Assembly: GCA_021769885.1 (NCBI GenBank)
Contig: JAETSA010000004.1
Coordinates: 1 to 64,000, forward strand
DNA: 64,000 nucleotides
Direction: 5' to 3'
Source of the DNA: Bacillota bacterium
Lineage (GTDB): Bacteria > Bacillota > Clostridia > Oscillospirales > Acutalibacteraceae
Part shown: positions 1 through 64,000 of the stretch, one piece after another
How positions within the stretch are numbered: the stretch's first letter is position 1
How the letters are laid out: each line of letters opens with the position of its first letter
Program-made: the position numbers and the translations under genes
The notes under the pieces: model-generated
The model's database searches: none
Told to the model about the DNA's origin: nothing
The model's input: only the letters and a program-made list of their open reading frames with translations

Positions 1-867
1 TATATTCTGAATAACGAAAGGTATATGGGTGATGCTCTGCTCCAAAAGAGCTATACAACCGAAACCTTACCGTTCAGAAAGAAAAGAAATAAAGGCGAAC
101 TGCCGAAATACTATGTGGAAAACAGCAATCCGCCGATTGTCAGCCGCGAAATATACTCATCAGTACAAGAATTGCAAAAGGCAAGGAAAAAACTTTGCAG
201 TAAAAACAAAAACATATATCCTTTGTCGGGGGTTATACGATGCCCTGACTGCGGACGGACATTTAGACGGCAAATCATTGAAAATACGGCATATTGGCTT
301 TGCTGCGGTAAAATGGCAGGTGCTACGGAATGCAGACCGCTAAGGTTGAAAGAAACAGCCGTATATGAAACCTTCACAATGCTGGTTCAAAAATTAGCGG
401 ATAATCGAAAAATCTTATTCGGTGATTTAATCAGGCAAGCTGAAGCAATGCAAAACAGAACATCAGACAATATAGATGTAATACGCAGAATTGATAAAGA
501 AATTGCCGACCTTGCCGCACAGAATCTTATAATCGCAAGGCTTCATACCAACGGTGTGTTAAATCCTGCGGAATTCTCTGCGCAGTCGTCTGAGATAAAT
601 AATAAAATCAGCACGCTCAGAACAAAAAGACGGCAAAAGTTATCGGAAGATGAAAATGATGTGTGGCTTGATACGCTGAAAAGTCTTAATGAAATCTTCG
701 AAACTTATGAACCGAGCAACAATTTTGATGAAGAGCTGTTCGAAAAAATTGTAGTTGGCATTACTGTGAACAGCAACGCAGATCTCACATTTAAACTCAT
801 CGGTGATATTGAACTCACAGAAGAAATTCCGCTGAAAGGACGGTGTCGCAAACGTGAAAATTCGTAA
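1..867 (+). CDS. Large serine recombinase, C-terminal part (5' end outside window)
   Basis: The frame is open from base 1, so this is the C-terminal part of a longer protein; ATG at 25 is internal. The first visible residues (LNNERYMGDALLQKSYTT) match the end of a recombinase domain (PF07508 type). A zinc beta-ribbon follows, with CPDC near visible codons 81-84 and further cysteines near 101-110, then a coiled coil. This is the DNA-binding half of a large serine integrase; the resolvase domain with the nucleophilic serine would lie upstream. It overlaps the next recombinase gene by 14 bases, which suggests co-translation. Family assignment is secure; whether the full protein is catalytic cannot be seen here. 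Confidence 0.9.
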   Translation, partial: YILNNERYMGDALLQKSYTTETLPFRKKRNKGELPKYYVENSNPPIVSREIYSSVQELQKARKKLCSKNKNIYPLSGVIRCPDCGRTFRRQIIENTAYWLCCGKMAGATECRPLRLKETAVYETFTMLVQKLADNRKILFGDLIRQAEAMQNRTSDNIDVIRRIDKEIADLAAQNLIIARLHTNGVLNPAEFSAQSSEINNKISTLRTKRRQKLSEDENDVWLDTLKSLNEIFETYEPSNNFDEELFEKIVVGITVNSNADLTFKLIGDIELTEEIPLKGRCRKRENS

Positions 868-1771
868 TATTCCGTACGGCTATCAATACAAGAATGGCAG
901 TATAGCAATCCAAGAGACAGAAATTAAAATCGTCAAACGTATTTTTACGGAATACCTCAATGGATTATCACTGCTGAAAATTGCAGAACAGCTGAACAAT
1001 GAACATATTGAATATATGCCCGGTGTATGTGGTTGGAATAAATCAAGAATCAAAAGGATCATTGAGGATGAGCGTTATCTCGGTACAAATGGATATCCGC
1101 CGATTATTGACGAAGATACGCATAAAACCTTAATGCTGATAAAATCGGAAAAGAATACGCAAAAAAGTACAAACCGAAAAGCAGATATATTTAATCTCGG
1201 TGTGCCAATATTATGTCCAAAATGCGGCAGTAAGATGTGCAGGCGGCATGACAGCAACCGAAAATATCAGGATTGGTGGCTGTGTCAAAATGATAGCTGT
1301 AAAAATATTATCAGCATATCAGATAACGATCTGATATACGGTATTACCAAATGTTTAAATACAGTCATCAACAATCCCGATATAATTGAAACTGTTACCG
1401 ATGTTGATAAAGAACCAAGATTAGATGTTTACAGATTGAAAAATGAAATCAGTCGAGTGCTTGACAGCCACAGCTTTGATAAAAATATCCTGCGGAAAAA
1501 GATGCTCGAATGTGTATCTTTAGAATATGGTGATATTGATTCGCAAAAATATATATCAAAAAGATTAAAAGCGGACTTTGCAAATGCGAGTCCGCTTATC
1601 AATTTTTCTATGGATTTATTTAACCGCACCGTTAAAACAATTACATTCAGCACTGACGGTGCGGTAAGTATAATTTTAATAAATGATCAGCAGATCGGAA
1701 AGGAGCAGAGCGATGGCACAAACAGCGGTAATGCCTCAGAAATCTGTACACATAATACCTGCACAGGTTAA
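854..1771 (+). CDS. Serine recombinase-like protein lacking the catalytic resolvase domain
   Basis: This 305-residue protein uses a GTG start inside the end of the preceding gene. It opens directly with a recombinase-type helical domain (IPYGYQYKNGSI, then a segment ending GWNKSRIKRIIEDERYLG), followed by a zinc ribbon (CPKCGSKMCRRH with a later CQNDSCKN) and a short C-terminal coil. The usual 150-residue N-terminal resolvase domain with its YxRVS serine is absent, and the tight overlap with the upstream gene leaves no room for it. It may be an accessory DNA-binding partner of the flanking recombinases, or a degraded copy. The 59-base overlap with the next gene supports a retained operon. Accessory role is inference. 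Confidence 0.8.
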   Translation: MKIRNIPYGYQYKNGSIAIQETEIKIVKRIFTEYLNGLSLLKIAEQLNNEHIEYMPGVCGWNKSRIKRIIEDERYLGTNGYPPIIDEDTHKTLMLIKSEKNTQKSTNRKADIFNLGVPILCPKCGSKMCRRHDSNRKYQDWWLCQNDSCKNIISISDNDLIYGITKCLNTVINNPDIIETVTDVDKEPRLDVYRLKNEISRVLDSHSFDKNILRKKMLECVSLEYGDIDSQKYISKRLKADFANASPLINFSMDLFNRTVKTITFSTDGAVSIILINDQQIGKEQSDGTNSGNASEICTHNTCTG

Positions 1772-3350
1772 TATTCAGGATGAAATCAAATCTGCATACA
1801 GACAGCTACGGGTGGCTGCCTACTGCCGTGTATCCACCAAAGAGGAAGAACAGCTGAACAGTTATGAGGTGCAGACAAAATACTACACCGAAAAAATTAA
1901 CAGTGAGCCTAAATGGACTTTAGTCGGAATATTCGCAGATAAAGGTATCTCAGGTACAAGTCTTAAAAAGCGCGATGAATTTAAACGCATGATTAAAATG
2001 TGCAAGCAAGGTAAAATTGATATGATTATTACGAAATCCATATCACGGTTTGCCAGAAACACTGTTGACTGTCTTGAAAATACAAGACTGCTGAAAGAAT
2101 TAGGCATAGATGTATTTTTCGAGGAACAGGGCATCCACAGTACCGATCCAGGTGCGGAATTCTATATCACAATCTACGGCAGTATCGCACAGAGTGAATC
2201 CGAAAATATCAGTGCCAATGTTAAATGGGGCAAGGCACAGAGTGCCAAAGAGGGAAATGTACCGTTCCAGTACAAACGGTTTTTAGGCTATAGAAAAGGT
2301 GCAGACGGCAAACCTGAAATTGATCCCGAACAGGCTGAAACAGTTAAACGAATATATGAGCGATTTCTCTCAGGTGACAGCCTTGCAAAAATCGCAGATG
2401 ATTTAAATACAGACGGCGTGCCGACACCGTCTGGCAAAGGCTCATGGCTCAGAGGAACGATACAATCCATCCTCACCAATGAAAAATACAAAGGCGATGC
2501 GGTGCTTAACAAAACATATATCTCGGACTGCCTTACTAAAAAAGTAAAAATCAATAATGGTGAGCGACCGAAATATTATGTAGAAAATAATCATCCTGCG
2601 ATAATAGACTCCGCTACATTCGGCAGAGTTCAGGAAGAAATGGCACGGCGTTCGGGCAAGCATAAAGTCAAACAGGTCGGGACTAAAACCGAACAAGGGA
2701 AATATTCGGGCAAATACGCTTTAACAGAATTGCTCATCTGCGGAGAATGCGGAACACCGTATCGCAGATGCACATGGACGGCTAAAGGCAAAAAGAAAAT
2801 TGTATGGCGATGCATCAACCGTCTTGATTACGGCAAAAAATACTGTCGCAATTCGCCGAGCATTGAAGAAAGCGTACTGCAAAATGCGATTATGACAGCA
2901 ATTATAGATACAGCCAAGCAAAATGCCGATGTACTCAAAACGCTGAAACTTCACATTGGAATGGGCTTAAACCAAAACGATACTGAAGATAAAAGTCTTG
3001 ATATACAGATTCGCATAGCAGAAATAGACGCAGAATTTCATAAAATGCTGACCGCCATATCCTCTGATACGGTAGAAAATTTTGATGAAGCCAAGGCAAC
3101 GGAACTGATGAATGAAAAAAGCCGATTGGAACAGCAGCTCGCTCAATATGCAGATGCACAGCAGAAAAGAGAAAATGTAAAATCCCGCCTTGATGAAATA
3201 TATACGATACTTGACGGACTCAAAAATCATCCACTTACCTACAATGATCAAATCATTCGACAAATCCTCGAATGCGTAGTAATAGAGTCCAAAGAAAAAA
3301 TAAAGGTTGTATTTGTAGGTGGGTTGGAGGTGGAGCAAGAAATTCAATAA
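1713..3350 (+). CDS. Large serine recombinase / site-specific integrase, full length
   Basis: A 545-residue protein starting at ATG 1713, chosen because AAGGAG lies 8 bases upstream; an in-frame ATG at 1683 has no such site. An N-terminal resolvase domain carries the catalytic serine in AAYCRVSTKEEEQ (Ser41) and the downstream arginine segment SISRFARN. A recombinase domain follows (FLGYRKGADGKPEI, then YERFLSGDSLAKIA), then a zinc ribbon (CGECGTPYRRC with CINR and YCRN) and a coiled coil near residues 415-480. It should catalyse integration/excision of a mobile element through a 5'-phosphoserine intermediate. It is last in a trio of overlapping recombinase genes and directly precedes the AT-rich TIR operon, which is therefore plausibly its cargo. 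Confidence 0.93.
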   Translation: MAQTAVMPQKSVHIIPAQVNIQDEIKSAYRQLRVAAYCRVSTKEEEQLNSYEVQTKYYTEKINSEPKWTLVGIFADKGISGTSLKKRDEFKRMIKMCKQGKIDMIITKSISRFARNTVDCLENTRLLKELGIDVFFEEQGIHSTDPGAEFYITIYGSIAQSESENISANVKWGKAQSAKEGNVPFQYKRFLGYRKGADGKPEIDPEQAETVKRIYERFLSGDSLAKIADDLNTDGVPTPSGKGSWLRGTIQSILTNEKYKGDAVLNKTYISDCLTKKVKINNGERPKYYVENNHPAIIDSATFGRVQEEMARRSGKHKVKQVGTKTEQGKYSGKYALTELLICGECGTPYRRCTWTAKGKKKIVWRCINRLDYGKKYCRNSPSIEESVLQNAIMTAIIDTAKQNADVLKTLKLHIGMGLNQNDTEDKSLDIQIRIAEIDAEFHKMLTAISSDTVENFDEAKATELMNEKSRLEQQLAQYADAQQKRENVKSRLDEIYTILDGLKNHPLTYNDQIIRQILECVVIESKEKIKVVFVGGLEVEQEIQ

Positions 3351-3455
3351 AGTGTTTTTGACGATAAATCCTATATAGTTAAAGCCTAAAAGAAATAAAT
3401 AGCTGCAAATAAAACAGTAATTTTTCTGATTATTCTTTCAATTTTCGTGTTTTTA

Positions 3456-3464
3456 TGCTATTAT
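3456..3464 (+). promoter_or_regulatory. Extended -10 promoter for the TIR operon
   Basis: The sequence TGCTATTAT is an extended -10 element 34 bases before the TIR start codon. A weak -35 (TTTCAA, 3436-3441) sits 17 bases upstream. The 147-base gap after the recombinase gene holds no other gene, so the TIR operon probably has its own promoter. Confidence 0.45.
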
Positions 3465-3497
3465 TTATATATAAAGATTTTATTGAGGGGTAATACA

Positions 3498-4670
3498 ATG
3501 ATTGCGATAGAAACATTACAAAGATATATTACATTATGCGATAATGTTATTTGTAATAATGATTCAAGTGGCGCCGAAACGCTTGAAAATGAAATCATAT
3601 CAGTCTTTGACAATGAGATAAATGGAATTAGAGGCGGACTTTCAAATTACAGCCCTTGTTTTTTAGGCTCAACACCATATGGAACTGTATCTGATAATAT
3701 TGATGTTGATTTTCTTAAGGATATTGCACTTTTGAAAAGCAAACTTCAAGCCGAACTTGAAAAAAATCAGAATGACAAATCAATATCTGTATCAGATAAA
3801 AAACCAAAGAAGGTATTTATAAGCCACGCCACAAATGATAAACCATTTGTGCAACTTATTGTTAATTTGTTGGAAGATATAGGTTTGTCGGAAACTGAAA
3901 TTGTATGTTCCTCAATTCCCGGATACGGAATACCATTGGGTAAAGATATATATGATTGGTTATCTGAACAATTTCAAAATTGTGATTTGCATATTATATT
4001 TATTCTTTCTGATAATTACTATAATAGTGTAGCTTGTCTTAATGAAATGGGTGCTGCATGGGTTCTAAAACAAAAATATGACACGGTTCTTTTGCCTGAG
4101 TTTGATTTCCCTCAAATTAAGGGAGCTATTAATCCGCAACAAATCGGTATCAAATTAGATAGTGATTGTACAGAATTAAATCAACGCCTTAACGAGTTAA
4201 AAGACAGCTTGATTGACGAATTTGAACTTCAATCATTATCCGCAGCAAAATGGGAAAGACACAGAAATGAATTTGTCAATAAGATTGCTTCTGTTTCAGA
4301 GGAAATATGTGATGATGAAACGAGTAATGATTCGAAAAGCCAAAGTTCAATTTCAACGGATGCTGCCGTGTTATTAGCGTATGCTGCTAATGATGAATCA
4401 GGGCGAATCATAATGGTGAGTACTCTAGGCGGTTTATCTGTATGTGCAGGAAAATGGAATTTTGTTGATGCTAATGGTGGTGCCAGAGAGAACGCTCGAT
4501 GGAGTGGAGCTGTTGATGAGTTAGAGAATTATGGCTTAATAGAGGCTGGTAGTTATAAACGTCAGGTTTTTTTAGTGACGCATATTGGATACCAAGTTGC
4601 TGACGAGGTAAAAAAGAAATTAGAAATCGATTTTAATAATTCACCTGATCAATACTTAGTAGAAAATTAA
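3498..4670 (+). CDS. TIR-domain protein with C-terminal winged-helix-like domain
   Basis: 390 residues from ATG 3498, preceded by GAGGGG. Residues 1-100 form an unassigned helical N-terminal region. Residues 104-235 are a TIR domain: KKVFISHATNDKPFV is the betaA/box 1 strand, and SDNYYNSVACLNEMGAAW (171-188) contains the S-x-C-x-x-E pattern with Glu183 in the position of the catalytic glutamate of NAD-cleaving TIR domains. Residues 286-375 (LLAYAAND to a VTHIGYQVADEV strand) look like a winged helix. TIR proteins of bacterial defence systems cleave NAD or make cyclic ADP-ribose signals; activity here is inference from motifs. The gene heads a three-gene operon after serine recombinases. The TIR call is strong, the flanking domain calls moderate. 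Confidence 0.85.
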   Translation: MIAIETLQRYITLCDNVICNNDSSGAETLENEIISVFDNEINGIRGGLSNYSPCFLGSTPYGTVSDNIDVDFLKDIALLKSKLQAELEKNQNDKSISVSDKKPKKVFISHATNDKPFVQLIVNLLEDIGLSETEIVCSSIPGYGIPLGKDIYDWLSEQFQNCDLHIIFILSDNYYNSVACLNEMGAAWVLKQKYDTVLLPEFDFPQIKGAINPQQIGIKLDSDCTELNQRLNELKDSLIDEFELQSLSAAKWERHRNEFVNKIASVSEEICDDETSNDSKSQSSISTDAAVLLAYAANDESGRIIMVSTLGGLSVCAGKWNFVDANGGARENARWSGAVDELENYGLIEAGSYKRQVFLVTHIGYQVADEVKKKLEIDFNNSPDQYLVEN

Positions 4671-4695
4671 CTTCATTCAAGGAGAGCACAAAGTT

Positions 4696-5040
4696 ATGAT
4701 AGTTTTTGAATTTGATAAAGAAGATATTGAATATGCTGAACGTATAAGTGATTTAGCGGAAATGTCATTGTTAATTGAAGATCCGAAATCTTTTAGCAGT
4801 GATCTTAATACTGTAATTCAAATAGGCGTAGAATTAGCACCGTATGCTATAACAGGCATCACATTAATTATTGTAGAATTAATCAAAAACAGAAAGAAAA
4901 TTAAAATAAAGGTTTCGGATGATGGTATTACAGTTGAAGGAGAGGAAGAAAAGGCATTAGAAATTGCAAAGGAACTCATAGCACAAAAGAAAGAGGAAGA
5001 AGCAAAAAAAGTTTTGCATGATCTATTATCCGGTAAGTGA
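4696..5040 (+). CDS. Small one-TM protein, possibly EACC1-like conflict-system component
   Basis: 114 residues with AAGGAGAGC just upstream. An acidic N-terminal half (1-45) is followed by one hydrophobic helix (about 47-63, ending LIIVELIKNRKK). Then come a short beta strand pair, KIKIKVSDDGITVEG (68-82), and a charged helix rich in Glu and Lys. A TM helix, basic stop, strand and helix, encoded beside a nuclease, TIR or peptidase effector, is the architecture described for effector-associated constant component 1 (EACC1) in NTP-dependent conflict systems. The resemblance is by pattern only. It lies 25 bases after the TIR gene and 6 bases before the peptidase gene, so the three are very probably co-transcribed. 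It could tether or regulate one of its neighbours at the membrane. Confidence 0.7.
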   Translation: MIVFEFDKEDIEYAERISDLAEMSLLIEDPKSFSSDLNTVIQIGVELAPYAITGITLIIVELIKNRKKIKIKVSDDGITVEGEEEKALEIAKELIAQKKEEEAKKVLHDLLSGK

Positions 5041-5046
5041 TGTATT

Positions 5047-6195
5047 ATGAATATAGATGATATGGTTTCCAAGTTCGTTGAAATTTCTCGAGCACATAAT
5101 CAAAAAGATGATTTTTCAGAAAATGAATATAATAAGATTAAAACAATATATGATAATTGCCTATCTTCAATCATAAAAAATTTTGATGCAGAATTCATTC
5201 CCAATCTGATTATTTGTAATACTTACAATAAATACAGTACGGTTCTTCCAGTGAAAATGAAACAGAATAAATATAAATACTATGTTTTATATGATCGTTA
5301 TTTAAATGAAATTAACCAGCTGTTTAATACAATTTATTTTGATGAAAATGATGCAGGTCATGACATATGGAAATTATCTTATGAATTATTTGCAGAGGAT
5401 GCTTTGCTTGAAAATGATGAAGTCTTATTAACATATTACGGTTTAAATAAAGTAGCATTAGGTCCTTTTAAAACCAATGTTGGGTCACAGGATTTTTTGG
5501 ATTTTATTAGTGACATTCAAGAATATTACATTATTGGTCATGAATTAGGTCATTGGGTTTACAAAGTGTTAAATCATACTCACACCGATGACTTATTTAA
5601 TATTAATTTTAATGAAAATTGGATTTCGCTACTGAAAGATATACAAGATATTTTATGTGAATTATATACTGAATACGAAAAGAAATTTATTGATAAAGAT
5701 TACGTTATTTTAATTCAAGAACAAAAAAGTATTATTAATGAAAATAGTGGCGTTTTAGAAGAGTGTTTTGCGGATGCAATCGCTTATGCTATAATTTATA
5801 ATTACATTCAGGTGGAATTCAATAACGAAATCAATAAGAAATTATTGGCTGGACAGGCATTGTTTTTGGAAATAATGAATCTTCAATTATTGGCTATGCA
5901 ACATATGACTGTGTCTGAAGAATCGTTTGAATCCTCCGTATCTATTAGATTGGGATTTTTCCGTAATTATGTCGGTCTGTATTTTGAGCAAGTTGAAAAA
6001 TCATTTGAAGAGATGATACAGAATACGGTTGTTAGATATGAGAATAGAATTACGAACTTAATGATAGAATGCTTTAATGACTTAGAGAAGAGAGCAGATA
6101 ATATTTATGATGGTCTGACTGATATCGATGGATTAATAAATATGAGTAAAATTTTAGGATTATCAGACGCATATAAAAATAGTGATTTAATATGA
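5047..6195 (+). CDS. Zinc metallopeptidase-like protein (HELGH ... EECFAD)
   Basis: 382 residues, starting 6 bases after the small TM gene. The zinc-binding motif HELGH is at 165-169 inside a helix (YYIIGHELGHWVYKV), and EECFADAIAYA at 238-248 gives the downstream E-x-x-x-D pattern of gluzincin-type peptidases, the likely third zinc ligand. There is no signal peptide or TM segment, so it should act in the cytoplasm. The rest is helical and AT-rich in codon use, and I could not place it in a named family; an ImmA/IrrE-like regulator-cleaving role is possible but it is larger than those. The neighbours suggest a toxic or signalling-activated protease in a TIR conflict system. The peptidase fold is supported by motifs; the role is inference. 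Confidence 0.75.
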   Translation: MNIDDMVSKFVEISRAHNQKDDFSENEYNKIKTIYDNCLSSIIKNFDAEFIPNLIICNTYNKYSTVLPVKMKQNKYKYYVLYDRYLNEINQLFNTIYFDENDAGHDIWKLSYELFAEDALLENDEVLLTYYGLNKVALGPFKTNVGSQDFLDFISDIQEYYIIGHELGHWVYKVLNHTHTDDLFNINFNENWISLLKDIQDILCELYTEYEKKFIDKDYVILIQEQKSIINENSGVLEECFADAIAYAIIYNYIQVEFNNEINKKLLAGQALFLEIMNLQLLAMQHMTVSEESFESSVSIRLGFFRNYVGLYFEQVEKSFEEMIQNTVVRYENRITNLMIECFNDLEKRADNIYDGLTDIDGLINMSKILGLSDAYKNSDLI

Positions 6196-6307
6196 AATCT
6201 ATCAGCTTTATGCTAATTCTCAAAAACAACTGCTTTAAAATAAAAGTATTGCGAGAGTTCAACTCTGCACATAAAAAATGCGAAAACATCTTTTTCGTAC
6301 CCAACAG

Positions 6308-6353
6308 ACAAAACGAAAATCCGTTCTCATAAGAGAGCGGATTTTCGTTTTGT
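6308..6353 (+). terminator. Long-stem intrinsic terminator after the TIR operon
   Basis: The arms ACAAAACGAAAATCCG (6308-6323) and CGGATTTTCGTTTTGT (6338-6353) form a perfect 16-bp stem around a short loop. The T-rich 3' arm makes it a plausible terminator for the peptidase gene, and it is near-symmetric so it may work in both directions. Confidence 0.7.
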
Positions 6354-6364
6354 ATTCTTCATTT

Positions 6365-6452
6365 TTCATTATTCAATATTCATCATTCATTAAATCGGAT
6401 TTTCGTAATGAATGATGAATAATGAAATCGCTCCGCTAATGAATAATGAATA
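6365..6452. repeat. AT-rich inverted-repeat block (ATTCATTATTC-type)
   Basis: The arms ATTCATCATTCATT (6378-6391) and AATGAATGATGAAT (6407-6420) are exact inverted copies, and a third related segment (AATGAATAATGAATAATTG) follows near 6438. Variants of TTCATTATTCA recur through the block. It has no coding capacity and looks like a small dispersed palindromic repeat. Together with the adjacent terminator it fills the 360-base gap between the peptidase and methyltransferase genes. Confidence 0.55.
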
Positions 6453-6558
6453 ATTGATTTGCTATTCGGCTTTTGTTATAATGGTCATAAAGTCGGTGTA
6501 CTTAGACGAAAGAAAATTTATGGATAGACAAATCATTCGAAGCGGAACAGGTGTACCT

Positions 6559-7173
6559 ATGGATAAAAACTTTAAAGAAAATATTAAGACATATTATAAT
6601 CAAGATGCTGCGCGCAGAAACAGACAAAGAATGAGAGCACCTTGGAAGCGAAAAGTCAGGAAAAATTTTTATAAAATTATAAAACTGGAAAATAAAAAAA
6701 CCTTACTGGAACTGGGTGCAGGTGCGGGATTTGACAGCTTATTTTTTATGCGAAAAGGATTAAACGTCACCGCTGTGGATATATCCGATGAAAATATACG
6801 AAGCTGCCGCGAAAAAGGCATTGAAGCCTATGCATTGGATTTTTATAAATTATCGACACTACATAACAAGTTCGACTGCATATATGCTTTGAATACACTG
6901 CTGCACGTTCCGAAAGATGATTTGCATAAAGTGCTTCAGGAAATTGGCGCTGTGTTGAACCGTAACGGCTTATTTTATTTGGGACTTTACGGCGGGAATG
7001 ACGAGGAAACCGATTTAGTGAAAAGTGATGTTTCCGATGCTCCCCGCCTCTTTACGTTCTATTCGGCGCATTACCTGAAAACTGTTTTAACAGATTACTT
7101 TCATATTGTGGATTTTAAGACCTTTCCTGTCGGAACACATATTTTCCACTCAATCATTTTAAGAAAAATGTAA
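6559..7173 (+). CDS. Class I SAM-dependent methyltransferase
   Basis: About 204 residues from ATG 6559, with a weak upstream site; ATG 6520 is an alternative start. Motif I is LLELGAGAGFDSLFF, the glycine-rich SAM loop. Motif II ends in the acidic VTAVDISDENI, and CIYALNTLLHVP is motif IV. The fold is a Rossmann methyltransferase of the Methyltransf_11/25 type, as used on small molecules or as an orphan enzyme. The substrate cannot be inferred. The gene is AT-rich compared with the core operons and stands between a repeat block and the broken traX, so it may be accessory DNA. No operon partner is evident. Confidence 0.85.
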   Translation: MDKNFKENIKTYYNQDAARRNRQRMRAPWKRKVRKNFYKIIKLENKKTLLELGAGAGFDSLFFMRKGLNVTAVDISDENIRSCREKGIEAYALDFYKLSTLHNKFDCIYALNTLLHVPKDDLHKVLQEIGAVLNRNGLFYLGLYGGNDEETDLVKSDVSDAPRLFTFYSAHYLKTVLTDYFHIVDFKTFPVGTHIFHSIILRKM

Positions 7174-7227
7174 TACGTAATATTCTTTAAAGAGCGCAAA
7201 AAGTATGCAACAAATGGAGGCGAAACC

Positions 7228-7980
7228 GTGCAGTCCGATACACGCCGGCTGAATGCAAACCACATAAAGCTGATTGCGATTTTCGCTATGACCGTTGACC
7301 ATATTGCCTGGACTGTATTCCCCGGCAATGCAACGGGCTTTCTGCCGATTTTGATGCACATCATCGGCAGAATTACCTGTCCTGTAATGTGTTACTTTGT
7401 TTCGGAGGGCTATCACTACACAAAGAACATCCGCAACTATACCCGACGAATGTTCGCTTTTGCTTTTCTCTCCCATTTCGCTTATCGGTTCTATTCGGCT
7501 GATTTTGCGGGATGGAAATCCTTTATTCCGTTTTATTGCGGTGATTTTCTCAATCAAACCAGCGTGATGTGGTCGCTTGTCTGGGGACTTGTGATGCTTC
7601 GAGTGATAAACAGCCCGAAAATCAGCCGAAACGGCACGAAAATACTTTTGATAAGCCTTATTTGTGTGCTCAATATTCCAAGCGACTGGAGCTGTATTGC
7701 CGCCCTTTGTGTGCTGGCATTCGGCACAAGCTACGGAAATTTCAAACTGCAAATGCAAAGGCTTCTTTTTATGACGCTGTTTTCCGCCGCCTATTGCGTC
7801 TTCACCGGCGGTTGGTACGGCTTAGTCTAGCTGGCTATGGTACTAAGCATTCCGATACTGATGCTGTATAACGGCGAGCGCGGCAAAAATCCAAAGGTCA
7901 ACCGCAGAATGCAACGGCTGTTTTATGTGTATTATCCCCTGCACCTGTTTGTGATTGGGTGCATTCGGTACTTATCATAG
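7228..7980 (+). pseudogene. traX: TraX family membrane protein, interrupted by an in-frame TAG
   Basis: The reading frame begins at GTG 7228 after ATGGAGGCG and encodes a multi-pass membrane protein of the TraX/fimbrial-acetylation (acyltransferase-like) family: LNANHIKLIAIFAMTVDHIAW, then HIIGRITCPVMCYFVSEGY. At 7828-7830 a TAG stop follows GGWYGLV. The same frame then continues without any shift for 49 codons (AMVLSIPILMLYNGERGKNP to LFYVYYPLHLFVIGCIRYLS) to a TAG at 7978-7980, restoring the normal C-terminal TraX segment. One base change, such as CAG to TAG, would explain it. It is probably a recent pseudogene; the 200-residue product would lack the last membrane segments. Confidence 0.82.
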
Positions 7981-8251
7981 CCGGACGGTGCGAATTTGAA
8001 CCCGCCTAAAACGGCGGTCTTTTGCCGATTTTCGATTTACCGGTCTCGGTTGGCAACAGCCAACCGTCGCCCTCTGCACCAAAAATCGGCGAAAATCTCA
8101 TCCGTTTTAGGTCGCAGAGTTTTGCGGGAATAGATTTTTTCCTGAACAAGGAAAAAAGCACAGCAATCCTGTCGGATGGCGAGCATTTTTGACGCCGTGC
8201 AGGAGAAAAGCTATCCTGCAAAACCGAGTTCAAATTCGCGCCGTCCGGCTA
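7978..8251. repeat. 270-bp element with 24-bp terminal inverted repeats and branched internal hairpins
   Basis: The ends 7978-8001 and 8228-8251 are inverted copies matching at 23 of 24 positions; the odd pair would be G-U in RNA. Inside, CCTAAAACGG (8005-8014) pairs with 8102-8111, GCCGATTTT (8024-8032) with 8082-8090, and GGTTGGC/GCCAACC (8048-8065) makes a hairpin. Further hairpins are TTTTTTCC/GGAAAAAA (8135-8157) and TGCAGGA/TCCTGCA (8198-8220). The inverted ends are bounded by TA on both sides, as left by Tc1/mariner-type insertion. It could be a MITE or a structured non-coding RNA; the plus-strand terminator right after it would suit the latter. I do not recognise the class. Confidence 0.7.
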
Positions 8252-8260
8252 AACGGAAGG

Positions 8261-8294
8261 AAGCCCCTGTCGGCAGTTCGACAGGGGCTTTTTT
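8261..8294 (+). terminator. Intrinsic terminator between the 270-bp element and bofA
   Basis: A 12-bp perfect stem, AAGCCCCTGTCG (8261-8272) with CGACAGGGGCTT (8279-8290), is followed by six T on the plus strand. The U-run is on the plus strand although the adjacent gene (bofA) is on the minus strand, so it terminates transcription coming through traX and the structured element; it may also slow minus-strand transcription at the bofA stop. Confidence 0.85.
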
Positions 8295-8553
8295 ATACAC
8301 GGTAAAACAGCGTATTCAACAGCAAAAGAAGAATCACGCCCGGTGTACCGCCGATGGCAGAAACGGCAAGATGCCCCCAATTCAGCGGCAGATGCACGCC
8401 GAAAAAGCCGCCCGCGAAATTCGCGGCAAAAAATGCGGCAACGCCCTGCACCCCCGATAGCAAAAGTGCACTTACAAAGCGTTTGGTTCGAAGCATAGAC
8501 AGTAAAATTGCTCCGCCGCCCGCAATCAGCACCGCATAAATCCATCCTGTCAT
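8293..8553 (-). CDS. bofA: BofA family protein (pro-sigma-K processing inhibitor type)
   Basis: 86 residues, with GGGAGTG upstream of the ATG. Hydrophobic segments span about 3-20 and 29-50, with a third at 62-84. The conserved core runs SALLLSGVQGVAAFFAANF, then GVHLPLN and a final GTPGVILLLLLNTLF, which matches the BofA family (PF07441). In Bacillus, BofA holds the SpoIVFB protease inactive in the outer forespore membrane until sigma-K is needed. Many Clostridia keep a short homologue without an obvious SpoIVFB partner, and none is seen here. The gene is isolated from other sporulation genes; the 152 bases to the next gene show nothing clear beyond its ribosome site. Confidence 0.82.
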   Translation of the reverse strand: MTGWIYAVLIAGGGAILLSMLRTKRFVSALLLSGVQGVAAFFAANFAGGFFGVHLPLNWGHLAVSAIGGTPGVILLLLLNTLFYRV

Positions 8554-8705
8554 TTCAACACACTCCCTTGTAGGATGATTTTTATAAAATCCAAAAATCG
8601 CCTTTTACAAAAATTATATGCCCTGAAAAAAACAATCATTCCAACTGTTTAATTTGTGCACTTGCGAATATACTGAATAGAGAGAACGTTTTACGGAGGG
8701 GTTTT

Positions 8706-8900
8706 ATGCATAACGGCGGCAGTATGTACGAACAATTTTGCGTGGAGCAAAACAAAAACATTTTATTAGAGGAATGTTTCTCAGAAAACGGCGAATGCTC
8801 CATTCTCTGCCATCATCGGCACATTTGCCAAAAAGAGGGCTGTCCATATTTGGAGCGGCTGCGGCAGAGCATACAAATTTCTAAAAATTTGCAAAATTAA
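8706..8900 (+). CDS. Small Cys/His-rich protein of unknown function
   Basis: 64 residues behind a very good ribosome site (ACGGAGGGG, 6 bases from ATG). Cysteines and histidines cluster at CSILCHHRHICQKEGCPY, a possible zinc or metal site of the C-x3-C-H-H-x-H-x-C-x4-C kind; two more cysteines lie upstream. No signal peptide is present, and the C-terminus is a basic polar helix. I do not recognise the family. The strong translation signal and cysteine spacing make it a likely real gene. It stands alone between divergent bofA and the propeller-like gene. Confidence 0.6.
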   Translation: MHNGGSMYEQFCVEQNKNILLEECFSENGECSILCHHRHICQKEGCPYLERLRQSIQISKNLQN

Positions 8901-8992
8901 ATCGAAACGGTTGACCGAATATAAAAAATTTAGTAGAATATTGTTATAGATTTATTTGAATTTCTTCTTTTATATATATTCGGTGATTAAAA

Positions 8993-9664
8993 ATGATAAA
9001 AATTTTGGACTGTGATATCGTGGATATCATACCCTTTTCCTGCGGCGTTATTTTTTCGAAAATGGATATGATCGGCGAGGGAAAATGCAAGGTATCCTTT
9101 TACGGCTTTGATGTGCAAAAAATGCGCAATGCGCCTGTGACGCGCAATGTATATATGCTGAACAAATTCGGCAACGGCTACAAACGGATTGTGGATGCAA
9201 TCGGCGATTATTTGAACTGCGATGCAGACAGCTTTATGGGAAACGGCACGGTGCTTGTTTACCCGACGGGTGAAACGGGTGTGTTTGACTACGAGGGTAA
9301 AAACACGTGGGTCGGCGATTTGCTGTATCACGACTGCCCCGTGCAGGATGTGGCGGCGGACGGCAACCAAATTTGGTGCACTGTCCCCGACCAAAACGCC
9401 ATCATCAGCTATTCGATTGCGCACAAGAAGTTTTATATGCGCATCGGCGGCGAAAATTCCACAGCATTCAGTATGCCGACCTCTTTGGTCAAATACGGTA
9501 ACGAGCTGTTTGTCTGCAACGCAGGTTCTTACAAAATCCGCACTGTGAATTTAAAGGACTATTCCGTCCGCGATTTTCGCACCTTTGACGAGCCCGTACG
9601 GCGGTATCTGCGTTCCTGCGGGAAGGAAATCGTCCAACTGGATTCAGGCGTATATATATTATAA
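8993..9664 (+). CDS. Unknown protein, possible beta-propeller fragment
   Basis: 223 residues, soluble, without signal peptide. It is rich in beta strands with spaced repeats such as GETGVFDYEGKNTWVGDLL, then VQDVAADGNQIWCTVPDQNAIISY, then SLVKYGNELFVCNAGSYKIRTV. The phrases 'query, aromatic, value, x-D/N' repeat roughly every 45 residues, as in NHL or WD-type blades, but at most four blades are present, too few for a closed propeller on its own. I cannot name the family. It is followed by a terminator and precedes the GH127 gene, whose own ribosome site is separate. Confidence 0.6.
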   Translation: MIKILDCDIVDIIPFSCGVIFSKMDMIGEGKCKVSFYGFDVQKMRNAPVTRNVYMLNKFGNGYKRIVDAIGDYLNCDADSFMGNGTVLVYPTGETGVFDYEGKNTWVGDLLYHDCPVQDVAADGNQIWCTVPDQNAIISYSIAHKKFYMRIGGENSTAFSMPTSLVKYGNELFVCNAGSYKIRTVNLKDYSVRDFRTFDEPVRRYLRSCGKEIVQLDSGVYIL

Positions 9665-9670
9665 AATTTC

Positions 9671-9703
9671 ACCCAAGCGTTTGCGAAAAAACGCTTGGGT
9701 TTT
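9671..9703 (+). terminator. Intrinsic terminator
   Basis: ACCCAAGCGT (9671-9680) pairs with ACGCTTGGGT (9691-9700) and is followed by TTTT. It closes the propeller-like gene and separates it from the GH127 gene. Confidence 0.85.
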
Positions 9704-9731
9704 ATATTCGAATCGATTATCGGAGGCCTCT

Positions 9732-11645
9732 ATGCACACACAGGAATTTTCAAGTCATTTGCAAATACGGGATGTTATTATAGACGACCCTTTTTGGAAT
9801 GAAATCGTAAAACGCGTAAGACAAAAAGTACTGCCATATCAATATCAAGCTCTGTCCGACTGTGTGGACGGCGCTGAAAAGAGCCACTGTATTGAGAATT
9901 TTTTGAAGGCCAAGTCGGTCAATGCACGGCGAAAAGCAGGGCTTCCCGTAAAAAAATATCCTGTGGACAAATGGCAATATACAGAAGAAAATACAGATGA
10001 AAATGCTTTCTTGGGATGGGTATTTCAGGACAGCGATGTTTACAAATGGCTGGAAGCAGTCGGATATTTTCTGCAGGAATACAGAGATTCGGCGTTGGAA
10101 TCCAAAGCGGATGCTTTTATCCGTGCAATTTGCGACGCGCAAATGGATAACGGCTACTTAGACACGCTGTATATCATCAACGACATAGACAAAGCCTTTA
10201 CCAATTTGCGTGATCATCACGAGCTTTACTGTTTCGGCCATTTGGCTGAGGCAGCACTCAGCATTTACCGTGCTACAAAGGATGACAGACTGTTAAACGC
10301 CGCTTATCGGTTTGCCGATTTAATTTGCGAAACATTTTGCCATAGCAAAAAAAGAGGCTATGACGGACACGAAATTGCCGAAATGGCACTGGTAAAGCTT
10401 TACCGAGAGAGCGGCAATCTTGCATACCTGCACACGGCGAAATTTATGATTGAAGAACGGGGAAAGCAGCCGTACTATTTCGACATAGAGCACGGCAAGC
10501 ATACGGACGGTACGGCGTATCGATATAATCAGGCGCACTGCCAGCCAAAGCATCAAAAAGAGGCTGTAGGTCACGCTGTAAGAGGTGTCTATCTTTACAG
10601 TGCTATGGCTGACCTTGCCAAAGAATGCAAAGATACCGAATTGGAATGCGCCTGTAAAAGTATATGGAGCAATATTGTAAACAAAAAGCTTTATATCACC
10701 GGCGGCATCGGTGCAACCGTACACGGTGAAGCCTTTTCGTTTGATTACGATTTACCGAACGACTTAGCGTATGCCGAAACCTGCGCCTCTATCGGTCTTA
10801 TCTTTTTTGCCCAGCGTATGTCCGAATTGGAAATCCGCGCAAACTACGCCGATGTTTTGGAACGTGCGCTATACAACACGGTTTTATCCGGTATGTCTGC
10901 GGACGGGAACGCATTCTTTTATGTGAACCCGTTAGAGGTTCTGCCGCAGGCGTCTAAAGAGGACAGCCGCAAACAGCATATCCGTCCCGTCAGGCAAAAA
11001 TGGTTTTCCTGTGCTTGCTGTCCGCCGAATCTCGCGCGGTTGATTGGGTCACTGCAAAAATATATCTATACCGTAAACAGCAGCACGGTATTTCTGCATC
11101 AATTCATCTGCGGCAAAGCCGATTTTTCTTATGGCGAACTGCAATTGACAAAGCAAGGCACGCAATTTTGCATTAAAATTCGAGCCCAAAAAGAATGCGC
11201 ACTTGCTGTTCGTATTCCGGAATGGTGCAACAACTTTGACATCAACTGTAAATATACAGTAAAAAACGGCTATGCTTTTATTGAAATCCGGCACAGCGCG
11301 GAAATCACATTGGATTTACATATGCAGCCAAGACTCGTGAAATGCTCAAACCGCGTGCGGGCTAATGTCGGCAAAGTCGCCGTTATGAGAGGTCCTGTGG
11401 TATATTGCTTAGAAGAAGCAGATAACGGCAAAGATTTACAGATGTTGAAGCTGGACAGCACGCAACCGTTGGAATACAGGGATGGCTGTATCTATGCACA
11501 GGGGATTCGGGAAAAAGCCGATGAATCGCTTTACAGCACTTACAGTGAACGCGCTTTTACAAAATGCACATTAAAATTTGTTCCCTATTACACCTGGGGC
11601 AACCGAGGCGAAAACGAAATGTGCGTATATGTGCGTGTAGAATAA
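9732..11645 (+). CDS. GH127 beta-L-arabinofuranosidase
   Basis: 637 residues from ATG 9732 (CGGAGG upstream); the longer frame to 9585 would run through the terminator. The (alpha/alpha)6 barrel region includes DAQMDNGYLDT, YCFGHLAEAALS and YITGGIGATVHGEAF. The zinc/catalytic set of GH127 is intact: Glu349 and Cys351 in YAETCAS, and Cys429-Cys430 in WFSCACCPPNL; these correspond to Glu338/Cys340 and Cys417/Cys418 of the characterised Bifidobacterium HypBA1, with near-identical spacing. A beta-sandwich domain follows. The enzyme removes beta-linked arabinofuranose from plant hydroxyproline-rich glycoproteins or similar glycans. There is no signal peptide, so it acts in the cytoplasm on imported oligosaccharides. 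No transporter genes are adjacent. Confidence 0.93.
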   Translation: MHTQEFSSHLQIRDVIIDDPFWNEIVKRVRQKVLPYQYQALSDCVDGAEKSHCIENFLKAKSVNARRKAGLPVKKYPVDKWQYTEENTDENAFLGWVFQDSDVYKWLEAVGYFLQEYRDSALESKADAFIRAICDAQMDNGYLDTLYIINDIDKAFTNLRDHHELYCFGHLAEAALSIYRATKDDRLLNAAYRFADLICETFCHSKKRGYDGHEIAEMALVKLYRESGNLAYLHTAKFMIEERGKQPYYFDIEHGKHTDGTAYRYNQAHCQPKHQKEAVGHAVRGVYLYSAMADLAKECKDTELECACKSIWSNIVNKKLYITGGIGATVHGEAFSFDYDLPNDLAYAETCASIGLIFFAQRMSELEIRANYADVLERALYNTVLSGMSADGNAFFYVNPLEVLPQASKEDSRKQHIRPVRQKWFSCACCPPNLARLIGSLQKYIYTVNSSTVFLHQFICGKADFSYGELQLTKQGTQFCIKIRAQKECALAVRIPEWCNNFDINCKYTVKNGYAFIEIRHSAEITLDLHMQPRLVKCSNRVRANVGKVAVMRGPVVYCLEEADNGKDLQMLKLDSTQPLEYRDGCIYAQGIREKADESLYSTYSERAFTKCTLKFVPYYTWGNRGENEMCVYVRVE

Positions 11646-11704
11646 AACTGCATCGGAGACCAAAAAAGCAAAACCGATTTTTTGACAAAGCAACTGAAAC
11701 AAAC

Positions 11705-11742
11705 ACAACACCCCGCCGTGCAAAACAGCGGGGTGTTGTTAT
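11705..11742. terminator. Convergent terminator between GH127 and GNAT genes
   Basis: ACAACACCCCGC (11705-11716) pairs exactly with GCGGGGTGTTGT (11728-11739) and is followed by a T-rich stretch. It ends the GH127 transcript and, being nearly symmetric, probably also the minus-strand GNAT transcript that stops at 11744. Confidence 0.85.
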
Positions 11743-11743
11743 T

Positions 11744-12178
11744 TTAAACTCGTTTTAAAAATCGAAGCTGTACTTTTTCTTCCGAAAAACCTGCGTGGCG
11801 GTAAAAGGTATGGGCATCTGTACGCATACCGCCGGAGTTCAGGCGTATCCCGACTGCACCTACGTCTACTGCCCACTGCTCTGTTTTTGCAAGCAGAGCA
11901 GTGCCGATGCCTTGACGGCGAAATTCCGAAGAAACGGCAAACCCGAGTATATTGACAAGCAGGTCAAAATACAGCGTTTTATAGATTTCTGCGTGTACAA
12001 AACCAACAACCGTACCGTCCTGTTCCGCAACAAATACGCGTTCACGCGCAGAATCGCATTGGGACAGACGTGTTTGCACAGTTGCATCTGTACACGCATA
12101 CCCCAAAGACTCTCGACACAGCATAGCGATTGCGGCAGTGTCTTCGGAAGATGCCGTACGAATTGTAAACTCCGACAT
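11744..12178 (-). CDS. GNAT family N-acetyltransferase
   Basis: 144 residues. The acetyl-CoA loop is present as VSSEFRRQGIGTALLAK (motif A, R/Q-x-x-G-x-G/A), preceded by the central strand GFVHAEIY and followed by IRLNSGGMRTDAHTFYRHAGF, the motif B segment with the usual Tyr-x-x-x-GF. The length is that of a single GNAT domain. Likely a small-molecule or antibiotic-type acetyltransferase; the acceptor cannot be inferred. It is a single-gene unit converging with GH127 through a shared terminator, with a dispersed-repeat region upstream. Confidence 0.88.
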   Translation of the reverse strand: MSEFTIRTASSEDTAAIAMLCRESLGYACTDATVQTRLSQCDSARERVFVAEQDGTVVGFVHAEIYKTLYFDLLVNILGFAVSSEFRRQGIGTALLAKTEQWAVDVGAVGIRLNSGGMRTDAHTFYRHAGFSEEKVQLRFLKRV

Positions 12179-12213
12179 TTTGGTTCACCTGCTGTTGGTA
12201 TTTCTGACTCGTA

Positions 12214-12404
12214 GCGAATCGCCCGAGCTCGGTCGGATTTTCTGCAAGCCCTACGGCGGACATGGAAGTCCGCCACTACGCGTAAATTGAATTTATTTTG
12301 TGCAGATTTTACGGAACAACACAGAGGTTGTTCCCTACGGTTTTTAAATCAAATTTACTCAGTGCTGTATGAGATCCTTCGCTCGCTCAGAATGACACAG
12401 TTTT
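12214..12404. repeat. Dispersed palindromic repeat cluster, copy A
   Basis: Short inverted modules follow each other: GGCGGACATGGAAGTCCGCC (12253-12272); GGAACAACACAGAGGTTGTTCC (about 12313-12334) ending in CTACG; and the module GAGATCCTTCGCTCGCTCAG near 12371. The GGAAC...GTTCCCTACG module recurs near 26262-26298 and inverted near 26084-26108. This is non-coding, REP/MITE-like sequence. It occupies the gap between the GNAT and Clp genes. Confidence 0.6.
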
Positions 12405-12405
12405 T

Positions 12406-14751
12406 TTATTCTACAGACAGCACAATCTCGCCGTTTTGGGCGGTGAGGCGAATCACCTTTATCGGTTCGCCGTAATGCGCCACGAGATAAGACGAAATTT
12501 TATCCTCTGCGTTACGGCGGATGACATTGCGTAAATCGCGTGCACCGCGCACATTGCCGTCCATTTTTTCGACAAGGGCTTTGGGCACGGCCTCGGTATA
12601 TTCTAACACAACGGATTTGTCGCGCAGGGCGGTTTTCAGCTCGTCAAGCATCAGCACGGCGATACGTGCATAATCTTCGCTTGAAAGCTCGTTAAACACA
12701 ACAATTTCATCCACACGTCCGATAAACTCGGGGCGCAGAAATTCGCGCAGTGCCTGAATTGCCAATTCGCGCTTGACATCGCTCGGTGCTTTACCGAAGC
12801 CCATAGCGGCGGTTTTCCGTTCACTGCCCGCGTTTGAGGTCATAATAATGACCGTATTCGCAAAACTGACGGTGCGCCCGTGCGCGTCGTTCGTTTTGCC
12901 TTCATCAAGAATCTGCAACAGGATGTTCATAACATCGGGATGCGCTTTTTCAATTTCATCAAACAAAATGATGGAATACGGTTTTCTGCGCACCTTTTCC
13001 GTCAGCTGACCTGCCTCGTCATAGCCGACATAGCCGGGCGGCGAGCCGATTAGGCGGGAAACGGAGTGCTTCTCCATAAATTCGGACATATCGAGGCGAA
13101 TGAGTGTTTCAGGCGTATCAAACAACTCATAGGAAAGCTGTTTAACCAATTCCGTTTTGCCGACGCCTGTAGGGCCGACGAAAATAAAGGACGCAGGACG
13201 CTTCTGCACAGAAAGCTGCACACGGCTGCGCTTAATTGCGGCGGCGACCAAATCGACGGCGGCATCCTGCCCAATCAAATGGGCTTTCAGCCGTTCTTCC
13301 ATACCGACCAACCGTTTTACATCGCCGTCCACGATTTTGGTGGTCGGAATACCTGTCCAAAGATTAATCACCTTGGCAAGGTCTTCCTCTGTTACGAAAT
13401 TGTCGCTCGCTTTTTCCCGAAGCTCGGCTTCCTTGCCGTCACAGGCAAGCAATTCCGTACGAATGGACGCGAGCGCGGCATACTGCTCGTTTTTCTTTTG
13501 CTCGTCATTTTCGGTTTCTGTCGCCGAAACGAGTTCTTCTTCCTGCGATTTTAAATCAGCAATATGCTTTAAAAACAGCTCGTAATCGCTGATAGCTTTA
13601 TTGCGCAGATTCGCGCAGGTGCACGCCTCATCCAAAAGGTCGATTGCCTTGTCAGGCAAAAAGCGGTCGGTAATATACCGCTCGGAAAGCGTGACGGCTT
13701 TATAGACCAAGGTATCGGAAATCTGCACCTTGTGGTAATCCTCGTAATACTTTTTGATGCCCAACAACATTTCGTAGGCATCGTCAATCGACGGTTCTTC
13801 CACCTTAACGGGCTGGAAGCGGCGTTCGAGCGCGGCATCCTTTTCAATATTTTTACGGTACTCGTTAAAGGTCGTTGCGCCGATGACCTGAATCTCGCCG
13901 CGGGAAAGCGCGGGCTTCATAATATTCGCCGCGTTCATCGTACCCTCGGCGTCACCTGTGCCGACTAAGTTATGCACCTCATCAATAAACAGAATGATAT
14001 TGCCCTCGGACTTCACTTCATCGATAAGCCCTTTAATACGGCTTTCGAACTGTCCGCGGAACTGCGTGCCTGCGACGAGCGCAGTTAAATCAAGCAAATG
14101 AATTTCCTTGTCGGCAAGCTTTGCGGGCACTTCGCCTGCCGCAATTTTCTGCGCCAAGCCCTCGGCAATCGCCGTTTTACCGACACCGGGTTCACCGATA
14201 AAGCACGGATTGTTTTTCGTACGGCGGCAGAGAATCTGTACCGTGCGGTAAATTTCACGGTCGCGCCCGATGATACGGTCTAATTTGCCGTCGCGTGCAC
14301 GTTCGGTCAAATCTGTGCAATAAAGCGACAGATATTTGCGTTTTTTATTTTTACTGCCCTGCTTTTTCGGCGTCTTCCCCTGCCCTTTTTTCGGCTCTTC
14401 CACCACAGATACCTCGGACGGGTCAATTAAATCGCCGTCCTCTTCCTGTTTGGGATTCTGCATACCGGGGAAAAGTCCTTGCATAAAGGACAGCGGCAGT
14501 GCGCCGCCGGGCTGGAAGCCATCCTCGCCGTCCATACCCTCCATCATCTGCTCCATCTGCGCGGAAACCTCTTCCATTTCGTCCTCGGTAATCCCCATTT
14601 GCTGCATAATTTGCTTCACGGGGCCGATATTCAGCTCCATCGCACATTTAATGCAAAGTCCCTCGCTGGTGGTTTTCTCCCCTTCCACCTTTGAGATGAA
14701 AAAGACAGCAGGATTTTTGTGGCATCTGCTGCAAAGCATATTTTTGTTCAT
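12406..14751 (-). CDS. Clp/HSP100 AAA+ ATPase with N-terminal zinc finger (ClpE/ClpC-like)
   Basis: About 781 residues from ATG 14751 (GAGGAA upstream). The N-terminus is a ClpE-type zinc finger, CSRCHKNPA with CIKCAMEL, followed by a Met/Gln-rich linker. AAA+ module 1 has GEPGVGKTA (Walker A) and [10 protein letters not shown] (Walker B); module 2 has [10 protein letters not shown] and [12 protein letters not shown], then the sensor region [10 protein letters not shown]. The classical double Clp-N repeat is missing. Such unfoldases feed ClpP or disaggregate proteins, and the zinc finger often mediates oligomerisation or McsB-type control. It is the last gene of the long ruvC-led run, 13 bases after pgsA. 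Expression control by CtsR cannot be seen. Confidence 0.92.
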
Positions 14752-14764
14752 CAAGATTTATTCC

Positions 14765-15391
14765 TCAGTTCTTTTTTGCGTGTTTGTCTTTAAATTGCTT
14801 ATAGGTATTCGGCACATAGCTCAACAGTGCAACAAAGGTGAGCACCGCCGAAATAATCACCAATGCGATCATCACAGGAGACGGCAGTGTGAACCACGTG
14901 CGCAGGGCGCCGATTTCAGGTCCGAACGCGATAACCAACACCATCACGGCGTAAAATACAAAGGTGGCAACCTTGCCGTAAATTTCCGCAGCCACAGGGC
15001 GCAGTCCGCAGGCAAGCATAATTGCGCCGACCACAACCATCAGCAGTTCCTTAAACAGGAAGAATAAGAACACCCATTTGAACCACTGCATAGTGGGATC
15101 TGTGGATTTGTTAAATTCCAAAAAGATAACAACGGCAATTGTAATTTGCGTCAGCTTATCTGCAACGGGGTCCAGCATTTTGCCGAGTTCACTGATTTGA
15201 TTAAATTTGCGGGCGATTTTACCGTCAAAAAAGTCTGTAAGCCCCGAAACAATCAAAATAACGACCGCCCAGCCGATATGCCCATTGTAAAACAGTACGC
15301 CGAAGACGGGGATCAGCAAAATACGAATCAAGCTTAAAAGATTCGGTACAGTCAGACAGCCTGTGAACAGACTTTTCAGATTTTCTTTCAT
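14765..15391 (-). CDS. pgsA: CDP-diacylglycerol-glycerol-3-phosphate 3-phosphatidyltransferase
   Basis: 208 residues, six hydrophobic segments. The CDP-alcohol phosphotransferase signature D-G-x2-A-R-x8-G-x3-D-x3-D is complete (DGKIARKFNQISELGKMLDP, then VADK). The N-terminus TVPNLLSLIRILLIPVF is typical of PgsA rather than phosphatidylserine synthase. It makes phosphatidylglycerol phosphate at the membrane, the committed step to phosphatidylglycerol and cardiolipin. The C-terminus is extended by about 30 residues ending in a lysine-rich tail. It lies between cvpA and the Clp gene in the same operon with gaps of 13 bases on both sides. Confidence 0.93.
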   Translation of the reverse strand: MKENLKSLFTGCLTVPNLLSLIRILLIPVFGVLFYNGHIGWAVVILIVSGLTDFFDGKIARKFNQISELGKMLDPVADKLTQITIAVVIFLEFNKSTDPTMQWFKWVFLFFLFKELLMVVVGAIMLACGLRPVAAEIYGKVATFVFYAVMVLVIAFGPEIGALRTWFTLPSPVMIALVIISAVLTFVALLSYVPNTYKQFKDKHAKKN

Positions 15392-15404
15392 ACAAACACC
15401 TCAT

Positions 15405-16097
15405 TTAAAATAACTGTGTAATCGGCAAGCTGCCGACAAAGCTGACAATGTGTGAAGCCTGCAGTGCTTCGCGGTATGCTGTGTCTGCATACGGTGCAAT
15501 CGCGGTCAACAGCAAAGCGGCAACCAGCACGAATGCGCACCCCTTGAGCGCACCGAACACGCCGCCGAGCAAAGCATTCACATTTTTGACAATGGGAACC
15601 TTAAAGAGCTTTGAAAGCACTTTCGCAAGCCAATCGAATACCCCACCGAGTACGGCAAACAGCATCAGGAACAGCACCGCGCGAAGCACTGCCTCGCAAA
15701 CGGGCTTTGCAATATTCTCATTCAGCAGTTTTGCCGCATCTGTGCCGCTGTAGCCGCCGTTTGCAATCTGCTCTGTCAGTGCGGCGACCGTAGAATCACT
15801 GCCTTCGGCATATCGCTTTGCAAAATCCGGCAGACTTTGCAGCACGGCAGACGCCTTTTTGACGGAAGTCGCGCCCTCGGGCGTATCCAGCTTCTCTTCA
15901 ATTTCGCTTTCCACGCGTGCGGACAGCAAATTGTCATAACACGCAGTTGCCATCGGTGTGCAAAGCTGTGCCGCCAAAAGGATTGCCGCCGCGAATGCGA
16001 CCAATTCGAGGACTGTGCGGACAAGTCCTTTTTTGGCACTGACAATTACGGAAATCAGCACAACGGCAAGTAAGCCTAAATCGATTGCAAGGCTCAA
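15405..16097 (-). CDS. cvpA: CvpA family membrane protein
   Basis: About 230 residues. A TTG start at 16097 is chosen because GAGGTGA lies 4 bases before it; the GTG at 16106 would sit inside that ribosome site. The N-terminus has two membrane helices around ISVIVSAKKGLVRTVLELV, the diagnostic 'KGL(V/I)R' loop of CvpA/colicin V production proteins, and the C-terminus has two more helices (LFAVLGGVFDWLAKVL; GCAFVLVAALLLTAIAP). A soluble stretch between them is rich in Ser and Glu. CvpA proteins affect envelope homeostasis; the biochemical role is unknown. It lies in the ruvC-led operon after the DUF5711 gene. Confidence 0.83.
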   Translation of the reverse strand: MSLAIDLGLLAVVLISVIVSAKKGLVRTVLELVAFAAAILLAAQLCTPMATACYDNLLSARVESEIEEKLDTPEGATSVKKASAVLQSLPDFAKRYAEGSDSTVAALTEQIANGGYSGTDAAKLLNENIAKPVCEAVLRAVLFLMLFAVLGGVFDWLAKVLSKLFKVPIVKNVNALLGGVFGALKGCAFVLVAALLLTAIAPYADTAYREALQASHIVSFVGSLPITQLF

Positions 16098-16153
16098 AGG
16101 AATCACCTCGTTCTTTTATTGTAACATAGTAAGCACCGAAAAACAACCTGAAA

Positions 16154-17365
16154 TCAGTCCGGCTGTGCAGATGTTGTTTCCGTTGTTTCAACGGTTTCTG
16201 CTGTTTTATAGCATTTTACGCCGCTGATTGCATACACATACGTGTTTTTTCCGTCCGTAAAGGGACGGATGCCGTCGGCGTCCACGGGACTGCGTCCCAC
16301 CTGCTCGCCTTTTCGGTTAAAGCTGTAAAGGTAGTTGTCGGTCAGTACCGAAACATATACAGAATCGCACGACACGCCCTTTACGCTTTCGTCAATCTCG
16401 GTTTCAAACTGCAAAGCACCCTTACGGTCGTAAAGGCGTATGATTTTCGACGCAGAGCTGCCGTATTTGGAAAGAGATACAACCGTACAGCCGCTGTCAT
16501 CGGTATATACACAGGACAGCGTATTTAAGGACAAATCCTCCTCCAAAATCGGCGTTGTGCCGTCAATCACGGTAAATACATTTTTGCCCGTCAAAAGTAA
16601 GCTGTCGCCGGAAAGGAATGCAAGCCCCGAAACAACCGAATCATAGGAGAAGGACGCAATCGGCTCGTTATAATCGAAATCAAAAATATGCACCTTTGTA
16701 TACAGCGCGCCGTCTTTCGCACCGACCACGGACACCGCCGCACGCTTACCGTCGGCAGAAACAGCGGTTGCAATAATGTTTTCGGAAGCACAGTTCCAAA
16801 TAAAAATCTCTTTGTGGCGTTTATCGAACACCGTCAGCTTGCTTTGCGAGTTCTCGCCCCGAGCGGCAACGGCAAGCGTGCCGTTTTTGCCGAGCGCACC
16901 TGTTAAAAGCTTTTGCTCGCTTTGCCCTTCCACCAGTATCTTTGTTTTGGAAAGCACACGATAGCTGTTTTCGCCGACATCCAAAAGCAGCACACGTCCG
17001 CCGGCACTGCTCGCCACGGGAGAAGAAAAGGCGTGCTGTTGTTCGCCGAAACGACGTGCGGTCGCATCCAGGGAAAAGGTGATATCATCCCCAATCACAA
17101 ACAAATCCGACCCAACGGATATCACATTTCGAACACCTGTGCTTTCGAAATAATACGGATACCCATCGCCGCGTTTGGCACCGGAAACCAGTGCCTCCAA
17201 AGAATCTCCGACACTGGAAAACGTGATATTGCCGAGCCGATTTGCACCGATGACAATCAAAATCAAAAGCACACAAATGACGCAGACCGCTTTGAGCACA
17301 GACAAAAGGCGCGCCTGCCCCTTTCCGCTCTTTTTCGGTTTTTTACGAGCATCCTTCTCTGCCAT
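16154..17365 (-). CDS. DUF5711-type membrane-anchored beta-propeller protein
   Basis: 403 residues from ATG 17365 (GGGTGAAGG upstream). A lysine-rich cytoplasmic N-terminus (KDARKKPKKSGKG) is followed by one TM helix (LLSVLKAVCVICVLLILIVI) and then an extracellular domain built of repeated four-stranded blades: LFVIGDDITFSLD, GRVLLLDVGENSYRVL, LTVFDKRHKEIFIWN, VHIFDFDYNEPIASF, IIRLYDRKGALQFET and LYSFNRKGEQVGRS. This gives a seven- or eight-bladed propeller. Threonine-rich residues end the protein. DUF5711 proteins are common in Clostridia next to cvpA, but no activity is known. The 14-base spacing after truA and 56-base spacing to cvpA support the operon. Confidence 0.78.
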   Translation of the reverse strand: MAEKDARKKPKKSGKGQARLLSVLKAVCVICVLLILIVIGANRLGNITFSSVGDSLEALVSGAKRGDGYPYYFESTGVRNVISVGSDLFVIGDDITFSLDATARRFGEQQHAFSSPVASSAGGRVLLLDVGENSYRVLSKTKILVEGQSEQKLLTGALGKNGTLAVAARGENSQSKLTVFDKRHKEIFIWNCASENIIATAVSADGKRAAVSVVGAKDGALYTKVHIFDFDYNEPIASFSYDSVVSGLAFLSGDSLLLTGKNVFTVIDGTTPILEEDLSLNTLSCVYTDDSGCTVVSLSKYGSSASKIIRLYDRKGALQFETEIDESVKGVSCDSVYVSVLTDNYLYSFNRKGEQVGRSPVDADGIRPFTDGKNTYVYAISGVKCYKTAETVETTETTSAQPD

Positions 17366-17379
17366 ACCTTCACCCCGCG

Positions 17380-18120
17380 TTATTCTTCGTAATAGACCTT
17401 GTGTAAATATAAGCCGTGCGCAGGCGCGGTCACGCCCGCACGCGTACGGTCGCAGCTCGACAAAATCTGCGGAATCGACCCGACAGCAATTTTGCCGCAC
17501 TGCACATCCAACAGTGTGCCGACCATAATACGCACCATATTATAGAGAAAGCCGTCCCCCGTCACACGAATCTCTACCAAATTGCCGTTTCTTGTGACGG
17601 TACATTCACGGATTTCGCGAACTTTGTCTTCCACATCACTTTTCGATGCGCAAAATGCCGAAAAATCGTGTGTACCGAGAAAGCTCTGCGCTTGCGCGTG
17701 CAAAGCTTCAGCGTCCAACGTCCAAGGATAGTGCAGTGCACGGTTTTCGAGAAACGGATCGCGCACCGCGCGGTTTAAAATCAAATACCGATAGGATTTG
17801 CCTGTGCAGTCGTACCGCGCGTGAAAGTCTAGCGGCACTTCGCGTACGGACAGCACCGCAATATCCCGCGGGAGCACGGCATTCAGTGCCGTATGCAGTT
17901 TTTCGGGCGACACTTCCTTGTGCGTGCGCAGGTTACAGCAAAACATATCCGCGTGCACGTGCGCATCGGTACGGCTGCATCCCGTAATCGGCACGCGTTC
18001 CCCTAAAATCCGCTCTGCGGCATCCTGCAATCGGCTCTGCACAGTCACGGCGTTCGGCTGTACCTGCCAGCCGTGGTAATTTGTACCGTCAAAGCACAGC
18101 GTCAGCAATTCATTTTTCAA
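17380..18120 (-). CDS. truA: tRNA pseudouridine(38-40) synthase
   Basis: 246 residues, the normal TruA length. The N-terminus LCFDGTNYHGWQVQPNAVTV and the later DFHARYDCTGKSYRYLI and GDGFLYNMVRIMVGTL are family blocks. The catalytic aspartate lies in CSRTDAHVHADMF; most TruA proteins have a glycine where this one has the first histidine of HVH. It converts uridine to pseudouridine at positions 38-40 in the anticodon arm of tRNAs. It follows ecfT at a distance of one base, the standard ecfA1-ecfA2-ecfT-truA arrangement of Firmicutes, so translational coupling is likely. Confidence 0.95.
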   Translation of the reverse strand: MKNELLTLCFDGTNYHGWQVQPNAVTVQSRLQDAAERILGERVPITGCSRTDAHVHADMFCCNLRTHKEVSPEKLHTALNAVLPRDIAVLSVREVPLDFHARYDCTGKSYRYLILNRAVRDPFLENRALHYPWTLDAEALHAQAQSFLGTHDFSAFCASKSDVEDKVREIRECTVTRNGNLVEIRVTGDGFLYNMVRIMVGTLLDVQCGKIAVGSIPQILSSCDRTRAGVTAPAHGLYLHKVYYEE

Positions 18121-18121
18121 A

Positions 18122-18937
18122 TCAAATCACCGCCGCTACAAAATGGTTGGAAATAAATATGCCTGCCACGCATACCGCCGTAATGGCAAAAGTAATATAA
18201 TCGCGTGCCCGAAGGCGCATCACACGAAGCCGTGTGCGACCTTCGCCGCCGCGGTAGCAACGGCACTCCATCGCAAACGCCAAATCATAAGCACGTGTAA
18301 ACGCGTTGACAAACAGCGGAATAAACACAGGCACAAGCGCCTTGCCGCGCTGTATGATACTGCCCGTGTCGAGTTCTGCGCCGCGTGCTTTTTGCGCGGA
18401 CATAATTTTGTCAACCTCATCAATCAAGGTAGGAATAAAGCGCAGGGCAATCGTCATCATCATCGCAATAGAATGCACATTGATTTTGAACACCTTCAGC
18501 GGCGAAAACAGCCGTTCAATCGCATCCGTTAGGAGCGTCGGCGAGGTGGTATAGGTCAGCATAGAGCTTGCCGCCACGAGTGCCACTATGCGGATGGTCG
18601 TAAAAACGGCCATAAAAATGCCGTACGTGGTCAACTTGAATTTGCCGAGCTCCAAAAGCACCGTGCCGTCGGTATTGTAAAAAATCTGCAAAACAGAGGT
18701 GATTAAAACGATGATGACAATCGGCTTTAAGCTTTTTAAAAGCATTTTGAGGGAGATTTTGGAAAGCAGAATTGCCGCAATCAAATACGCCGCCATAATG
18801 CCGAGGGATACAAAATTTTTGCACACAAAAATCATAACGATGTAGACAAAGGTCAGCACCAGCTTTGCGCGCGGGTCAAGCTTATGGACAACAGAATTGC
18901 CGGGGAAATACTGCCCGATGGTAATATCCTTAATCAC
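18122..18937 (-). CDS. ecfT: ECF transporter transmembrane protein EcfT
   Basis: 271 residues. Five or six hydrophobic helices are visible, starting with LVLTFVYIVMIFVCKNFVSL. The two coupling helices end in the Ala-Arg-Gly motifs, seen as AQKARGAEL and the related ECRCYRGGEGRTR. EcfT joins the two ATPases to exchangeable substrate-binding S components for vitamins and metals (group II ECF transporter). No S component is encoded beside it, as expected for the shared module. Its start overlaps the end of ecfA2 by four bases. Confidence 0.95.
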   Translation of the reverse strand: MIKDITIGQYFPGNSVVHKLDPRAKLVLTFVYIVMIFVCKNFVSLGIMAAYLIAAILLSKISLKMLLKSLKPIVIIVLITSVLQIFYNTDGTVLLELGKFKLTTYGIFMAVFTTIRIVALVAASSMLTYTTSPTLLTDAIERLFSPLKVFKINVHSIAMMMTIALRFIPTLIDEVDKIMSAQKARGAELDTGSIIQRGKALVPVFIPLFVNAFTRAYDLAFAMECRCYRGGEGRTRLRVMRLRARDYITFAITAVCVAGIFISNHFVAAVI

Positions 18938-19800
18938 TGCGCCCGCCCCCTTTCCTGCATCAAACGCAACAGCTCGCGCTTCGCTTCGGGGAGTGTGTAA
19001 ATGTCGGTGCGCACATCGACGCCCGCCGCTTTCAGCCGCAAAAATACACGTGTAAGCTGCGGCACATCCAAACCGACAGACACGAGCTTTTCAGCACTTT
19101 TGAAAACCTCGCCGACCGTACCTGTAAGCACGGGTGCACCGTTTTGCATCACCACGACCTTTGACGCGATTTCGGCGATATCGTCCATACTATGGGAAAC
19201 AATAATCACCGTTTTTCCTGTAGAAAGTCGATAATTTTCAATCATTCCCAACACACGTGCCCTGCCGCGCGGGTCAAGCCCTGCGGCGGGTTCATCTAAA
19301 ATCAGGATTTCAGGCTCCATTGCCATCACGCCGGCTATGGCGACACGGCGTTTTTCGCCGCCCGACAAATCAAAGGGCGATTTTTCCATCCACTCTTTTT
19401 TGATGCCGACAAATTCCGCCGCACGCAGGACGTGCTCCCGAATTTCGGCATCGGTTAGCCCCATATTGCGCGGGCCGAACGAAATATCTTTATAAACCGT
19501 GCTTTCAAACAGCTGATATTCGGGATACTGAAAGCAAAGCCCGACCTTGAAGCGCGCGGCGCGGGTTGCCGACTTTGACGCGTGAATATCCTCGCCGTTC
19601 AACAGCACTTTGCCCTCTGTCGGCTTCAAAAGCCCGTTCAAATGCTGTACGAGCGTGCTTTTGCCCGAGCCTGTATGCCCGATAATGCCGACAAGCTCGC
19701 CTTTTTCTACGGAAAGATTGACATCTTGCAGTGCCGCAATACGAAACGGCGTGCCCTCCCCGTAAATATATGTAAGATTTTGCGTTTCAAGCAGTGCCAT
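18934..19800 (-). CDS. ecfA2: ECF transporter ATPase EcfA2
   Basis: About 288 residues from ATG 19800, chosen because GGAG is 9 bases upstream. The Walker A is GHTGSGKSTL, the Q-loop FQYPEYQLFE, the signature LSGGEKRR, the Walker B LILDEPAAGLDP, and the switch histidine is in VSHSMDDI. The GEGTPFRIAALQDV and FQYPEYQLFE segments and the downstream position are typical of EcfA2 (A'). It pairs with EcfA1 to power vitamin/metal uptake with EcfT. Its start codon lies just before the ecfA1 stop, so the two are translationally coupled. Confidence 0.95.
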   Translation of the reverse strand: MALLETQNLTYIYGEGTPFRIAALQDVNLSVEKGELVGIIGHTGSGKSTLVQHLNGLLKPTEGKVLLNGEDIHASKSATRAARFKVGLCFQYPEYQLFESTVYKDISFGPRNMGLTDAEIREHVLRAAEFVGIKKEWMEKSPFDLSGGEKRRVAIAGVMAMEPEILILDEPAAGLDPRGRARVLGMIENYRLSTGKTVIIVSHSMDDIAEIASKVVVMQNGAPVLTGTVGEVFKSAEKLVSVGLDVPQLTRVFLRLKAAGVDVRTDIYTLPEAKRELLRLMQERGRAQ

Positions 19801-19801
19801 T

Positions 19802-20659
19802 TTAAGCATCTCCGAGCAATTCTAAAATATTGTCCGCCAATGCGTCAGCGGTGAGCACACCGTCGCGTATCGGTATCCCGTTCGCGCGCAATTCCGCCGC
19901 AAGTGCCGCCGCCTTCGGCACATCCAAGCCGATTTTTTTGAGCAATTCCGCTTTGGAGAATACCGCCTGCGGCGTGCCGTCCAACAAAATTTTTGCGTTA
20001 TCCATCACGACCACGCGGTCAGCCGTCGCGGCTTCTTCCATAAAATGCGTAATAAATACAACGGTCATCCCGCGCTCGCGATTCAAGCGGCGCACGGTAT
20101 CCATAACCTCTTTTCGACCCTTTGGGTCGAGCATCGCGGTCGGCTCGTCGAGCACGATACATTCGGGCAGCATTGCAATCATACCCGCAATCGCAACGCG
20201 CTGTTTCTGCCCGCCCGACAGCTTATGCGGCTCGTGATGACGGTATTCATACATCCCGACCGCTTTCAGCGCATCGTCCACGCGGCGGCGAAGCTCGTCC
20301 GGCGGGACACCCAGATTCTCAGGACCGAACGCGACATCCTCTTCCACAATGGACGCGACAATCTGATTGTCGGGATTTTGAAAGACCACACCCACGGTGC
20401 GGCGGATATCATAAGACAGCGACTCGTCGGCGGTATCCATACCGTCTACCAGCACGCGCCCGCTTTCGGGAATCAAAATGGAATTGGAAAGCTTTGCAAG
20501 TGTCGATTTTCCCGACCCGTTATGCCCCAATACAGCAACAAAATCGCCTTTTTTAATATTTAAACTGACGTTCTCGACACAAAGCGGCAGAGGCTTTTCC
20601 GACTCGTCCGCTTCGTAGCGAAAAGATACATTTTGAAATTCAATGATGTTTTCAGACAT
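19802..20659 (-). CDS. ecfA1: ECF transporter ATPase EcfA1
   Basis: 285 residues from ATG 20659; the ATG shares a base with the stop of the upstream methyltransferase gene (TAATG). The ATPase motifs are GHNGSGKSTL (Walker A), FQNPDNQIVAS (Q-loop, typical of EcfA1), LSGGQKQR (signature), CIVLDEPTAMLDP (Walker B) and ITHFMEEA (switch His). A C-terminal 60-residue domain follows. It forms the ATPase heterodimer with EcfA2. Coupling by start/stop overlap to genes on both sides shows one polycistronic message. Confidence 0.95.
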   Translation of the reverse strand: MSENIIEFQNVSFRYEADESEKPLPLCVENVSLNIKKGDFVAVLGHNGSGKSTLAKLSNSILIPESGRVLVDGMDTADESLSYDIRRTVGVVFQNPDNQIVASIVEEDVAFGPENLGVPPDELRRRVDDALKAVGMYEYRHHEPHKLSGGQKQRVAIAGMIAMLPECIVLDEPTAMLDPKGRKEVMDTVRRLNRERGMTVVFITHFMEEAATADRVVVMDNAKILLDGTPQAVFSKAELLKKIGLDVPKAAALAAELRANGIPIRDGVLTADALADNILELLGDA

Positions 20660-21531
20660 TATGCATTTTCCTTTGTCCAAATCGCGGTTGCACCGCACGG
20701 CAGCAGCAGTCCCGAAGCCTGCACGGGCAGTCCGATTTCTTCGCTTTTAACCGAACCGCCGAATTTCGGCACGATAAGCGCACCCAAAATATACTGCATC
20801 ACAGCAGGGGAAAGCCCTGCGGTATAGGAATTGATCAGCACCGCTATGGGCGCATCCGACAGCACCTCGGCGCACAGCTCCACAAAATGATAAATCTCAT
20901 TTTCAAGCTTCCACACCTCGCCGCCCGGTCCTCTGCCGTAAGACGGCGGGTCCATAATTAAGATATCGTAACGATTGCCGCGGCGGATTTCACGCTGTAC
21001 AAATTTAATACAGTCATCTACAATCCAGCGCACGGGGCGGTCAGCAACACCCGAGGACAGCGCATTTTCTTTCGCCCACTGCACCATTCCCTTTGAGGCA
21101 TCCACGTGCACGACCTGCGCACCTGCTTTTAATGCAGACACCGTCGCCGCACCTGTGTAGCCAAACAGATTCAGCACCTTGACAGGGCGGTTCGCCGTAC
21201 GGATTTTTTCCGAAACATAATCCCAATTGACCGCCTGCTCGGGAAATACACCCGTGTGCTTAAAGCCCATGGTTTTCACGTTAAAGCGCAAATCGCGGTA
21301 CCCGATTTCCCAGCGGTCGGGAATGCGCGAGCGCACCTCCCACTTGCCGCCGCCCGTATTGGAACGGTGATAGACCGCGTCCGCCTTGCGCCACAGCGGA
21401 TGGGTTTTCGGCGTTTGCCACACGACCTGCGGATCGGGGCGAATGAGTGTCACATTGCCCCAACGCTCCAGCCGTTCGCCGCCTGAGCAATCTAACAGCT
21501 GATATTCCTGCCAATCCGATGAAAAACGCAT
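20659..21531 (-). CDS. Class I SAM-dependent methyltransferase, RlmI/RlmK-like
   Basis: 290 residues. The SAM loop is VLNLFGYTGAATVSALKAGA, the acidic loop VHVDASKGMVQWAKEN, and the catalytic-type motif is ILIMDPPSYGRG (DPPS, as in N/C-methylating rRNA enzymes of the RlmK/RlmI group). A strand-rich N-terminus is seen but no clear PUA domain. It probably methylates rRNA; the position cannot be stated. Its ATG shares a base with the glmM stop (TAATG), and its own stop shares a base with the ecfA1 start, so it is firmly embedded in the operon. Confidence 0.87.
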   Translation of the reverse strand: MRFSSDWQEYQLLDCSGGERLERWGNVTLIRPDPQVVWQTPKTHPLWRKADAVYHRSNTGGGKWEVRSRIPDRWEIGYRDLRFNVKTMGFKHTGVFPEQAVNWDYVSEKIRTANRPVKVLNLFGYTGAATVSALKAGAQVVHVDASKGMVQWAKENALSSGVADRPVRWIVDDCIKFVQREIRRGNRYDILIMDPPSYGRGPGGEVWKLENEIYHFVELCAEVLSDAPIAVLINSYTAGLSPAVMQYILGALIVPKFGGSVKSEEIGLPVQASGLLLPCGATAIWTKENA

Positions 21532-22880
21532 TATACTAACCTTTCCCGAACGACCTCGGCAATGGATTCACCGAGCTCCTGAATCTTCTTTTCGTCCTTG
21601 CCCTCGAGCATCACGCGGACAAGCGGTTCCGTACCCGACACACGCACAAGCACGCGCCCGCTGTCGCCCAATTCCTCCTCGGCACGGGCGATGGCGTGTT
21701 TGATTTCCAGATCGCTTGTAAAACGTACTCTGCCGTATTTGGACACCCGCACATTGATGAGCACCTGTGGGTAAATTTCCATTTCTTCCGCCAAAGTCTT
21801 TAAGGTCTTGCCTGTATTCTTTAAAACCTTCAAAAGCTGAATGGCGGACAACTGCCCGTCGCCTGTGGTGGCGTAATCCAGGAAAATGATGTGACCCGAC
21901 TGCTCGCCGCCGATAGAATACCCGTTTTCAAGCATATTTTCAAGCACATAGCGGTCACCGACCTTGGTGCGTTCACAGTGAATGCCTTCCGCTTCGCAGA
22001 ATTTGAAAAAGCCCATATTGCTCATCACGGTGACAACGGCGGTATCCTTTGTGAGCATCCCGTTTGCTTTCATATATTTCGCGCAGACCGCGATTGCTTG
22101 GTCGCCGTCCACCACATTGCCTGTATGGTCAACGGCAAGCATTCTGTCAGCGTCGCCGTCGAAAGCGAAACCGAGGTCACAGCCGTTTTCCACAACACAT
22201 TTTTGCAGTGCTTCCATATGCGTAGAGCCGCAGTCTTTGTTGATATTGACGCCGTCCGGGCTGTCACCAATGACGACACATTCCGCACCCAAGGCTTCAA
22301 ACACGGTTTTTGCAGAAACGCTGGACGAGCCGTTGGCACAGTCCAATGCGATTTTCAAGCCGTCGCAGCGCGTATCCGTGGTGGAAAGCAAATACTTTAT
22401 ATAATCCTCTACCGCGTGTTCTGCGCGCAGCACTCTGCCGACATCGCCGCCAACCATCACAGGCGGCACTTTGGCTTCATCCAAAATAATGGCTTCAATC
22501 TCATTTTCCAAAGCATCGGGCAGTTTATAGCCCGTGGACTGGAAAATTTTAATGCCGTTGTATTCGCAGGGGTTATGCGAGGCGGAAATCATCACGCCCG
22601 CATCATAGCCGTATTCCTTCACAAGATATGCCACTGCAGGGGTCGGCACAACGCCCAAAAGCAACACATCCGCACCGACAGAGCAAAGCCCCGCCGTGAT
22701 AGCGGATTCGAGCATCTCGCCCGAAGCACGGGTATCCATACCGATAAGCACTCTCGGACGGTGCGATAAATTCTCTGTCAGCACCATTGCCGCCGCACGG
22801 CCGATCTGCATTGCCAATTCACAGGTGATTTCTTTATTTGCGACGCCGCGTGCGCCGTCTGTACCGAATAATCTGCCCAT
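21531..22880 (-). CDS. glmM: Phosphoglucosamine mutase
   Basis: 449 residues, the standard GlmM length, with AAGGAG before the ATG. The N-terminus GRLFGTDGARGVAN, the phosphoserine loop VMISASHNPCEYNGIK, the metal loop FAFDGDADRML and the C-terminal phosphate-binding RVSGTEPLVRVM are all intact. It interconverts glucosamine-6-phosphate and glucosamine-1-phosphate for UDP-GlcNAc and thus peptidoglycan. It starts 12 bases after ruvB and overlaps the next gene by one base. Confidence 0.97.
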   Translation of the reverse strand: MGRLFGTDGARGVANKEITCELAMQIGRAAAMVLTENLSHRPRVLIGMDTRASGEMLESAITAGLCSVGADVLLLGVVPTPAVAYLVKEYGYDAGVMISASHNPCEYNGIKIFQSTGYKLPDALENEIEAIILDEAKVPPVMVGGDVGRVLRAEHAVEDYIKYLLSTTDTRCDGLKIALDCANGSSSVSAKTVFEALGAECVVIGDSPDGVNINKDCGSTHMEALQKCVVENGCDLGFAFDGDADRMLAVDHTGNVVDGDQAIAVCAKYMKANGMLTKDTAVVTVMSNMGFFKFCEAEGIHCERTKVGDRYVLENMLENGYSIGGEQSGHIIFLDYATTGDGQLSAIQLLKVLKNTGKTLKTLAEEMEIYPQVLINVRVSKYGRVRFTSDLEIKHAIARAEEELGDSGRVLVRVSGTEPLVRVMLEGKDEKKIQELGESIAEVVRERLV

Positions 22881-22892
22881 TGTAAATCTCCT

Positions 22893-23921
22893 TTACATAT
22901 CTAATTGCTGCTGCCCCTGCATCGGGATGCCGAGATGTTTGTACGCCAGCGGTGTCACCACACGCCCGCGCGGGGTTTTCGATAAAAAGCCGATTTGCAT
23001 CAAATACGGCTCATATACATCTTCAATGGTAACCGCTTCTTCACCGATGGTCGCGGCAATCGTTTCCAAGCCCACGGGGCCGCCGTTGTAATTTTTAATC
23101 ATCGAGGTGAGAAGCAAACGGTCAATGAGGTCCAGCCCCAGCGGGTCGATTTCCATTCTGCCGAGCGCGATTTTGGCGGTGTCCTCCGTAATCACGCCGT
23201 CCGCCATCACTTCGGCAAAATCGCGTGCGCGTTTCAAAAGGCGGTTCGCAATACGCGGCGTCCCGCGCGAACGCGAGGCGATTTCCAACGCGCCCGTATC
23301 GTCAATGGCTATCCCGAGAATCCCCGCACTGCGCTTGACAATCTGTGAAAGCTGTTCGGGGGTATACATCTCCAAACGCGCAATCACGCCGAATCGGTCG
23401 CGCAGGGGTGCGGTCAGCTGACCTGCGCGTGTCGTCGCACCGACCAACGTAAACTTCGGCAAATCCAACCGAATGGAACGCGCGGAAGGCCCTTTGCCGA
23501 TGATGATATCGAGGGCATTGTCCTCCATTGCAGGATACAAAACCTCTTCCACACTGCGCGACAGGCGGTGAATTTCATCGATAAACAGCACGTCGCCGTC
23601 GTTGAGATTCGTGAGCAGTGCCGCAAGGTCGCCCGGTTTTTCAATCGCAGGTCCTGAGGTCACGCGCATCTGTACGTTCATTTCATTGGCAATGATGCCT
23701 GCAAGCGTGGTTTTGCCCAAGCCCGGCGGGCCGTATAAGAGCACGTGGTCTAACTGCTCGCCGCGCCCTTTTGCCGCTTCGATATAGATTTTTAAGTTTT
23801 CCTTTGCCTTTTCCTGCCCGATGTAATCGTTTAAGGTTTTCGGGCGCAGAGAGATTTCCAAATCGCTGTCGCTTTCATTGAAATCGGGCGAAATGATGCG
23901 GTTTTCGTTATCAAAATCCAT
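22893..23921 (-). CDS. ruvB: Holliday junction branch migration ATPase RuvB
   Basis: 342 residues. The N-terminal segment [20 protein letters not shown] is the family signature. AAA+ motifs are [11 protein letters not shown] (Walker A), LFIDEIHRL (Walker B) and [18 protein letters not shown] (sensor 1/arginine finger). The C-terminal winged helix ends with [14 protein letters not shown]. RuvB drives branch migration on RuvA-bound Holliday junctions during recombinational repair. It lies 3 bases after ruvA. Confidence 0.98.
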
Positions 23922-23924
23922 CGC

Positions 23925-24533
23925 TTACACCTGCCTTGAAAGGGTTTTGAGCGCCTGCCGGATTAAATCCTCAACAGGCAATGTACCGTCTAATTTGGAT
24001 ACGGCTACCGCCGCTTCGCTTTGTGAATACCCGAGCATCACGAGCGCACTGACCGCCTCTGCGGCATTGCCGTCAGATGCGGCAAGCCCAGCGGCTTCGA
24101 TTTCGGGGGTGGCGGCAGGCATTTCCAAGCCCTTTGCCAGTTTATCCTTTAATTCGAGCACCACGCGCTGTGCAAGCTTTGGCCCTACGCCCTGCGCTTT
24201 GGTAATCGCTTTGCTGTCGCCTGTGGCAAGGCTTAAAGCGAGCTTTTCGGGCGTCAGCTCCGAAAGAATCGACAGTGCCGCTTTCGGTCCGACGCCGGAC
24301 ACGGAAATCAGCAGCTTAAAGCACTCCAGCTCCTGCTCTGTGTAAAAACCGAACAAATCGAGTGCATCCTCGCGGACATTCAAATAGGTATACAGCGTCG
24401 CAAGACTTCCCTTTTCGCCGATTTTTTTCAGCGTGGTGAGCGTGGTACTGCATTTGAACGCAACGCCGCCCGTTTCAATGGCAACAGACTGTGTATCGAA
24501 ATACACAACCTTGCCCGTAATGGAATAAAACAT
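23925..24533 (-). CDS. ruvA: Holliday junction DNA-binding protein RuvA
   Basis: About 202 residues from ATG 24533. This start gives the family N-terminus MFYSITGKVVYF; upstream starts at 24542 and 24554 add only non-conserved residues, although no start has a strong ribosome site. Domain I is an OB fold, domain II two helix-hairpin-helix motifs (LLISVSGVGPKAAL and AITKAQGVGPKLAQRV), and domain III the flexible RuvB-binding helices (AVSALVMLGYSQSEAAVAV). It binds four-way junctions and loads RuvB. Confidence 0.95.
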   Translation of the reverse strand: MFYSITGKVVYFDTQSVAIETGGVAFKCSTTLTTLKKIGEKGSLATLYTYLNVREDALDLFGFYTEQELECFKLLISVSGVGPKAALSILSELTPEKLALSLATGDSKAITKAQGVGPKLAQRVVLELKDKLAKGLEMPAATPEIEAAGLAASDGNAAEAVSALVMLGYSQSEAAVAVSKLDGTLPVEDLIRQALKTLSRQV

Positions 24534-24614
24534 ATTTTTCACACGGCTTTGCATTCACAACACGCAAAACCGTTCCTTTCCTTGTAAAATAAGAACTCAG
24601 CGTAAAATAAGAAC

Positions 24615-25121
24615 TCATCGCAAGCCCAATTTATTTAACTTGCCCATCAGCGAACCGCTGGAATGCCCGTGACAGATTGCCATAGCCAGCGCATCGGCGG
24701 TATCGTCAGGCTTCGGGATTTTTTCGAGATTCAAAATGATGCGGGTCATTTCCTGCACCTGTTTTTTTTCGGCTCTGCCATAGCCGACCACGCTCTGCTT
24801 GACCTGCAAGGGTGTGTATTCAAAAATCTCTAAGCCGTGCTGTTGGGCGGCAAGCATCGTTACGCCGCGCGCCTGCGCCACGTCAATCACCGTTTTCGCA
24901 TTGGTGTTGTAAAACAGCTTTTCGATTGCCATCGCCTCGGGATGATGGCGTTCCATCAGCGCGCAAAGGTCGGTATAAATTATTTCCAGGCGGCGGTTGA
25001 AGGGTGTGCCTGCCTCTGTCGTAATCGCGCCGTAATCCACCACGGAAAAGCGGTTGTTTCGATAGTCCAGCACCCCGTAGCCCACAATCGCATACCCCGG
25101 GTCAATGCCTAAAATAATCAT
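24615..25121 (-). CDS. ruvC: Crossover junction endodeoxyribonuclease RuvC
   Basis: 168 residues from ATG 25121, with AAGGAC upstream; the longer frame to 25169 would start before the mapped promoter. The RNase H-like catalytic acidic residues are in ILGIDPGYAIVGYG (first Asp), MAIEKLFY (Glu) and KPDDTADALAMAICHG (C-terminal Asp pair). RuvC cuts Holliday junctions symmetrically. It is the first gene of the operon, 81 bases before ruvA, and has a promoter directly upstream. Confidence 0.97.
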   Translation of the reverse strand: MIILGIDPGYAIVGYGVLDYRNNRFSVVDYGAITTEAGTPFNRRLEIIYTDLCALMERHHPEAMAIEKLFYNTNAKTVIDVAQARGVTMLAAQQHGLEIFEYTPLQVKQSVVGYGRAEKKQVQEMTRIILNLEKIPKPDDTADALAMAICHGHSSGSLMGKLNKLGLR

Positions 25122-25142
25122 AAAAAGTCCTTTTCCACCTAT

Positions 25143-25171
25143 ATTATAGGATTCAAAAAATTTTATCACAA
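25143..25171 (-). promoter_or_regulatory. Sigma-A-type promoter for the ruvC-led operon
   Basis: On the minus strand TTGTGA (25166-25171) and TATAAT (25143-25148) are 17 bases apart. Transcription would start about 15 bases before the ruvC ribosome site. It could serve all 13 genes down to the Clp ATPase, although internal promoters cannot be excluded. No LexA-type box was recognised. Confidence 0.7.
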
Positions 25172-25307
25172 ATACAGAAAAATAGCAAGTAAACAGAGTG
25201 TAAATTCTGCGGTTCTGTGATTTGTTCCGTATGGCGAAATCTTATGCCTGTTTTGAGGTGAAACCCGCATATTGAATCTTTGCTAAAACCCCGATACATT
25301 GATTTTT

Positions 25308-25532
25308 TTATTTTTTGGGCATTTCTTTTTTTATGTTTGTAATGCCTAAAATGTAGTCGGCGGACAAATTGTAAAAACGGCACAGCTTAATTACGTGGCT
25401 TGCTTTTATTTCGTTTTTTCCCGCCTCATAACGCTGATACTGCTCCTGTTTCATTCCAATACCCTTTGCGACCTGTTCTTGCGTCAGTTCATAAAATTCG
25501 CGGATATCTTTTAGTCTTTTGGTATAATACAC
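25308..25532 (-). CDS. XRE-family helix-turn-helix regulator
   Basis: 74 residues consisting of one HTH_3 domain: RLKDIREFYELTQEQVAKGIG, then the recognition helix region KQEQYQRYEAGKNEI and ASHVIKLCRFYNLSADYILG. It has no effector domain, as usual for phage- or island-type repressors. AAAAAGGAGC precedes the start. The divergent DUF6809-like gene shares a 170-base intergenic region containing three 16-base operator-like repeats, so this protein probably controls both genes (inference). Confidence 0.88.
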   Translation of the reverse strand: MYYTKRLKDIREFYELTQEQVAKGIGMKQEQYQRYEAGKNEIKASHVIKLCRFYNLSADYILGITNIKKEMPKK

Positions 25533-25575
25533 TGCTATTTCAGCTCCTTTTTGTTTATATTCACAATTTTACAAT

Positions 25576-25650
25576 ATAACACTTCTGTTGTCTTGACTTT
25601 ATAACACTTTTGTTGTAATATAATATTTAAATTAACAACACTTCTGTTGC
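25576..25650. promoter_or_regulatory. Three operator-like repeats plus promoter for the DUF6809-like gene
   Basis: ATAACACTTCTGTTGT (25576-25591), ATAACACTTTTGTTGT (25601-25616) and ACAACACTTCTGTTGC (25635-25650) are near-identical imperfect dyads (ACAAC-N6-GTTGT). A sigma-A promoter on the plus strand, TTGACT (25593-25598), 17 bases, TAATAT (25616-25621), lies exactly across repeat 2. Repressor bound there would block polymerase. The adjacent XRE protein is the obvious candidate ligand. Confidence 0.72.
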
Positions 25651-25702
25651 AAATTAAAATTTTGATAAGATACGTCTATACAAACTGAGAAGGAGTATAA
25701 AA

Positions 25703-26005
25703 ATGATTTCTGTTTTGGAAGAATTGTATTACGGCAATATTAGTCCCGGAGACCGCGTATTGGCACACACCGAAAAAGCAAACGCCTTTCGGAAACTGCA
25801 GCACACAGCGACACCGCTTGAAGAACAGCTGATAGCCGCACTGAATGAACAGCAGTTGAAGCAATTTCACACATTTTGTGACATACAGGGCGAATTGACG
25901 CAAATGGAACAAGAGGATTTATTCATTCACGCCTTTCGTTTGGGTGCGAAAATGATGGCGGAAATCCTTTTGCCGCGCAGTAACAATTTGACTGAGAGGT
26001 TATAG
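25703..26005 (+). CDS. DUF6809-like small protein
   Basis: 100 residues with GAAGGAG before the ATG. The N-terminus SVLEELYYGNISPGDRV and a later helix EEQLIAALNEQQLKQFHTFCDIQGELTQ fit the DUF6809 family of small helical proteins common in Clostridia and their phages; assignment is from memory of the pattern. It ends with an FIHAFRLGAKMMAEIL helix. Function is unknown. Its promoter is overlapped by the three repeats described above, so it is probably repressed by the divergent XRE regulator. It may be a phage or island remnant. Confidence 0.7.
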   Translation: MISVLEELYYGNISPGDRVLAHTEKANAFRKLQHTATPLEEQLIAALNEQQLKQFHTFCDIQGELTQMEQEDLFIHAFRLGAKMMAEILLPRSNNLTERL

Positions 26006-26014
26006 GAATGTATA

Positions 26015-26310
26015 TTGTGCGTCTGCAAGGACAGCCACGAGTGCTGTCCTTACAGACGAACACAGTTCGCCCCTACGGGGTGTAGGGAACGACCTTCGTG
26101 TCGTTCCGAAAAATTCCGGCAGATTTTTTGCGGGCGATTCGTGAATCGCTCCTACAGAATTATGCTTCGCCATTGGGGTTGTACAAAATCCGACCGTGCT
26201 CGGGCGGATGAGGGCATCCGCCCCTACGGGGTTGTGCATTGCCGTAGACTTTCAGCAGATTTCACGGAACGACACGAAGGTCGTTCCCTACGATTTGTGT
26301 GCCGTCGATT
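26015..26310. repeat. Dispersed palindromic repeat cluster, copy B
   Basis: A mosaic of short inverted modules with no gene: AGGACAGCCACGAGTGCTGTCCT (two arms, 26027-26049), CCCCTACGGGG (twice, near 26070 and 26221), GGAACGACCTTCGTGTCGTTCC (26084-26105) and its inverted sister GGAACGACACGAAGGTCGTTCC (26267-26288), and GGCGATTCGTGAATCGC (near 26131). The last module family also occurs at 12313-12334. These are REP/MITE-like. They fill the space between the DUF6809-like gene and the der terminator. Confidence 0.68.
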
Positions 26311-26340
26311 TTATAAAAAAACAACTTTATAAGACAAAAT

Positions 26341-26377
26341 CCCCAACCGTTTTCCTGCGAACGGTTGGGGTGAATTT
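26341..26377. terminator. Intrinsic terminator downstream of der
   Basis: CCCCAACCGTT (26341-26351) and AACGGTTGGGG (26360-26370) form an 11-bp perfect stem. The plus strand has a T-run shortly after it; on the minus strand the run is weaker. It lies 40 bases beyond the der stop and probably serves der as well as plus-strand readthrough from the repeat cluster. Confidence 0.7.
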
Positions 26378-26416
26378 TTATTTTGCGTTTTTATTTTGTG
26401 TTATTATTTCACATTT

Positions 26417-27760
26417 TTATTTCGTATCTTTTTTGCCGTTTCTGCCTTGGCGTTCACGGATGATGAAGCGCGTAGGCGTGCCCTCAAGTCCGAACACCTC
26501 ACGAATCTGATTGTCAATGTAACGCTGATAGCTGTAATGGAACAGCTCCTTGCTGTTGACAAAGCAGACGAATGTCGGCGGGCGCGTAGAGGCTTGCGTC
26601 ATATAATAGATTTTCAAGCGTCTGCCCTTATCGGTCGGGGGTTGCACGCGCGTGGTTGCATCGGCGAGCACTTCATTCAGTTTACCTGTAGAAATGCGCA
26701 TCGCGTTTTGTTCGTTGACAAACTTAATCAGCTCAAACAGGCGGTCAAGCCTCTGCCCTGTTTTGGCGGAAATAAAGATAATCGGCGCGTAGCTCATAAA
26801 CGAAAAGTCGTTCATCAGCTTTTTGCGTTCTTTATCCATCGTTTTGCCGTCCTTCGAAACGGCATCCCACTTATTCACGGCGATAATGCACGCCTTGCCG
26901 AGCTCGTGCGCGATGCCCGCAACCTTGGAATCTTGCTCTGTAAAGCCCTCGGTCGCGTCAATCATAATCACGCAGACATCGGCACGTTCCACCGCCATTC
27001 GGGCACGAATGACCGAATACTTTTCAATTTGGTCTTCCACCTTGCTTTTGCGGCGCAGTCCTGCGGTGTCAATAAATACAAAATTGCCGAACTGATTTTC
27101 CACCAGCGTATCTGTCGCATCACGCGTCGTACCCGCAATATTGGAAACAATCGCGCGGTTTTCGCCTGTTACGGCATTGACGAGAGAGGATTTCCCGACA
27201 TTCGGCTTGCCGATGACCGCCACGCGGACGGTTTCGGAATCATTTTCCTCTTCTTCCTGCTCGGGCAGGAGCGCAAGAACGGCATCCAAAAGGTCGCCCG
27301 TGCCGTGACCGTGCACGGAAGATACAGGAATCGGGTCGCCGAGTCCAAGATTATAAAACTCATAAAATTCTGCGGGCGTTTCGCCGATGGTATCGCACTT
27401 ATTGACGCACAGCACAATCGGCTTACCGCTTTTTTGCAGCATCGTTGCCACTTCGTGGTCGGTCGCAACGACGCCCGTCCGTAAATCAGTCACCAATACA
27501 ATCACGTCGGCGCTGTCTACCGCCAGCTGTGCCTGACGGCGCATTTGCGACAAAATCACATCGTCGGAATACGGCTCGATACCGCCTGTATCCACAAGCA
27601 GCATATTTCTGCCCAGCCACTCGCAGTCACCGTAAATACGGTCGCGCGTGACGCCGGGCGTGTCATCCACAATCGATAATCTTTGCCCAATCAGCTTATT
27701 AAACAAGGTGCTTTTGCCGACATTCGGTCTGCCGACAATTGCCACAACGGGTCTTGCCAT
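26417..27760 (-). CDS. der: Ribosome biogenesis GTPase Der (EngA)
   Basis: 447 residues with two tandem G domains: G1 motifs VGRPNVGKSTLF and IGKPNVGKSSLV, G3 DTGGI and DTAGL, and G4 NKCD and NKWD. The C-terminal KH-like domain contains PPTDKGRRLKIYYMTQA and ends with basic IRERQGRNGKKDTK. Der is needed for maturation of the 50S ribosomal subunit. It begins two bases after the DUF512 stop, so the two are co-expressed, and it ends just before an intrinsic terminator. Confidence 0.97.
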   Translation of the reverse strand: MARPVVAIVGRPNVGKSTLFNKLIGQRLSIVDDTPGVTRDRIYGDCEWLGRNMLLVDTGGIEPYSDDVILSQMRRQAQLAVDSADVIVLVTDLRTGVVATDHEVATMLQKSGKPIVLCVNKCDTIGETPAEFYEFYNLGLGDPIPVSSVHGHGTGDLLDAVLALLPEQEEEENDSETVRVAVIGKPNVGKSSLVNAVTGENRAIVSNIAGTTRDATDTLVENQFGNFVFIDTAGLRRKSKVEDQIEKYSVIRARMAVERADVCVIMIDATEGFTEQDSKVAGIAHELGKACIIAVNKWDAVSKDGKTMDKERKKLMNDFSFMSYAPIIFISAKTGQRLDRLFELIKFVNEQNAMRISTGKLNEVLADATTRVQPPTDKGRRLKIYYMTQASTRPPTFVCFVNSKELFHYSYQRYIDNQIREVFGLEGTPTRFIIRERQGRNGKKDTK

Positions 27761-27762
27761 CT

Positions 27763-29070
27763 TTACACCCCCAAAAGGTTCTGAAGAAGCTCCTCTCCCC
27801 GATTGCCCGTTGGAATAACAGGCACACCGAGTGCGGATTCCGCTTCTTTTAAGGTTATATCATCTAAAAATTTATTATTTTCGGTCGAATGCGACGTGTA
27901 ATCAATCGTCATCACAAGCGGGATAAGCAAAGCCTCCCCGAGGTCGCGCCCTTTTAGCTGTTCCAGCAAATCCTTGCCCGTTAAAAGTCCTGCGACGGTA
28001 ATTTCCTCACCGAAAAAGTGATTGATGATTTTTACCACTTCAATTTCACAGCCGATTTTTTCCGCCGCTGCGGTACAAAATTCCGACAGCAACGGGTACG
28101 CCGCCGCGCCCGTGGCGAGGGTCAGCTTTTTATAGCGGGATTTCTGCGTACACGCCGCGAGTGCTTCATAAAATTCGACCTTTAAGGACGTCCAAAGCCC
28201 CACGCCGTTGTCAATTTGCGGGTAGTCGTCGTAGTATTCTTCGGGCGGCAGTTCACGCTCGGCTTTTAAGAAAAACTCATCCGACGGGTAACAAAAGCGA
28301 ATGCCGTGTTCTGCCTTGAAGCGTTCGGAAAATGTTTCTATGATATCAATGACCGCGCCTGCTGTTTCTTTCGTATAGCTTTTAAGCGGATACAGCCCAT
28401 CGCGGAATTTGGTCAATCCCACAGGTACGGCGGCGATGCTTTGCACCGCAGGATACAGCTTTGAAAGCTGCTGAATGCTGTATTCCAACTCTTTGCCGTC
28501 GTTAATTCCGGGGCAAAGCACCAGTTGGGTATTCATTTGAATCCCCGCATCGGCAAACCGCCCAAGGACGGACAGCACCTCGCCCGCGTGCTTATTTTTC
28601 ATCATTTCCACGCGCAATTCGGGATTCATAGTGTGCACGGAAATGTTGACGGGACTGATGTGCATATCGATAATGCGCTGGATTTCGTGCTCGGAAATAT
28701 TGGTAAGGGTAATGTAGTTGCCGAACAAAAACGAAAGACGCGAGTCATCATCCTTAAAGTAAAGACTTTCGCGCATTCCTTTCGGCAATTGGTCGATAAA
28801 GCAAAAAATGCACTTGTTTTTGCAGTGCTGTTGCTTGTCCATCAAATAGGTCGAGAAAGAAAGCCCTGTATCTGCCGTCGGCATATGCACTGTTCGCGTT
28901 TTGCCGCCGTGTGAAAACTCCATTGTAACCGGCGCAAAGCTCATTCGGAAATCGTAATCGAGAATGTCCTCAATTTCGTAGCCGTCTACGCGCAGCAGTG
29001 TATCGCCCGCGCGCACGCCTGCAAACCAACAGCGTGAAAAACGCCTGACATTCTGAATTTTCACTGCCAT
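27763..29070 (-). CDS. DUF512 family radical-SAM-like protein with N-terminal PDZ-like domain
   Basis: 435 residues. The N-terminal 70 residues (FAGVRAGDTLLRVDGYEIEDIL) form a PDZ-like domain. The middle holds CKNKCIFCFIDQLPKGMR, a C-x3-C-x2-C Fe-S motif of the radical SAM type, followed by FLFGNYITLTN. The C-terminal DUF512 domain includes HFFGEEITVAGLLTG and ends at VPVIPTGN. These proteins are widespread in Clostridia, usually beside der, and their substrate is unknown. The two-base spacing to der links it to ribosome maturation only by context. Confidence 0.9.
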   Translation of the reverse strand: MAVKIQNVRRFSRCWFAGVRAGDTLLRVDGYEIEDILDYDFRMSFAPVTMEFSHGGKTRTVHMPTADTGLSFSTYLMDKQQHCKNKCIFCFIDQLPKGMRESLYFKDDDSRLSFLFGNYITLTNISEHEIQRIIDMHISPVNISVHTMNPELRVEMMKNKHAGEVLSVLGRFADAGIQMNTQLVLCPGINDGKELEYSIQQLSKLYPAVQSIAAVPVGLTKFRDGLYPLKSYTKETAGAVIDIIETFSERFKAEHGIRFCYPSDEFFLKAERELPPEEYYDDYPQIDNGVGLWTSLKVEFYEALAACTQKSRYKKLTLATGAAAYPLLSEFCTAAAEKIGCEIEVVKIINHFFGEEITVAGLLTGKDLLEQLKGRDLGEALLIPLVMTIDYTSHSTENNKFLDDITLKEAESALGVPVIPTGNRGEELLQNLLGV

Positions 29071-29152
29071 ACCTTACCACCTCCGTTTTCACACGAGAAA
29101 AAGGCGGGGAAGCAAAGCCTTCTCCACCTTTCCAAGCACTGAAATGTTGCTG

Positions 29153-29335
29153 TTACGCTTCTTTAACAATGACCTGTCTGCCGTTGTAGTAGCCGCAAGC
29201 CGCGCACACTCTGTGTGTTCTCTTGTACTCGCCGCAGTTCGGGCACTTCTGAAGCTCGGGAGCATTCATTTTCCAGACGTTGGAACGTCTTTTATCTCTT
29301 CTTGCTTTGGAAACTCTTCTCTTCGGTACTGCCAT
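29153..29335 (-). CDS. rpmF: 50S ribosomal protein L32
   Basis: 60 residues, full length. MAVPKRRVSKARRDKRRS is the canonical N-terminus, followed by a zinc ribbon with CPNCGEYKR and CAACGYY. All four cysteines are present, so this is the zinc-binding paralogue type. It follows the DUF177 gene by 30 bases, the conserved DUF177-rpmF pair of bacteria. A ribosome site AGGAGAGC precedes the start. Confidence 0.98.
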   Translation of the reverse strand: MAVPKRRVSKARRDKRRSNVWKMNAPELQKCPNCGEYKRTHRVCAACGYYNGRQVIVKEA

Positions 29336-29365
29336 TTCAAGCTCTCCTTATGAAAAAATTACAAA

Positions 29366-29845
29366 TTACGAATCGCTAAGCAATTCCTGCAAAACCGCCA
29401 AGCGCGGATCAACAGGCTTTTTGCAGCCGCACGCCGTTTCGTTGCGGTTCGCACCGCACATCGGACAAAGACCCTTGCAATCCACCTTACACAAAACCTT
29501 TGTGGGCAGCTCCAACAAAATATCCTCCCGCAGAAGTGCATTCAAATCGAAATGCATATCCTCTACCAGGATAAAGTCATCATTGTCCTCGCTGTTCAGC
29601 GTCGGCGTTAAAATATGGGTAAACTGTTTTTGAAAGGAACGCGGGGTGGGCTTTAAGCAACGGTCGCAAGCGACCATATCCTGAAAAGCGGTGTTTGCCG
29701 TTAAAGTAACGACGCCCGCGCGGTTTTCAACCGCACCGGATACGTTTACAGGTGCCTCAATACCGCCGTCTTCCGGAGAAAAAGAATACGAGAATTCTTT
29801 TTTCGCCCCGATGTTGTTAAAAATAGGCTCCAATTCAATAAACAT
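29366..29845 (-). CDS. DUF177 (YceD-like) protein
   Basis: 159 residues from ATG 29845, with GAGGT upstream. The DUF177 core is seen in ACDRCLKPTPRSF and the C-terminal CKVDCKGLCPMCGANRNE, which supplies a four-cysteine metal site, then CGCKKPVDPRLAVL. DUF177 proteins precede rpmF in most bacteria and are linked to large-subunit rRNA accumulation; the mechanism is unsettled. The gene order here is the conserved one. It is probably the first gene of the unit ending with der, although an extra promoter before DUF512 is possible. Confidence 0.9.
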   Translation of the reverse strand: MFIELEPIFNNIGAKKEFSYSFSPEDGGIEAPVNVSGAVENRAGVVTLTANTAFQDMVACDRCLKPTPRSFQKQFTHILTPTLNSEDNDDFILVEDMHFDLNALLREDILLELPTKVLCKVDCKGLCPMCGANRNETACGCKKPVDPRLAVLQELLSDS

Positions 29846-29933
29846 ACAATACCTCAATACGAACGCAAAAGATATTATAAAGGGTTCGGGCAGTTTTGTC
29901 AACAAAAACTTTCAGAAATTCTCCCTTTTCACC

Positions 29934-29966
29934 AAAAAGAAGCCGTTGTGACAGCACAACGGCTTC
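29934..29966 (-). terminator. Intrinsic terminator after the P-loop gene
   Basis: GAAGCCGTTGTG and CACAACGGCTTC form a 12-bp perfect stem (29939-29950 with 29955-29966). On the minus strand it is followed by TTTTT. It lies 15 bases beyond the stop of the minus-strand P-loop gene. Confidence 0.9.
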
Positions 29967-29981
29967 CCGAACCAACTAGAC

Positions 29982-30401
29982 TCAGTTGATTTTCTCGCAA
30001 TATGCGAACATTCTCTCGGGAAGATTCTCGAGATCGGTCGAAACCGTAAAGGTAAACGCTGTACCCGAGATTTTAGAGAGCGCATCGACTTTCGCCAAGA
30101 AATCTGCCAGTGCCTCATAATCTCTGCCGCCGATGCGGAAGGTTGCATCTACAAAAATGTCGGTAATATCGTGGTCGCCTGCGCAAAGACCGCTCAAGAA
30201 GCCGTAAAGCGCATCAAAACCCGAAACCGAGAAGCTGTCCGCCGCCACTAAGCGCGCACGGTAATTGACGTCGTATGTAAGCTTGGTTTCCTTTTCAACA
30301 CAGATGACATTGCCGTTGGATTTTTCAATCGCCGCATTCACCTTGTCAACCAGAAGCTTTGTTTTGCCGGAACCTTTGTGTCCAATGATAAGAGATACCA
30401 T
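29982..30401 (-). CDS. Small P-loop protein of unknown function
   Basis: 139 residues starting MVSLIIGHKGSGKTKLLVDKVN, with a clear Walker A (GHKGSGKT) right at the N-terminus. A later strand DITDIFVDATFRI could be a Walker B-like strand ending in aspartate. The protein is much shorter than known ATPase families, with no sensor or signature motif. Similar Clostridia proteins are often mislabelled as PilT; nothing here suggests pilus retraction. It sits alone between pgi and the DUF177 gene, with its own terminator. A nucleotide-binding role is supported; anything more is unknown. Confidence 0.75.
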   Translation of the reverse strand: MVSLIIGHKGSGKTKLLVDKVNAAIEKSNGNVICVEKETKLTYDVNYRARLVAADSFSVSGFDALYGFLSGLCAGDHDITDIFVDATFRIGGRDYEALADFLAKVDALSKISGTAFTFTVSTDLENLPERMFAYCEKIN

Positions 30402-30455
30402 AAAGATCTCCTCCTGAGTATTTATTTAATCCGCCCAACGCGGGAATTAACAGAA

Positions 30456-31796
30456 TTACAGCCCCAGTCTTGCCTCGAGCTCTTTGGTCATTTCTTCATA
30501 ACCGGGCTTGCCCAGAAGTGCAAACATATTGCGCTTGTAGCTTTCCACACCGGGCTGATTGAAAGGATTGACACCGAGCGTATAGCCCGAAATCGCACAA
30601 GCCTTTTCCAGGAAATACACGAGATAGCCGAAGTTGTAAGCGTCCATTTCGTCCACTTCCAGCACCACATTCGGCACGCCGCCGTCTACGTGTGCGAGCA
30701 CCGTGCCCTCAAACGCCTTGCGGTTGACATATGCCATTGTTTTGCCTGCGAGGAAGTTGAGTCCGTCGGCATTGGAGCTTTCTGTGCCGATGGTCACCTC
30801 GGTTTTCGGCTTCGAAAACACCACAGCGGTTTCAAACATCACGCGTTCGCCCTCTTGGATATATTGACCCATAGAGTGCAAATCGGTGGAGAATACGGCA
30901 CTTGCGGGGAACAGACCCTTGCCGTCCTTGCCCTCAGACTCGCCGTAGAGCTGTTTGAACCACTCGTTCATCATCGTGTAGTCCGGCTCGTACGCCACCA
31001 TCATTTCGACGGATTTGCCTTTTCTGTAAAGAATATTGCGCACTGCGGCGTATTTTGCGCAGTCGTTTTCGGAAAGCTCGTCGGAAGCAAATGCCGCGCG
31101 TGCATCTGCCGCACCCTGCATCATTTTTGCGATATCAATGCCCGCCGCCGCAATCGGCAACAGACCGACCGCAGTCAAAACGGAGTAACGTCCGCCGACG
31201 TCGTCAGGTACCACAAAGGTTTCATAGCCCTGCTCATCGGAAAGTGCTTTCAGTGTGCCCTTGGCTTTGTCGGTCGTTACATAAATGCGCTTTGCCGCCT
31301 CTTCTTTTCCGTATTTTTTCTCGAGCAATTCACGGAAGATACGGAAAGAAATTGCAGGCTCTGTGGTCGTGCCCGATTTGGAGATCACGTTCACGGAGAA
31401 ATCCTTACCCTCGCACAGTGTGACCAATTCATTAAGTGCCGCAGAGCTGATAGAATTGCCGCTGAAGAAAATCTGCGGTGTATCTTTGCAAAGCAGATTA
31501 TAATTCTGCGATTTGCAGAACTCAATTGCGGCGCGTGCGCCGAGATAACTGCCGCCGATGCCGATGACGATTAAGACCTGCGAATCCTTGCGAATTTTTG
31601 CCGCCGCCTTTTCGATGCGGGCAAATTCTTCTTTATCATAATTTACGGGAAGGTCAACCCAGCCGAGAAAATCATTGCCTGCGCCCGACTTCTCACGCAA
31701 AGTCTTTTGCGCCGCCTTGACCTCATCGGAAATTGCAGCGTAGTCGCTGTCCGAAATAAAACCGTTCAAGTATTTTGTGTTTAATTTGACTGCCAT
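30456..31796 (-). CDS. pgi: Glucose-6-phosphate isomerase
   Basis: 446 residues, the short bacterial/archaeal-like Firmicutes form. Family blocks are [37 protein letters not shown] (sugar-phosphate SIS loop), [19 protein letters not shown] (PGI signature 1) and [16 protein letters not shown] (signature 2 with the active lysine). It interconverts glucose-6-phosphate and fructose-6-phosphate in the cytoplasm. It is monocistronic, with its own promoter 86 bases upstream. Confidence 0.97.
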
Positions 31797-31881
31797 TTGT
31801 AATTGCTTACCCCTTTGGTGATTTAAACATCTTGTATAGGTGACCGTATCCGAAATCGATACGACACCTTATGTTGCTTTT

Positions 31882-31910
31882 ATTCTACCCTAATTCCGCT
31901 TTGTTTTCAA
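31882..31910 (-). promoter_or_regulatory. Sigma-A-type promoter for pgi
   Basis: On the minus strand TTGAAA (31905-31910) and TAGAAT (31882-31887) are 17 bases apart. The leader of about 80 bases includes a small hairpin (CGTATCGATTTCGGATACG, near 31845-31863). No known riboswitch was recognised in it. Confidence 0.65.
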
Positions 31911-31966
31911 TACAAATTTATGAATTTTTTTGAAATTCTGCCGACACGCCCCATAGAATCTGCCGT

Positions 31967-35206
<3,240 letters not shown>

Positions 35207-35223
35207 AAATCTGTTTCGCATAT

Positions 35224-35264
35224 AAAAACACAGCCGCACCTTCAAAGTATGGCTGTGTTTTTTT
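35224..35264. terminator. Convergent terminator between ligA and GH36 genes
   Basis: AAAAACACAGCC (35224-35235) pairs with GGCTGTGTTTTT (35251-35262) around a 15-base loop. T-runs are present on both strands, so it can end both the ligA transcript and the minus-strand galactosidase transcript. Confidence 0.88.
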
Positions 35265-35271
35265 GTTTTTT

Positions 35272-37368
35272 CTATTGCGCACGAACTTCTTTGATGCGGA
35301 TAATTTCGTTATAATCCACACCGCGAATGTGCAGCGGAATCCCGACATTTTTCAGATAGGCGCCGCTTTTTTCATAGGTCTGATTCTGCACGGTGAGTGT
35401 ATAGCGTTTGTTGTCATCCAAGCCGTCAAAGCAAACAGGCATCCGCTTTTTATAAAATCTTGTGCCGTTCGCCAAAAGGAAGGCAACGCTTTCGGTTTTC
35501 TGAACATTAACATACTGATTCAGCAGAACCTCGTCCTTTTCGATATCCAGGATTCTGTAAAGGTCGCCGAACTGCACAAGCTCGCGAATCTGCTTATACA
35601 AGGCTATATTCTTTTTGCAGATTTCCAAATCCGCTTCACTGTATTTCGTGAGATTGCCGCCTATGCCGAGTGCGCCCTGCATCGCCACCGCAAAGCGAAA
35701 ATCCAGAGAGCACGGCTTATTGATGCCCTCAATATCGGTGACCCACGCGCGCATCGCTTTTGTGGGATGCAAAAGCGAATACCCCTTTTGAATCGTCATA
35801 CGGTCAATGCCGTCGGTGTTGTCGCTCGTCCAGACCATATCAAAGTGCTCGAGTGCACCGAGGTCGGCGCGTCCGCCGCCCGAGCAACAGCTTTCGATAG
35901 TGACATCGGGATGTTTTTGCTTTAATTTATCCACAATATCGTAAACGGCTTTTGTATGGAGATACCAAAGCATTTTCGGCTCTTCCAAATTCCGGGCGCC
36001 CGTCTCCGAAAGTGCGCGGTTCATATCCCATTTGAAATATTTGATATTGTTTTCCGTCAGAAGCGCGTCCAAAAGTCCGAAAATGTAATCCTGTACCTCC
36101 TGTCTTGTCATATTGAGGACAAGCTGATTTCGAAGCTCGTGGGCGGTTCTGTGCGGATAATGATAGGTCCAGTCGGGGTGTGCGCGGAACAAATCGCTGT
36201 CGGGATTCACCATTTCAGGCTCTACCCAAAGCCCGAAATCCATACCGAGAGAATTGACTTTCTCAATAAGCTCCGTAAGCCCGTTCGGGAATTTTTCACG
36301 GTTGACAAACCAATCGCCCAAGCCCGCGCGGTCATCCTTGCGCGCACCGAACCAGCCGTCGTCCATCACAAAAAGCTCTACGCCCATTTCGGCGGCACGC
36401 TCGGCAAGGGCGCACTGATTCTCGCTGTTTACGTCGAAATAGGTCGCTTCCCACGAATTATACAGCACGGGGAGCGGTGTTTTATTGTACGGTTTCGGAA
36501 GCACATACTCGAGCGCAAAGCGGTTCATCTGGCGGGACATCTCCCCAAAGCTTTGGGTATTGCCGCAGAATACCTTCGGCGTCGAGAAGCTTTCACCGGC
36601 TTTCAGCAAATACGCAAAATCAAAATCATTAAGCCCGAGCAGTACCCTTGTTGTGTTGTATAAATCTCTCGAAGCCGACACCTTAAAGTTGCCGCTGTAG
36701 GCAAGGCTCGCGAAGTACACATCTCCGGCGGTTTCATCTGCGTTCTGATAAGCGATAAAGGAGGGTACTTGGTTGTGCCCCGAAACACCCCCTCGGCTTT
36801 CAAATACCGCTGTGCCGCCCTCGACGGTGGTATTGGTTTCCAAAAACTCACCCGCCCAGCCGCCGTTCGTATTTTTAAACGTATACGGCTTTTTGGACGG
36901 CAGCGTCAGCTCCGCACTGAACAGCTTTTCAAACGAAATAGCTTCCTTGCCCGTATTTTGGACGGTGGTCCATCTTGTAATAATGTCTAACCCCTCCGCA
37001 AGGCGGTAATGGAGCGTGACCGCGAGCGGATAATGCGTGTCGGCAAAGTGCAGAACAAGTGTATTGTCCGTTTTTTCATACCCGACATATTTTAAATCCG
37101 TTTCGCGGCATCCGTCGGCAAAAGTTGCTTTTAACGCACTGCCCCTATACATTGTGGAGCCGAACGGTGTATACTCCTGCGCGATTTCATCCAGCGCGGT
37201 GTTGTGCGAGTTTTCATCTTTATTATAATCGATGACATAATCGCGCACATCGCATTTTTTGCCCCAATAAATATGACGGTTGCACCCCGCCGCGTCTATG
37301 CCGAGCACATAATGTGTATTGGACGTCTCTAATACAAATATGTTATTTTCACATACAATAATAGGCAT
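35272..37368 (-). CDS. GH36 alpha-galactosidase
   Basis: 698 residues from ATG 37368, with AAGGAGTG 7 bases upstream. The N-terminal beta-sandwich is followed by a TIM barrel with NSWEATYFDV, LFVMDDGWFGARKDDRAGLGDW, GLWVEPEMVNPDSDL, the nucleophile in FKWDMNRAL and the acid/base in MVWTSDNTDGIDR. CCSGGGRAD is the C-x-S-G-G-G-R substrate loop. It hydrolyses terminal alpha-1,6-galactose from melibiose, raffinose and galactomannan. No signal peptide is present, so it acts in the cytoplasm. It forms a two-gene unit with the phosphoesterase (5-base spacing from its upstream neighbour's stop region), though the functional link is unclear. Confidence 0.96.
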   Translation of the reverse strand: MPIIVCENNIFVLETSNTHYVLGIDAAGCNRHIYWGKKCDVRDYVIDYNKDENSHNTALDEIAQEYTPFGSTMYRGSALKATFADGCRETDLKYVGYEKTDNTLVLHFADTHYPLAVTLHYRLAEGLDIITRWTTVQNTGKEAISFEKLFSAELTLPSKKPYTFKNTNGGWAGEFLETNTTVEGGTAVFESRGGVSGHNQVPSFIAYQNADETAGDVYFASLAYSGNFKVSASRDLYNTTRVLLGLNDFDFAYLLKAGESFSTPKVFCGNTQSFGEMSRQMNRFALEYVLPKPYNKTPLPVLYNSWEATYFDVNSENQCALAERAAEMGVELFVMDDGWFGARKDDRAGLGDWFVNREKFPNGLTELIEKVNSLGMDFGLWVEPEMVNPDSDLFRAHPDWTYHYPHRTAHELRNQLVLNMTRQEVQDYIFGLLDALLTENNIKYFKWDMNRALSETGARNLEEPKMLWYLHTKAVYDIVDKLKQKHPDVTIESCCSGGGRADLGALEHFDMVWTSDNTDGIDRMTIQKGYSLLHPTKAMRAWVTDIEGINKPCSLDFRFAVAMQGALGIGGNLTKYSEADLEICKKNIALYKQIRELVQFGDLYRILDIEKDEVLLNQYVNVQKTESVAFLLANGTRFYKKRMPVCFDGLDDNKRYTLTVQNQTYEKSGAYLKNVGIPLHIRGVDYNEIIRIKEVRAQ

Positions 37369-37379
37369 AAGCACACTCC

Positions 37380-38747
37380 TTATCCGATTAAATCCAAAAT
37401 GGCGTTGTAGTCGTCGATTCCGTAGTTTCCCGCGGAATGTTTGAGAATCTCAAACAAATCCGCCTGTTTGCCGTCGACGGTTTTTAAATTGATTTTTTTG
37501 AGAATCGGGTCTAAACGGTTTAAAAAGCGAATAAACACCTCGCCTTTGGGATTCCCTTCCCGAAAATGCTGATTTCCCTCAAATACATTGCGGACAAGCT
37601 CCGCTACGTAATCCTTTAAAAGGATGGGCTTTACGGATTTGTCACATTTTATCCACAGCAGTCTGCAAACGCCGCCGACAGTGATTTTATTGACGATTTT
37701 GCCCGCAAGCTTCACAAACGGATAAATGCTTTTCTTATCCTCCGCGCCGAATCGGGACAGCACCCGTTCGGGATTATGCTGCATATCGTCTAGCATATTC
37801 AGAATCATTGAATCAAACAAATCAGACAAATACTGCTTACAGCTTTTACCGCCTGTATCCCAATCAAAATCAGGGGTTTCAATGCTTTTAATCACCGCCA
37901 TATGATCCGGCGTAACGGCAACAAAGCGTATCATTGCAGGGTCTGCGATAATCGAGCCCGTGCAGACGTCGTAAAGCTTATTGCCTTTTTCGGTAATTTT
38001 CTCGTTGATGCTGTGATTGTGCATATGCCCCGTGAACACCAAATGCACACCCTCGTCGGCAAGCATCGTGGTCACACTGTCGCTTTCGCGCTGTACGGCA
38101 GACGGAATCACAGAAAAAATCGGCTGACCGGGCAGGAGCGGATAATGGTTCATCGCAATCATAATCTGTCCGTCATCGCGTGCCTTTTTGGTTTGCTCTT
38201 TAATCCATTTTATATGTTCTTCGTCAAATCTTCTTGTGCCGTCAGACGCACCGTCATTGTTCAGCGCCAGCAGTCTTACCCCGTCGCTGAGCTGACTGAC
38301 ATAAGAAAGATGCTGTCTGTCTACAGCGATGGCGTCCTTGAATCCGAAATCATAATATAAATCATATAATTCTTCGCGTCTTGTGCTCTCCGGCGTCAGG
38401 CGTCCGCTTTCGTCAAAGGCGAAACAGTCGTCCCCCTCGTTTTTAAAATCGTGGTCGGCAGTGATGACATATACCTTTTTCCCTGCCGCCTGCAGTTCTC
38501 GAAGCAGCTTGATAAAGCCCAAATGGCTCTCTTTTTCGCCGTTAAACGACAAATCGCCCGCAATCAAAACGATGTCTGCCTTATCTGCTTTTTTCAGATA
38601 CTCGAACACCGAACGGTTGATGGCGGCCGTTTCCGCAAAGCATTTTTGCTCGAAGCGCATAAATTCATCGTACGCGGCGCCGCGTGCGCCTAAGGCGGGT
38701 TCAAAATAATGCGGATCTGTAATCAAGTAAAATTTTAAATCTTCCAT
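37380..38747 (-). CDS. Metallophosphoesterase with large C-terminal extension
   Basis: 455 residues. The calcineurin-like core is D-x-H (LITDPHYF), GDLSFNGE, then ITADHDFKNE, NHYPLLP and GHMHNHS. The third motif is normally GNHD/E; here it reads ADHD, so the metal-bridging asparagine is replaced by aspartate. A C-terminal domain of about 170 residues (ILNMLDDMQHNPERVLSRFG onward) has no counterpart that I recognise. No signal peptide is present, which differs from secreted relatives. The substrate is unknown. It lies upstream of the galactosidase in one transcriptional unit. Confidence 0.85.
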   Translation of the reverse strand: MEDLKFYLITDPHYFEPALGARGAAYDEFMRFEQKCFAETAAINRSVFEYLKKADKADIVLIAGDLSFNGEKESHLGFIKLLRELQAAGKKVYVITADHDFKNEGDDCFAFDESGRLTPESTRREELYDLYYDFGFKDAIAVDRQHLSYVSQLSDGVRLLALNNDGASDGTRRFDEEHIKWIKEQTKKARDDGQIMIAMNHYPLLPGQPIFSVIPSAVQRESDSVTTMLADEGVHLVFTGHMHNHSINEKITEKGNKLYDVCTGSIIADPAMIRFVAVTPDHMAVIKSIETPDFDWDTGGKSCKQYLSDLFDSMILNMLDDMQHNPERVLSRFGAEDKKSIYPFVKLAGKIVNKITVGGVCRLLWIKCDKSVKPILLKDYVAELVRNVFEGNQHFREGNPKGEVFIRFLNRLDPILKKINLKTVDGKQADLFEILKHSAGNYGIDDYNAILDLIG

Positions 38748-38807
38748 AACGCTCCCTCACGGTTAAATATGCTTACCGCCGCACAAAGCCTTGACTTTAA
38801 CTGCCTT

Positions 38808-40385
38808 CTACTCCGCTTCGGGAAATTCGAATCGGTCAAGTGTCTGCACAAAGCCGTTTTCCGTAAGCTCGGGTAAAATACGGTCGGCGGCGTACAGATA
38901 ATAGGTGAAATCCACGCCCTCAAAATACTGCGTTGCCGTCGCCACACAGGTATATGCGCCGAAGGTCAGCGGCGCACTGCGCGTCACCACAAAATCGGGC
39001 TTCTGCGCGCAAATTTCCGTTTCCTGCGCCTCGTACATTTCGGGCAGTTGGATATTCAATCGGCAAAAGTATTTGCTTTCAGGCGTTATCCCTGCCACTG
39101 TATAAAATCCGCCGTCCAAAAACCCGTAATTGAGGAGTGTGGGGTCGTCAATACTGCAAATGATTTTTTCAAATTTATACTGCGGCAGGTCATCCTTTTC
39201 ATACGCGGTAAGGTATGTGTTGTTGCTTGTGCAATAGGCAAATGTACCGCCGAAAATCAGTGCGGATAAAACGAGTGCCGATGTAATGATTTTTGGTTTC
39301 GGTTCTTCGGGCAGACGCGATAAAAGCTTGCACACCGCCAGCCAAAAGAACAAAGAAAACACCGCAAACACAAGTGTATAATAAGAATAGCACACCGCGC
39401 CCGTGCACACACAAAGCACGGTGAAAACGGCGGTAAGCACCAAATGCGCGCGGTGCCCTTTGCGCGTAACCGTATACCAAAGCACGCCGAAAGCCCCCGG
39501 AATTGCATAAAAGCCGTTGCGCAGAATATGGACGTAAATACGCGTCCACAGGGTCTGAAAAAATGCAGAAACACCCGCAGTATTGCTTTGTGACGCGTCA
39601 CCGTACAAAAACAAATTGTTATAAAAATACGCCGTCCATAAATCGCCGAATGCACGCGCCGCGCCGAAATAAATCAGCACAGGAACGGTTGGAAGCAGCA
39701 CGCCGAGCACCACCGCGCCGGCGGCTTTCAGTACGCCCGAAATCCCGCTTCGGCGAAGCGTCTTGTACAGCGGCACAAGCGCCCAGCCGACAAAGAAACC
39801 CGCCAAATTAAACTTCATCCAAAATACGATACCCGCAAGCGCGCCGACGGTGAGCCATTCTTTAAAAGCCAACGTTTTTTGCAAGCAAAAGCTTCGTTCC
39901 GAAAGGTACAGACAAACGGCAAAAATCGGCAGAACCAATTCTTCCACGCTGTCGCCGTGACAAAAACTGCGCGAGGCATAAATCGCCGCGCCCATAAGCG
40001 GTAAGACGAAATATATGCCTCTCACCCGATAGAGCTCGAACGTTTTTGCCGCAAAATACAGAAACACTGTGCCTGCGCAAAGCTCCAGCAAATACACGCC
40101 GAAAAAGGTTTTGCGGGAAATCAGATATGCCCCCGCGTGCAGGAAGTACAGCCACGGCCCTTTTTGCTCATAAATATCGCGGTACAGCACCTTGCCGTTC
40201 AGCATAGATTTGCCCACCGTAAAAAAGCAGTTGGAATCCACCCAATCGTTGAACGGATACAAAAACGAGGATTTTGTGCAGATTGTCAGCAATATAAATA
40301 CCGTCAAAAGGCAAAACAGCAGTGTGCGTGTATCTTTTGACTGTATTCTGTTTTGCAGTACCTTTTTCACTTTTGCACTCTGCAT
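38808..40385 (-). CDS. Multi-pass GT-C-like glycosyltransferase membrane protein
   Basis: 525 residues with about 11 hydrophobic helices. The first extracellular loop contains FFTVGKSMLNGKVLYRDIYE followed by QKGPWLYF; the acidic residue in this loop is the hallmark of GT-C enzymes of the ArnT/PMT type, which use polyprenyl-phosphate sugars. The C-terminal 110 residues form a soluble domain (PDFVVTRSAPLTFGAY). It probably adds a sugar to a cell-surface glycan or protein; donor and acceptor are unknown. It is a separate unit upstream of the phosphoesterase, 60 bases away, with AAAGGATC as its ribosome site. Confidence 0.75.
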   Translation of the reverse strand: MQSAKVKKVLQNRIQSKDTRTLLFCLLTVFILLTICTKSSFLYPFNDWVDSNCFFTVGKSMLNGKVLYRDIYEQKGPWLYFLHAGAYLISRKTFFGVYLLELCAGTVFLYFAAKTFELYRVRGIYFVLPLMGAAIYASRSFCHGDSVEELVLPIFAVCLYLSERSFCLQKTLAFKEWLTVGALAGIVFWMKFNLAGFFVGWALVPLYKTLRRSGISGVLKAAGAVVLGVLLPTVPVLIYFGAARAFGDLWTAYFYNNLFLYGDASQSNTAGVSAFFQTLWTRIYVHILRNGFYAIPGAFGVLWYTVTRKGHRAHLVLTAVFTVLCVCTGAVCYSYYTLVFAVFSLFFWLAVCKLLSRLPEEPKPKIITSALVLSALIFGGTFAYCTSNNTYLTAYEKDDLPQYKFEKIICSIDDPTLLNYGFLDGGFYTVAGITPESKYFCRLNIQLPEMYEAQETEICAQKPDFVVTRSAPLTFGAYTCVATATQYFEGVDFTYYLYAADRILPELTENGFVQTLDRFEFPEAE

Positions 40386-40455
40386 TTCGTTGATCCTTTT
40401 TAATGAATTTTTGCTTTATTTTTACCTTACCATATCTGCCCATAAAAAACAAGTC

Positions 40456-41148
40456 TCAGTTTCCCGATACCGCGCCGTAATCGTTTACGATTCCTGCCGT
40501 TTCCGACGGACTGCCGATGACCTCGGTGAAGGCTTCGGGCGTCAGTCCGACAATGACGGTTTCGGCAAGCAGTGCGGAGGATTCCACGGAAAAAGTATTC
40601 TTTTGCCCGACAAACACCAAACGTCCCGTAATTGTGATGTGCAGAAACACGCGGTGCACGACCTGATTCAAGCCCGCATCCTTAAATTCCGACTGAAAAT
40701 CCACCGAGCTGTTGGAGGTCAGCTGCATAGAGAATTTGATTTTCGGTCCGCGCCCCGCCGTATACTCGTTGCCCAAAAATGTACCGATGGGGATATATGT
40801 ATTATAGGACTCCTGTGCGGCGGCAATTCGCCCGATTTCCAAAGAAATCTGACTTTTCAGCATATTGATGGTCAGCGCGTCGATTTGCAGTCCCGTAATG
40901 CGGTTTTCACGGTCGGCGGACAGGCGTACTATATCATCGTAATCAATTTTATTTTCCCGCAGTACATTCACGACCGCTTCATCGGCGGCATTTAAAAGAA
41001 TCCCCTCCGCCACGTTCTGCGCATACTGCAAAATAACGGGACGCATTTGTGAAAGCCCCAGCGCCGCTGTCAGCACAGCAACCACAGCACAAATGCAGAA
41101 ACGGACGGCGGCATTTTTCTTTTGCTTCGGTCTTTTGCGGTTTTGCAA
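40456..41148 (-). CDS. yunB: Sporulation protein YunB
   Basis: 230 residues. A basic N-terminus and one TM helix (FCICAVVAVLTAALGLSQM) precede the YunB core: ILLNAADEAVVNVLREN, ALTINMLKSQISLEIGRI, YIPIGTFLGNEYTAGRGPKI and NQVVHRVFLHITITGRLVF. YunB is conserved among endospore formers, is made in the mother cell under sigma-E control in Bacillus, and affects spore formation; its biochemical action is unknown. A sigma-E promoter could not be mapped. It is divergent from the FadR-type regulator. Confidence 0.9.
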   Translation of the reverse strand: MQNRKRPKQKKNAAVRFCICAVVAVLTAALGLSQMRPVILQYAQNVAEGILLNAADEAVVNVLRENKIDYDDIVRLSADRENRITGLQIDALTINMLKSQISLEIGRIAAAQESYNTYIPIGTFLGNEYTAGRGPKIKFSMQLTSNSSVDFQSEFKDAGLNQVVHRVFLHITITGRLVFVGQKNTFSVESSALLAETVIVGLTPEAFTEVIGSPSETAGIVNDYGAVSGN

Positions 41149-41213
41149 AACATCACCCCGCTTTCTCTTTCTATTTTACGCAAGGAAATACGGTGCGTGC
41201 GAAAAATACGGCT

Positions 41214-41242
41214 TTGCATTTTCGTTTAAAATGTTGTATAGT
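41214..41242 (+). promoter_or_regulatory. Sigma-A-type promoter for the FadR-family gene
   Basis: TTGCAT (41214-41219) and TATAGT (41237-41242) are 17 bases apart, 32 bases before the start at 41274. Confidence 0.55.
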
Positions 41243-41273
41243 ATATGGGAGTTCAACGAATCGAGGCACGTTT

Positions 41274-41975
41274 ATGCAAAATGAAAATCTGTCGCAGAGA
41301 ACGGCGGAAGTTCTTCAAAATATGATTTTACACGAACACGTGTACGCATTCGGCGAGAAACTGCCGAATGAAAACGAGCTTTCCGAGCTTTTGGGCATCA
41401 GCCGTACAACGCTTCGCGAAGCCATACGCATTTTAAGCTCTGCGGGGATTTTGACCGTGCGGCGCGGGCGCGGCACCTATGTTTCGGAGCAGGCAGACCG
41501 ATACGCCGCAAGCGGTGTGGATATGCAAAACATCTCCAAAATGAAGGTAACCTTGCGTGACCTTTACGAAACGCGTATGATTTTCGAGCCCGAAGCCGCC
41601 GCCCTCGCCTGCCGCCGCGCGACAGACGCGGAAATACAGCACATTCTCGAATTGGGCGCAGAATGTCAGACACAGCTGCAAAAAGACCCGCGCAGTAAAA
41701 AAAGAATCGCTTCGGAAAGCGATTTCCACGGTGCAATCGTCAAGGCGTCGCACAATGAGTTTTTAAGTCAGTTCTTACCAATGCTCACACGCACAATTGA
41801 ACAGACCTTTGCGCTCGATTATAATTTGGATATGATTGCGGAGGATGCATACAAGGATCACATCCTGATTATGGACTTCTTGAAAAAGCGGGACAGCGCG
41901 GCACTCAAAAGTGCGGTCACCATTCACCTGCACCACGCCCTGCTGCACGAGCAAATTTCTTTAGACAACTTATAA
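41274..41975 (+). CDS. FadR-subfamily GntR transcription regulator
   Basis: 233 residues from ATG 41274, with GAGGCAC upstream. The N-terminal winged helix is GntR type (LPNENELSELLGISRTTLRE, then AIRILSSAGILTVRRGRGTY), and the C-terminal all-helical FCD domain includes DLYETRMIFEPEAAALACRR and a metal-site histidine pattern (SDFHGAIVKASHNEF, TIHLHHALLHEQ). FCD domains bind carboxylates or metals. The gene lies 99 bases upstream of ilvC, whose promoter carries a perfect FadR-type operator, so ilvC is the likely target (inference). Confidence 0.93.
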   Translation: MQNENLSQRTAEVLQNMILHEHVYAFGEKLPNENELSELLGISRTTLREAIRILSSAGILTVRRGRGTYVSEQADRYAASGVDMQNISKMKVTLRDLYETRMIFEPEAAALACRRATDAEIQHILELGAECQTQLQKDPRSKKRIASESDFHGAIVKASHNEFLSQFLPMLTRTIEQTFALDYNLDMIAEDAYKDHILIMDFLKKRDSAALKSAVTIHLHHALLHEQISLDNL

Positions 41976-41982
41976 AAATGTA

Positions 41983-43100
<1,118 letters not shown>

Positions 43101-43125
43101 TTTATCACATAAGGTATTTGCGCAG

Positions 43126-43154
43126 AAAGCCGCCCCGAAACGGGCGGCTTTTTT
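43126..43154 (+). terminator. Intrinsic terminator of ilvC
   Basis: AAAGCCGCCC and GGGCGGCTTT pair around a short CGAAAC loop and are followed by TTTTTT. Confidence 0.92.
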
Positions 43155-43168
43155 GCGTGTCCCCTTTC

Positions 43169-43197
43169 TTGACTTTTACACAGATTTTTGCTATATT
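43169..43197 (+). promoter_or_regulatory. Promoter left upstream of the truncated Rhs fragment
   Basis: TTGACT (43169-43174), 17 bases, TATATT (43192-43197) is a good sigma-A promoter pointing at the 112-bp repeat and Rhs fragment. No intact start codon follows it, so it may have belonged to a gene now lost, or it may transcribe the repeat. Confidence 0.55.
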
Positions 43198-43233
43198 AGA
43201 TTCGGAAAATGGAACACATCAAACACAGGGAAA

Positions 43234-43345
43234 CACAGGGGACGGTTCTCTGTGCTGACAAAATTCAGCGAAAAAACTCGCGTAGTGGCGGGTTCCCACG
43301 CCCGCCACTTGCCAATTAACCTAACACACAGAACCGTCCCCTGTG
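43234..43345. repeat. 112-bp MITE-like element, copy 1
   Basis: The ends CACAGGGGACGGTTCT and AGAACCGTCCCCTGTG are exact inverted repeats. The interior includes a GTGGCGGG...CCCGCCAC hairpin. A second copy of the same length with only four mismatches lies at 44576-44687 in the same orientation. The Rhs homology starts a few bases after its right end. Confidence 0.85.
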
Positions 43346-43349
43346 CTAT

Positions 43350-44270
43350 ACGAGTCTTGCGTCTACCTACTACTTTGCTTTTAATGCACAGGGCGATGTT
43401 ATCGGTATTTACGACTTTGACGGAAGAATGATAGCAACCTATGACTATGACGAGTGGGGCAACTGCACAGTCAATGCACTCTCTACTGACAGAAACGGTC
43501 ATGAGGTAGACAGTCCTGACCACATAGCGCAAGTCAATCCGTTCCGTTACCGTGGATATTTCTATGATGCAGAAACAGGATTTTATTATCTCAATTCACG
43601 CTACTATGACCCGGGTACGGGGAGATTTGTGAATGCTGATGCTTTTACAAAGGCTGGTCAAGATGTATTAAGTTGTAATATGTTTGCTTATTGTGTAAAT
43701 AACCCCATTATGAATTTTGATACAAATGGTTATTTCGTTTTTGGTATTGGGCTTACATTCCAAGGTGGTGCTATCACGGGTGGAGTTTTCTCCGTTTTAG
43801 TTGTTATGGATACATCGGGAAATGTTGGTGTTCTGATTGTTCCTGGAATGGTTGCATGTACTCCACAGGCGAGTGCATCTGCATCCATCTTAATTTCTTG
43901 GTGCGATACAATTTACGATATGGAGGGACTTAGTTATTCAATAGGTGGTTCGGCTGATTTCGGTTGGAGCGTGGGAGCAGATATCTTAATGATTGGTAAT
44001 GATATCTGTGGATTTATGGTGAATATAGGAGGTGGGTATGCATACCCATTTGATATACACTTCGGCACAACAATTGGTGAATTGTTAGCTGATATACCTG
44101 AAGTTATACAACCTTCCTCTTCTTCTAAGCCTTCATCTCCAGTAGCTCAGAATCTACCTAGCAAACATCCAGAAAAACCAAAAGACACTATATATACTCC
44201 GAACGATAAGCCGAATGTTTCTGGATTATTGTACATTCCAACAGTAAATGACATTATTTATCATTGTTAG
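43350..44270 (+). pseudogene. Rhs repeat-associated core protein, 5'-truncated tip with variable C-terminus
   Basis: The frame is recognisable from about 43350 (TSLASTYYFAFNAQGDVIG), directly after the 112-bp repeat, with no start codon of its own; ATG at 43428 is internal. The core signature is intact: PFRYRGYFYDAETGFYYLNS followed by RYYDPGTGRFVNADAF. After the conserved NNPIMNFDTNGY the sequence becomes a 180-residue variable domain rich in Gly, Ile and Val (FVFGIGLTFQGGAITGGVFS), then Ser/Pro-rich to the end. In full Rhs proteins this position holds a polymorphic toxin. The upstream YD-repeat shell is missing, so it is a displaced fragment. Toxin activity is unproven. Confidence 0.8.
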
Positions 44271-44285
44271 AGAGAGGATTCAATT

Positions 44286-44600
44286 ATGCATAATGGCACA
44301 TTAAAAACTATATGTTCTGTAATAAAGGATAAAAGTCACTATAAAGGAAATACTTTTTGTTTAGTGGATGATAATAGAATAATTATTAAAGGAATATATC
44401 CATGTGAAATAGCTATATCTTCTATTGTTGATTATCATTATAAAAATTGTATTCTATTTTTTGATCTTCATCTTACAATTAATGATATAAATAATAACAA
44501 GGAGAAATTAGTTATTAGAATTCCCTATTCTAAAAAATCAAAACTTATAGCACAATCAATAGTCAATCAGAATAGCACTGGGGACGGTTCTCTGTGCTGA
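44286..44600 (+). CDS. Small protein after Rhs tip, possible immunity protein, 3' end replaced by repeat
   Basis: 104 codons with AGAGAGG before the ATG, 15 bases after the Rhs stop. The protein is strand-rich (NTFCLVDDNRIIIKGIYPCE; NCILFFDLHLTIND) and lysine-rich near the end, AT-rich in codon use. The last eight codons (STGDGSLC) are read from the second 112-bp repeat, so the natural C-terminus is gone. Its position right after a polymorphic Rhs tip is where immunity genes normally lie; this is the only evidence for that role. No family is recognised. Confidence 0.55.
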   Translation: MHNGTLKTICSVIKDKSHYKGNTFCLVDDNRIIIKGIYPCEIAISSIVDYHYKNCILFFDLHLTINDINNNKEKLVIRIPYSKKSKLIAQSIVNQNSTGDGSLC

Positions 44601-44687
44601 TAAAATTCAGTGAAAAAACTCGCGTAGTGGCGGCTTCCCACGCCCGCCACTTGCCAATTAACCTAACACACAGAACCGTCCCCTGTG
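44576..44687. repeat. 112-bp MITE-like element, copy 2
   Basis: Same length and orientation as 43234-43345, with four substitutions. Its left end interrupts the small ORF after the Rhs fragment and its right end interrupts the VirB4 gene on the other strand, so both neighbouring frames finish inside it. Confidence 0.85.
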
Positions 44688-46003
44688 CTACACACCTCCT
44701 GCAAGGTTTCTTCTGTATAAAGGTATTTTCGGCTCTTATCGTAAGTCATAAATTCTTCTTCGCACAGGTTGTAGAAATCTTCCATAATAGGATAATCGGT
44801 TGATTTCATCTTACTGTAATCCGTACTGTCAGTAATGCCAAATCGGGCGTACAGCTTAGAGAGCAGGATTTCAATGGTGTCAATCTGACTGACGCTGAAA
44901 TCCTTATAGGCTCTGAAAAAATCCTTTAGGAAAGCGATATGCTGTGATAGGCGGGTAACCTTTCTAAAAGCTTCCGGTACAAATCCCTCTTGGTTGCGAG
45001 CGCTGTCATCCGATTCTGTATCAATCCGAGTACGCGAATTGGGTGCAGGCACTGCCTGCTCGCTCCATGCTTTCGGTTCTAACGGATTGATGGTGTACTC
45101 GCCGGACAGGAAGTCGATATAACAGCCGCCGAGATTTGAGCAGATTTCCTCGTATTCCGACTCGGGATCAAGACACAAAACACTTTTGCCCGATTCTCGG
45201 ATATTGGTGAGTATCAGCTTTAAGAGATAGCTTTTTCCCTGACCGCTGTTGCCGAGGATGAGGATATTGCTTGTGGTTTTATCTTCTGCTCTGCGGTCAA
45301 AGTCCGCAAGGATGTTTGTGCCGAATTTATCCCTGCCGATATACAATCCCTGCGGATCGGTTTTGCCAGAGAAGTTAAAGGGATATAAGTTTGCAACCGA
45401 GCTTGCAGGCAACACACGCTCATACTGCGCGCCAAACTGATTTGCGCCCACAGGCAGAACAGAGAGAAAACCTTCTTTTTGCCGTAAAGTCAGCCTGTCT
45501 ACCGATATTTTGGAACGAGTCAGTTCCATTGCAATTTCACTCTGTAATTCTTTCAATGCGTCCATACTTTTGGCTTTCAGTTCGATAAACACGGAGCAAT
45601 GGAGCAGAGGTTCACGGTTTTTACGAAGATTCGCAAGCAATTCCACCACATCTTGAAGATTGCCCTCTGCCTCAATGGTTTCATTCATATCATTGCCGCC
45701 GCTTTTCAGCTTGTTTCTGCGTGTAGCATTCTGAATGATTTTTCTCTGCTCCATACTTTCTACAAGCCTATGGTAAATGCGCAAAGTTACGCCATTGCGG
45801 TCGGCAAGCTGTGATAAAATTGCTTGTTCCTCAGTAGAGGGCGGATATTCTCTTATCGCCCATACACAGCGGTAGCTGTCACCGAGGATATAATGGTCGG
45901 AAAGAAATTTGACCGTGCCGGGCAGGATCATATCGAAGAAGTCCTTAGTGCGGATTTCTTCCATTTGTTCGGGCGTAAGCTCCTTTTGCTTTTTCTTTAT
46001 CAT
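44663..46003 (-). pseudogene. VirB4-like conjugation ATPase, C-terminally truncated
   Basis: 446 codons, of which the last eight come from the 112-bp repeat. The TraG/VirB4 N-terminal domain (FLSDHYILGDSYRCVWAIREY) precedes GQFGAQ-like NQFGAQYERVLPAS and the Walker A GNSGQGKSYLLKLI, then LCLDPESEYEEIC (a Walker-B-like strand) and GEYTINPLEP. Full VirB4 ATPases of this group have about 800 residues in total with the RecA-like C-terminal half containing the main Walker B and arginine finger; these are absent. It would have powered the type IV secretion channel. The truncation coincides exactly with the repeat boundary. Confidence 0.85.
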
Positions 46004-46604
46004 ATATTTTCACCGTCCTTGTCAAAATCGAAAACTGTTCGCCGTCTGTATCGGGTATTTGTTCGCCGTTCATACTCGCGTCAAAATACAACGCAAGAAA
46101 GCGTTTGATATCTGCTTTTTGCATACGCCGTACTTCAAATCCCTGTTCGGATATGACCTTTTCAATGCGATTTGCCGCTTCAAAGGTTTGCTTATCCTTC
46201 GTGTTTTTCAGTCTTGCGATAAACAAAAACTGCCGTGCCGTAGCCATTTCCATTTGGATATGATCAAGAAAGTCTATATCTTTTTTAATAATCTTTCTTA
46301 CCTTCGGATTGTGTTCTTCCGACAATCTCTCCTGTAAATATGATTTGTTATCATCAAAACATTCAGAAGAATCAGTACAGGTGACTTCAATATCGGGAAC
46401 AGCAGACAGCACCATCATTAGATGTCGGATTTTAATTTCGATATTCACGTGTGAGAGCACCGAAATATTTGTAGGGGCTACGAGGTAAAATAAAAGCTCG
46501 CCTTTATTCGTGGCGAGTCCGTATTTTGTAAAGGTTTTGATGCCGATTAAGTCCTGCACCGAGCGTCCTTTTCTTTTTTTCTGTCGTTTTTCGTTCTTTG
46601 CCAT
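45945..46604 (-). CDS. Conjugation protein, VirB4 N-terminal-like companion
   Basis: 219 residues from ATG 46604 with GGAGGTGAGC upstream. A basic N-terminus (KNEKRQKKRKGRSVQDLIG) is followed by TKYGLATNKGELLFYLVAPTNISVLSHVNI, a strand pattern seen at the start of TraC/VirB4 proteins, and a helical region with EMATARQFLFIARLK. It has no nucleotide-binding motif. It overlaps VirB4 by 59 bases and follows PrgI directly, and such a gene occurs between the two in Tn1549-like elements. It may be a split-off N-terminal domain of the ATPase. Confidence 0.65.
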   Translation of the reverse strand: MAKNEKRQKKRKGRSVQDLIGIKTFTKYGLATNKGELLFYLVAPTNISVLSHVNIEIKIRHLMMVLSAVPDIEVTCTDSSECFDDNKSYLQERLSEEHNPKVRKIIKKDIDFLDHIQMEMATARQFLFIARLKNTKDKQTFEAANRIEKVISEQGFEVRRMQKADIKRFLALYFDASMNGEQIPDTDGEQFSILTRTVKIYDKEKAKGAYARTNGRNPH

Positions 46605-46611
46605 AGCCTGC

Positions 46612-46872
46612 TCACCTCCAGTAGTATTCTTGTTGTGTGCTGATAAAATATCTAACAGCATATTTGATAAAATCAAGTACCGTTGTGTCATCCATGCGGA
46701 TGGTTAAAAAGCCGTAACACAAGGTCTCGGCGGCAGGTACTACAAACCTTGTCTGCACCAAAATCACAATAGATAAAAGTGCCGCAATACCCAATATGCA
46801 AAAATCTTTCAAACCCCAAAGCCACAGATTTGCAGTGGCTTTTAAGTTTTGGGGATATAAATATTGTGTCAT
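46612..46872 (-). CDS. PrgI family conjugation membrane protein
   Basis: 86 residues. It opens with YLYPQNLKATANLWLWGLKDF, followed by two adjacent TM helices (CILGIAALLSIVILVQT and a second near 45-60), then a helix ending FISTQQEYYW. PrgI/VirB3-like proteins connect the secretion channel with VirB4 at the inner membrane. The gene ends eight bases before the next start, inside its ribosome site, showing co-translation. It precedes the VirB4 genes as in other Tn1549-like elements. Confidence 0.8.
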   Translation of the reverse strand: MTQYLYPQNLKATANLWLWGLKDFCILGIAALLSIVILVQTRFVVPAAETLCYGFLTIRMDDTTVLDFIKYAVRYFISTQQEYYWR

Positions 46873-46945
46873 TCGTTATCACCTCGCAAAATAAAAAAGA
46901 CACCGTTTGCATAAAACGATGCCTTTTTAACCTGTTTTATTGTTT

Positions 46946-48331
46946 TTAAAGTATCAAGCCTGCCGACTGCTCTTCATCTTCGTCAATGTCTTCAGAGTTA
47001 ATAATATCCTGAATAACCGCTTGACCGTTTAAAATGAAAGCCTTTATATATTCTTTATCTACATCAATGGGTATTTCATTTAAGCAATTGTCAATCAGTT
47101 CCTCTGTAATCTCGGGCAGTTTCATTTCTCTGTACATTTGACAGGCAGTATCATTTTCTTTAAGAAACTCACGAAAGAAGCGAATCAACCCGTCACCCTC
47201 ACGGCGCACATTATCGGGGTAGCCTCTTGATATAAGCGCAATGTTGTTATCATAATTGGGAGCCATTGAAATAATTTCTCCGCTTTTAACATCCCGCAGA
47301 AATCCGAAATTTCCCGTATGCCTATCCATATTGTAACAAACGGAATCAAGCCAAATTATTTTCAGATACTGTTCTGCTAATTTAAGCGAAATATCATAAA
47401 TCTTTTCAAAGCAGTCATTATAATCCTCGTTCTCTCCCATAATAGAGGAGATAGGCTCAAAGTTTTGCTTTGCGCCGTTGGTAAAGTCGCTTGTACGAAT
47501 ATATCCATCGTGCATTTCATAATGTGCCATATCTAAACCCAGCTTTTCACCGAGAGTATAAATAAAAAGCTCTGAAAAATATTCACTGTCCGTTCCGCTT
47601 TTATACATCCACCATTTACCGTCTATAAGCCGCCAGCATTTTTCATAGCTGCCTATATTAGTAAGCTCAGGTGTTCTTGAGGGTTTGCGTGAAAATCCGT
47701 TTGGGTCACCCCTAAGCGCAAGTGAATCAAAATAGTTTTCCTTAAAACGGATGTCTTCATACAGGGCAGTTGAGCCTTCCGGCTTAAACCAATATCGGTC
47801 TGTCACCGTTGCCGCATTGACGGATAATGCTGTCTGCGCATCATCAGCAGTGCGAAGACGTAAGGCTTTTTTCAAAAGCCTTGAATTTGTTCTGTGTGTG
47901 TCAATAGCACGGGAGGCAAGCCAGCCTTCCACGTACTTTGTTCTCTGCAAATACAAGGGAAGAAGACGTTCGTTGCATTCGGTGATTTCGCCATTTTTTA
48001 CAGTAGCTATGATATTGTCTTCTAGCATAATATATCCCGTTATATTAAGCATATTTCTTGCCGCCTTTCTTTTAAGATTTGATTCCCGTATTCCTTCGGG
48101 GGTTTCTTTCAGAGTTTTCAGTTCTTCCTGCAGTTGTTTTCGCTTTTCAACCTGCGACGTTATTTCTTCAAATTCAGAGGCCTTAATATATCTGCTCTTA
48201 AGCTTGCTGTTTTCCATCCATTGCAGATAAAACCGTTCTTTTCCGCAGATTATTTTCTTGGAGATATATCCTGTCGGCAGAGCTGAAAGTTCATTTTCAA
48301 TTTGTTTAATGCGGTTAGTAATATCTTCCAT
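46946..48331 (-). CDS. HipA-like kinase
   Basis: 461 residues. A coiled-coil N-terminus (1-85) is followed by a linker, then a HipA/PI3-kinase-like fold: GKWWMYKSG (Lys244, likely ATP-binding), SEYFSELFIYTLGEKLGLD, the catalytic loop YNMDRHTGNFGFLRD (Asp336, Asn341) and the metal-binding APNYDNNIAL (Asp361). These are the active-site features of HipA and CtkA kinases. HipA toxins phosphorylate GltX and induce persistence, but no HipB antitoxin is adjacent. It interrupts the VirB6-PrgI order and has its own promoter and a lower-GC composition, so it is inserted cargo. Target unknown. Confidence 0.8.
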   Translation of the reverse strand: MEDITNRIKQIENELSALPTGYISKKIICGKERFYLQWMENSKLKSRYIKASEFEEITSQVEKRKQLQEELKTLKETPEGIRESNLKRKAARNMLNITGYIMLEDNIIATVKNGEITECNERLLPLYLQRTKYVEGWLASRAIDTHRTNSRLLKKALRLRTADDAQTALSVNAATVTDRYWFKPEGSTALYEDIRFKENYFDSLALRGDPNGFSRKPSRTPELTNIGSYEKCWRLIDGKWWMYKSGTDSEYFSELFIYTLGEKLGLDMAHYEMHDGYIRTSDFTNGAKQNFEPISSIMGENEDYNDCFEKIYDISLKLAEQYLKIIWLDSVCYNMDRHTGNFGFLRDVKSGEIISMAPNYDNNIALISRGYPDNVRREGDGLIRFFREFLKENDTACQMYREMKLPEITEELIDNCLNEIPIDVDKEYIKAFILNGQAVIQDIINSEDIDEDEEQSAGLIL

Positions 48332-48366
48332 TTCGTCGCCTCTTTTCTTCCGTTTTATTTAATTAT

Positions 48367-48395
48367 ATTATAACCTATATTTACGCAAAAATCAA
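48367..48395 (-). promoter_or_regulatory. Promoter for the HipA-like kinase gene
   Basis: On the minus strand TTGATT (48390-48395), 17 bases, TATAAT (48367-48372) is near consensus and lies 36 bases before the start codon. It suggests the kinase is transcribed independently of the conjugation genes around it. Confidence 0.72.
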
Positions 48396-48427
48396 TAGGT
48401 TATGATGAGCACAGATAAAAAACTCTT

Positions 48428-49360
48428 TTATTTTGCAGCTCTTGCTACACTGCGGCTTAAATTAACTGCCGTTGTAGTCGCATGAACAACGCTCATCATA
48501 TTAACCTTTACGCTTGAATCAAGACCGAACTGCTGTGCAATTCTCGGCACTTCATTTGCCGCAAGCATTATGCCGAGTCCTAAAAGCATATTGTTGGGGA
48601 AGGTAAGAAGTCCGAGATACAGGAGAGTTGTCTGCATAAACGCTGTTAAGCAAATAGCCGCTACCTGTTTCATCCACTGATTGAATCCGTCCGCATATCC
48701 TCTCGGAACACTGAACATATATAAACTGCCCACAGCCATCTGAATAAGCAGGATACCGCCACGCTTAATATTGGCAAAAAATATCTTGAACACGCAGTAA
48801 GCAAACGCTATGAGAGCAAGCAAATTAAACAGATTAAAACTCACCTGTGTTGATACTTCAAAACTGCCTTGAAGAACACTCATGCTTTGATTTGCCAGAT
48901 CAAGCGATTGCGTTCCTGCAAAAATTCGGGACAAATCCTGCGAGAAAGTGTTTTGCAGACTGATGCAGAATTTGTACAGTTCTACAGGTACAATACCGAT
49001 AAGCGAGCAGGCAAAAAAGCCCTTTAAAATATTGATTGCGGTTGTTTTAATATTTGCTCTGCCGCACTGATATTCAATCGCCACATCAAATACGGCAACG
49101 ACAACACCTGCAACAAAAAGCGCCCAGCCGAACAGCGTAAAGAGCTTGATAGTAGCCTGAACCCAGTCAAGAGCAAAAATATCAGCACCCATATTGCCCA
49201 TCATCGTGAAAAAGTCTGCAACTGCACCGTAAATTGTTTCGTAAAACCACTGCAGCATCGTGTTCCAAATAACATTGGATATCTGCTGTCCGAGCGTGTC
49301 AAACACATCGCCTATTGCATCTCCTAAACCGGAAATTATGTCGCCTAACCAATCAAACAA
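48428..49360 (-). CDS. VirB6/TrbL-like conjugation membrane protein
   Basis: About 310 residues. A TTG start at 49360 is chosen because GGAGG lies 8 bases upstream; the GTG at 49369 would lie within that site. Six hydrophobic segments alternate with glycine-rich and amphipathic stretches: FGWALFVAGVVVAVFDVAIE, LIGIVPVELYKF, LLALIAFAYCVFKIFF and MQTTLLYLGLLTFPN. The gene type is the CD1112-like VirB6/TrbL of Clostridia elements, forming the inner-membrane channel of the transfer machine. It follows the DUF3852 gene with an intercistronic hairpin between them. Confidence 0.85.
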   Translation of the reverse strand: MFDWLGDIISGLGDAIGDVFDTLGQQISNVIWNTMLQWFYETIYGAVADFFTMMGNMGADIFALDWVQATIKLFTLFGWALFVAGVVVAVFDVAIEYQCGRANIKTTAINILKGFFACSLIGIVPVELYKFCISLQNTFSQDLSRIFAGTQSLDLANQSMSVLQGSFEVSTQVSFNLFNLLALIAFAYCVFKIFFANIKRGGILLIQMAVGSLYMFSVPRGYADGFNQWMKQVAAICLTAFMQTTLLYLGLLTFPNNMLLGLGIMLAANEVPRIAQQFGLDSSVKVNMMSVVHATTTAVNLSRSVARAAK

Positions 49361-49376
49361 GTGATTCACCTCCGAT

Positions 49377-49403
49377 CAGCTGTCCTGATTCTCAGGACAG
49401 CTG
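49377..49403. other. Intercistronic hairpin between DUF3852 and VirB6 genes
   Basis: A perfect 12-bp stem (CAGCTGTCCTGA with TCAGGACAGCTG) around a three-base loop lies in the 54-base gap. There is no U-run on the minus strand, so it is more likely an mRNA stability or partial attenuation element than a full terminator. Confidence 0.5.
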
Positions 49404-49414
49404 TGTTCAATCGG

Positions 49415-49747
49415 TTAGAGAATAGTCCAAATATACAGCGGTGCTGTGAGGGTGAAAATAAGGCAGGCGAACAAAATTGCGGGTGCGGTAAATTCAAACT
49501 GACCGTGCTTTCTGTAATCGAAATATGCCGTTCCCAATTTCACAAAAAACAAAATCGCAAGAATCATATCCACAACAGGGAATACAACGTTGTTGACTAC
49601 CGTCTTAATCTGCGACTGTGCGGCTGTCCAAGTGCTTTCGATTGCGGTTGCCACATCGCCTGCGGCAAAAGCGGTCATCGAAAACATGGAAACGATAACC
49701 GTTAAAAGAAGCGCACTGAGCAGAATTTTTAAATGTTTCTTTTTCAT
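49415..49747 (-). CDS. DUF3852 family pilin-like conjugation protein
   Basis: 110 residues. A signal peptide (LLSALLLTVIVSMFSMTAFA, cut before GDV) is followed by an amphipathic helix (ATAIESTWTAAQSQIKTVVN) and two TM helices with the conserved FFVKLGTAYFDYRKHGQFEF between them. Size, signal peptide and two-helix layout match VirB2-like pilin subunits; the DUF3852 label is from pattern memory. It is encoded next to VirB6 in Tn1549-like elements. A role as pilus or channel subunit is inference. Confidence 0.75.
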   Translation of the reverse strand: MKKKHLKILLSALLLTVIVSMFSMTAFAAGDVATAIESTWTAAQSQIKTVVNNVVFPVVDMILAILFFVKLGTAYFDYRKHGQFEFTAPAILFACLIFTLTAPLYIWTIL

Positions 49748-50085
49748 AGAGTTTTCTCTCCAATCTTTTTATTGATTTCATCGTCCCGAACCTTTCTGAC
49801 AGGTATATTGAGGCTTTTACAGAATTGCATTTCAGCCTTCATACCTTCGCTCACCTCATCGCCGAAAATCCACATTTCATCACAGAACCAAAGTAAACTG
49901 AGCCCGGCCGCCATACCGATTTCCCGTTCTTTAGGAATACTATCATTCAGGCATAGGGCATAGAAATGCGGTACGACCGGAGCCGTACCGCAAAGAAGCG
50001 CATACCGTGCATATTGCTTCGCTTTTTTCAGGTTCTCTTGAATGTTACCGCCGAGAGGAGCGCAGATATATACCTTTTTCATCAT
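49744..50085 (-). CDS. DUF4406-like (deoxyribosyltransferase-fold) protein
   Basis: 113 residues beginning KKVYICAPLGGNIQENLKKA; the strand-loop YICAPLGG and the later LLWFCDEMWIFGDEVSEGMKAEM fit the nucleoside 2-deoxyribosyltransferase-like fold of DUF4406 proteins, common in phages and conjugative elements. Activity is unknown. Its ATG overlaps the stop of the adhesin gene and its end overlaps the start of the DUF3852 gene, so all three are coupled. It probably serves nucleotide metabolism or regulation within the element. Confidence 0.75.
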   Translation of the reverse strand: MMKKVYICAPLGGNIQENLKKAKQYARYALLCGTAPVVPHFYALCLNDSIPKEREIGMAAGLSLLWFCDEMWIFGDEVSEGMKAEMQFCKSLNIPVRKVRDDEINKKIGEKTL

Positions 50086-53000
50086 TCGTCATCTTCATCC
50101 TTTTTCTTTTTGACGTAGATAACACCTGCGGAAATGAAACCGCCGATTGCTATTGCACCAAGACCGATTAAAAAGCCTTTGTTTTCGCTGTTTCCTGTGT
50201 TCGGGATGTTGGGAATAACGGGAACAGGAGGCTTTTCGGGAATACGGTCATTGACTGCTGTAATTTCAATGAGCTGTTCGTTTTCGGTAACAGTAATATG
50301 ATGAATTTCATCACTCATAAGATAATTTTCGGAAGGCTTAAGTTCCTTTACAATCCAATCACCGAATGGAATATTTTCAAAGGTGAAGATACCGTTTTCA
50401 TCTGATTGGGCAGTAAGGATTGCTTTTTCTGCTGTGAATTCAGTTTCATCCGCACGGAATAAACCGAAGAGAGCACCCTTGATTGGCTCTTTGGTTTTAC
50501 GGTCGATTTTTAAGCCTTTCACAGTGCCGTAAATCAAATCATTTTTAATAGGCTCACCGTTATTCACCTTGATTTCTACGAGTGCAGTACTCTGACCTGC
50601 ATACTCAAAAACCACAGGATATTTTTCATCCGAAAGGATATAGTGACTGTCTGTGCTGAGTTCCTTGATATACAGTTTTGCACCTACAGGGACATCTGTC
50701 GTAAACATTACTTTACCGTTTTCATCACAGTTTACGATTTCAAGCAAACCGTCTTTCGGAATAACAGAACCGTCTGCGGCTGTCAAATCTTCTGCAGCGA
50801 ACAGTCCGAACTGCACGGAAAGGATTTCATTATTCATTCCGATTTTGAATTTTTCATCTTGTGCAAGAATTTTTTCAAGGCTGATTTCGACTTTTTGACG
50901 TTCGTTATATACCTCGGCTGTTGTTTCAGTAATGCTTACGTCCTGTCCGGCATAGGTCAGCTCGACAGAATGAACTTCATCGCTGATTACCATGCCGAAC
51001 GGTGCAATTTTTTCGCGCACCTCAAATTTTCCGAGATACAGCGGTTCGGTTGTGGCAGTTCCTGTACTGTCTGTTGTTATAGATGCCACGATGTCGCCCT
51101 TGGTATAACGGAGTGTACCGTCAAGGGTGATAATATCTTCGGCGGCGGTGATTTCAAAAATTGCACCCTGTAAGCCTTTTGTTTCATATACAGGCTGATA
51201 AATCCCATCGGATTCAGAAACGGAAGAAAACACTTCGCCCGATTTGCTGACGGTAATCGTACCTTTCTGAGACGTATTGTGTTTTTCTACCGTTACAATC
51301 GTCTGACTGCCGTCAATCTTAAACGGCACAGGACTGCTGTCAAGGACATATCCGCAACAGGCATTCTGCTCTATAATTTCATAATTTCCGTAAGGCAGTG
51401 CTTCAGGCAGCATGAGCTTGCCGGTGCTGTCGGTGTAATAAATGTCGATATACACAGGCGTCGGGTAGTTGATATGCTGAACGATATATTCGCCTGTATC
51501 CGTATTGCGGACTTTAAAGCCGATGCCGGAGGCAGGAATGATTTCACCTGTTTCGGCGTCTTTCTTCACAATCTCAATAAGCGATTTAAAGATGGCATTG
51601 TTAATGAGATAGCGATAAATTTCGCCGTCTTCATTTACGAACACATCAAAGGCGGGTATCAATTCTCTGCCAGCCCAACCTTTAGTCTGTTTTACCGTAT
51701 AAATACCGTAAGGCAGTTCTTTACTCTCTGCAAATCCGTTTTCATCGCAGACAAGAATATCCCGTTCAGATTCTCTTGCTTTGGAATATGAATCTGTCTT
51801 TTTAAGATACACTTCAAATTCGGCACCTTTTTCTGGTGTTTCAATTTGTGTCGAACCATCATCGCAATGCTTGATTATGGCGATTTTACCTTTTTGAACA
51901 GTTTCAAGAGCCTCGAGCGGAGATGCAAGGTTATATTCCGCTGTATACAATTTTGCTTCTGCACCGATATGCAAGGAGTCCGTATTGAGCAGATAACCCT
52001 CGCTCGGTGTAATTTCACGCAAAGACCAATCATCACCGCAAACATAATATTTTGTAGTAAACTGACCGTTTTTGTCGGTCGTGTAAGTGTCAATCAGCTG
52101 TTCGCCTTTATATACACCGTACTTTGCGCCTGCAAGAGAGGCATCGCCCTGCGGATTTCCTGTTTCTTTATCACTCTTGGTTACAGTAAGATGCCATTTT
52201 TTTAGGATGTTATTAAAAGATTTATTCGTTACTTTATTCCACTCAATATCTGCTGTCTGCTTTTCGGGGACAACATAGCGAATTGCTGTGTCAACCTCTT
52301 CAAGGGTATATCCTGTGCCGATGAGAACATCTTTAAAATATGCCTTGCCGTCACCGCCGACTACAGCGTATTCATCGACTGCCAAGCCGGAAAGCGATGT
52401 GCCGAATAAATGGAATTTTGCACCCTCGCTGAGTCCGTCCTCACTGGTTTTGGTAACCGTCAAATCGCCGCGCTTTAACACATTGCTGAAAGTGACGGTT
52501 GCCGTTTGACCGCTGACCACCGTTACACGGCGTGTTTCCTGCGGCTCATATTTGTTTTCCACAAGCTCGGTTACGGTGTAAACGCCGGGAGTGAGGTTAT
52601 CTACTTGAATTTCACCTTGGCTGTTTGTTTTGACAGTCTGATGGATACCGTTGCCTGTAATTGTAAAGGAAACACCGTCAACTTTACCGTCCTCACTTGT
52701 TTTCACAATTTTGGCAGAACCATAGGATACTTTTAAATTCAAATAGCCTTTCACAGGATCGTTTACCGACTGCGTATAGGTCACCATATCCTGTGAGCCT
52801 TTGCCGGGCACATATATGCCATCCGTCCAAGTAATTAAGCCTTTGCGCGAAGAATTTTTCTTTTCCGCTGTAACAGTGATTACATTTTCGGGAGCCGTCT
52901 GTGAAGTTACAGTCAGCACATTGCCGTTCACTTGCAGAGAAACGCCGGGATTATTTGATTTGAACGAATACTCTGACAGGACATCATTGCTGTCGTGGAG

Positions 53001-53750
53001 CACGGAGATATACTGTTTACCGTCCCAAGACATTTCGACAGTTTGCGCTTTGGAAGTTGACCTTGCAAAAAAGCTTGGCACTTTTGAATGATTATACACA
53101 GACTTTTCAATGCGTGCATAGTACTGCATAATCTGATTGCGAATAGGATTGTTTGTTCGTATAAATTCCGTTACTCTGTTAAAGCTGCCTGTATCCACAT
53201 GGTTAAAATCATAATCCCTTTCGCCGACAATCACTTCCCAAATCAAAAGCTGTGTAGCTATGGCATGAGCAAGCTTGTCTGCACCTTCGGAATTCTGTGT
53301 TCTCCACTCGGTTGAAACATTTCCCGTATATCCGTACTGCAAAATTCTGCCGATAAAAAGCTTTATACTATCTGAATCAATGGTTTTGTTGTATTCGGGA
53401 GGAAAATTGTTCCAAAAGTTTTCATCCTTTTGCGTAAAGGTATCTCCTGTATGCTGTCCCGTCCCCGGTTCAATGCAGTAGCAAATTTGACCTGTATAGG
53501 AGCCCATTGTTCGAAGCAGGAGCTTATTGCTTGCTCCGCCTGTATGCCAGCCGTTCATATATTGCAAATCTTCATGACCCCATCCCGAACGGTTTGCTTC
53601 GCCGCTTCTCGGGAATTCCACAATACATACATCGGATTTTTCACCGACCGCGGCGAATGCGGTAATTGCGCCTGTGGAAAACAGATTTATACAAAGCATT
53701 GCAAGTGCCAAAAGCAACGATACTGCTTTTTTGAAATTTTTTCTTATCAT
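50082..53750 (-). CDS. Surface adhesin with thioester domain, SpaA/VaFE-like repeats and sortase signal
   Basis: 1222 residues. A signal peptide (MIRKNFKKAVSLLLALAML to ITAFAAV) precedes a thioester-type domain containing GQICYCIEPGTGQ (candidate reactive Cys). Many Cna-B/SpaA beta-sandwich repeats follow, each with an E-x-Y/N-type linker; examples are GVSFTITGNGIHQTVKT, AKFHLFGTSLSGL, ALFGLFRADETEF. The wall signal is IPNTGNSENK, a TM helix, then KKKKDEDDE, an I-P-x-T-G variant of LPxTG. It would be anchored by sortase and mediate mating-pair contact or host binding. No sortase gene is in the window. It is cargo of the conjugative element. Confidence 0.88.
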   Translation of the reverse strand: MIRKNFKKAVSLLLALAMLCINLFSTGAITAFAAVGEKSDVCIVEFPRSGEANRSGWGHEDLQYMNGWHTGGASNKLLLRTMGSYTGQICYCIEPGTGQHTGDTFTQKDENFWNNFPPEYNKTIDSDSIKLFIGRILQYGYTGNVSTEWRTQNSEGADKLAHAIATQLLIWEVIVGERDYDFNHVDTGSFNRVTEFIRTNNPIRNQIMQYYARIEKSVYNHSKVPSFFARSTSKAQTVEMSWDGKQYISVLHDSNDVLSEYSFKSNNPGVSLQVNGNVLTVTSQTAPENVITVTAEKKNSSRKGLITWTDGIYVPGKGSQDMVTYTQSVNDPVKGYLNLKVSYGSAKIVKTSEDGKVDGVSFTITGNGIHQTVKTNSQGEIQVDNLTPGVYTVTELVENKYEPQETRRVTVVSGQTATVTFSNVLKRGDLTVTKTSEDGLSEGAKFHLFGTSLSGLAVDEYAVVGGDGKAYFKDVLIGTGYTLEEVDTAIRYVVPEKQTADIEWNKVTNKSFNNILKKWHLTVTKSDKETGNPQGDASLAGAKYGVYKGEQLIDTYTTDKNGQFTTKYYVCGDDWSLREITPSEGYLLNTDSLHIGAEAKLYTAEYNLASPLEALETVQKGKIAIIKHCDDGSTQIETPEKGAEFEVYLKKTDSYSKARESERDILVCDENGFAESKELPYGIYTVKQTKGWAGRELIPAFDVFVNEDGEIYRYLINNAIFKSLIEIVKKDAETGEIIPASGIGFKVRNTDTGEYIVQHINYPTPVYIDIYYTDSTGKLMLPEALPYGNYEIIEQNACCGYVLDSSPVPFKIDGSQTIVTVEKHNTSQKGTITVSKSGEVFSSVSESDGIYQPVYETKGLQGAIFEITAAEDIITLDGTLRYTKGDIVASITTDSTGTATTEPLYLGKFEVREKIAPFGMVISDEVHSVELTYAGQDVSITETTAEVYNERQKVEISLEKILAQDEKFKIGMNNEILSVQFGLFAAEDLTAADGSVIPKDGLLEIVNCDENGKVMFTTDVPVGAKLYIKELSTDSHYILSDEKYPVVFEYAGQSTALVEIKVNNGEPIKNDLIYGTVKGLKIDRKTKEPIKGALFGLFRADETEFTAEKAILTAQSDENGIFTFENIPFGDWIVKELKPSENYLMSDEIHHITVTENEQLIEITAVNDRIPEKPPVPVIPNIPNTGNSENKGFLIGLGAIAIGGFISAGVIYVKKKKDEDDE

Positions 53751-53827
53751 ATTTACTTTTCATCCTTTCTGAACGCAAAAAAGCGCACCGCTTTTTTGCG
53801 ATGCGCTTCAGATTTGGCTATTTTGTT

Positions 53828-54499
53828 TTACGCGTAGCCGATATAGATTTCATAGGAGTTATCCGAAACCTTTTCAGCCCATATCCACACAGACGTAATG
53901 TCATCATCTCTTGCGTAACGGTTCAGTCTGTTTTGAATATCCCGTTCAAGATATTTGCATTGTGCGTTGGCAGGTATAGGATTGTCCCAACAGTCTGTTG
54001 CCGCGCTGTCAAGCCTTAGTCCTACGCTTTGTGCATAGTTTTTTGCATATCTAATCCAATAATCTATATCAAAATTCTGAACGGGTGGTTCTGTTGGTTT
54101 TTCCGTTATACTCGGCGGTGTTTCAGGTCGAGTGGACTGAGGCGGAGCGGTCGTGGGTTTTGTCGGCTCAACAGGCTTTGGCTTTTGCGTTGCCGACTCC
54201 TTTGGCGGTGCAGACGAATCGGAATTTGTTTTTCCTTCTGTTTGCGTATGCGGTTTTGTCAAATTCTCTGCTTTTTCTGTCAGCATACGTGTTTCAGATA
54301 CGCTTTTCGTAGGATTATCTGATTCTGCCGAAGCTGTTGTTGCCGTTTCTGTGACGGTAACATTTTCATCGGATTCGGTTGCTACTTGACCGACAGCAGA
54401 CCGATTTTCACTTTCTACAGAATTGATTTTCCATTTTGCACATCCTGTAAGGCACAGTATCAGTACAAATGCGATGATAAAAATATGGTTCAATTTCAC
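53828..54499 (-). CDS. Lipoprotein with Thr/Pro-rich linker
   Basis: 223 residues from GTG 54499 (AGAGGTG upstream). A lipobox, ILCLTGC, follows a short hydrophobic leader, so the cysteine is probably lipid-modified. Then comes a long Ser/Thr/Pro/Glu-rich spacer (TKPTTAPPQSTRPETPPS) and a folded C-terminal domain (YWIRYAKNYAQSVGLRLD with a DCWDNPI loop). The structure is that of a wall-spanning lipoprotein displaying a small domain. Similar genes lie beside the adhesin in related elements. Function is unknown. Confidence 0.75.
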   Translation of the reverse strand: MKLNHIFIIAFVLILCLTGCAKWKINSVESENRSAVGQVATESDENVTVTETATTASAESDNPTKSVSETRMLTEKAENLTKPHTQTEGKTNSDSSAPPKESATQKPKPVEPTKPTTAPPQSTRPETPPSITEKPTEPPVQNFDIDYWIRYAKNYAQSVGLRLDSAATDCWDNPIPANAQCKYLERDIQNRLNRYARDDDITSVWIWAEKVSDNSYEIYIGYA

Positions 54500-54573
54500 G
54501 GGTATGCACCTCTGCTTACAGGATACCGACAAAATCGGAAAAAGTCCAGCGAAAACCGAGATTTTTACGGAGA

Positions 54574-54933
54574 TTACATATCTTGTATGAAATCTTCCGA
54601 CGCATCTTCGGCTTCATCCGCATCTTCCTGCATATCTAACTGTTCTTCATAAGCGGATATGACCGCATCGTTCATAGCTGTTCGAGCTTCTGCAGTCAAT
54701 GCAAATATGGTATCGCTAAACTTTGTTTCGCCTTTTCCGTCCTTGTAAGAGCGGCAGGGCATTCGTGCGAACAAACCGTTTTTGCTGTCCATAACGGCAA
54801 TATCTTTTACGATAAACGCACCGCCGATATTTACGCTTGCATATGCTTTGATTTTAGCTTCGGGATTTGTCATGCGGTCAATTTTTGCCGCAATTTTAGG
54901 AACGGAATGTTTTTGTTCTTTTTTCTTTGCCAT
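54574..54933 (-). CDS. SpoVG family protein
   Basis: 119 residues from ATG 54933 (AAGGAG upstream). The SpoVG fold is recognisable in AYASVNIGGAFIVKDIAVMD followed by KNGLFARMPCRSYKDGKGE, the RNA/DNA-binding strand-loop, and the helical segment ALTAEARTAMNDAVISAYEE. The C-terminus is acidic. Chromosomal SpoVG is a site-specific nucleic-acid-binding regulator; element-borne copies like this are a standard part of Tn1549-type conjugation regions, but their role is unsettled. It follows DUF3846 with a 23-base gap. Confidence 0.85.
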   Translation of the reverse strand: MAKKKEQKHSVPKIAAKIDRMTNPEAKIKAYASVNIGGAFIVKDIAVMDSKNGLFARMPCRSYKDGKGETKFSDTIFALTAEARTAMNDAVISAYEEQLDMQEDADEAEDASEDFIQDM

Positions 54934-54956
54934 AGTATTTTTCTCCTTATCTTTCA

Positions 54957-55325
54957 TTACATGGAATAAAAGGTGATACCCATATCGGCTTCCGCCTCAT
55001 CCTGATCGATGTCTTCGGGATTTTTAAATCTGTCCATATATCTCTTCACCTCGCTTTCAGTTAATGATCTGAAGTTTTCGCCGTCTTCGCCGACAACAAA
55101 AAATGTGCCTGCAATAATACTCATACCGTCACGGATTCTGCGGTTGCCCTCTAATCCCAGCAATTTCCCTTCTTCATTGCAGATAATCAGTGTACCGTCA
55201 CCATTTCCTACAACCTCAATATATCCGCCGACACACCTTTGCAAAGCGGAAAGTTCATCGGCTATTTCGGTTACATACGGCGTTTTATGCGGTTTGACCA
55301 TGACAACGGTTAATTTTTTATTCAT
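54957..55325 (-). CDS. DUF3846 family protein
   Basis: 122 residues. The family pattern is VVMVKPHKTPYVTEIADELS, then LQRCVGGYIEVV, IICNEEGKLLGLEGNRR and IIAGTFFVVGED, as in DUF3846 proteins from Clostridia conjugative elements. It is small, acidic and soluble, without catalytic motifs. It overlaps the end of the AbrB gene by eight bases. Function unknown. Confidence 0.82.
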   Translation of the reverse strand: MNKKLTVVMVKPHKTPYVTEIADELSALQRCVGGYIEVVGNGDGTLIICNEEGKLLGLEGNRRIRDGMSIIAGTFFVVGEDGENFRSLTESEVKRYMDRFKNPEDIDQDEAEADMGITFYSM

Positions 55326-55635
55326 TCACAGCACCACCCAATTTAATGTTCTGTTTCTCCGCCCATTTCACAGACAAATGCACCAAAGCGGCTCTTTGCT
55401 GTTCGGGCGAGAGATTGTTCAGAAAATCAAAGAGCGTAACCTCGTCATTTCTGACAACAGGCTGTGCTCCTTTGCAATTATCACAGATTTTCTCCCGCCG
55501 TACAACAACCGACCTGCCGTCAGCCGTTTCCGTAAACGACAATACATCGTTATACTTAAATCCTACACTCTGCCTGATTTCATAAGGAATCGTAATTCTT
55601 CCTCTTTTGCCGAGAATACGAAGCATTTGCATCAT
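55318..55635 (-). CDS. AbrB/SpoVT-type DNA-binding protein
   Basis: 105 residues. The N-terminus MLRILGKRGRITIPYEIRQSVGFKYNDVLSF is a swapped-hairpin AbrB domain. A CDNC dicysteine follows, then an acidic helical tail (FDFLNNLSPEQQRAAL). It probably acts as a dimeric transition-state-type regulator of element genes. It lies in the small regulatory cluster upstream of DUF3846; the next gene upstream also has an AbrB-like beginning. Confidence 0.82.
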   Translation of the reverse strand: MMQMLRILGKRGRITIPYEIRQSVGFKYNDVLSFTETADGRSVVVRREKICDNCKGAQPVVRNDEVTLFDFLNNLSPEQQRAALVHLSVKWAEKQNIKLGGAVNE

Positions 55636-55899
55636 TCAAAATCCCTCTCTTTCGTCACAGCTGTCATAACAGGGACAGTTTTCGCAATTTTCATCACAGT
55701 CTGTTTCACTCATAGGACAGTGTTCGCAGTCGCTGTTGCAGATAAAATCATCTGTATCGGAAACGGTGTTAATGATGATTTTGCCGTTGCCTGCACTCAT
55801 CTGAACAACGCTTTCCTCGTCGATACCCGCTTCTGCAAGCATATCTACAGGTATGGAAAACAGAACATATTCGCCGGTGCTCATTTTTGTATTTTGCAT
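55636..55899 (-). CDS. AbrB-like protein with cysteine-rich acidic tail
   Basis: 87 residues from ATG 55899 (AAAGGAG upstream). The first half (LFSIPVDMLAEAGIDEESVVQMS, then AGNGKIIINTV) has the AbrB-like strand-helix-strand pattern. The second half holds nine cysteines in CNSDCEHCPMSETDCDENCE and NCPCYDSCDE, a likely metal-binding tail. This cysteine pattern is found in small proteins of Tn1549-like elements, with no established role. It overlaps the Dam gene end by 19 bases. Confidence 0.75.
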   Translation of the reverse strand: MQNTKMSTGEYVLFSIPVDMLAEAGIDEESVVQMSAGNGKIIINTVSDTDDFICNSDCEHCPMSETDCDENCENCPCYDSCDEREGF

Positions 55900-56606
55900 T
55901 GAATAATACACTCCTTTAAGATTTTTTCGTAATCGTAATTCTCCCTGAACAAATTTAACTGTTCGGGTTTTTTCTTTTCCCGTTCGTACAAATCGTAATT
56001 CCCTATAAGCAGTTCCTTGAATTCTTTTCCTGCTTCATAACGCTGTGCCATAGAATGTATTCGGGAGAAATCAAACAGAGAAAAGCCGTTGTACAATTCA
56101 CGGATTTCAGGACAGTCGTTATACGACAGCAAAAATTTGCCTTTGATATTTTTCAGCGTATCCCGAAGACGCACGTGATCGTCCCAACCGAAGCCGACCT
56201 CGTACATATCTTCAGTGGAGAAGTACGGCGGGTCAGCATAGAAGAACGCGTCTGGACGGTCATAATGTTTAATCAGCGTTTCAAAATCCTGATTTTCCAC
56301 AACGACATTTGCCATACGCTCTTGTAACTGAGAAATCAACCCGAACAGTTTTCGGATGTCAAAAGGCTGTGAAGCATAAGATTTTCCGCTGCTCGAATAA
56401 CTGAACCGCAGAAATTTCAAAAACATTGCGGCTCTGCGGACGTCATAATCCACCGCAATTCTTTTGCGCATTTTCGTAAGTTCCTTTGCTTCGGGAGGGG
56501 GAAATGTGAGTTCTGTCAGTTTTAATTCCTCAGTCAGATATTTATCGTTAAACTGTTCATTTTCAAAGAAACGGCGTATAGTGATAAAATCCTCACGGGA
56601 GTTCAA
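55881..56606 (-). pseudogene. DNA adenine methylase (D12 class), N-terminally truncated
   Basis: 241 codons, frame opening with TTG at 56606. The catalytic motif FFYADPPYFSTEDMY (DPPY) and downstream FLLSYNDCPEIRELY and KEFKELLIGNYDLY are intact. The SAM-binding motif I (FxGxG-type) and the first 90 or so residues of a D12-class enzyme are missing; the sequence before the opening belongs to another gene, DUF4314. It cannot bind SAM as it stands, so it is a remnant. It would have methylated adenine (GATC-type) in element DNA. Confidence 0.8.
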
Positions 56607-56746
56607 ATGGCAGAAACTGTGCCTTTTGTACCGCTCGGTATCGGAGCATACGGATCAGCCATACTTAAGAGCACTAATCTCGTTCCGGGCGGATAACACC
56701 TTTTCATACGCTCGGCAAATCTTCTTTCTGATTCAAATTTGTTCAT
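56603..56746 (-). pseudogene. DUF4314 protein fragment
   Basis: 48 codons including the stop, from ATG 56746 with AAGGAG upstream. The frame reads MNKFESERRFAERMKRCYPP and continues with GTRLVLLSMADPYAPIPSGT, the conserved core of DUF4314 proteins, but ends at KGTVSAI and a TGA, about 25 residues short of the usual domain end. The stop lies where the Dam reading frame begins, in another frame. A single deletion joining the two genes explains both truncations. Confidence 0.75.
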
Positions 56747-56845
56747 TTCTTTACATCTCCTTTTCTGATTTTAAAATATATAAAATAAAAAAAGCCAACC
56801 GCTTGAATGAGTTACATTCATAAACGATTGGCTATGTACATATAT

Positions 56846-56881
56846 GAAAAAAGGCAGATAGATTTTTCAATTTCTATCTGC
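56846..56881 (-). terminator. Hairpin with minus-strand U-run between tRNA and element
   Basis: GCAGATAGA (56854-56862) pairs with TCTATCTGC (56873-56881), followed on the minus strand by CCTTTTTTC. A second imperfect hairpin is at 56794-56836. No gene remains directly upstream, so these may be the ends of lost transcripts. Confidence 0.5.
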
Positions 56882-56923
56882 TTGATTCTATAGATATTCC
56901 GTTGTTTGAGAGTGAAAGTCAGC

Positions 56924-56957
56924 AAAAGAAAAAGACTGCGGTTTATTCGCAGTCTTT
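56924..56957 (-). terminator. Terminator of the tRNA-Ala transcript
   Basis: AAAGACTGCG (56931-56940) and CGCAGTCTTT (56948-56957) form a 10-bp stem. On the minus strand it is followed by TTTTTCTTTT, 12 bases beyond the tRNA 3' end. Confidence 0.8.
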
Positions 56958-56968
56958 CTTAATTATTA

Positions 56969-57044
56969 TGGTGGAGACGGTCGGGATCGAACCGATGACC
57001 TCCACACTGCCAGTGTGGCGCTCTCCCAGCTGAGCTACGCCCCC
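56969..57044 (-). tRNA. tRNA-Ala (anticodon GGC)
   Basis: 76 bases on the minus strand with encoded CCA. The acceptor pairs GGGGGCG with CGTCTCC (two G-U pairs), the D arm is GCTCAGCTGGGAGAGC, the anticodon arm CCACA-CTGGCAG-TGTGG places GGC at positions 34-36, and the T arm is CGGTTCGATCCCG. It reads the alanine codon GCC. It is followed by a terminator and preceded by four repeats holding copies of its own 5' end. Confidence 0.95.
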
Positions 57045-57512
57045 ATATCTTCGCAAACCGTTGATTTTACTTCATTTCGGTATGCTTTTTATATTTAATT
57101 GTCAAATGCGTTTCGGGGTAGTTTACCTGTCAGCTTGCGCTCCCAGCTGAGCTACGCCCCCATATGTTCGCAAACCGTTGATTTTACTTCGTTTCGGTAT
57201 GCTTTTTATATTCAATTGTCAAATGCGTTTCGGGGTAGTTTACCTGTCGGCTTGCGCTCCCAGCTGAGCTACGCCCCCATATATTCGCAAACCTTTGATT
57301 TTACTTCATTTCGGTATGCTTTTTATATTTAATTGTCAAATGCGTTTCGGGGTAGTTTACCTGTCAGCTTGCGCTCCCAGCTGAGCTACGCCCCCATATA
57401 TTCGCAAACCGTTGATTTTACTTCATTTCGGTATGCTTTTTATATTTAATTGTCAAATGCATTTCGGGGTAGTTTACCTGTCAGCTTGCGCTCCCAGCTG
57501 AGCTACGCCCCC
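57045..57512 (-). repeat. Four 117-bp tandem repeats, each with a tRNA-Ala 5' fragment
   Basis: The motif GGGGGCGTAGCTCAGCTGGG (minus strand) ends at 57161, 57278, 57395 and 57512, exactly 117 bases apart and also 117 bases from the real tRNA 5' end at 57044. In the four copies it continues AGCGCAAGC instead of AGAGCGCC, so only the acceptor 5' strand and part of the D arm are present. Each unit also holds TTGACA-like and AT-rich promoter-type sequence before the next tRNA start. Reading frames across it, on either strand, are shadows of the repeat. Confidence 0.9.
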
Positions 57513-57871
57513 GTAAAATTTGTGAGGTTATTATACCATAAGTGTGAGGCGGAGCAAGTCGCCGAACGCTATGATACAATGTTCTCCGCAATTCTTGAAA
57601 GCTTTGCTTTCTTAGAAGTGCGTGGGGTTATTATAGCATATCCTTTTTTGTTGTGCAAGCACTTTTTATGTTCATTTTTGAATATTTTTTTACTTTTCAT
57701 ATGCATTGTAATCATTTTATGCTTGGTGGGGCGTTGCAAAAGAGTTAGAAGAACAGGCTATTATAAGCAAGCACGCTTTGATTTTCGTTAAAATATACAA
57801 TATTCCCCAATTGTTTTTAGCGTTTAACACAATTTTCACGAGAAAGGATATCTTTCTGCTTTAGAATATGC
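57513..57871. other. Gene-free AT-rich spacer
   Basis: About 360 bases without a supported gene. It contains two short TTATTATA-type segments, a GAAAGCTTTGCTTTC palindrome near 57597-57611, and a T-rich tract. It separates the tRNA array from the alpha/beta hydrolase gene. Confidence 0.5.
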
Positions 57872-57877
57872 TATACT
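57868..57877 (+). promoter_or_regulatory. Extended -10 promoter for the alpha/beta hydrolase gene
   Basis: TGCTATACT (from 57869) is an extended -10, 34 bases before the start at 57911. A good -35 is not seen, as is common with TGn promoters. Confidence 0.5.
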
Positions 57878-57910
57878 AATATTTATTAAACAGAAACGGA
57901 GAAAATCGGT

Positions 57911-58906
57911 ATGGAATTTTTGACGAATGAGTTTACATATAAATCGGCTTCGGGGCTTTGTGATATTTTCGCACAGAGTGCCGCACCGACGGATTTCGGT
58001 GCGGTAAAAGGCGTGGTGCAAATCGCACACGGTATGGCGGAATACTCCAACCGCTACGCCCACTTCGCGATGGAGCTTTGCCGGCACGGCTATGCCGTTT
58101 ATATCAACGACCATTTGGGACACGGCAGTTCGGTTGCGAATGCGGACGAGCTCGGCTTCTTCGGCGACGACGGTCCGAACAGCCTTGTGGAAGATATGAA
58201 ACAGCTGACGGACATTGCGCGTCAGGAATATCCGAACGTGCCTGTGTTCCTGTTCGGGCACAGTATGGGCTCGTTCCTTGCACGCAAATATACCGCGAAG
58301 TACGGACATCAGTTAGACGGCGCAGTCTTTTGCGGGACAAGCGGTCCGAACCCCGCCGTTGGCATCGGCATTATGCTTTCGGATTATATTGTGAAGCACG
58401 AAGGCAAGCTGCACCGTTCGGCATTTTTAGACAATATGGCATTCGGCACATACAATAAAAAGACTGCCAAAAACACCAAATTCGATTGGCTTTCGCGCGA
58501 TGAAAAAGAGGTCGAAAAATACATTCACGATGAAAACTGCGGATTTTTATTCACAGCCGCAGGATTCAAAACACTGTTTTCCGTTTTGAAAGAGGTTTCT
58601 GCAAAACTGTGGTATAAAACTGTACCGGAACGTTTGCAAATCCTGCTGATTGCAGGCGACAAAGACCCTGTCGGCGAATACGGCAAGGGCGTAACGGAAG
58701 TGTACGAAACACTGCGCAAGACCGGGCATACAAATACAGTGATGAAGCTCTATCCCGAAGCACGGCACGAGCTCTTGAATGAGCTGAACCGTGATGAGGT
58801 CACTGAAGACGTGATTCGATGGTTGGATGCACGCGTCGAGGCTTTACAGGCAGAGTCGGCGGTATCCCCCGCCGCCCCGAATGCAGACGCAGAAGCCGCC
58901 GACTGA
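57911..58906 (+). CDS. Alpha/beta hydrolase, monoacylglycerol lipase/lysophospholipase-like
   Basis: 331 residues with CGGAG before the ATG. The oxyanion strand is VVQIAHGMAEYSNRYAHFA, the nucleophile elbow VFLFGHSMGSFLAR (GHSMG), the acid in LLIAGDKDPVGEYG and the histidine in PEARHELLNE: a complete triad of the serine aminopeptidase S33/MGL group. The C-terminus has an Ala-rich tail of about 20 residues. No signal peptide, so it acts in the cytoplasm on lipid monoesters or similar. It is a single-gene unit upstream of the pur operon. Confidence 0.92.
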   Translation: MEFLTNEFTYKSASGLCDIFAQSAAPTDFGAVKGVVQIAHGMAEYSNRYAHFAMELCRHGYAVYINDHLGHGSSVANADELGFFGDDGPNSLVEDMKQLTDIARQEYPNVPVFLFGHSMGSFLARKYTAKYGHQLDGAVFCGTSGPNPAVGIGIMLSDYIVKHEGKLHRSAFLDNMAFGTYNKKTAKNTKFDWLSRDEKEVEKYIHDENCGFLFTAAGFKTLFSVLKEVSAKLWYKTVPERLQILLIAGDKDPVGEYGKGVTEVYETLRKTGHTNTVMKLYPEARHELLNELNRDEVTEDVIRWLDARVEALQAESAVSPAAPNADAEAAD

Positions 58907-58992
58907 GATATTGTCATATTTCACAAAGCAAACAAGCAAAATCTGTGATAGTTGTTAATCCCGCCAATCTTGCTGTTTCGCGGTTTTTCCCC

Positions 58993-59021
58993 TTGATTTT
59001 CGGTTGCAAAAAAAGTAAAAT
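58993..59021 (+). promoter_or_regulatory. Promoter upstream of the pur leader ORF
   Basis: TTGATT (58993-58998), 17 bases, TAAAAT (59016-59021). It precedes the 43-codon ORF, the terminator-like hairpin and purE, so it may be the operon promoter with the leader region between. Confidence 0.6.
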
Positions 59022-59062
59022 ATATGGGTGATGTATATACTGTATATTCGGAGGAAGCAGAT

Positions 59063-59194
59063 TTGGTGTATTCGGAAATTCACGGTAAAAATGTATATAC
59101 GCCTTACTGTGCAGAATTGCACGGAAATTCCGAAACGCAGTGCGTAAAATTCCGTTTGAAATCGGTAAAATCTGTCTTATACGGCGTAGTGTAA
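59063..59194 (+). CDS. 43-residue leader ORF upstream of purE
   Basis: A TTG start at 59063 follows CGGAGGAAG by 8 bases, a strong ribosome site. The product is VYSEIHGKNVYTPYCAELHG, then NSETQCVKFRLKSVKSVLYG and VV. The same frame extends up to ATG 59024, which has no ribosome site. The stop codon (59192-59194) lies inside the loop/stem of a terminator hairpin that precedes purE. It resembles no protein I know. It may be a small protein with its own terminator, or a leader peptide whose translation prevents hairpin formation and so controls pur expression. Function is inference. Confidence 0.5.
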   Translation: MVYSEIHGKNVYTPYCAELHGNSETQCVKFRLKSVKSVLYGVV

Positions 59195-59207
59195 CCTACG
59201 CCGTTTT
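59181..59207 (+). terminator. Terminator/attenuator hairpin before purE
   Basis: ACGGCGTAG (59181-59189) pairs with CTACGCCGT (59196-59204) and is followed by TTTATATTTT. The stop codon of the 43-codon ORF falls in its loop region. It lies 28 bases before the purE start. Confidence 0.75.
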
Positions 59208-59234
59208 ATATTTTCATTTTGTGAGGTAAGAGCT

Positions 59235-59726
59235 ATGAAAAAAGTTGCCATTATTATGGGTTCTGACAGCGACCTGCCCATCGCCGAAAAAGCGGCGGCA
59301 CAGCTTCGCGAGTTGGACATCCCCTTTGAAGTGCACGTGATGTCCGCACACCGCACACCCGATGAAGCGTGCAGTTTTGCTAAAAATGCAAAGGCGAACG
59401 GATTCGGCGTGCTCATTTCCATTGCAGGTATGGCGGCACATTTGGGCGGCGTGCTTGCGGCAAACACCACACTGCCGATTATCGGCGTACCCGGCAAATC
59501 CTCTTTTGAGGGCTTGGACGCACTGCTTGCCACCGTACAGATGCCCTCGGGCATTCCCGTGGCGACCGTCGCGGTAAACGGTTCCAAGAATGCGGCAATT
59601 CTCGCGGCGCAAATGCTCGCTTTGAGCGATTCCGATTTGGATGCAAAGCTTGTCGCCATGCGTGAGCAAATGGCAGACGAAGTCCGCGCGAAGGACGCTA
59701 AAATCTCGGCGCAGTTTGCCGAATAA
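59235..59726 (+). CDS. purE: N5-carboxyaminoimidazole ribonucleotide mutase
   Basis: 163 residues, class I PurE length. [20 protein letters not shown] is the signature (with the active-site GSDSD), followed by SAHRTPDEA (catalytic His), [19 protein letters not shown] and [22 protein letters not shown]. It converts N5-CAIR to CAIR. No purK is adjacent in the window. Translation is from GTGAGGTAAGAGCT upstream, and it is followed by purC after 43 bases. It heads the plus-strand purine run. Confidence 0.97.
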
Positions 59727-59769
59727 AAACTTCACCAAAACTGAAAGTAAAGATAAAGGAGAAAACAGT

Positions 59770-60480
59770 ATGGAAAAATTAGAACAGCTTTACGAAGGCA
59801 AGGCAAAAAAAGTATTTAAGACGGATGATCCCGAGCTTTTGATTGTCGATTACAAAGACGACGCAACCGCATTTAACGGTGAGAAAAAAGGCACGATTAT
59901 GGGCAAAGGCGTTGTCAACAATCGTATGACAAACCACGTGTTTGCACAGCTCGAAAAAGCAGGCGTTCCCACCCATTTGGTAGAAGAGCTTTCCGACCGT
60001 GAAACCTTGGTGAAAAAGGTTTCCATTGTGCCGCTGGAGGTTATCGTCCGCAATGTCGCGGCAGGCAGCTTCTCTAAACGTATGGGTGTAGCGGAAGGCA
60101 CACAGCTTCTCTGCCCGATTCTCGAATTCAGCTATAAAAACGATGACCTCGGCGACCCATTCATCAATGACGATTATGCCTTGGCACTCGGTCTTGCAAC
60201 TGCGGAAGAAATCGCAACCATTAAAGACTACACCCGCAAGGTAAACGAATTTTTGAAGGCATACTTCCTCCAAGCAGGTATGAAGCTCATCGACTTCAAA
60301 ATTGAGTTCGGCAAAACCTCGGACGGCACAATCATTCTGGCAGACGAAATCTCGCCTGATACCTGCCGTTTGTGGGATGTAAACACCAACGAAAAGCTCG
60401 ACAAAGACCGTTTCAGAAGAGATATGGGCAATGTCGAGGAAGCCTATAACGAAGTATTTAAGCGTTTGGGCTTAGCATGA
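59770..60480 (+). CDS. purC: SAICAR synthetase
   Basis: 236 residues from ATG 59770 with AAAGGAG upstream. The N-terminus [20 protein letters not shown], then [38 protein letters not shown] and [14 protein letters not shown] are the ATP and substrate blocks of SAICAR synthetase. It joins aspartate to CAIR. It lies between purE and purF with a 42-base gap to purF, in standard pathway order. Confidence 0.97.
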
Positions 60481-60522
60481 ACCCTCTCGCCTCTGCACAA
60501 ATAAAAGAAAAGAGGCAACACA

Positions 60523-61962
60523 ATGTTTGACAGTATCCACGAAGAATGCGGCGTATTCGGCATTTACAGTGAAAAGACCGATGATGTTGCCGTCAGTGCC
60601 TATTATGCGCTGTACGCTTTACAGCACCGCGGGCAGGAAAGCTGCGGCATCGCGGTAAATGACGACGGCGTAATCACCTGTCACAAAAACGCGGGACTCG
60701 TAAACGAGGTCTTCAACCAAACGGCGTTGAATGCACTCGGGGAAGGTCAGATGGCAGTCGGGCACGTGCGCTACGGCACAACAGGCGCGGGCGGGATTGC
60801 AAACGCCCAGCCGATGGTCGTAAACCACATCAAGGGCAGTATGGCACTGGCGCACAACGGCAATCTTACGAACGCCGCAGAACTGCGCAGTGCACTCGAG
60901 ATGAACGGCTCGATTTTCCACTCCACCAGTGATACAGAGGTTATCTCCTATATCATTACGAAGGAGCGCATTGCCGCACCGTCTATTGAAGCGGCAGTCT
61001 TTTCGGCAATGTATCGTTTGAAGGGTGCGTATTCCTTAATTATTATGTCCCCCTCCAAGCTGATTGCCGCACGTGACCCGCAGGGCTTTCGTCCTTTGTG
61101 CATCGGCAAAAAGGATGGGCAAATCCTGTTTGCATCGGAAACCTGCGCACTGCACGCCTTAGGTGCGGAATACATCCGAGACGTGCGCCCCGGCGAAATT
61201 GTCGTGGTGGACAAGCACGGGCTGCGTTCCATTGAGGGGCACTGCACGGACGGCAAAAAGGCACTTTGTGTGTTTGAGTATATCTATTTTGCGCGTCCCG
61301 ATTCCGAAATTGAAGGCTGTTCGGTGCACCTTGCGCGAAAAAAAGCAGGGGCGTTTTTGGCAAAGGAACATCCTGTCGAAGCGGATGTCGTCGTCGGTGT
61401 GCCCGATTCAGGGATAGACGCGGCAATCGGCTACGCAGAAGAATCGGGCATTCCCTACGGGCTCGGCTTCATTAAAAATAAGTATATCGGGCGTTCCTTT
61501 ATTCAACCGACGCAGGCACAGCGCGAAAGCGACGTGCGCATCAAGCTGAATGTTGTCCCCTCTACCGTAAAGGGCAAGCGGGTCGTGATGATTGACGATT
61601 CGATTGTGCGCGGCACGACCTCGGCGCGCATTGTAAAACAGCTTCGCGACGCGGGCGCGAGAGAAGTCCACGTCCGTGTTTCCGCACCGCCGTTTCGGCA
61701 TCCGTGCTATTTCGGCGTGGATATTGATTCCCCTGACAATTTAATTGCAAATCACCATTCTTTAGAAGAGATTTGTAAAATCATAGGCGCAGATTCCTTA
61801 GGCTATTTAAGTGTAGATAATGTGATACATTTGGCAGACGGCTGTCCTTTGGACTTCTGCACGGCGTGCTTTAACGGGGAATACCCTGTCGAACCGCCGA
61901 AAGAAAATGCAAAATCAAAATTTGAAACCAAAATCAGTAAGAAGAAATCAGGAGGCGACTAA
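60523..61962 (+). CDS. purF: Amidophosphoribosyltransferase
   Basis: 479 residues. The N-terminal Ntn-glutaminase segment is MFDSIHEECGVFGIYS; the Cys of ECGVFG becomes the nucleophile after removal of the short propeptide. GTGAGGIANAQPMVVNHIKG and LAHNGNLTNAAELRSALEM are the glutaminase core. The PRPP loop is VVMIDDSIVRGTTSARI. Late cysteines, CYFGVD and DGCPLDFCTACFNGEYP, fit the Bacillus-type [4Fe-4S] cluster. It makes phosphoribosylamine, the committed step of purine synthesis. A 5-base gap separates its stop from the purM start. Confidence 0.97.
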   Translation: MFDSIHEECGVFGIYSEKTDDVAVSAYYALYALQHRGQESCGIAVNDDGVITCHKNAGLVNEVFNQTALNALGEGQMAVGHVRYGTTGAGGIANAQPMVVNHIKGSMALAHNGNLTNAAELRSALEMNGSIFHSTSDTEVISYIITKERIAAPSIEAAVFSAMYRLKGAYSLIIMSPSKLIAARDPQGFRPLCIGKKDGQILFASETCALHALGAEYIRDVRPGEIVVVDKHGLRSIEGHCTDGKKALCVFEYIYFARPDSEIEGCSVHLARKKAGAFLAKEHPVEADVVVGVPDSGIDAAIGYAEESGIPYGLGFIKNKYIGRSFIQPTQAQRESDVRIKLNVVPSTVKGKRVVMIDDSIVRGTTSARIVKQLRDAGAREVHVRVSAPPFRHPCYFGVDIDSPDNLIANHHSLEEICKIIGADSLGYLSVDNVIHLADGCPLDFCTACFNGEYPVEPPKENAKSKFETKISKKKSGGD

Positions 61963-61966
61963 ACCT

Positions 61967-63004
61967 ATGGAAAGCAGTTTTTCGGAAAGCTACAAGGCGG
62001 CGGGTGTAGACATTACCGCCGGCTACAAATCGGTTGAACTGATGAAACAGCATATTAAACGCACCTTAAACGACGGCTGTGTTTCGGATATCGGCGGCTT
62101 CGGCGGATTGTTCCAGCCACAGCTCGCAGGGATGAAAAATCCCGTGCTCGTCAGCGGTACGGACGGTGTCGGCACGAAGCTCAAAATCGCCATGCTTTTA
62201 GATAAGCACGACACGATTGGTGTGGACTGCGTAGCAATGTGCGTCAACGACGTCATTTGCTGTGGGGCAAAGCCGTTATTTTTCTTGGATTACATCGCCT
62301 GCGGCAAAAACATCCCCGAAAAGATTGCAGAAATTGTCGGCGGCGTTGCGGAAGGCTGTGTGCAGGCAGGCTGTGCGCTCATCGGCGGCGAAACTGCCGA
62401 ACATCCGGGTATGATGGCAGAAGACGACTACGACCTTGCAGGCTTCACCGTCGGTATTGTGGACCGCGACAAGGTTTTTGATAACAAAACCGTCCAGAGC
62501 GGCGACGCAATCATTGCCCTGCCGTCCACGGGTGTGCATTCCAACGGTTTTTCGCTTGTCCGTAAAGTCTTTGACGTAGAAAACAAGGATATTAACGTCT
62601 ATTCCGATACTCTCGGCAAAACCGTCGGCGAAGCCCTTTTGACGCCGACCAAAATTTACGTAAAACCCGTTTTGGCACTCGCCGAACAGGTAGATATCAA
62701 AGCGGTTTCCCACATTACGGGCGGCGGCTTCTATGAAAACATTCCGAGAAGCATCCCCCAGGGCTTCACGGCAAAAATCGACCGCAGTGCACTTCGCATC
62801 CTGCCGATTTTCGAATTGTTGCAAAAGACGGGCAACATCCCCGAACGCGATATGTTCAACACCTACAATATGGGTGTCGGTATGAGCTTGGTCGTCGCGG
62901 CGGACAAGGCGGATGAAGCTCTGCGCATTCTGAAAGCAAACGGCGAGGACGCGTATCTCATCGGTGAAATTGCCGAGGGCGACACAGGTGTGGTGATTGC
63001 GTAA
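61967..63004 (+). CDS. purM: Phosphoribosylformylglycinamidine cyclo-ligase
   Basis: 345 residues from ATG 61967, with CAGGAGG in the end of purF. SYKAAGVDITAGYKSVELMK, GGFGGLFQ, VSGTDGVGTKLKIAM, VAMCVNDVICCGAKPLFFLD, CALIGGETAEHPGMM and HITGGGFYENIPR are the AIR synthetase blocks. It closes FGAM to AIR with ATP. Its stop shares bases with the purN start (TAATG), so the two are translationally coupled. Confidence 0.97.
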   Translation: MESSFSESYKAAGVDITAGYKSVELMKQHIKRTLNDGCVSDIGGFGGLFQPQLAGMKNPVLVSGTDGVGTKLKIAMLLDKHDTIGVDCVAMCVNDVICCGAKPLFFLDYIACGKNIPEKIAEIVGGVAEGCVQAGCALIGGETAEHPGMMAEDDYDLAGFTVGIVDRDKVFDNKTVQSGDAIIALPSTGVHSNGFSLVRKVFDVENKDINVYSDTLGKTVGEALLTPTKIYVKPVLALAEQVDIKAVSHITGGGFYENIPRSIPQGFTAKIDRSALRILPIFELLQKTGNIPERDMFNTYNMGVGMSLVVAADKADEALRILKANGEDAYLIGEIAEGDTGVVIA

Positions 63005-63630
63005 TGAAAAATATTGTCGTATTGGTTTCGGGCGGCGGCACAAACTTGCAGGCACTCATTGACGCCGAAGCGCGCGGGGAAATTCCGAACGGCAAAATCA
63101 CCTGCGTCATCGCTTCCAATGCGGAAGCCTATGCGCTCGAACGCGCGAAGCAAAACAATATTAAAACCCGTGTGCTTGTGCGCAAGGATTATGCGAATAT
63201 CTCAGAGTATTCCGCCGCTATGGTCGAGGCGCTTCGCGAAGAACAAGCCGACCTTGTGATTTACGCGGGCTTTATGACCATTTTGGACGAGCAGGTCACA
63301 AAAGCGTTCCCCTACAAAATGATGAACGTGCATCCCGCACTGATTCCGTCGTTTTGCGGCAAAGGCTTTTACGGTCTCCATGTGCACGAGGAAGTTTTAA
63401 AACGCGGCGTAAAACTGACAGGCGCGACCGTGCATTTCGTTACGGAAGTGTGCGACGGCGGTCCGATTATTTTGCAGGCGGCTGTGCCTGTATGTGAAAA
63501 TGACACGCCCGAGATTTTACAGCGGCGCGTAATGGAAGAATGCGAATGGAAGCTCCTTCCGAAAGCCGCGGCGCTGTTCTGTGACGGCAAGCTTACCGTG
63601 CAAGACGGTATTGTACATATTGATTGTTGA
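63004..63630 (+). CDS. purN: Phosphoribosylglycinamide formyltransferase
   Basis: 208 residues. The phosphate loop VLVSGGGTNLQALID, then VCVIASNAEAYALERAKQN-type ASNAEAYALERA, DLVIYAGFMTILDEQVTKAF, MMNVHPALIPSFCGKGFYG (His and Asn of the active site) and LTGATVHFVTEVCDGGPIIL (catalytic Asp region) are typical. It transfers a formyl group from 10-formyl-tetrahydrofolate to GAR. It is coupled to purM and followed after 13 bases by the IMP cyclohydrolase gene. Confidence 0.96.
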   Translation: MKNIVVLVSGGGTNLQALIDAEARGEIPNGKITCVIASNAEAYALERAKQNNIKTRVLVRKDYANISEYSAAMVEALREEQADLVIYAGFMTILDEQVTKAFPYKMMNVHPALIPSFCGKGFYGLHVHEEVLKRGVKLTGATVHFVTEVCDGGPIILQAAVPVCENDTPEILQRRVMEECEWKLLPKAAALFCDGKLTVQDGIVHIDC

Positions 63631-63643
63631 GGAAGTGTATCGA

Positions 63644-64000
63644 ATGAAAACATTGGATTTGAAAACGCTGTTATCTGAAAATGCATATCCCGGGCGCGGC
63701 ATTGTGCTCGGCAAAAGTCCCGATGGCAAAAATGCCGTAATTGGCTATTTCATTATGGGCAGAAGCGTAAACTCCCGCAACCGTGTGTTCGAAGCCACGG
63801 CGGACGGGATTCGCACCAAGGCATTTGACGAGTCGAAATTAACCGACCCGCATCTGATTATTTATTCCCCCGTGCGTGTGCTCGGTAACAAAACGATCGT
63901 CACCAACGGCGACCAGACCGACACGATTTATGACGGTATGGACAATCAGTTGACCTTTGAACAGTCCTTACGCTCCCGCGAATATGAGGACGACGCACCG
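63644..64000 (+). CDS. purO: PurO-type IMP cyclohydrolase, N-terminal part (runs off window end)
   Basis: 119 codons visible from ATG 63644, with GAGGAAG upstream; the frame is open to the last base. LKTLLSENAYPGRGIVLGKS, AVIGYFIMGRSVNSRNRVFE and LIIYSPVRVLGNKTIVTNGD match the archaeal-type IMP cyclohydrolase family (PF07826), also present in many Clostridia. It closes FAICAR to IMP, replacing the cyclohydrolase half of PurH. Its place right after purN in a bacterial pur operon supports that role. Missing C-terminus lies outside the window. Confidence 0.85.
   Translation, partial: MKTLDLKTLLSENAYPGRGIVLGKSPDGKNAVIGYFIMGRSVNSRNRVFEATADGIRTKAFDESKLTDPHLIIYSPVRVLGNKTIVTNGDQTDTIYDGMDNQLTFEQSLRSREYEDDAP

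Follow-up and report, generated by a model that had tools for sequence, protein, structure and literature searches.

An SpbK-type TIR gene and two orphan genes downstream of a serine recombinase in a member of the Acutalibacteraceae

Closest described systems

The closest described relative of the locus reported here is SpbK of Bacillus subtilis (PDB 9PHB), a single gene with no obligate partner which, as a passage of PMC11984713 states, is carried by ICEBs1. Its N-terminal domain recognises a phage portal protein. In the parts of the two papers on which we draw, the E192Q replacement abolishes both NAD loss and protection (PMC11984713), and the N191R, G194R and W197A proteins are defective in filaments and in NADase activity (PMC12847820). 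The locus lies in a stretch of 64,000 nucleotides at the start of contig JAETSA010000004.1 (the window) and consists of a TIR gene, a small-protein gene and a peptidase gene. The TIR protein has in common with SpbK the TIR domain, the NEMG motif with its putative catalytic glutamate, the assembly residues and an apparent location in a mobile element. It differs in an N-terminal domain that has no sequence match in SpbK, in an added C-terminal winged-helix-like domain and in the two tightly linked genes that follow.

A TIR domain is also present in ThsB of the Thoeris system. The match of the window TIR protein to ThsB in PADLOC is weak (6.4e-5) and that to spbK is far better; at 1e-10 PADLOC assigned none of the 51 other scanned ORFs of the window to ThsA. 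The phage-exclusion protease Lit is a HExxH metallopeptidase that acts in phage defence. Up to an E value of 1, PADLOC did not match the window peptidase to Lit, and a weak match was obtained only from a protein of another locus (L128, see below). The two-gene EACC1 conflict system, described in part of PMC7159879 as known mainly from actinobacteria, resembles the last two genes of our locus in its layout, with the small-protein gene 5' of a peptidase gene. The EACC1 protein has a single TM helix between flanking alpha+beta parts, and the window small protein has one borderline hydrophobic segment. The latter has no match to the EACC1 profile, and its partner carries a zinc-peptidase motif and is not a caspase. 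No paper naming such a trio was found among the open-licence PMC literature.

The locus and its gene products

The three genes of the trio are intact ORFs on the same strand (Table 1), separated by gaps of 25 and 6 bases, and the TIR gene starts 147 bases past the end of a large serine recombinase gene. This recombinase gives the trio what is, by sequence, a mobile-element context. It is the last of three tandem serine-recombinase ORFs at window positions 25-3350, the first of which lies at the contig end; the Resolvase catalytic domain had no Pfam match in the first two. Since window and contig share their first base, the left part of the element and its left border are outside view. The GC content is 34.1% in the TIR gene, 31.0% in the small-protein gene and 27.5% in the peptidase gene, against 46.2% for the window, and the tight, low-GC trio after a serine integrase that an earlier note on this DNA had described is confirmed. 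The GC3 values are alike across the trio (0.233, 0.209 and 0.232) and unlike those of the three recombinase ORFs (0.36-0.40); a 686-aa ORF at 9585 has 0.48. The TIR genes of two loci that lack the downstream pair have equally low values (0.233 in L050 and 0.209 in L051), so the composition of the trio argues neither way strongly.

Table 1. Coordinates of the features of the locus in the window
Feature	Position	Strand	Basis
Large serine recombinase, 555 aa	1683..3350	+	Pfam Resolvase, Recombinase and zinc ribbon (7.8e-35, 1.4e-26, 3.8e-14)
TIR protein, SpbK-type by sequence, 390 aa	3498..4670	+	PADLOC spbK, PDB 9phb, alignment with 20 relatives
Codon of Glu183 (putative catalytic)	4044..4046	+	Invariant in 21-row alignment, aligned with SpbK E192
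C-terminal winged-helix-like domain, 108 aa modelled	4344..4667	+	Model pLDDT 92.3, pTM 0.86
Small orphan protein, 114 aa	4696..5040	+	One borderline hydrophobic segment, residues 45-63
Orphan putative gluzincin-type metallopeptidase, 382 aa	5047..6195	+	HELGHW (165), EECFAD (238)
Terminator-like hairpin, 20 pairs	6308-6353	+	After the third gene

The three genes are presumably co-transcribed. A ribosome-binding-like AAGGAG was seen by eye in the 25-base gap before the small-protein gene and no such site of note before the peptidase gene, which suggests that translation of the latter is coupled. The hairpin that follows the peptidase gene is one of 2 terminators found by a scan, a count not above that in shuffles (mean 1.7), and it forms the start of an interspersed repeat (window 6308-6540). 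Eight more similar places occur in the same genome, and weaker ones in several members of the genus.

The TIR protein is composed of three parts, namely an N-terminal domain (residues ~1-95), the TIR domain (~100-265) and the C-terminal winged-helix-like domain (~283-375). Pfam TIR_2 matched residues 106-200 (E 3.3e-10), the PADLOC spbK profile residues 76-264 (1.3e-70), and the SpbK sequence of PDB 9phb residues 100-263 only (3.5e-27, phmmer). Glu183 lies within the motif CLNEMGA, which starts at residue 180. An alignment of 21 rows was made from the window protein and 20 of the 21 relatives that bear the winged-helix-like domain (L078 was left out). In it E183, N182, G185 and W188 correspond to E192, N191, G194 and W197 of SpbK and are invariant in 21/21 rows, as is the whole of NEMGAAW; moreover, all 21 rows, each of which was scanned, matched the spbK profile. 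We therefore retain the earlier assignment of a TIR domain with Glu183 as candidate catalytic residue, in a protein of a phage-defence family. Judged from its sequence this protein is an SpbK-type NADase, and it would probably deplete NAD. At 1e-5 a TIR query matched 16 of 398 genomes of the family, a count that takes in its own genome; with the exception of G666, which belongs to the same family, the matches in the others were partial and mostly over the TIR domain.

The N-terminal domain (residues 1-95) gave no match to the N-terminus of SpbK with phmmer, which is a weak test, because the TIR protein of L061 likewise matches SpbK solely in its TIR part. This domain resembles the N-termini of the TIR proteins of L050 and L051 and also a 194-aa protein of L015 (38.8% over 80 residues, 2e-10). 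The gene for the latter sits, as read by eye, between mod-like and res-like restriction genes.

A model of the C-terminal domain, built from residues 283-390 of the window protein and 20 relatives, has the order helix, hairpin, helix, hairpin, helix. Foldseek returned many MarR-type regulators and ribosomal proteins, which we take to be winged-helix proteins. The query TM-scores were 0.27-0.49 among the 50 fold matches listed and none had an E value of 0.001 or below, so the domain is called winged-helix-like. It was found in 21/80 SpbK-like loci (BLASTP E 1.9e-5 or better; best 80 of 224 relatives) and in 2/245 genomes of the class, its own included. The linker that joins it to the TIR domain, near residues 266-282, is acidic and aligns poorly.

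The same domain was also seen apart from the TIR gene. It is found in a separate ORF in L111, with a weaker match (BLASTP 0.008), and in L089 and L090 an ORF of 61-66 aa directly 3' of the TIR gene resembles a detached winged-helix domain (L090 by eye). In a Caulobacter plasmid (L018:3147-6083) a TIR gene is followed immediately by a gene whose product has a DUF4062-like part (E 0.012, short of the cut-off) and, behind it, the winged-helix-like domain.

The second gene of the trio encodes a protein with a borderline single hydrophobic segment (Kyte-Doolittle 19-residue mean 1.8). It belongs to no family in the profile collections, Pfam and PADLOC included, in which only weak sub-threshold listings appeared, and its weak matches in 10/179 other genomes (E 0.0036-0.07) were taken as chance without inspection. 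The small protein was searched in fewer collections than the peptidase, phages and genome contigs not being among them; within the collections searched it is, by sequence, an orphan. Membership of the EACC1 family was considered and rejected, PF19953 being absent from the Pfam listing at E up to 10, with the reservation that HMMER filters can drop weak matches. A scan for EACC1 in 50 genomes of the phylum of an Olsenella MAG matched 2, one of them barely (24.1 vs a cut-off of 23.6 bits), and both frames, as read by eye, overlap other, more plausible genes.

The third gene encodes a protein in which HELGHW and EECFAD represent a HExxH motif and a downstream glutamate ligand motif. Residue shuffling, repeated 200,000 times, produced some HExxH in 1960 cases, HE[LIVMF]GH in 24 and, in 122, a HExxH with E..[AFS]D 40-130 residues further along. 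The pair of motifs, which the earlier note had already pointed out, is thus above chance. No match was found in Pfam, NCBIfam, PADLOC or PDB, and a single-sequence structure model was unusable (pLDDT 35). Among whole genomes the peptidase was secure only in its own (1/291 of the class, 1/398 of the phylum, 1/39 of the genus and 1/250 of the family). A degenerate DNA pattern for HE.GH...E.FAD picked out 59 stretches of viral DNA. The motif fell within an ORF in 58 of them, but phmmer showed no relationship to the peptidase and the best BLASTP E was 0.91. Searches with short peptide patterns, for the peptidase as for the small protein, detect close relatives only. The protein is an orphan in the collections searched and, judging from its motifs, likely to be a zinc protease.

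Weak matches to the peptidase beyond its own genome numbered 3 in the phylum set (E up to 0.1) and 8 in the family set (E 0.0026-0.03). Both sets were taken as chance. In the phylum set L021 was inspected, and L022 and L023, both with internal stops, were not. In the family set inspection of L191, L192, L193 and L195 revealed no HExxH within any frame at least 150 residues long, and the four others were uninspected.

Relatives of the TIR gene and their neighbours

When genome contigs were scanned with three aligned full-length TIR proteins, 224 relatives came up, and the 80 best of these were retrieved together with flanks of at most 6 kb on either side. By BLAST, relatives of the small protein or of the peptidase were present in 0/80 of these SpbK-like loci (best 80 of 224), among which six winged-helix loci have short right flanks of 752 to 1760 bases (L052, L058, L060, L062, L078, L080), and more divergent peptidases would escape such a search. 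The pair is absent next to the TIR gene in G147 and also in L050 and L051, whose TIR proteins are the nearest full-length relatives, with 63% and 61% identity. As in SpbK, then, no such partner was detected beside these relatives, and the window has two further genes. An undescribed three-gene system, as had been proposed, is not borne out. The earlier note had taken as refuting either that the families do not occur together in other genomes or that they match a named system, and for the TIR gene both were found.

Two chance-level matches to the peptidase in the 80 loci were rejected, one in L063 (E 0.17, no HExxH by eye) and one to a 71-aa ORF in L082 (E 0.45, no HExxH). A tRNA-Leu gene lies ~200 bases 3' of the TIR gene in L050 and ~360 bases 3' of it in L051. 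Just upstream of the TIR gene of L051, at positions 104-334, there is what looks by eye like the last part of a tyrosine integrase, and the TIR gene with its downstream tRNA-Leu reads as cargo at an integration site.

Of the 774 ORFs with at least 150 aa in the 80 loci, 16 carry the HExxH motif. A same-strand ORF of this length is found within 200 bases downstream of the TIR gene in 37/80 loci, and the sole HExxH case among them is that of L128, in which a 393-aa HECAH protein is encoded 68 bases 3' of an SpbK-like TIR gene. This protein has a weak PADLOC match to Lit (9.7e-5) and gave no useful alignment with the window peptidase (best E 0.43). The spacing of 40-130 residues between the two motifs is found in the window peptidase and not in the L128 protein; the one other ORF to show it belongs to L091 and is 3.1 kb away from the TIR gene. 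One plasmid match (Streptomyces, 25%) and no viral relative were obtained for the L128 protein, which we regard as a lead only. The TIR gene, the HECAH gene and a PDC-S28 helicase gene are closely spaced in this locus (L128:5992-10796).

In 26/79 loci that extend at least 400 bases downstream, the TIR stop is followed, at a distance of -30 to +60 bases, by the start of a same-strand ORF no shorter than 60 aa. Ten downstream proteins were chosen by hand for PADLOC, so that the counts are biased by this choice. They comprise type I restriction proteins (3; L083, L088, L093), PglZ (2; L085, L095), a CD-NTase (L108, Treponema MAG) and PD-Lambda-3_B (L126, 2.6e-13), and 3/10 had no match (L098, L067, L121). 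In a second set of ten neighbours on either side of SpbK-like TIR genes, also hand-chosen and equally biased, PADLOC recognised PglX (L070, L103), PglZ (L070) and, upstream, PDC-S02 (L053), type II restriction (L058) and SIR2-type ThsA matches (L060, other strand). PDC-S28 and the weak Lit match both came from L128, and two neighbours gave nothing. An SpbK-like TIR gene can thus be placed beside other defence genes. In eight loci (L083, L088, L093, L085, L095, L070, L103, L108) the TIR genes are placed directly upstream, as if they were embedded backup effectors. The main text of a paper on BREX accessory effectors (PMC12839542) contains no word beginning with TIR, and for this reason the SpbK-like genes in BREX loci may merit attention.

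Possible roles of the three genes and other features of the window

We lean towards the explanation that the locus comprises an SpbK-type abortive-infection NADase and a separate accessory pair, likely a second defence unit. The variable N-terminal domain of the TIR protein would sense a phage product, the TIR domains would come together to cleave NAD+, and the infected cell would halt prior to phage release. The winged-helix-like domain would most likely restrain the protein, aid its assembly, or bind DNA or a partner. As the TIR protein has pair-less relatives, we infer that it does not need the two downstream genes in order to act. These genes, for the small protein and the HELGH peptidase, would be read from the same transcript as an accessory pair and most likely constitute a further defence unit that is as yet undescribed, much as restriction or BREX genes accompany relatives of the TIR gene. 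In several loci an SpbK-like TIR gene lies directly upstream of restriction, BREX or CD-NTase genes, and the orphan pair may likewise be a defence unit that travels with the TIR gene; the operon layout, the similar composition and the association suggest a defence role for the peptidase or the small protein, neither of which has a match.

Against this explanation, the similar composition and the spacing of 25 and 6 bases could mean that the three genes arrived together and function together. A single system is possible, without support from co-occurrence. In such a three-part system the small protein would anchor the peptidase at the membrane, and on infection the peptidase would cleave either the TIR protein, for example in its acidic linker, or an inhibitor, and so switch on the NADase, or else it would be a second effector. 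The short gaps on a single strand, a hairpin solely after the third gene, the similar GC3, the poorly aligned linker and the HECAH gene so close to the TIR gene of L128 all speak for it. We nevertheless consider it unlikely, as relatives of the pair are missing from all 80 loci, including those of both full-length relatives, and the L128 protein neither aligns usefully with the window peptidase nor shares its motif spacing, and has a PDC-S28 helicase as neighbour. More doubtful still is a protease-gated TIR protein, with a new sensor domain and an NADase restrained by the winged helix, that the tethered peptidase would free by cleaving the linker on infection; if true, this would make it a bacterial NADase switch that is activated by a protease.

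The adjoining serine recombinase is consistent with a pair that serves the mobile element, the peptidase regulating excision or transfer as would ImmA, a protein of ICEBs1, and a repressor gene could lie in the part of the element that is off the contig. However, the peptidase matches no Pfam peptidase family and ImmA is usually about half as long, and we hold this role to be improbable. The winged-helix-like C-terminus, weakly matched by regulators of the MarR type and of other types, would also fit a TIR protein that is mainly a DNA-binding regulator, with the peptidase as effector. With the TIR catalytic and assembly residues invariant and the fold matches as weak as those given above, we find this very improbable, the least so favoured of the readings.

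The window protein and the relatives bearing the C-terminal winged-helix-like domain represent a clade of what are, by sequence, SpbK-type NADases, three members of which have an N-terminal domain of their own kind. Members of this clade are partnerless in some genomes and elsewhere lie directly upstream of restriction, BREX and other defence genes. The clade offers sensors that can be tested, and it puts forward the small protein and the peptidase as possible parts of a defence unit not yet described.

PADLOC was also run on the rest of the window and listed 15 families for the set as a whole; it covered 51/56 ORFs, all but those of the trio and a further two that overlap. A second low-GC block, at window 44663-56606, is probably a mobile region. 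Of its ORFs, 4/10 scanned had no match; the block contains genes for a HerA-like ATPase, a HipA_C protein, TrbL, SpoVG and a D12 DNA methylase, and it also holds a 1222-aa thioester/SpaA surface protein.
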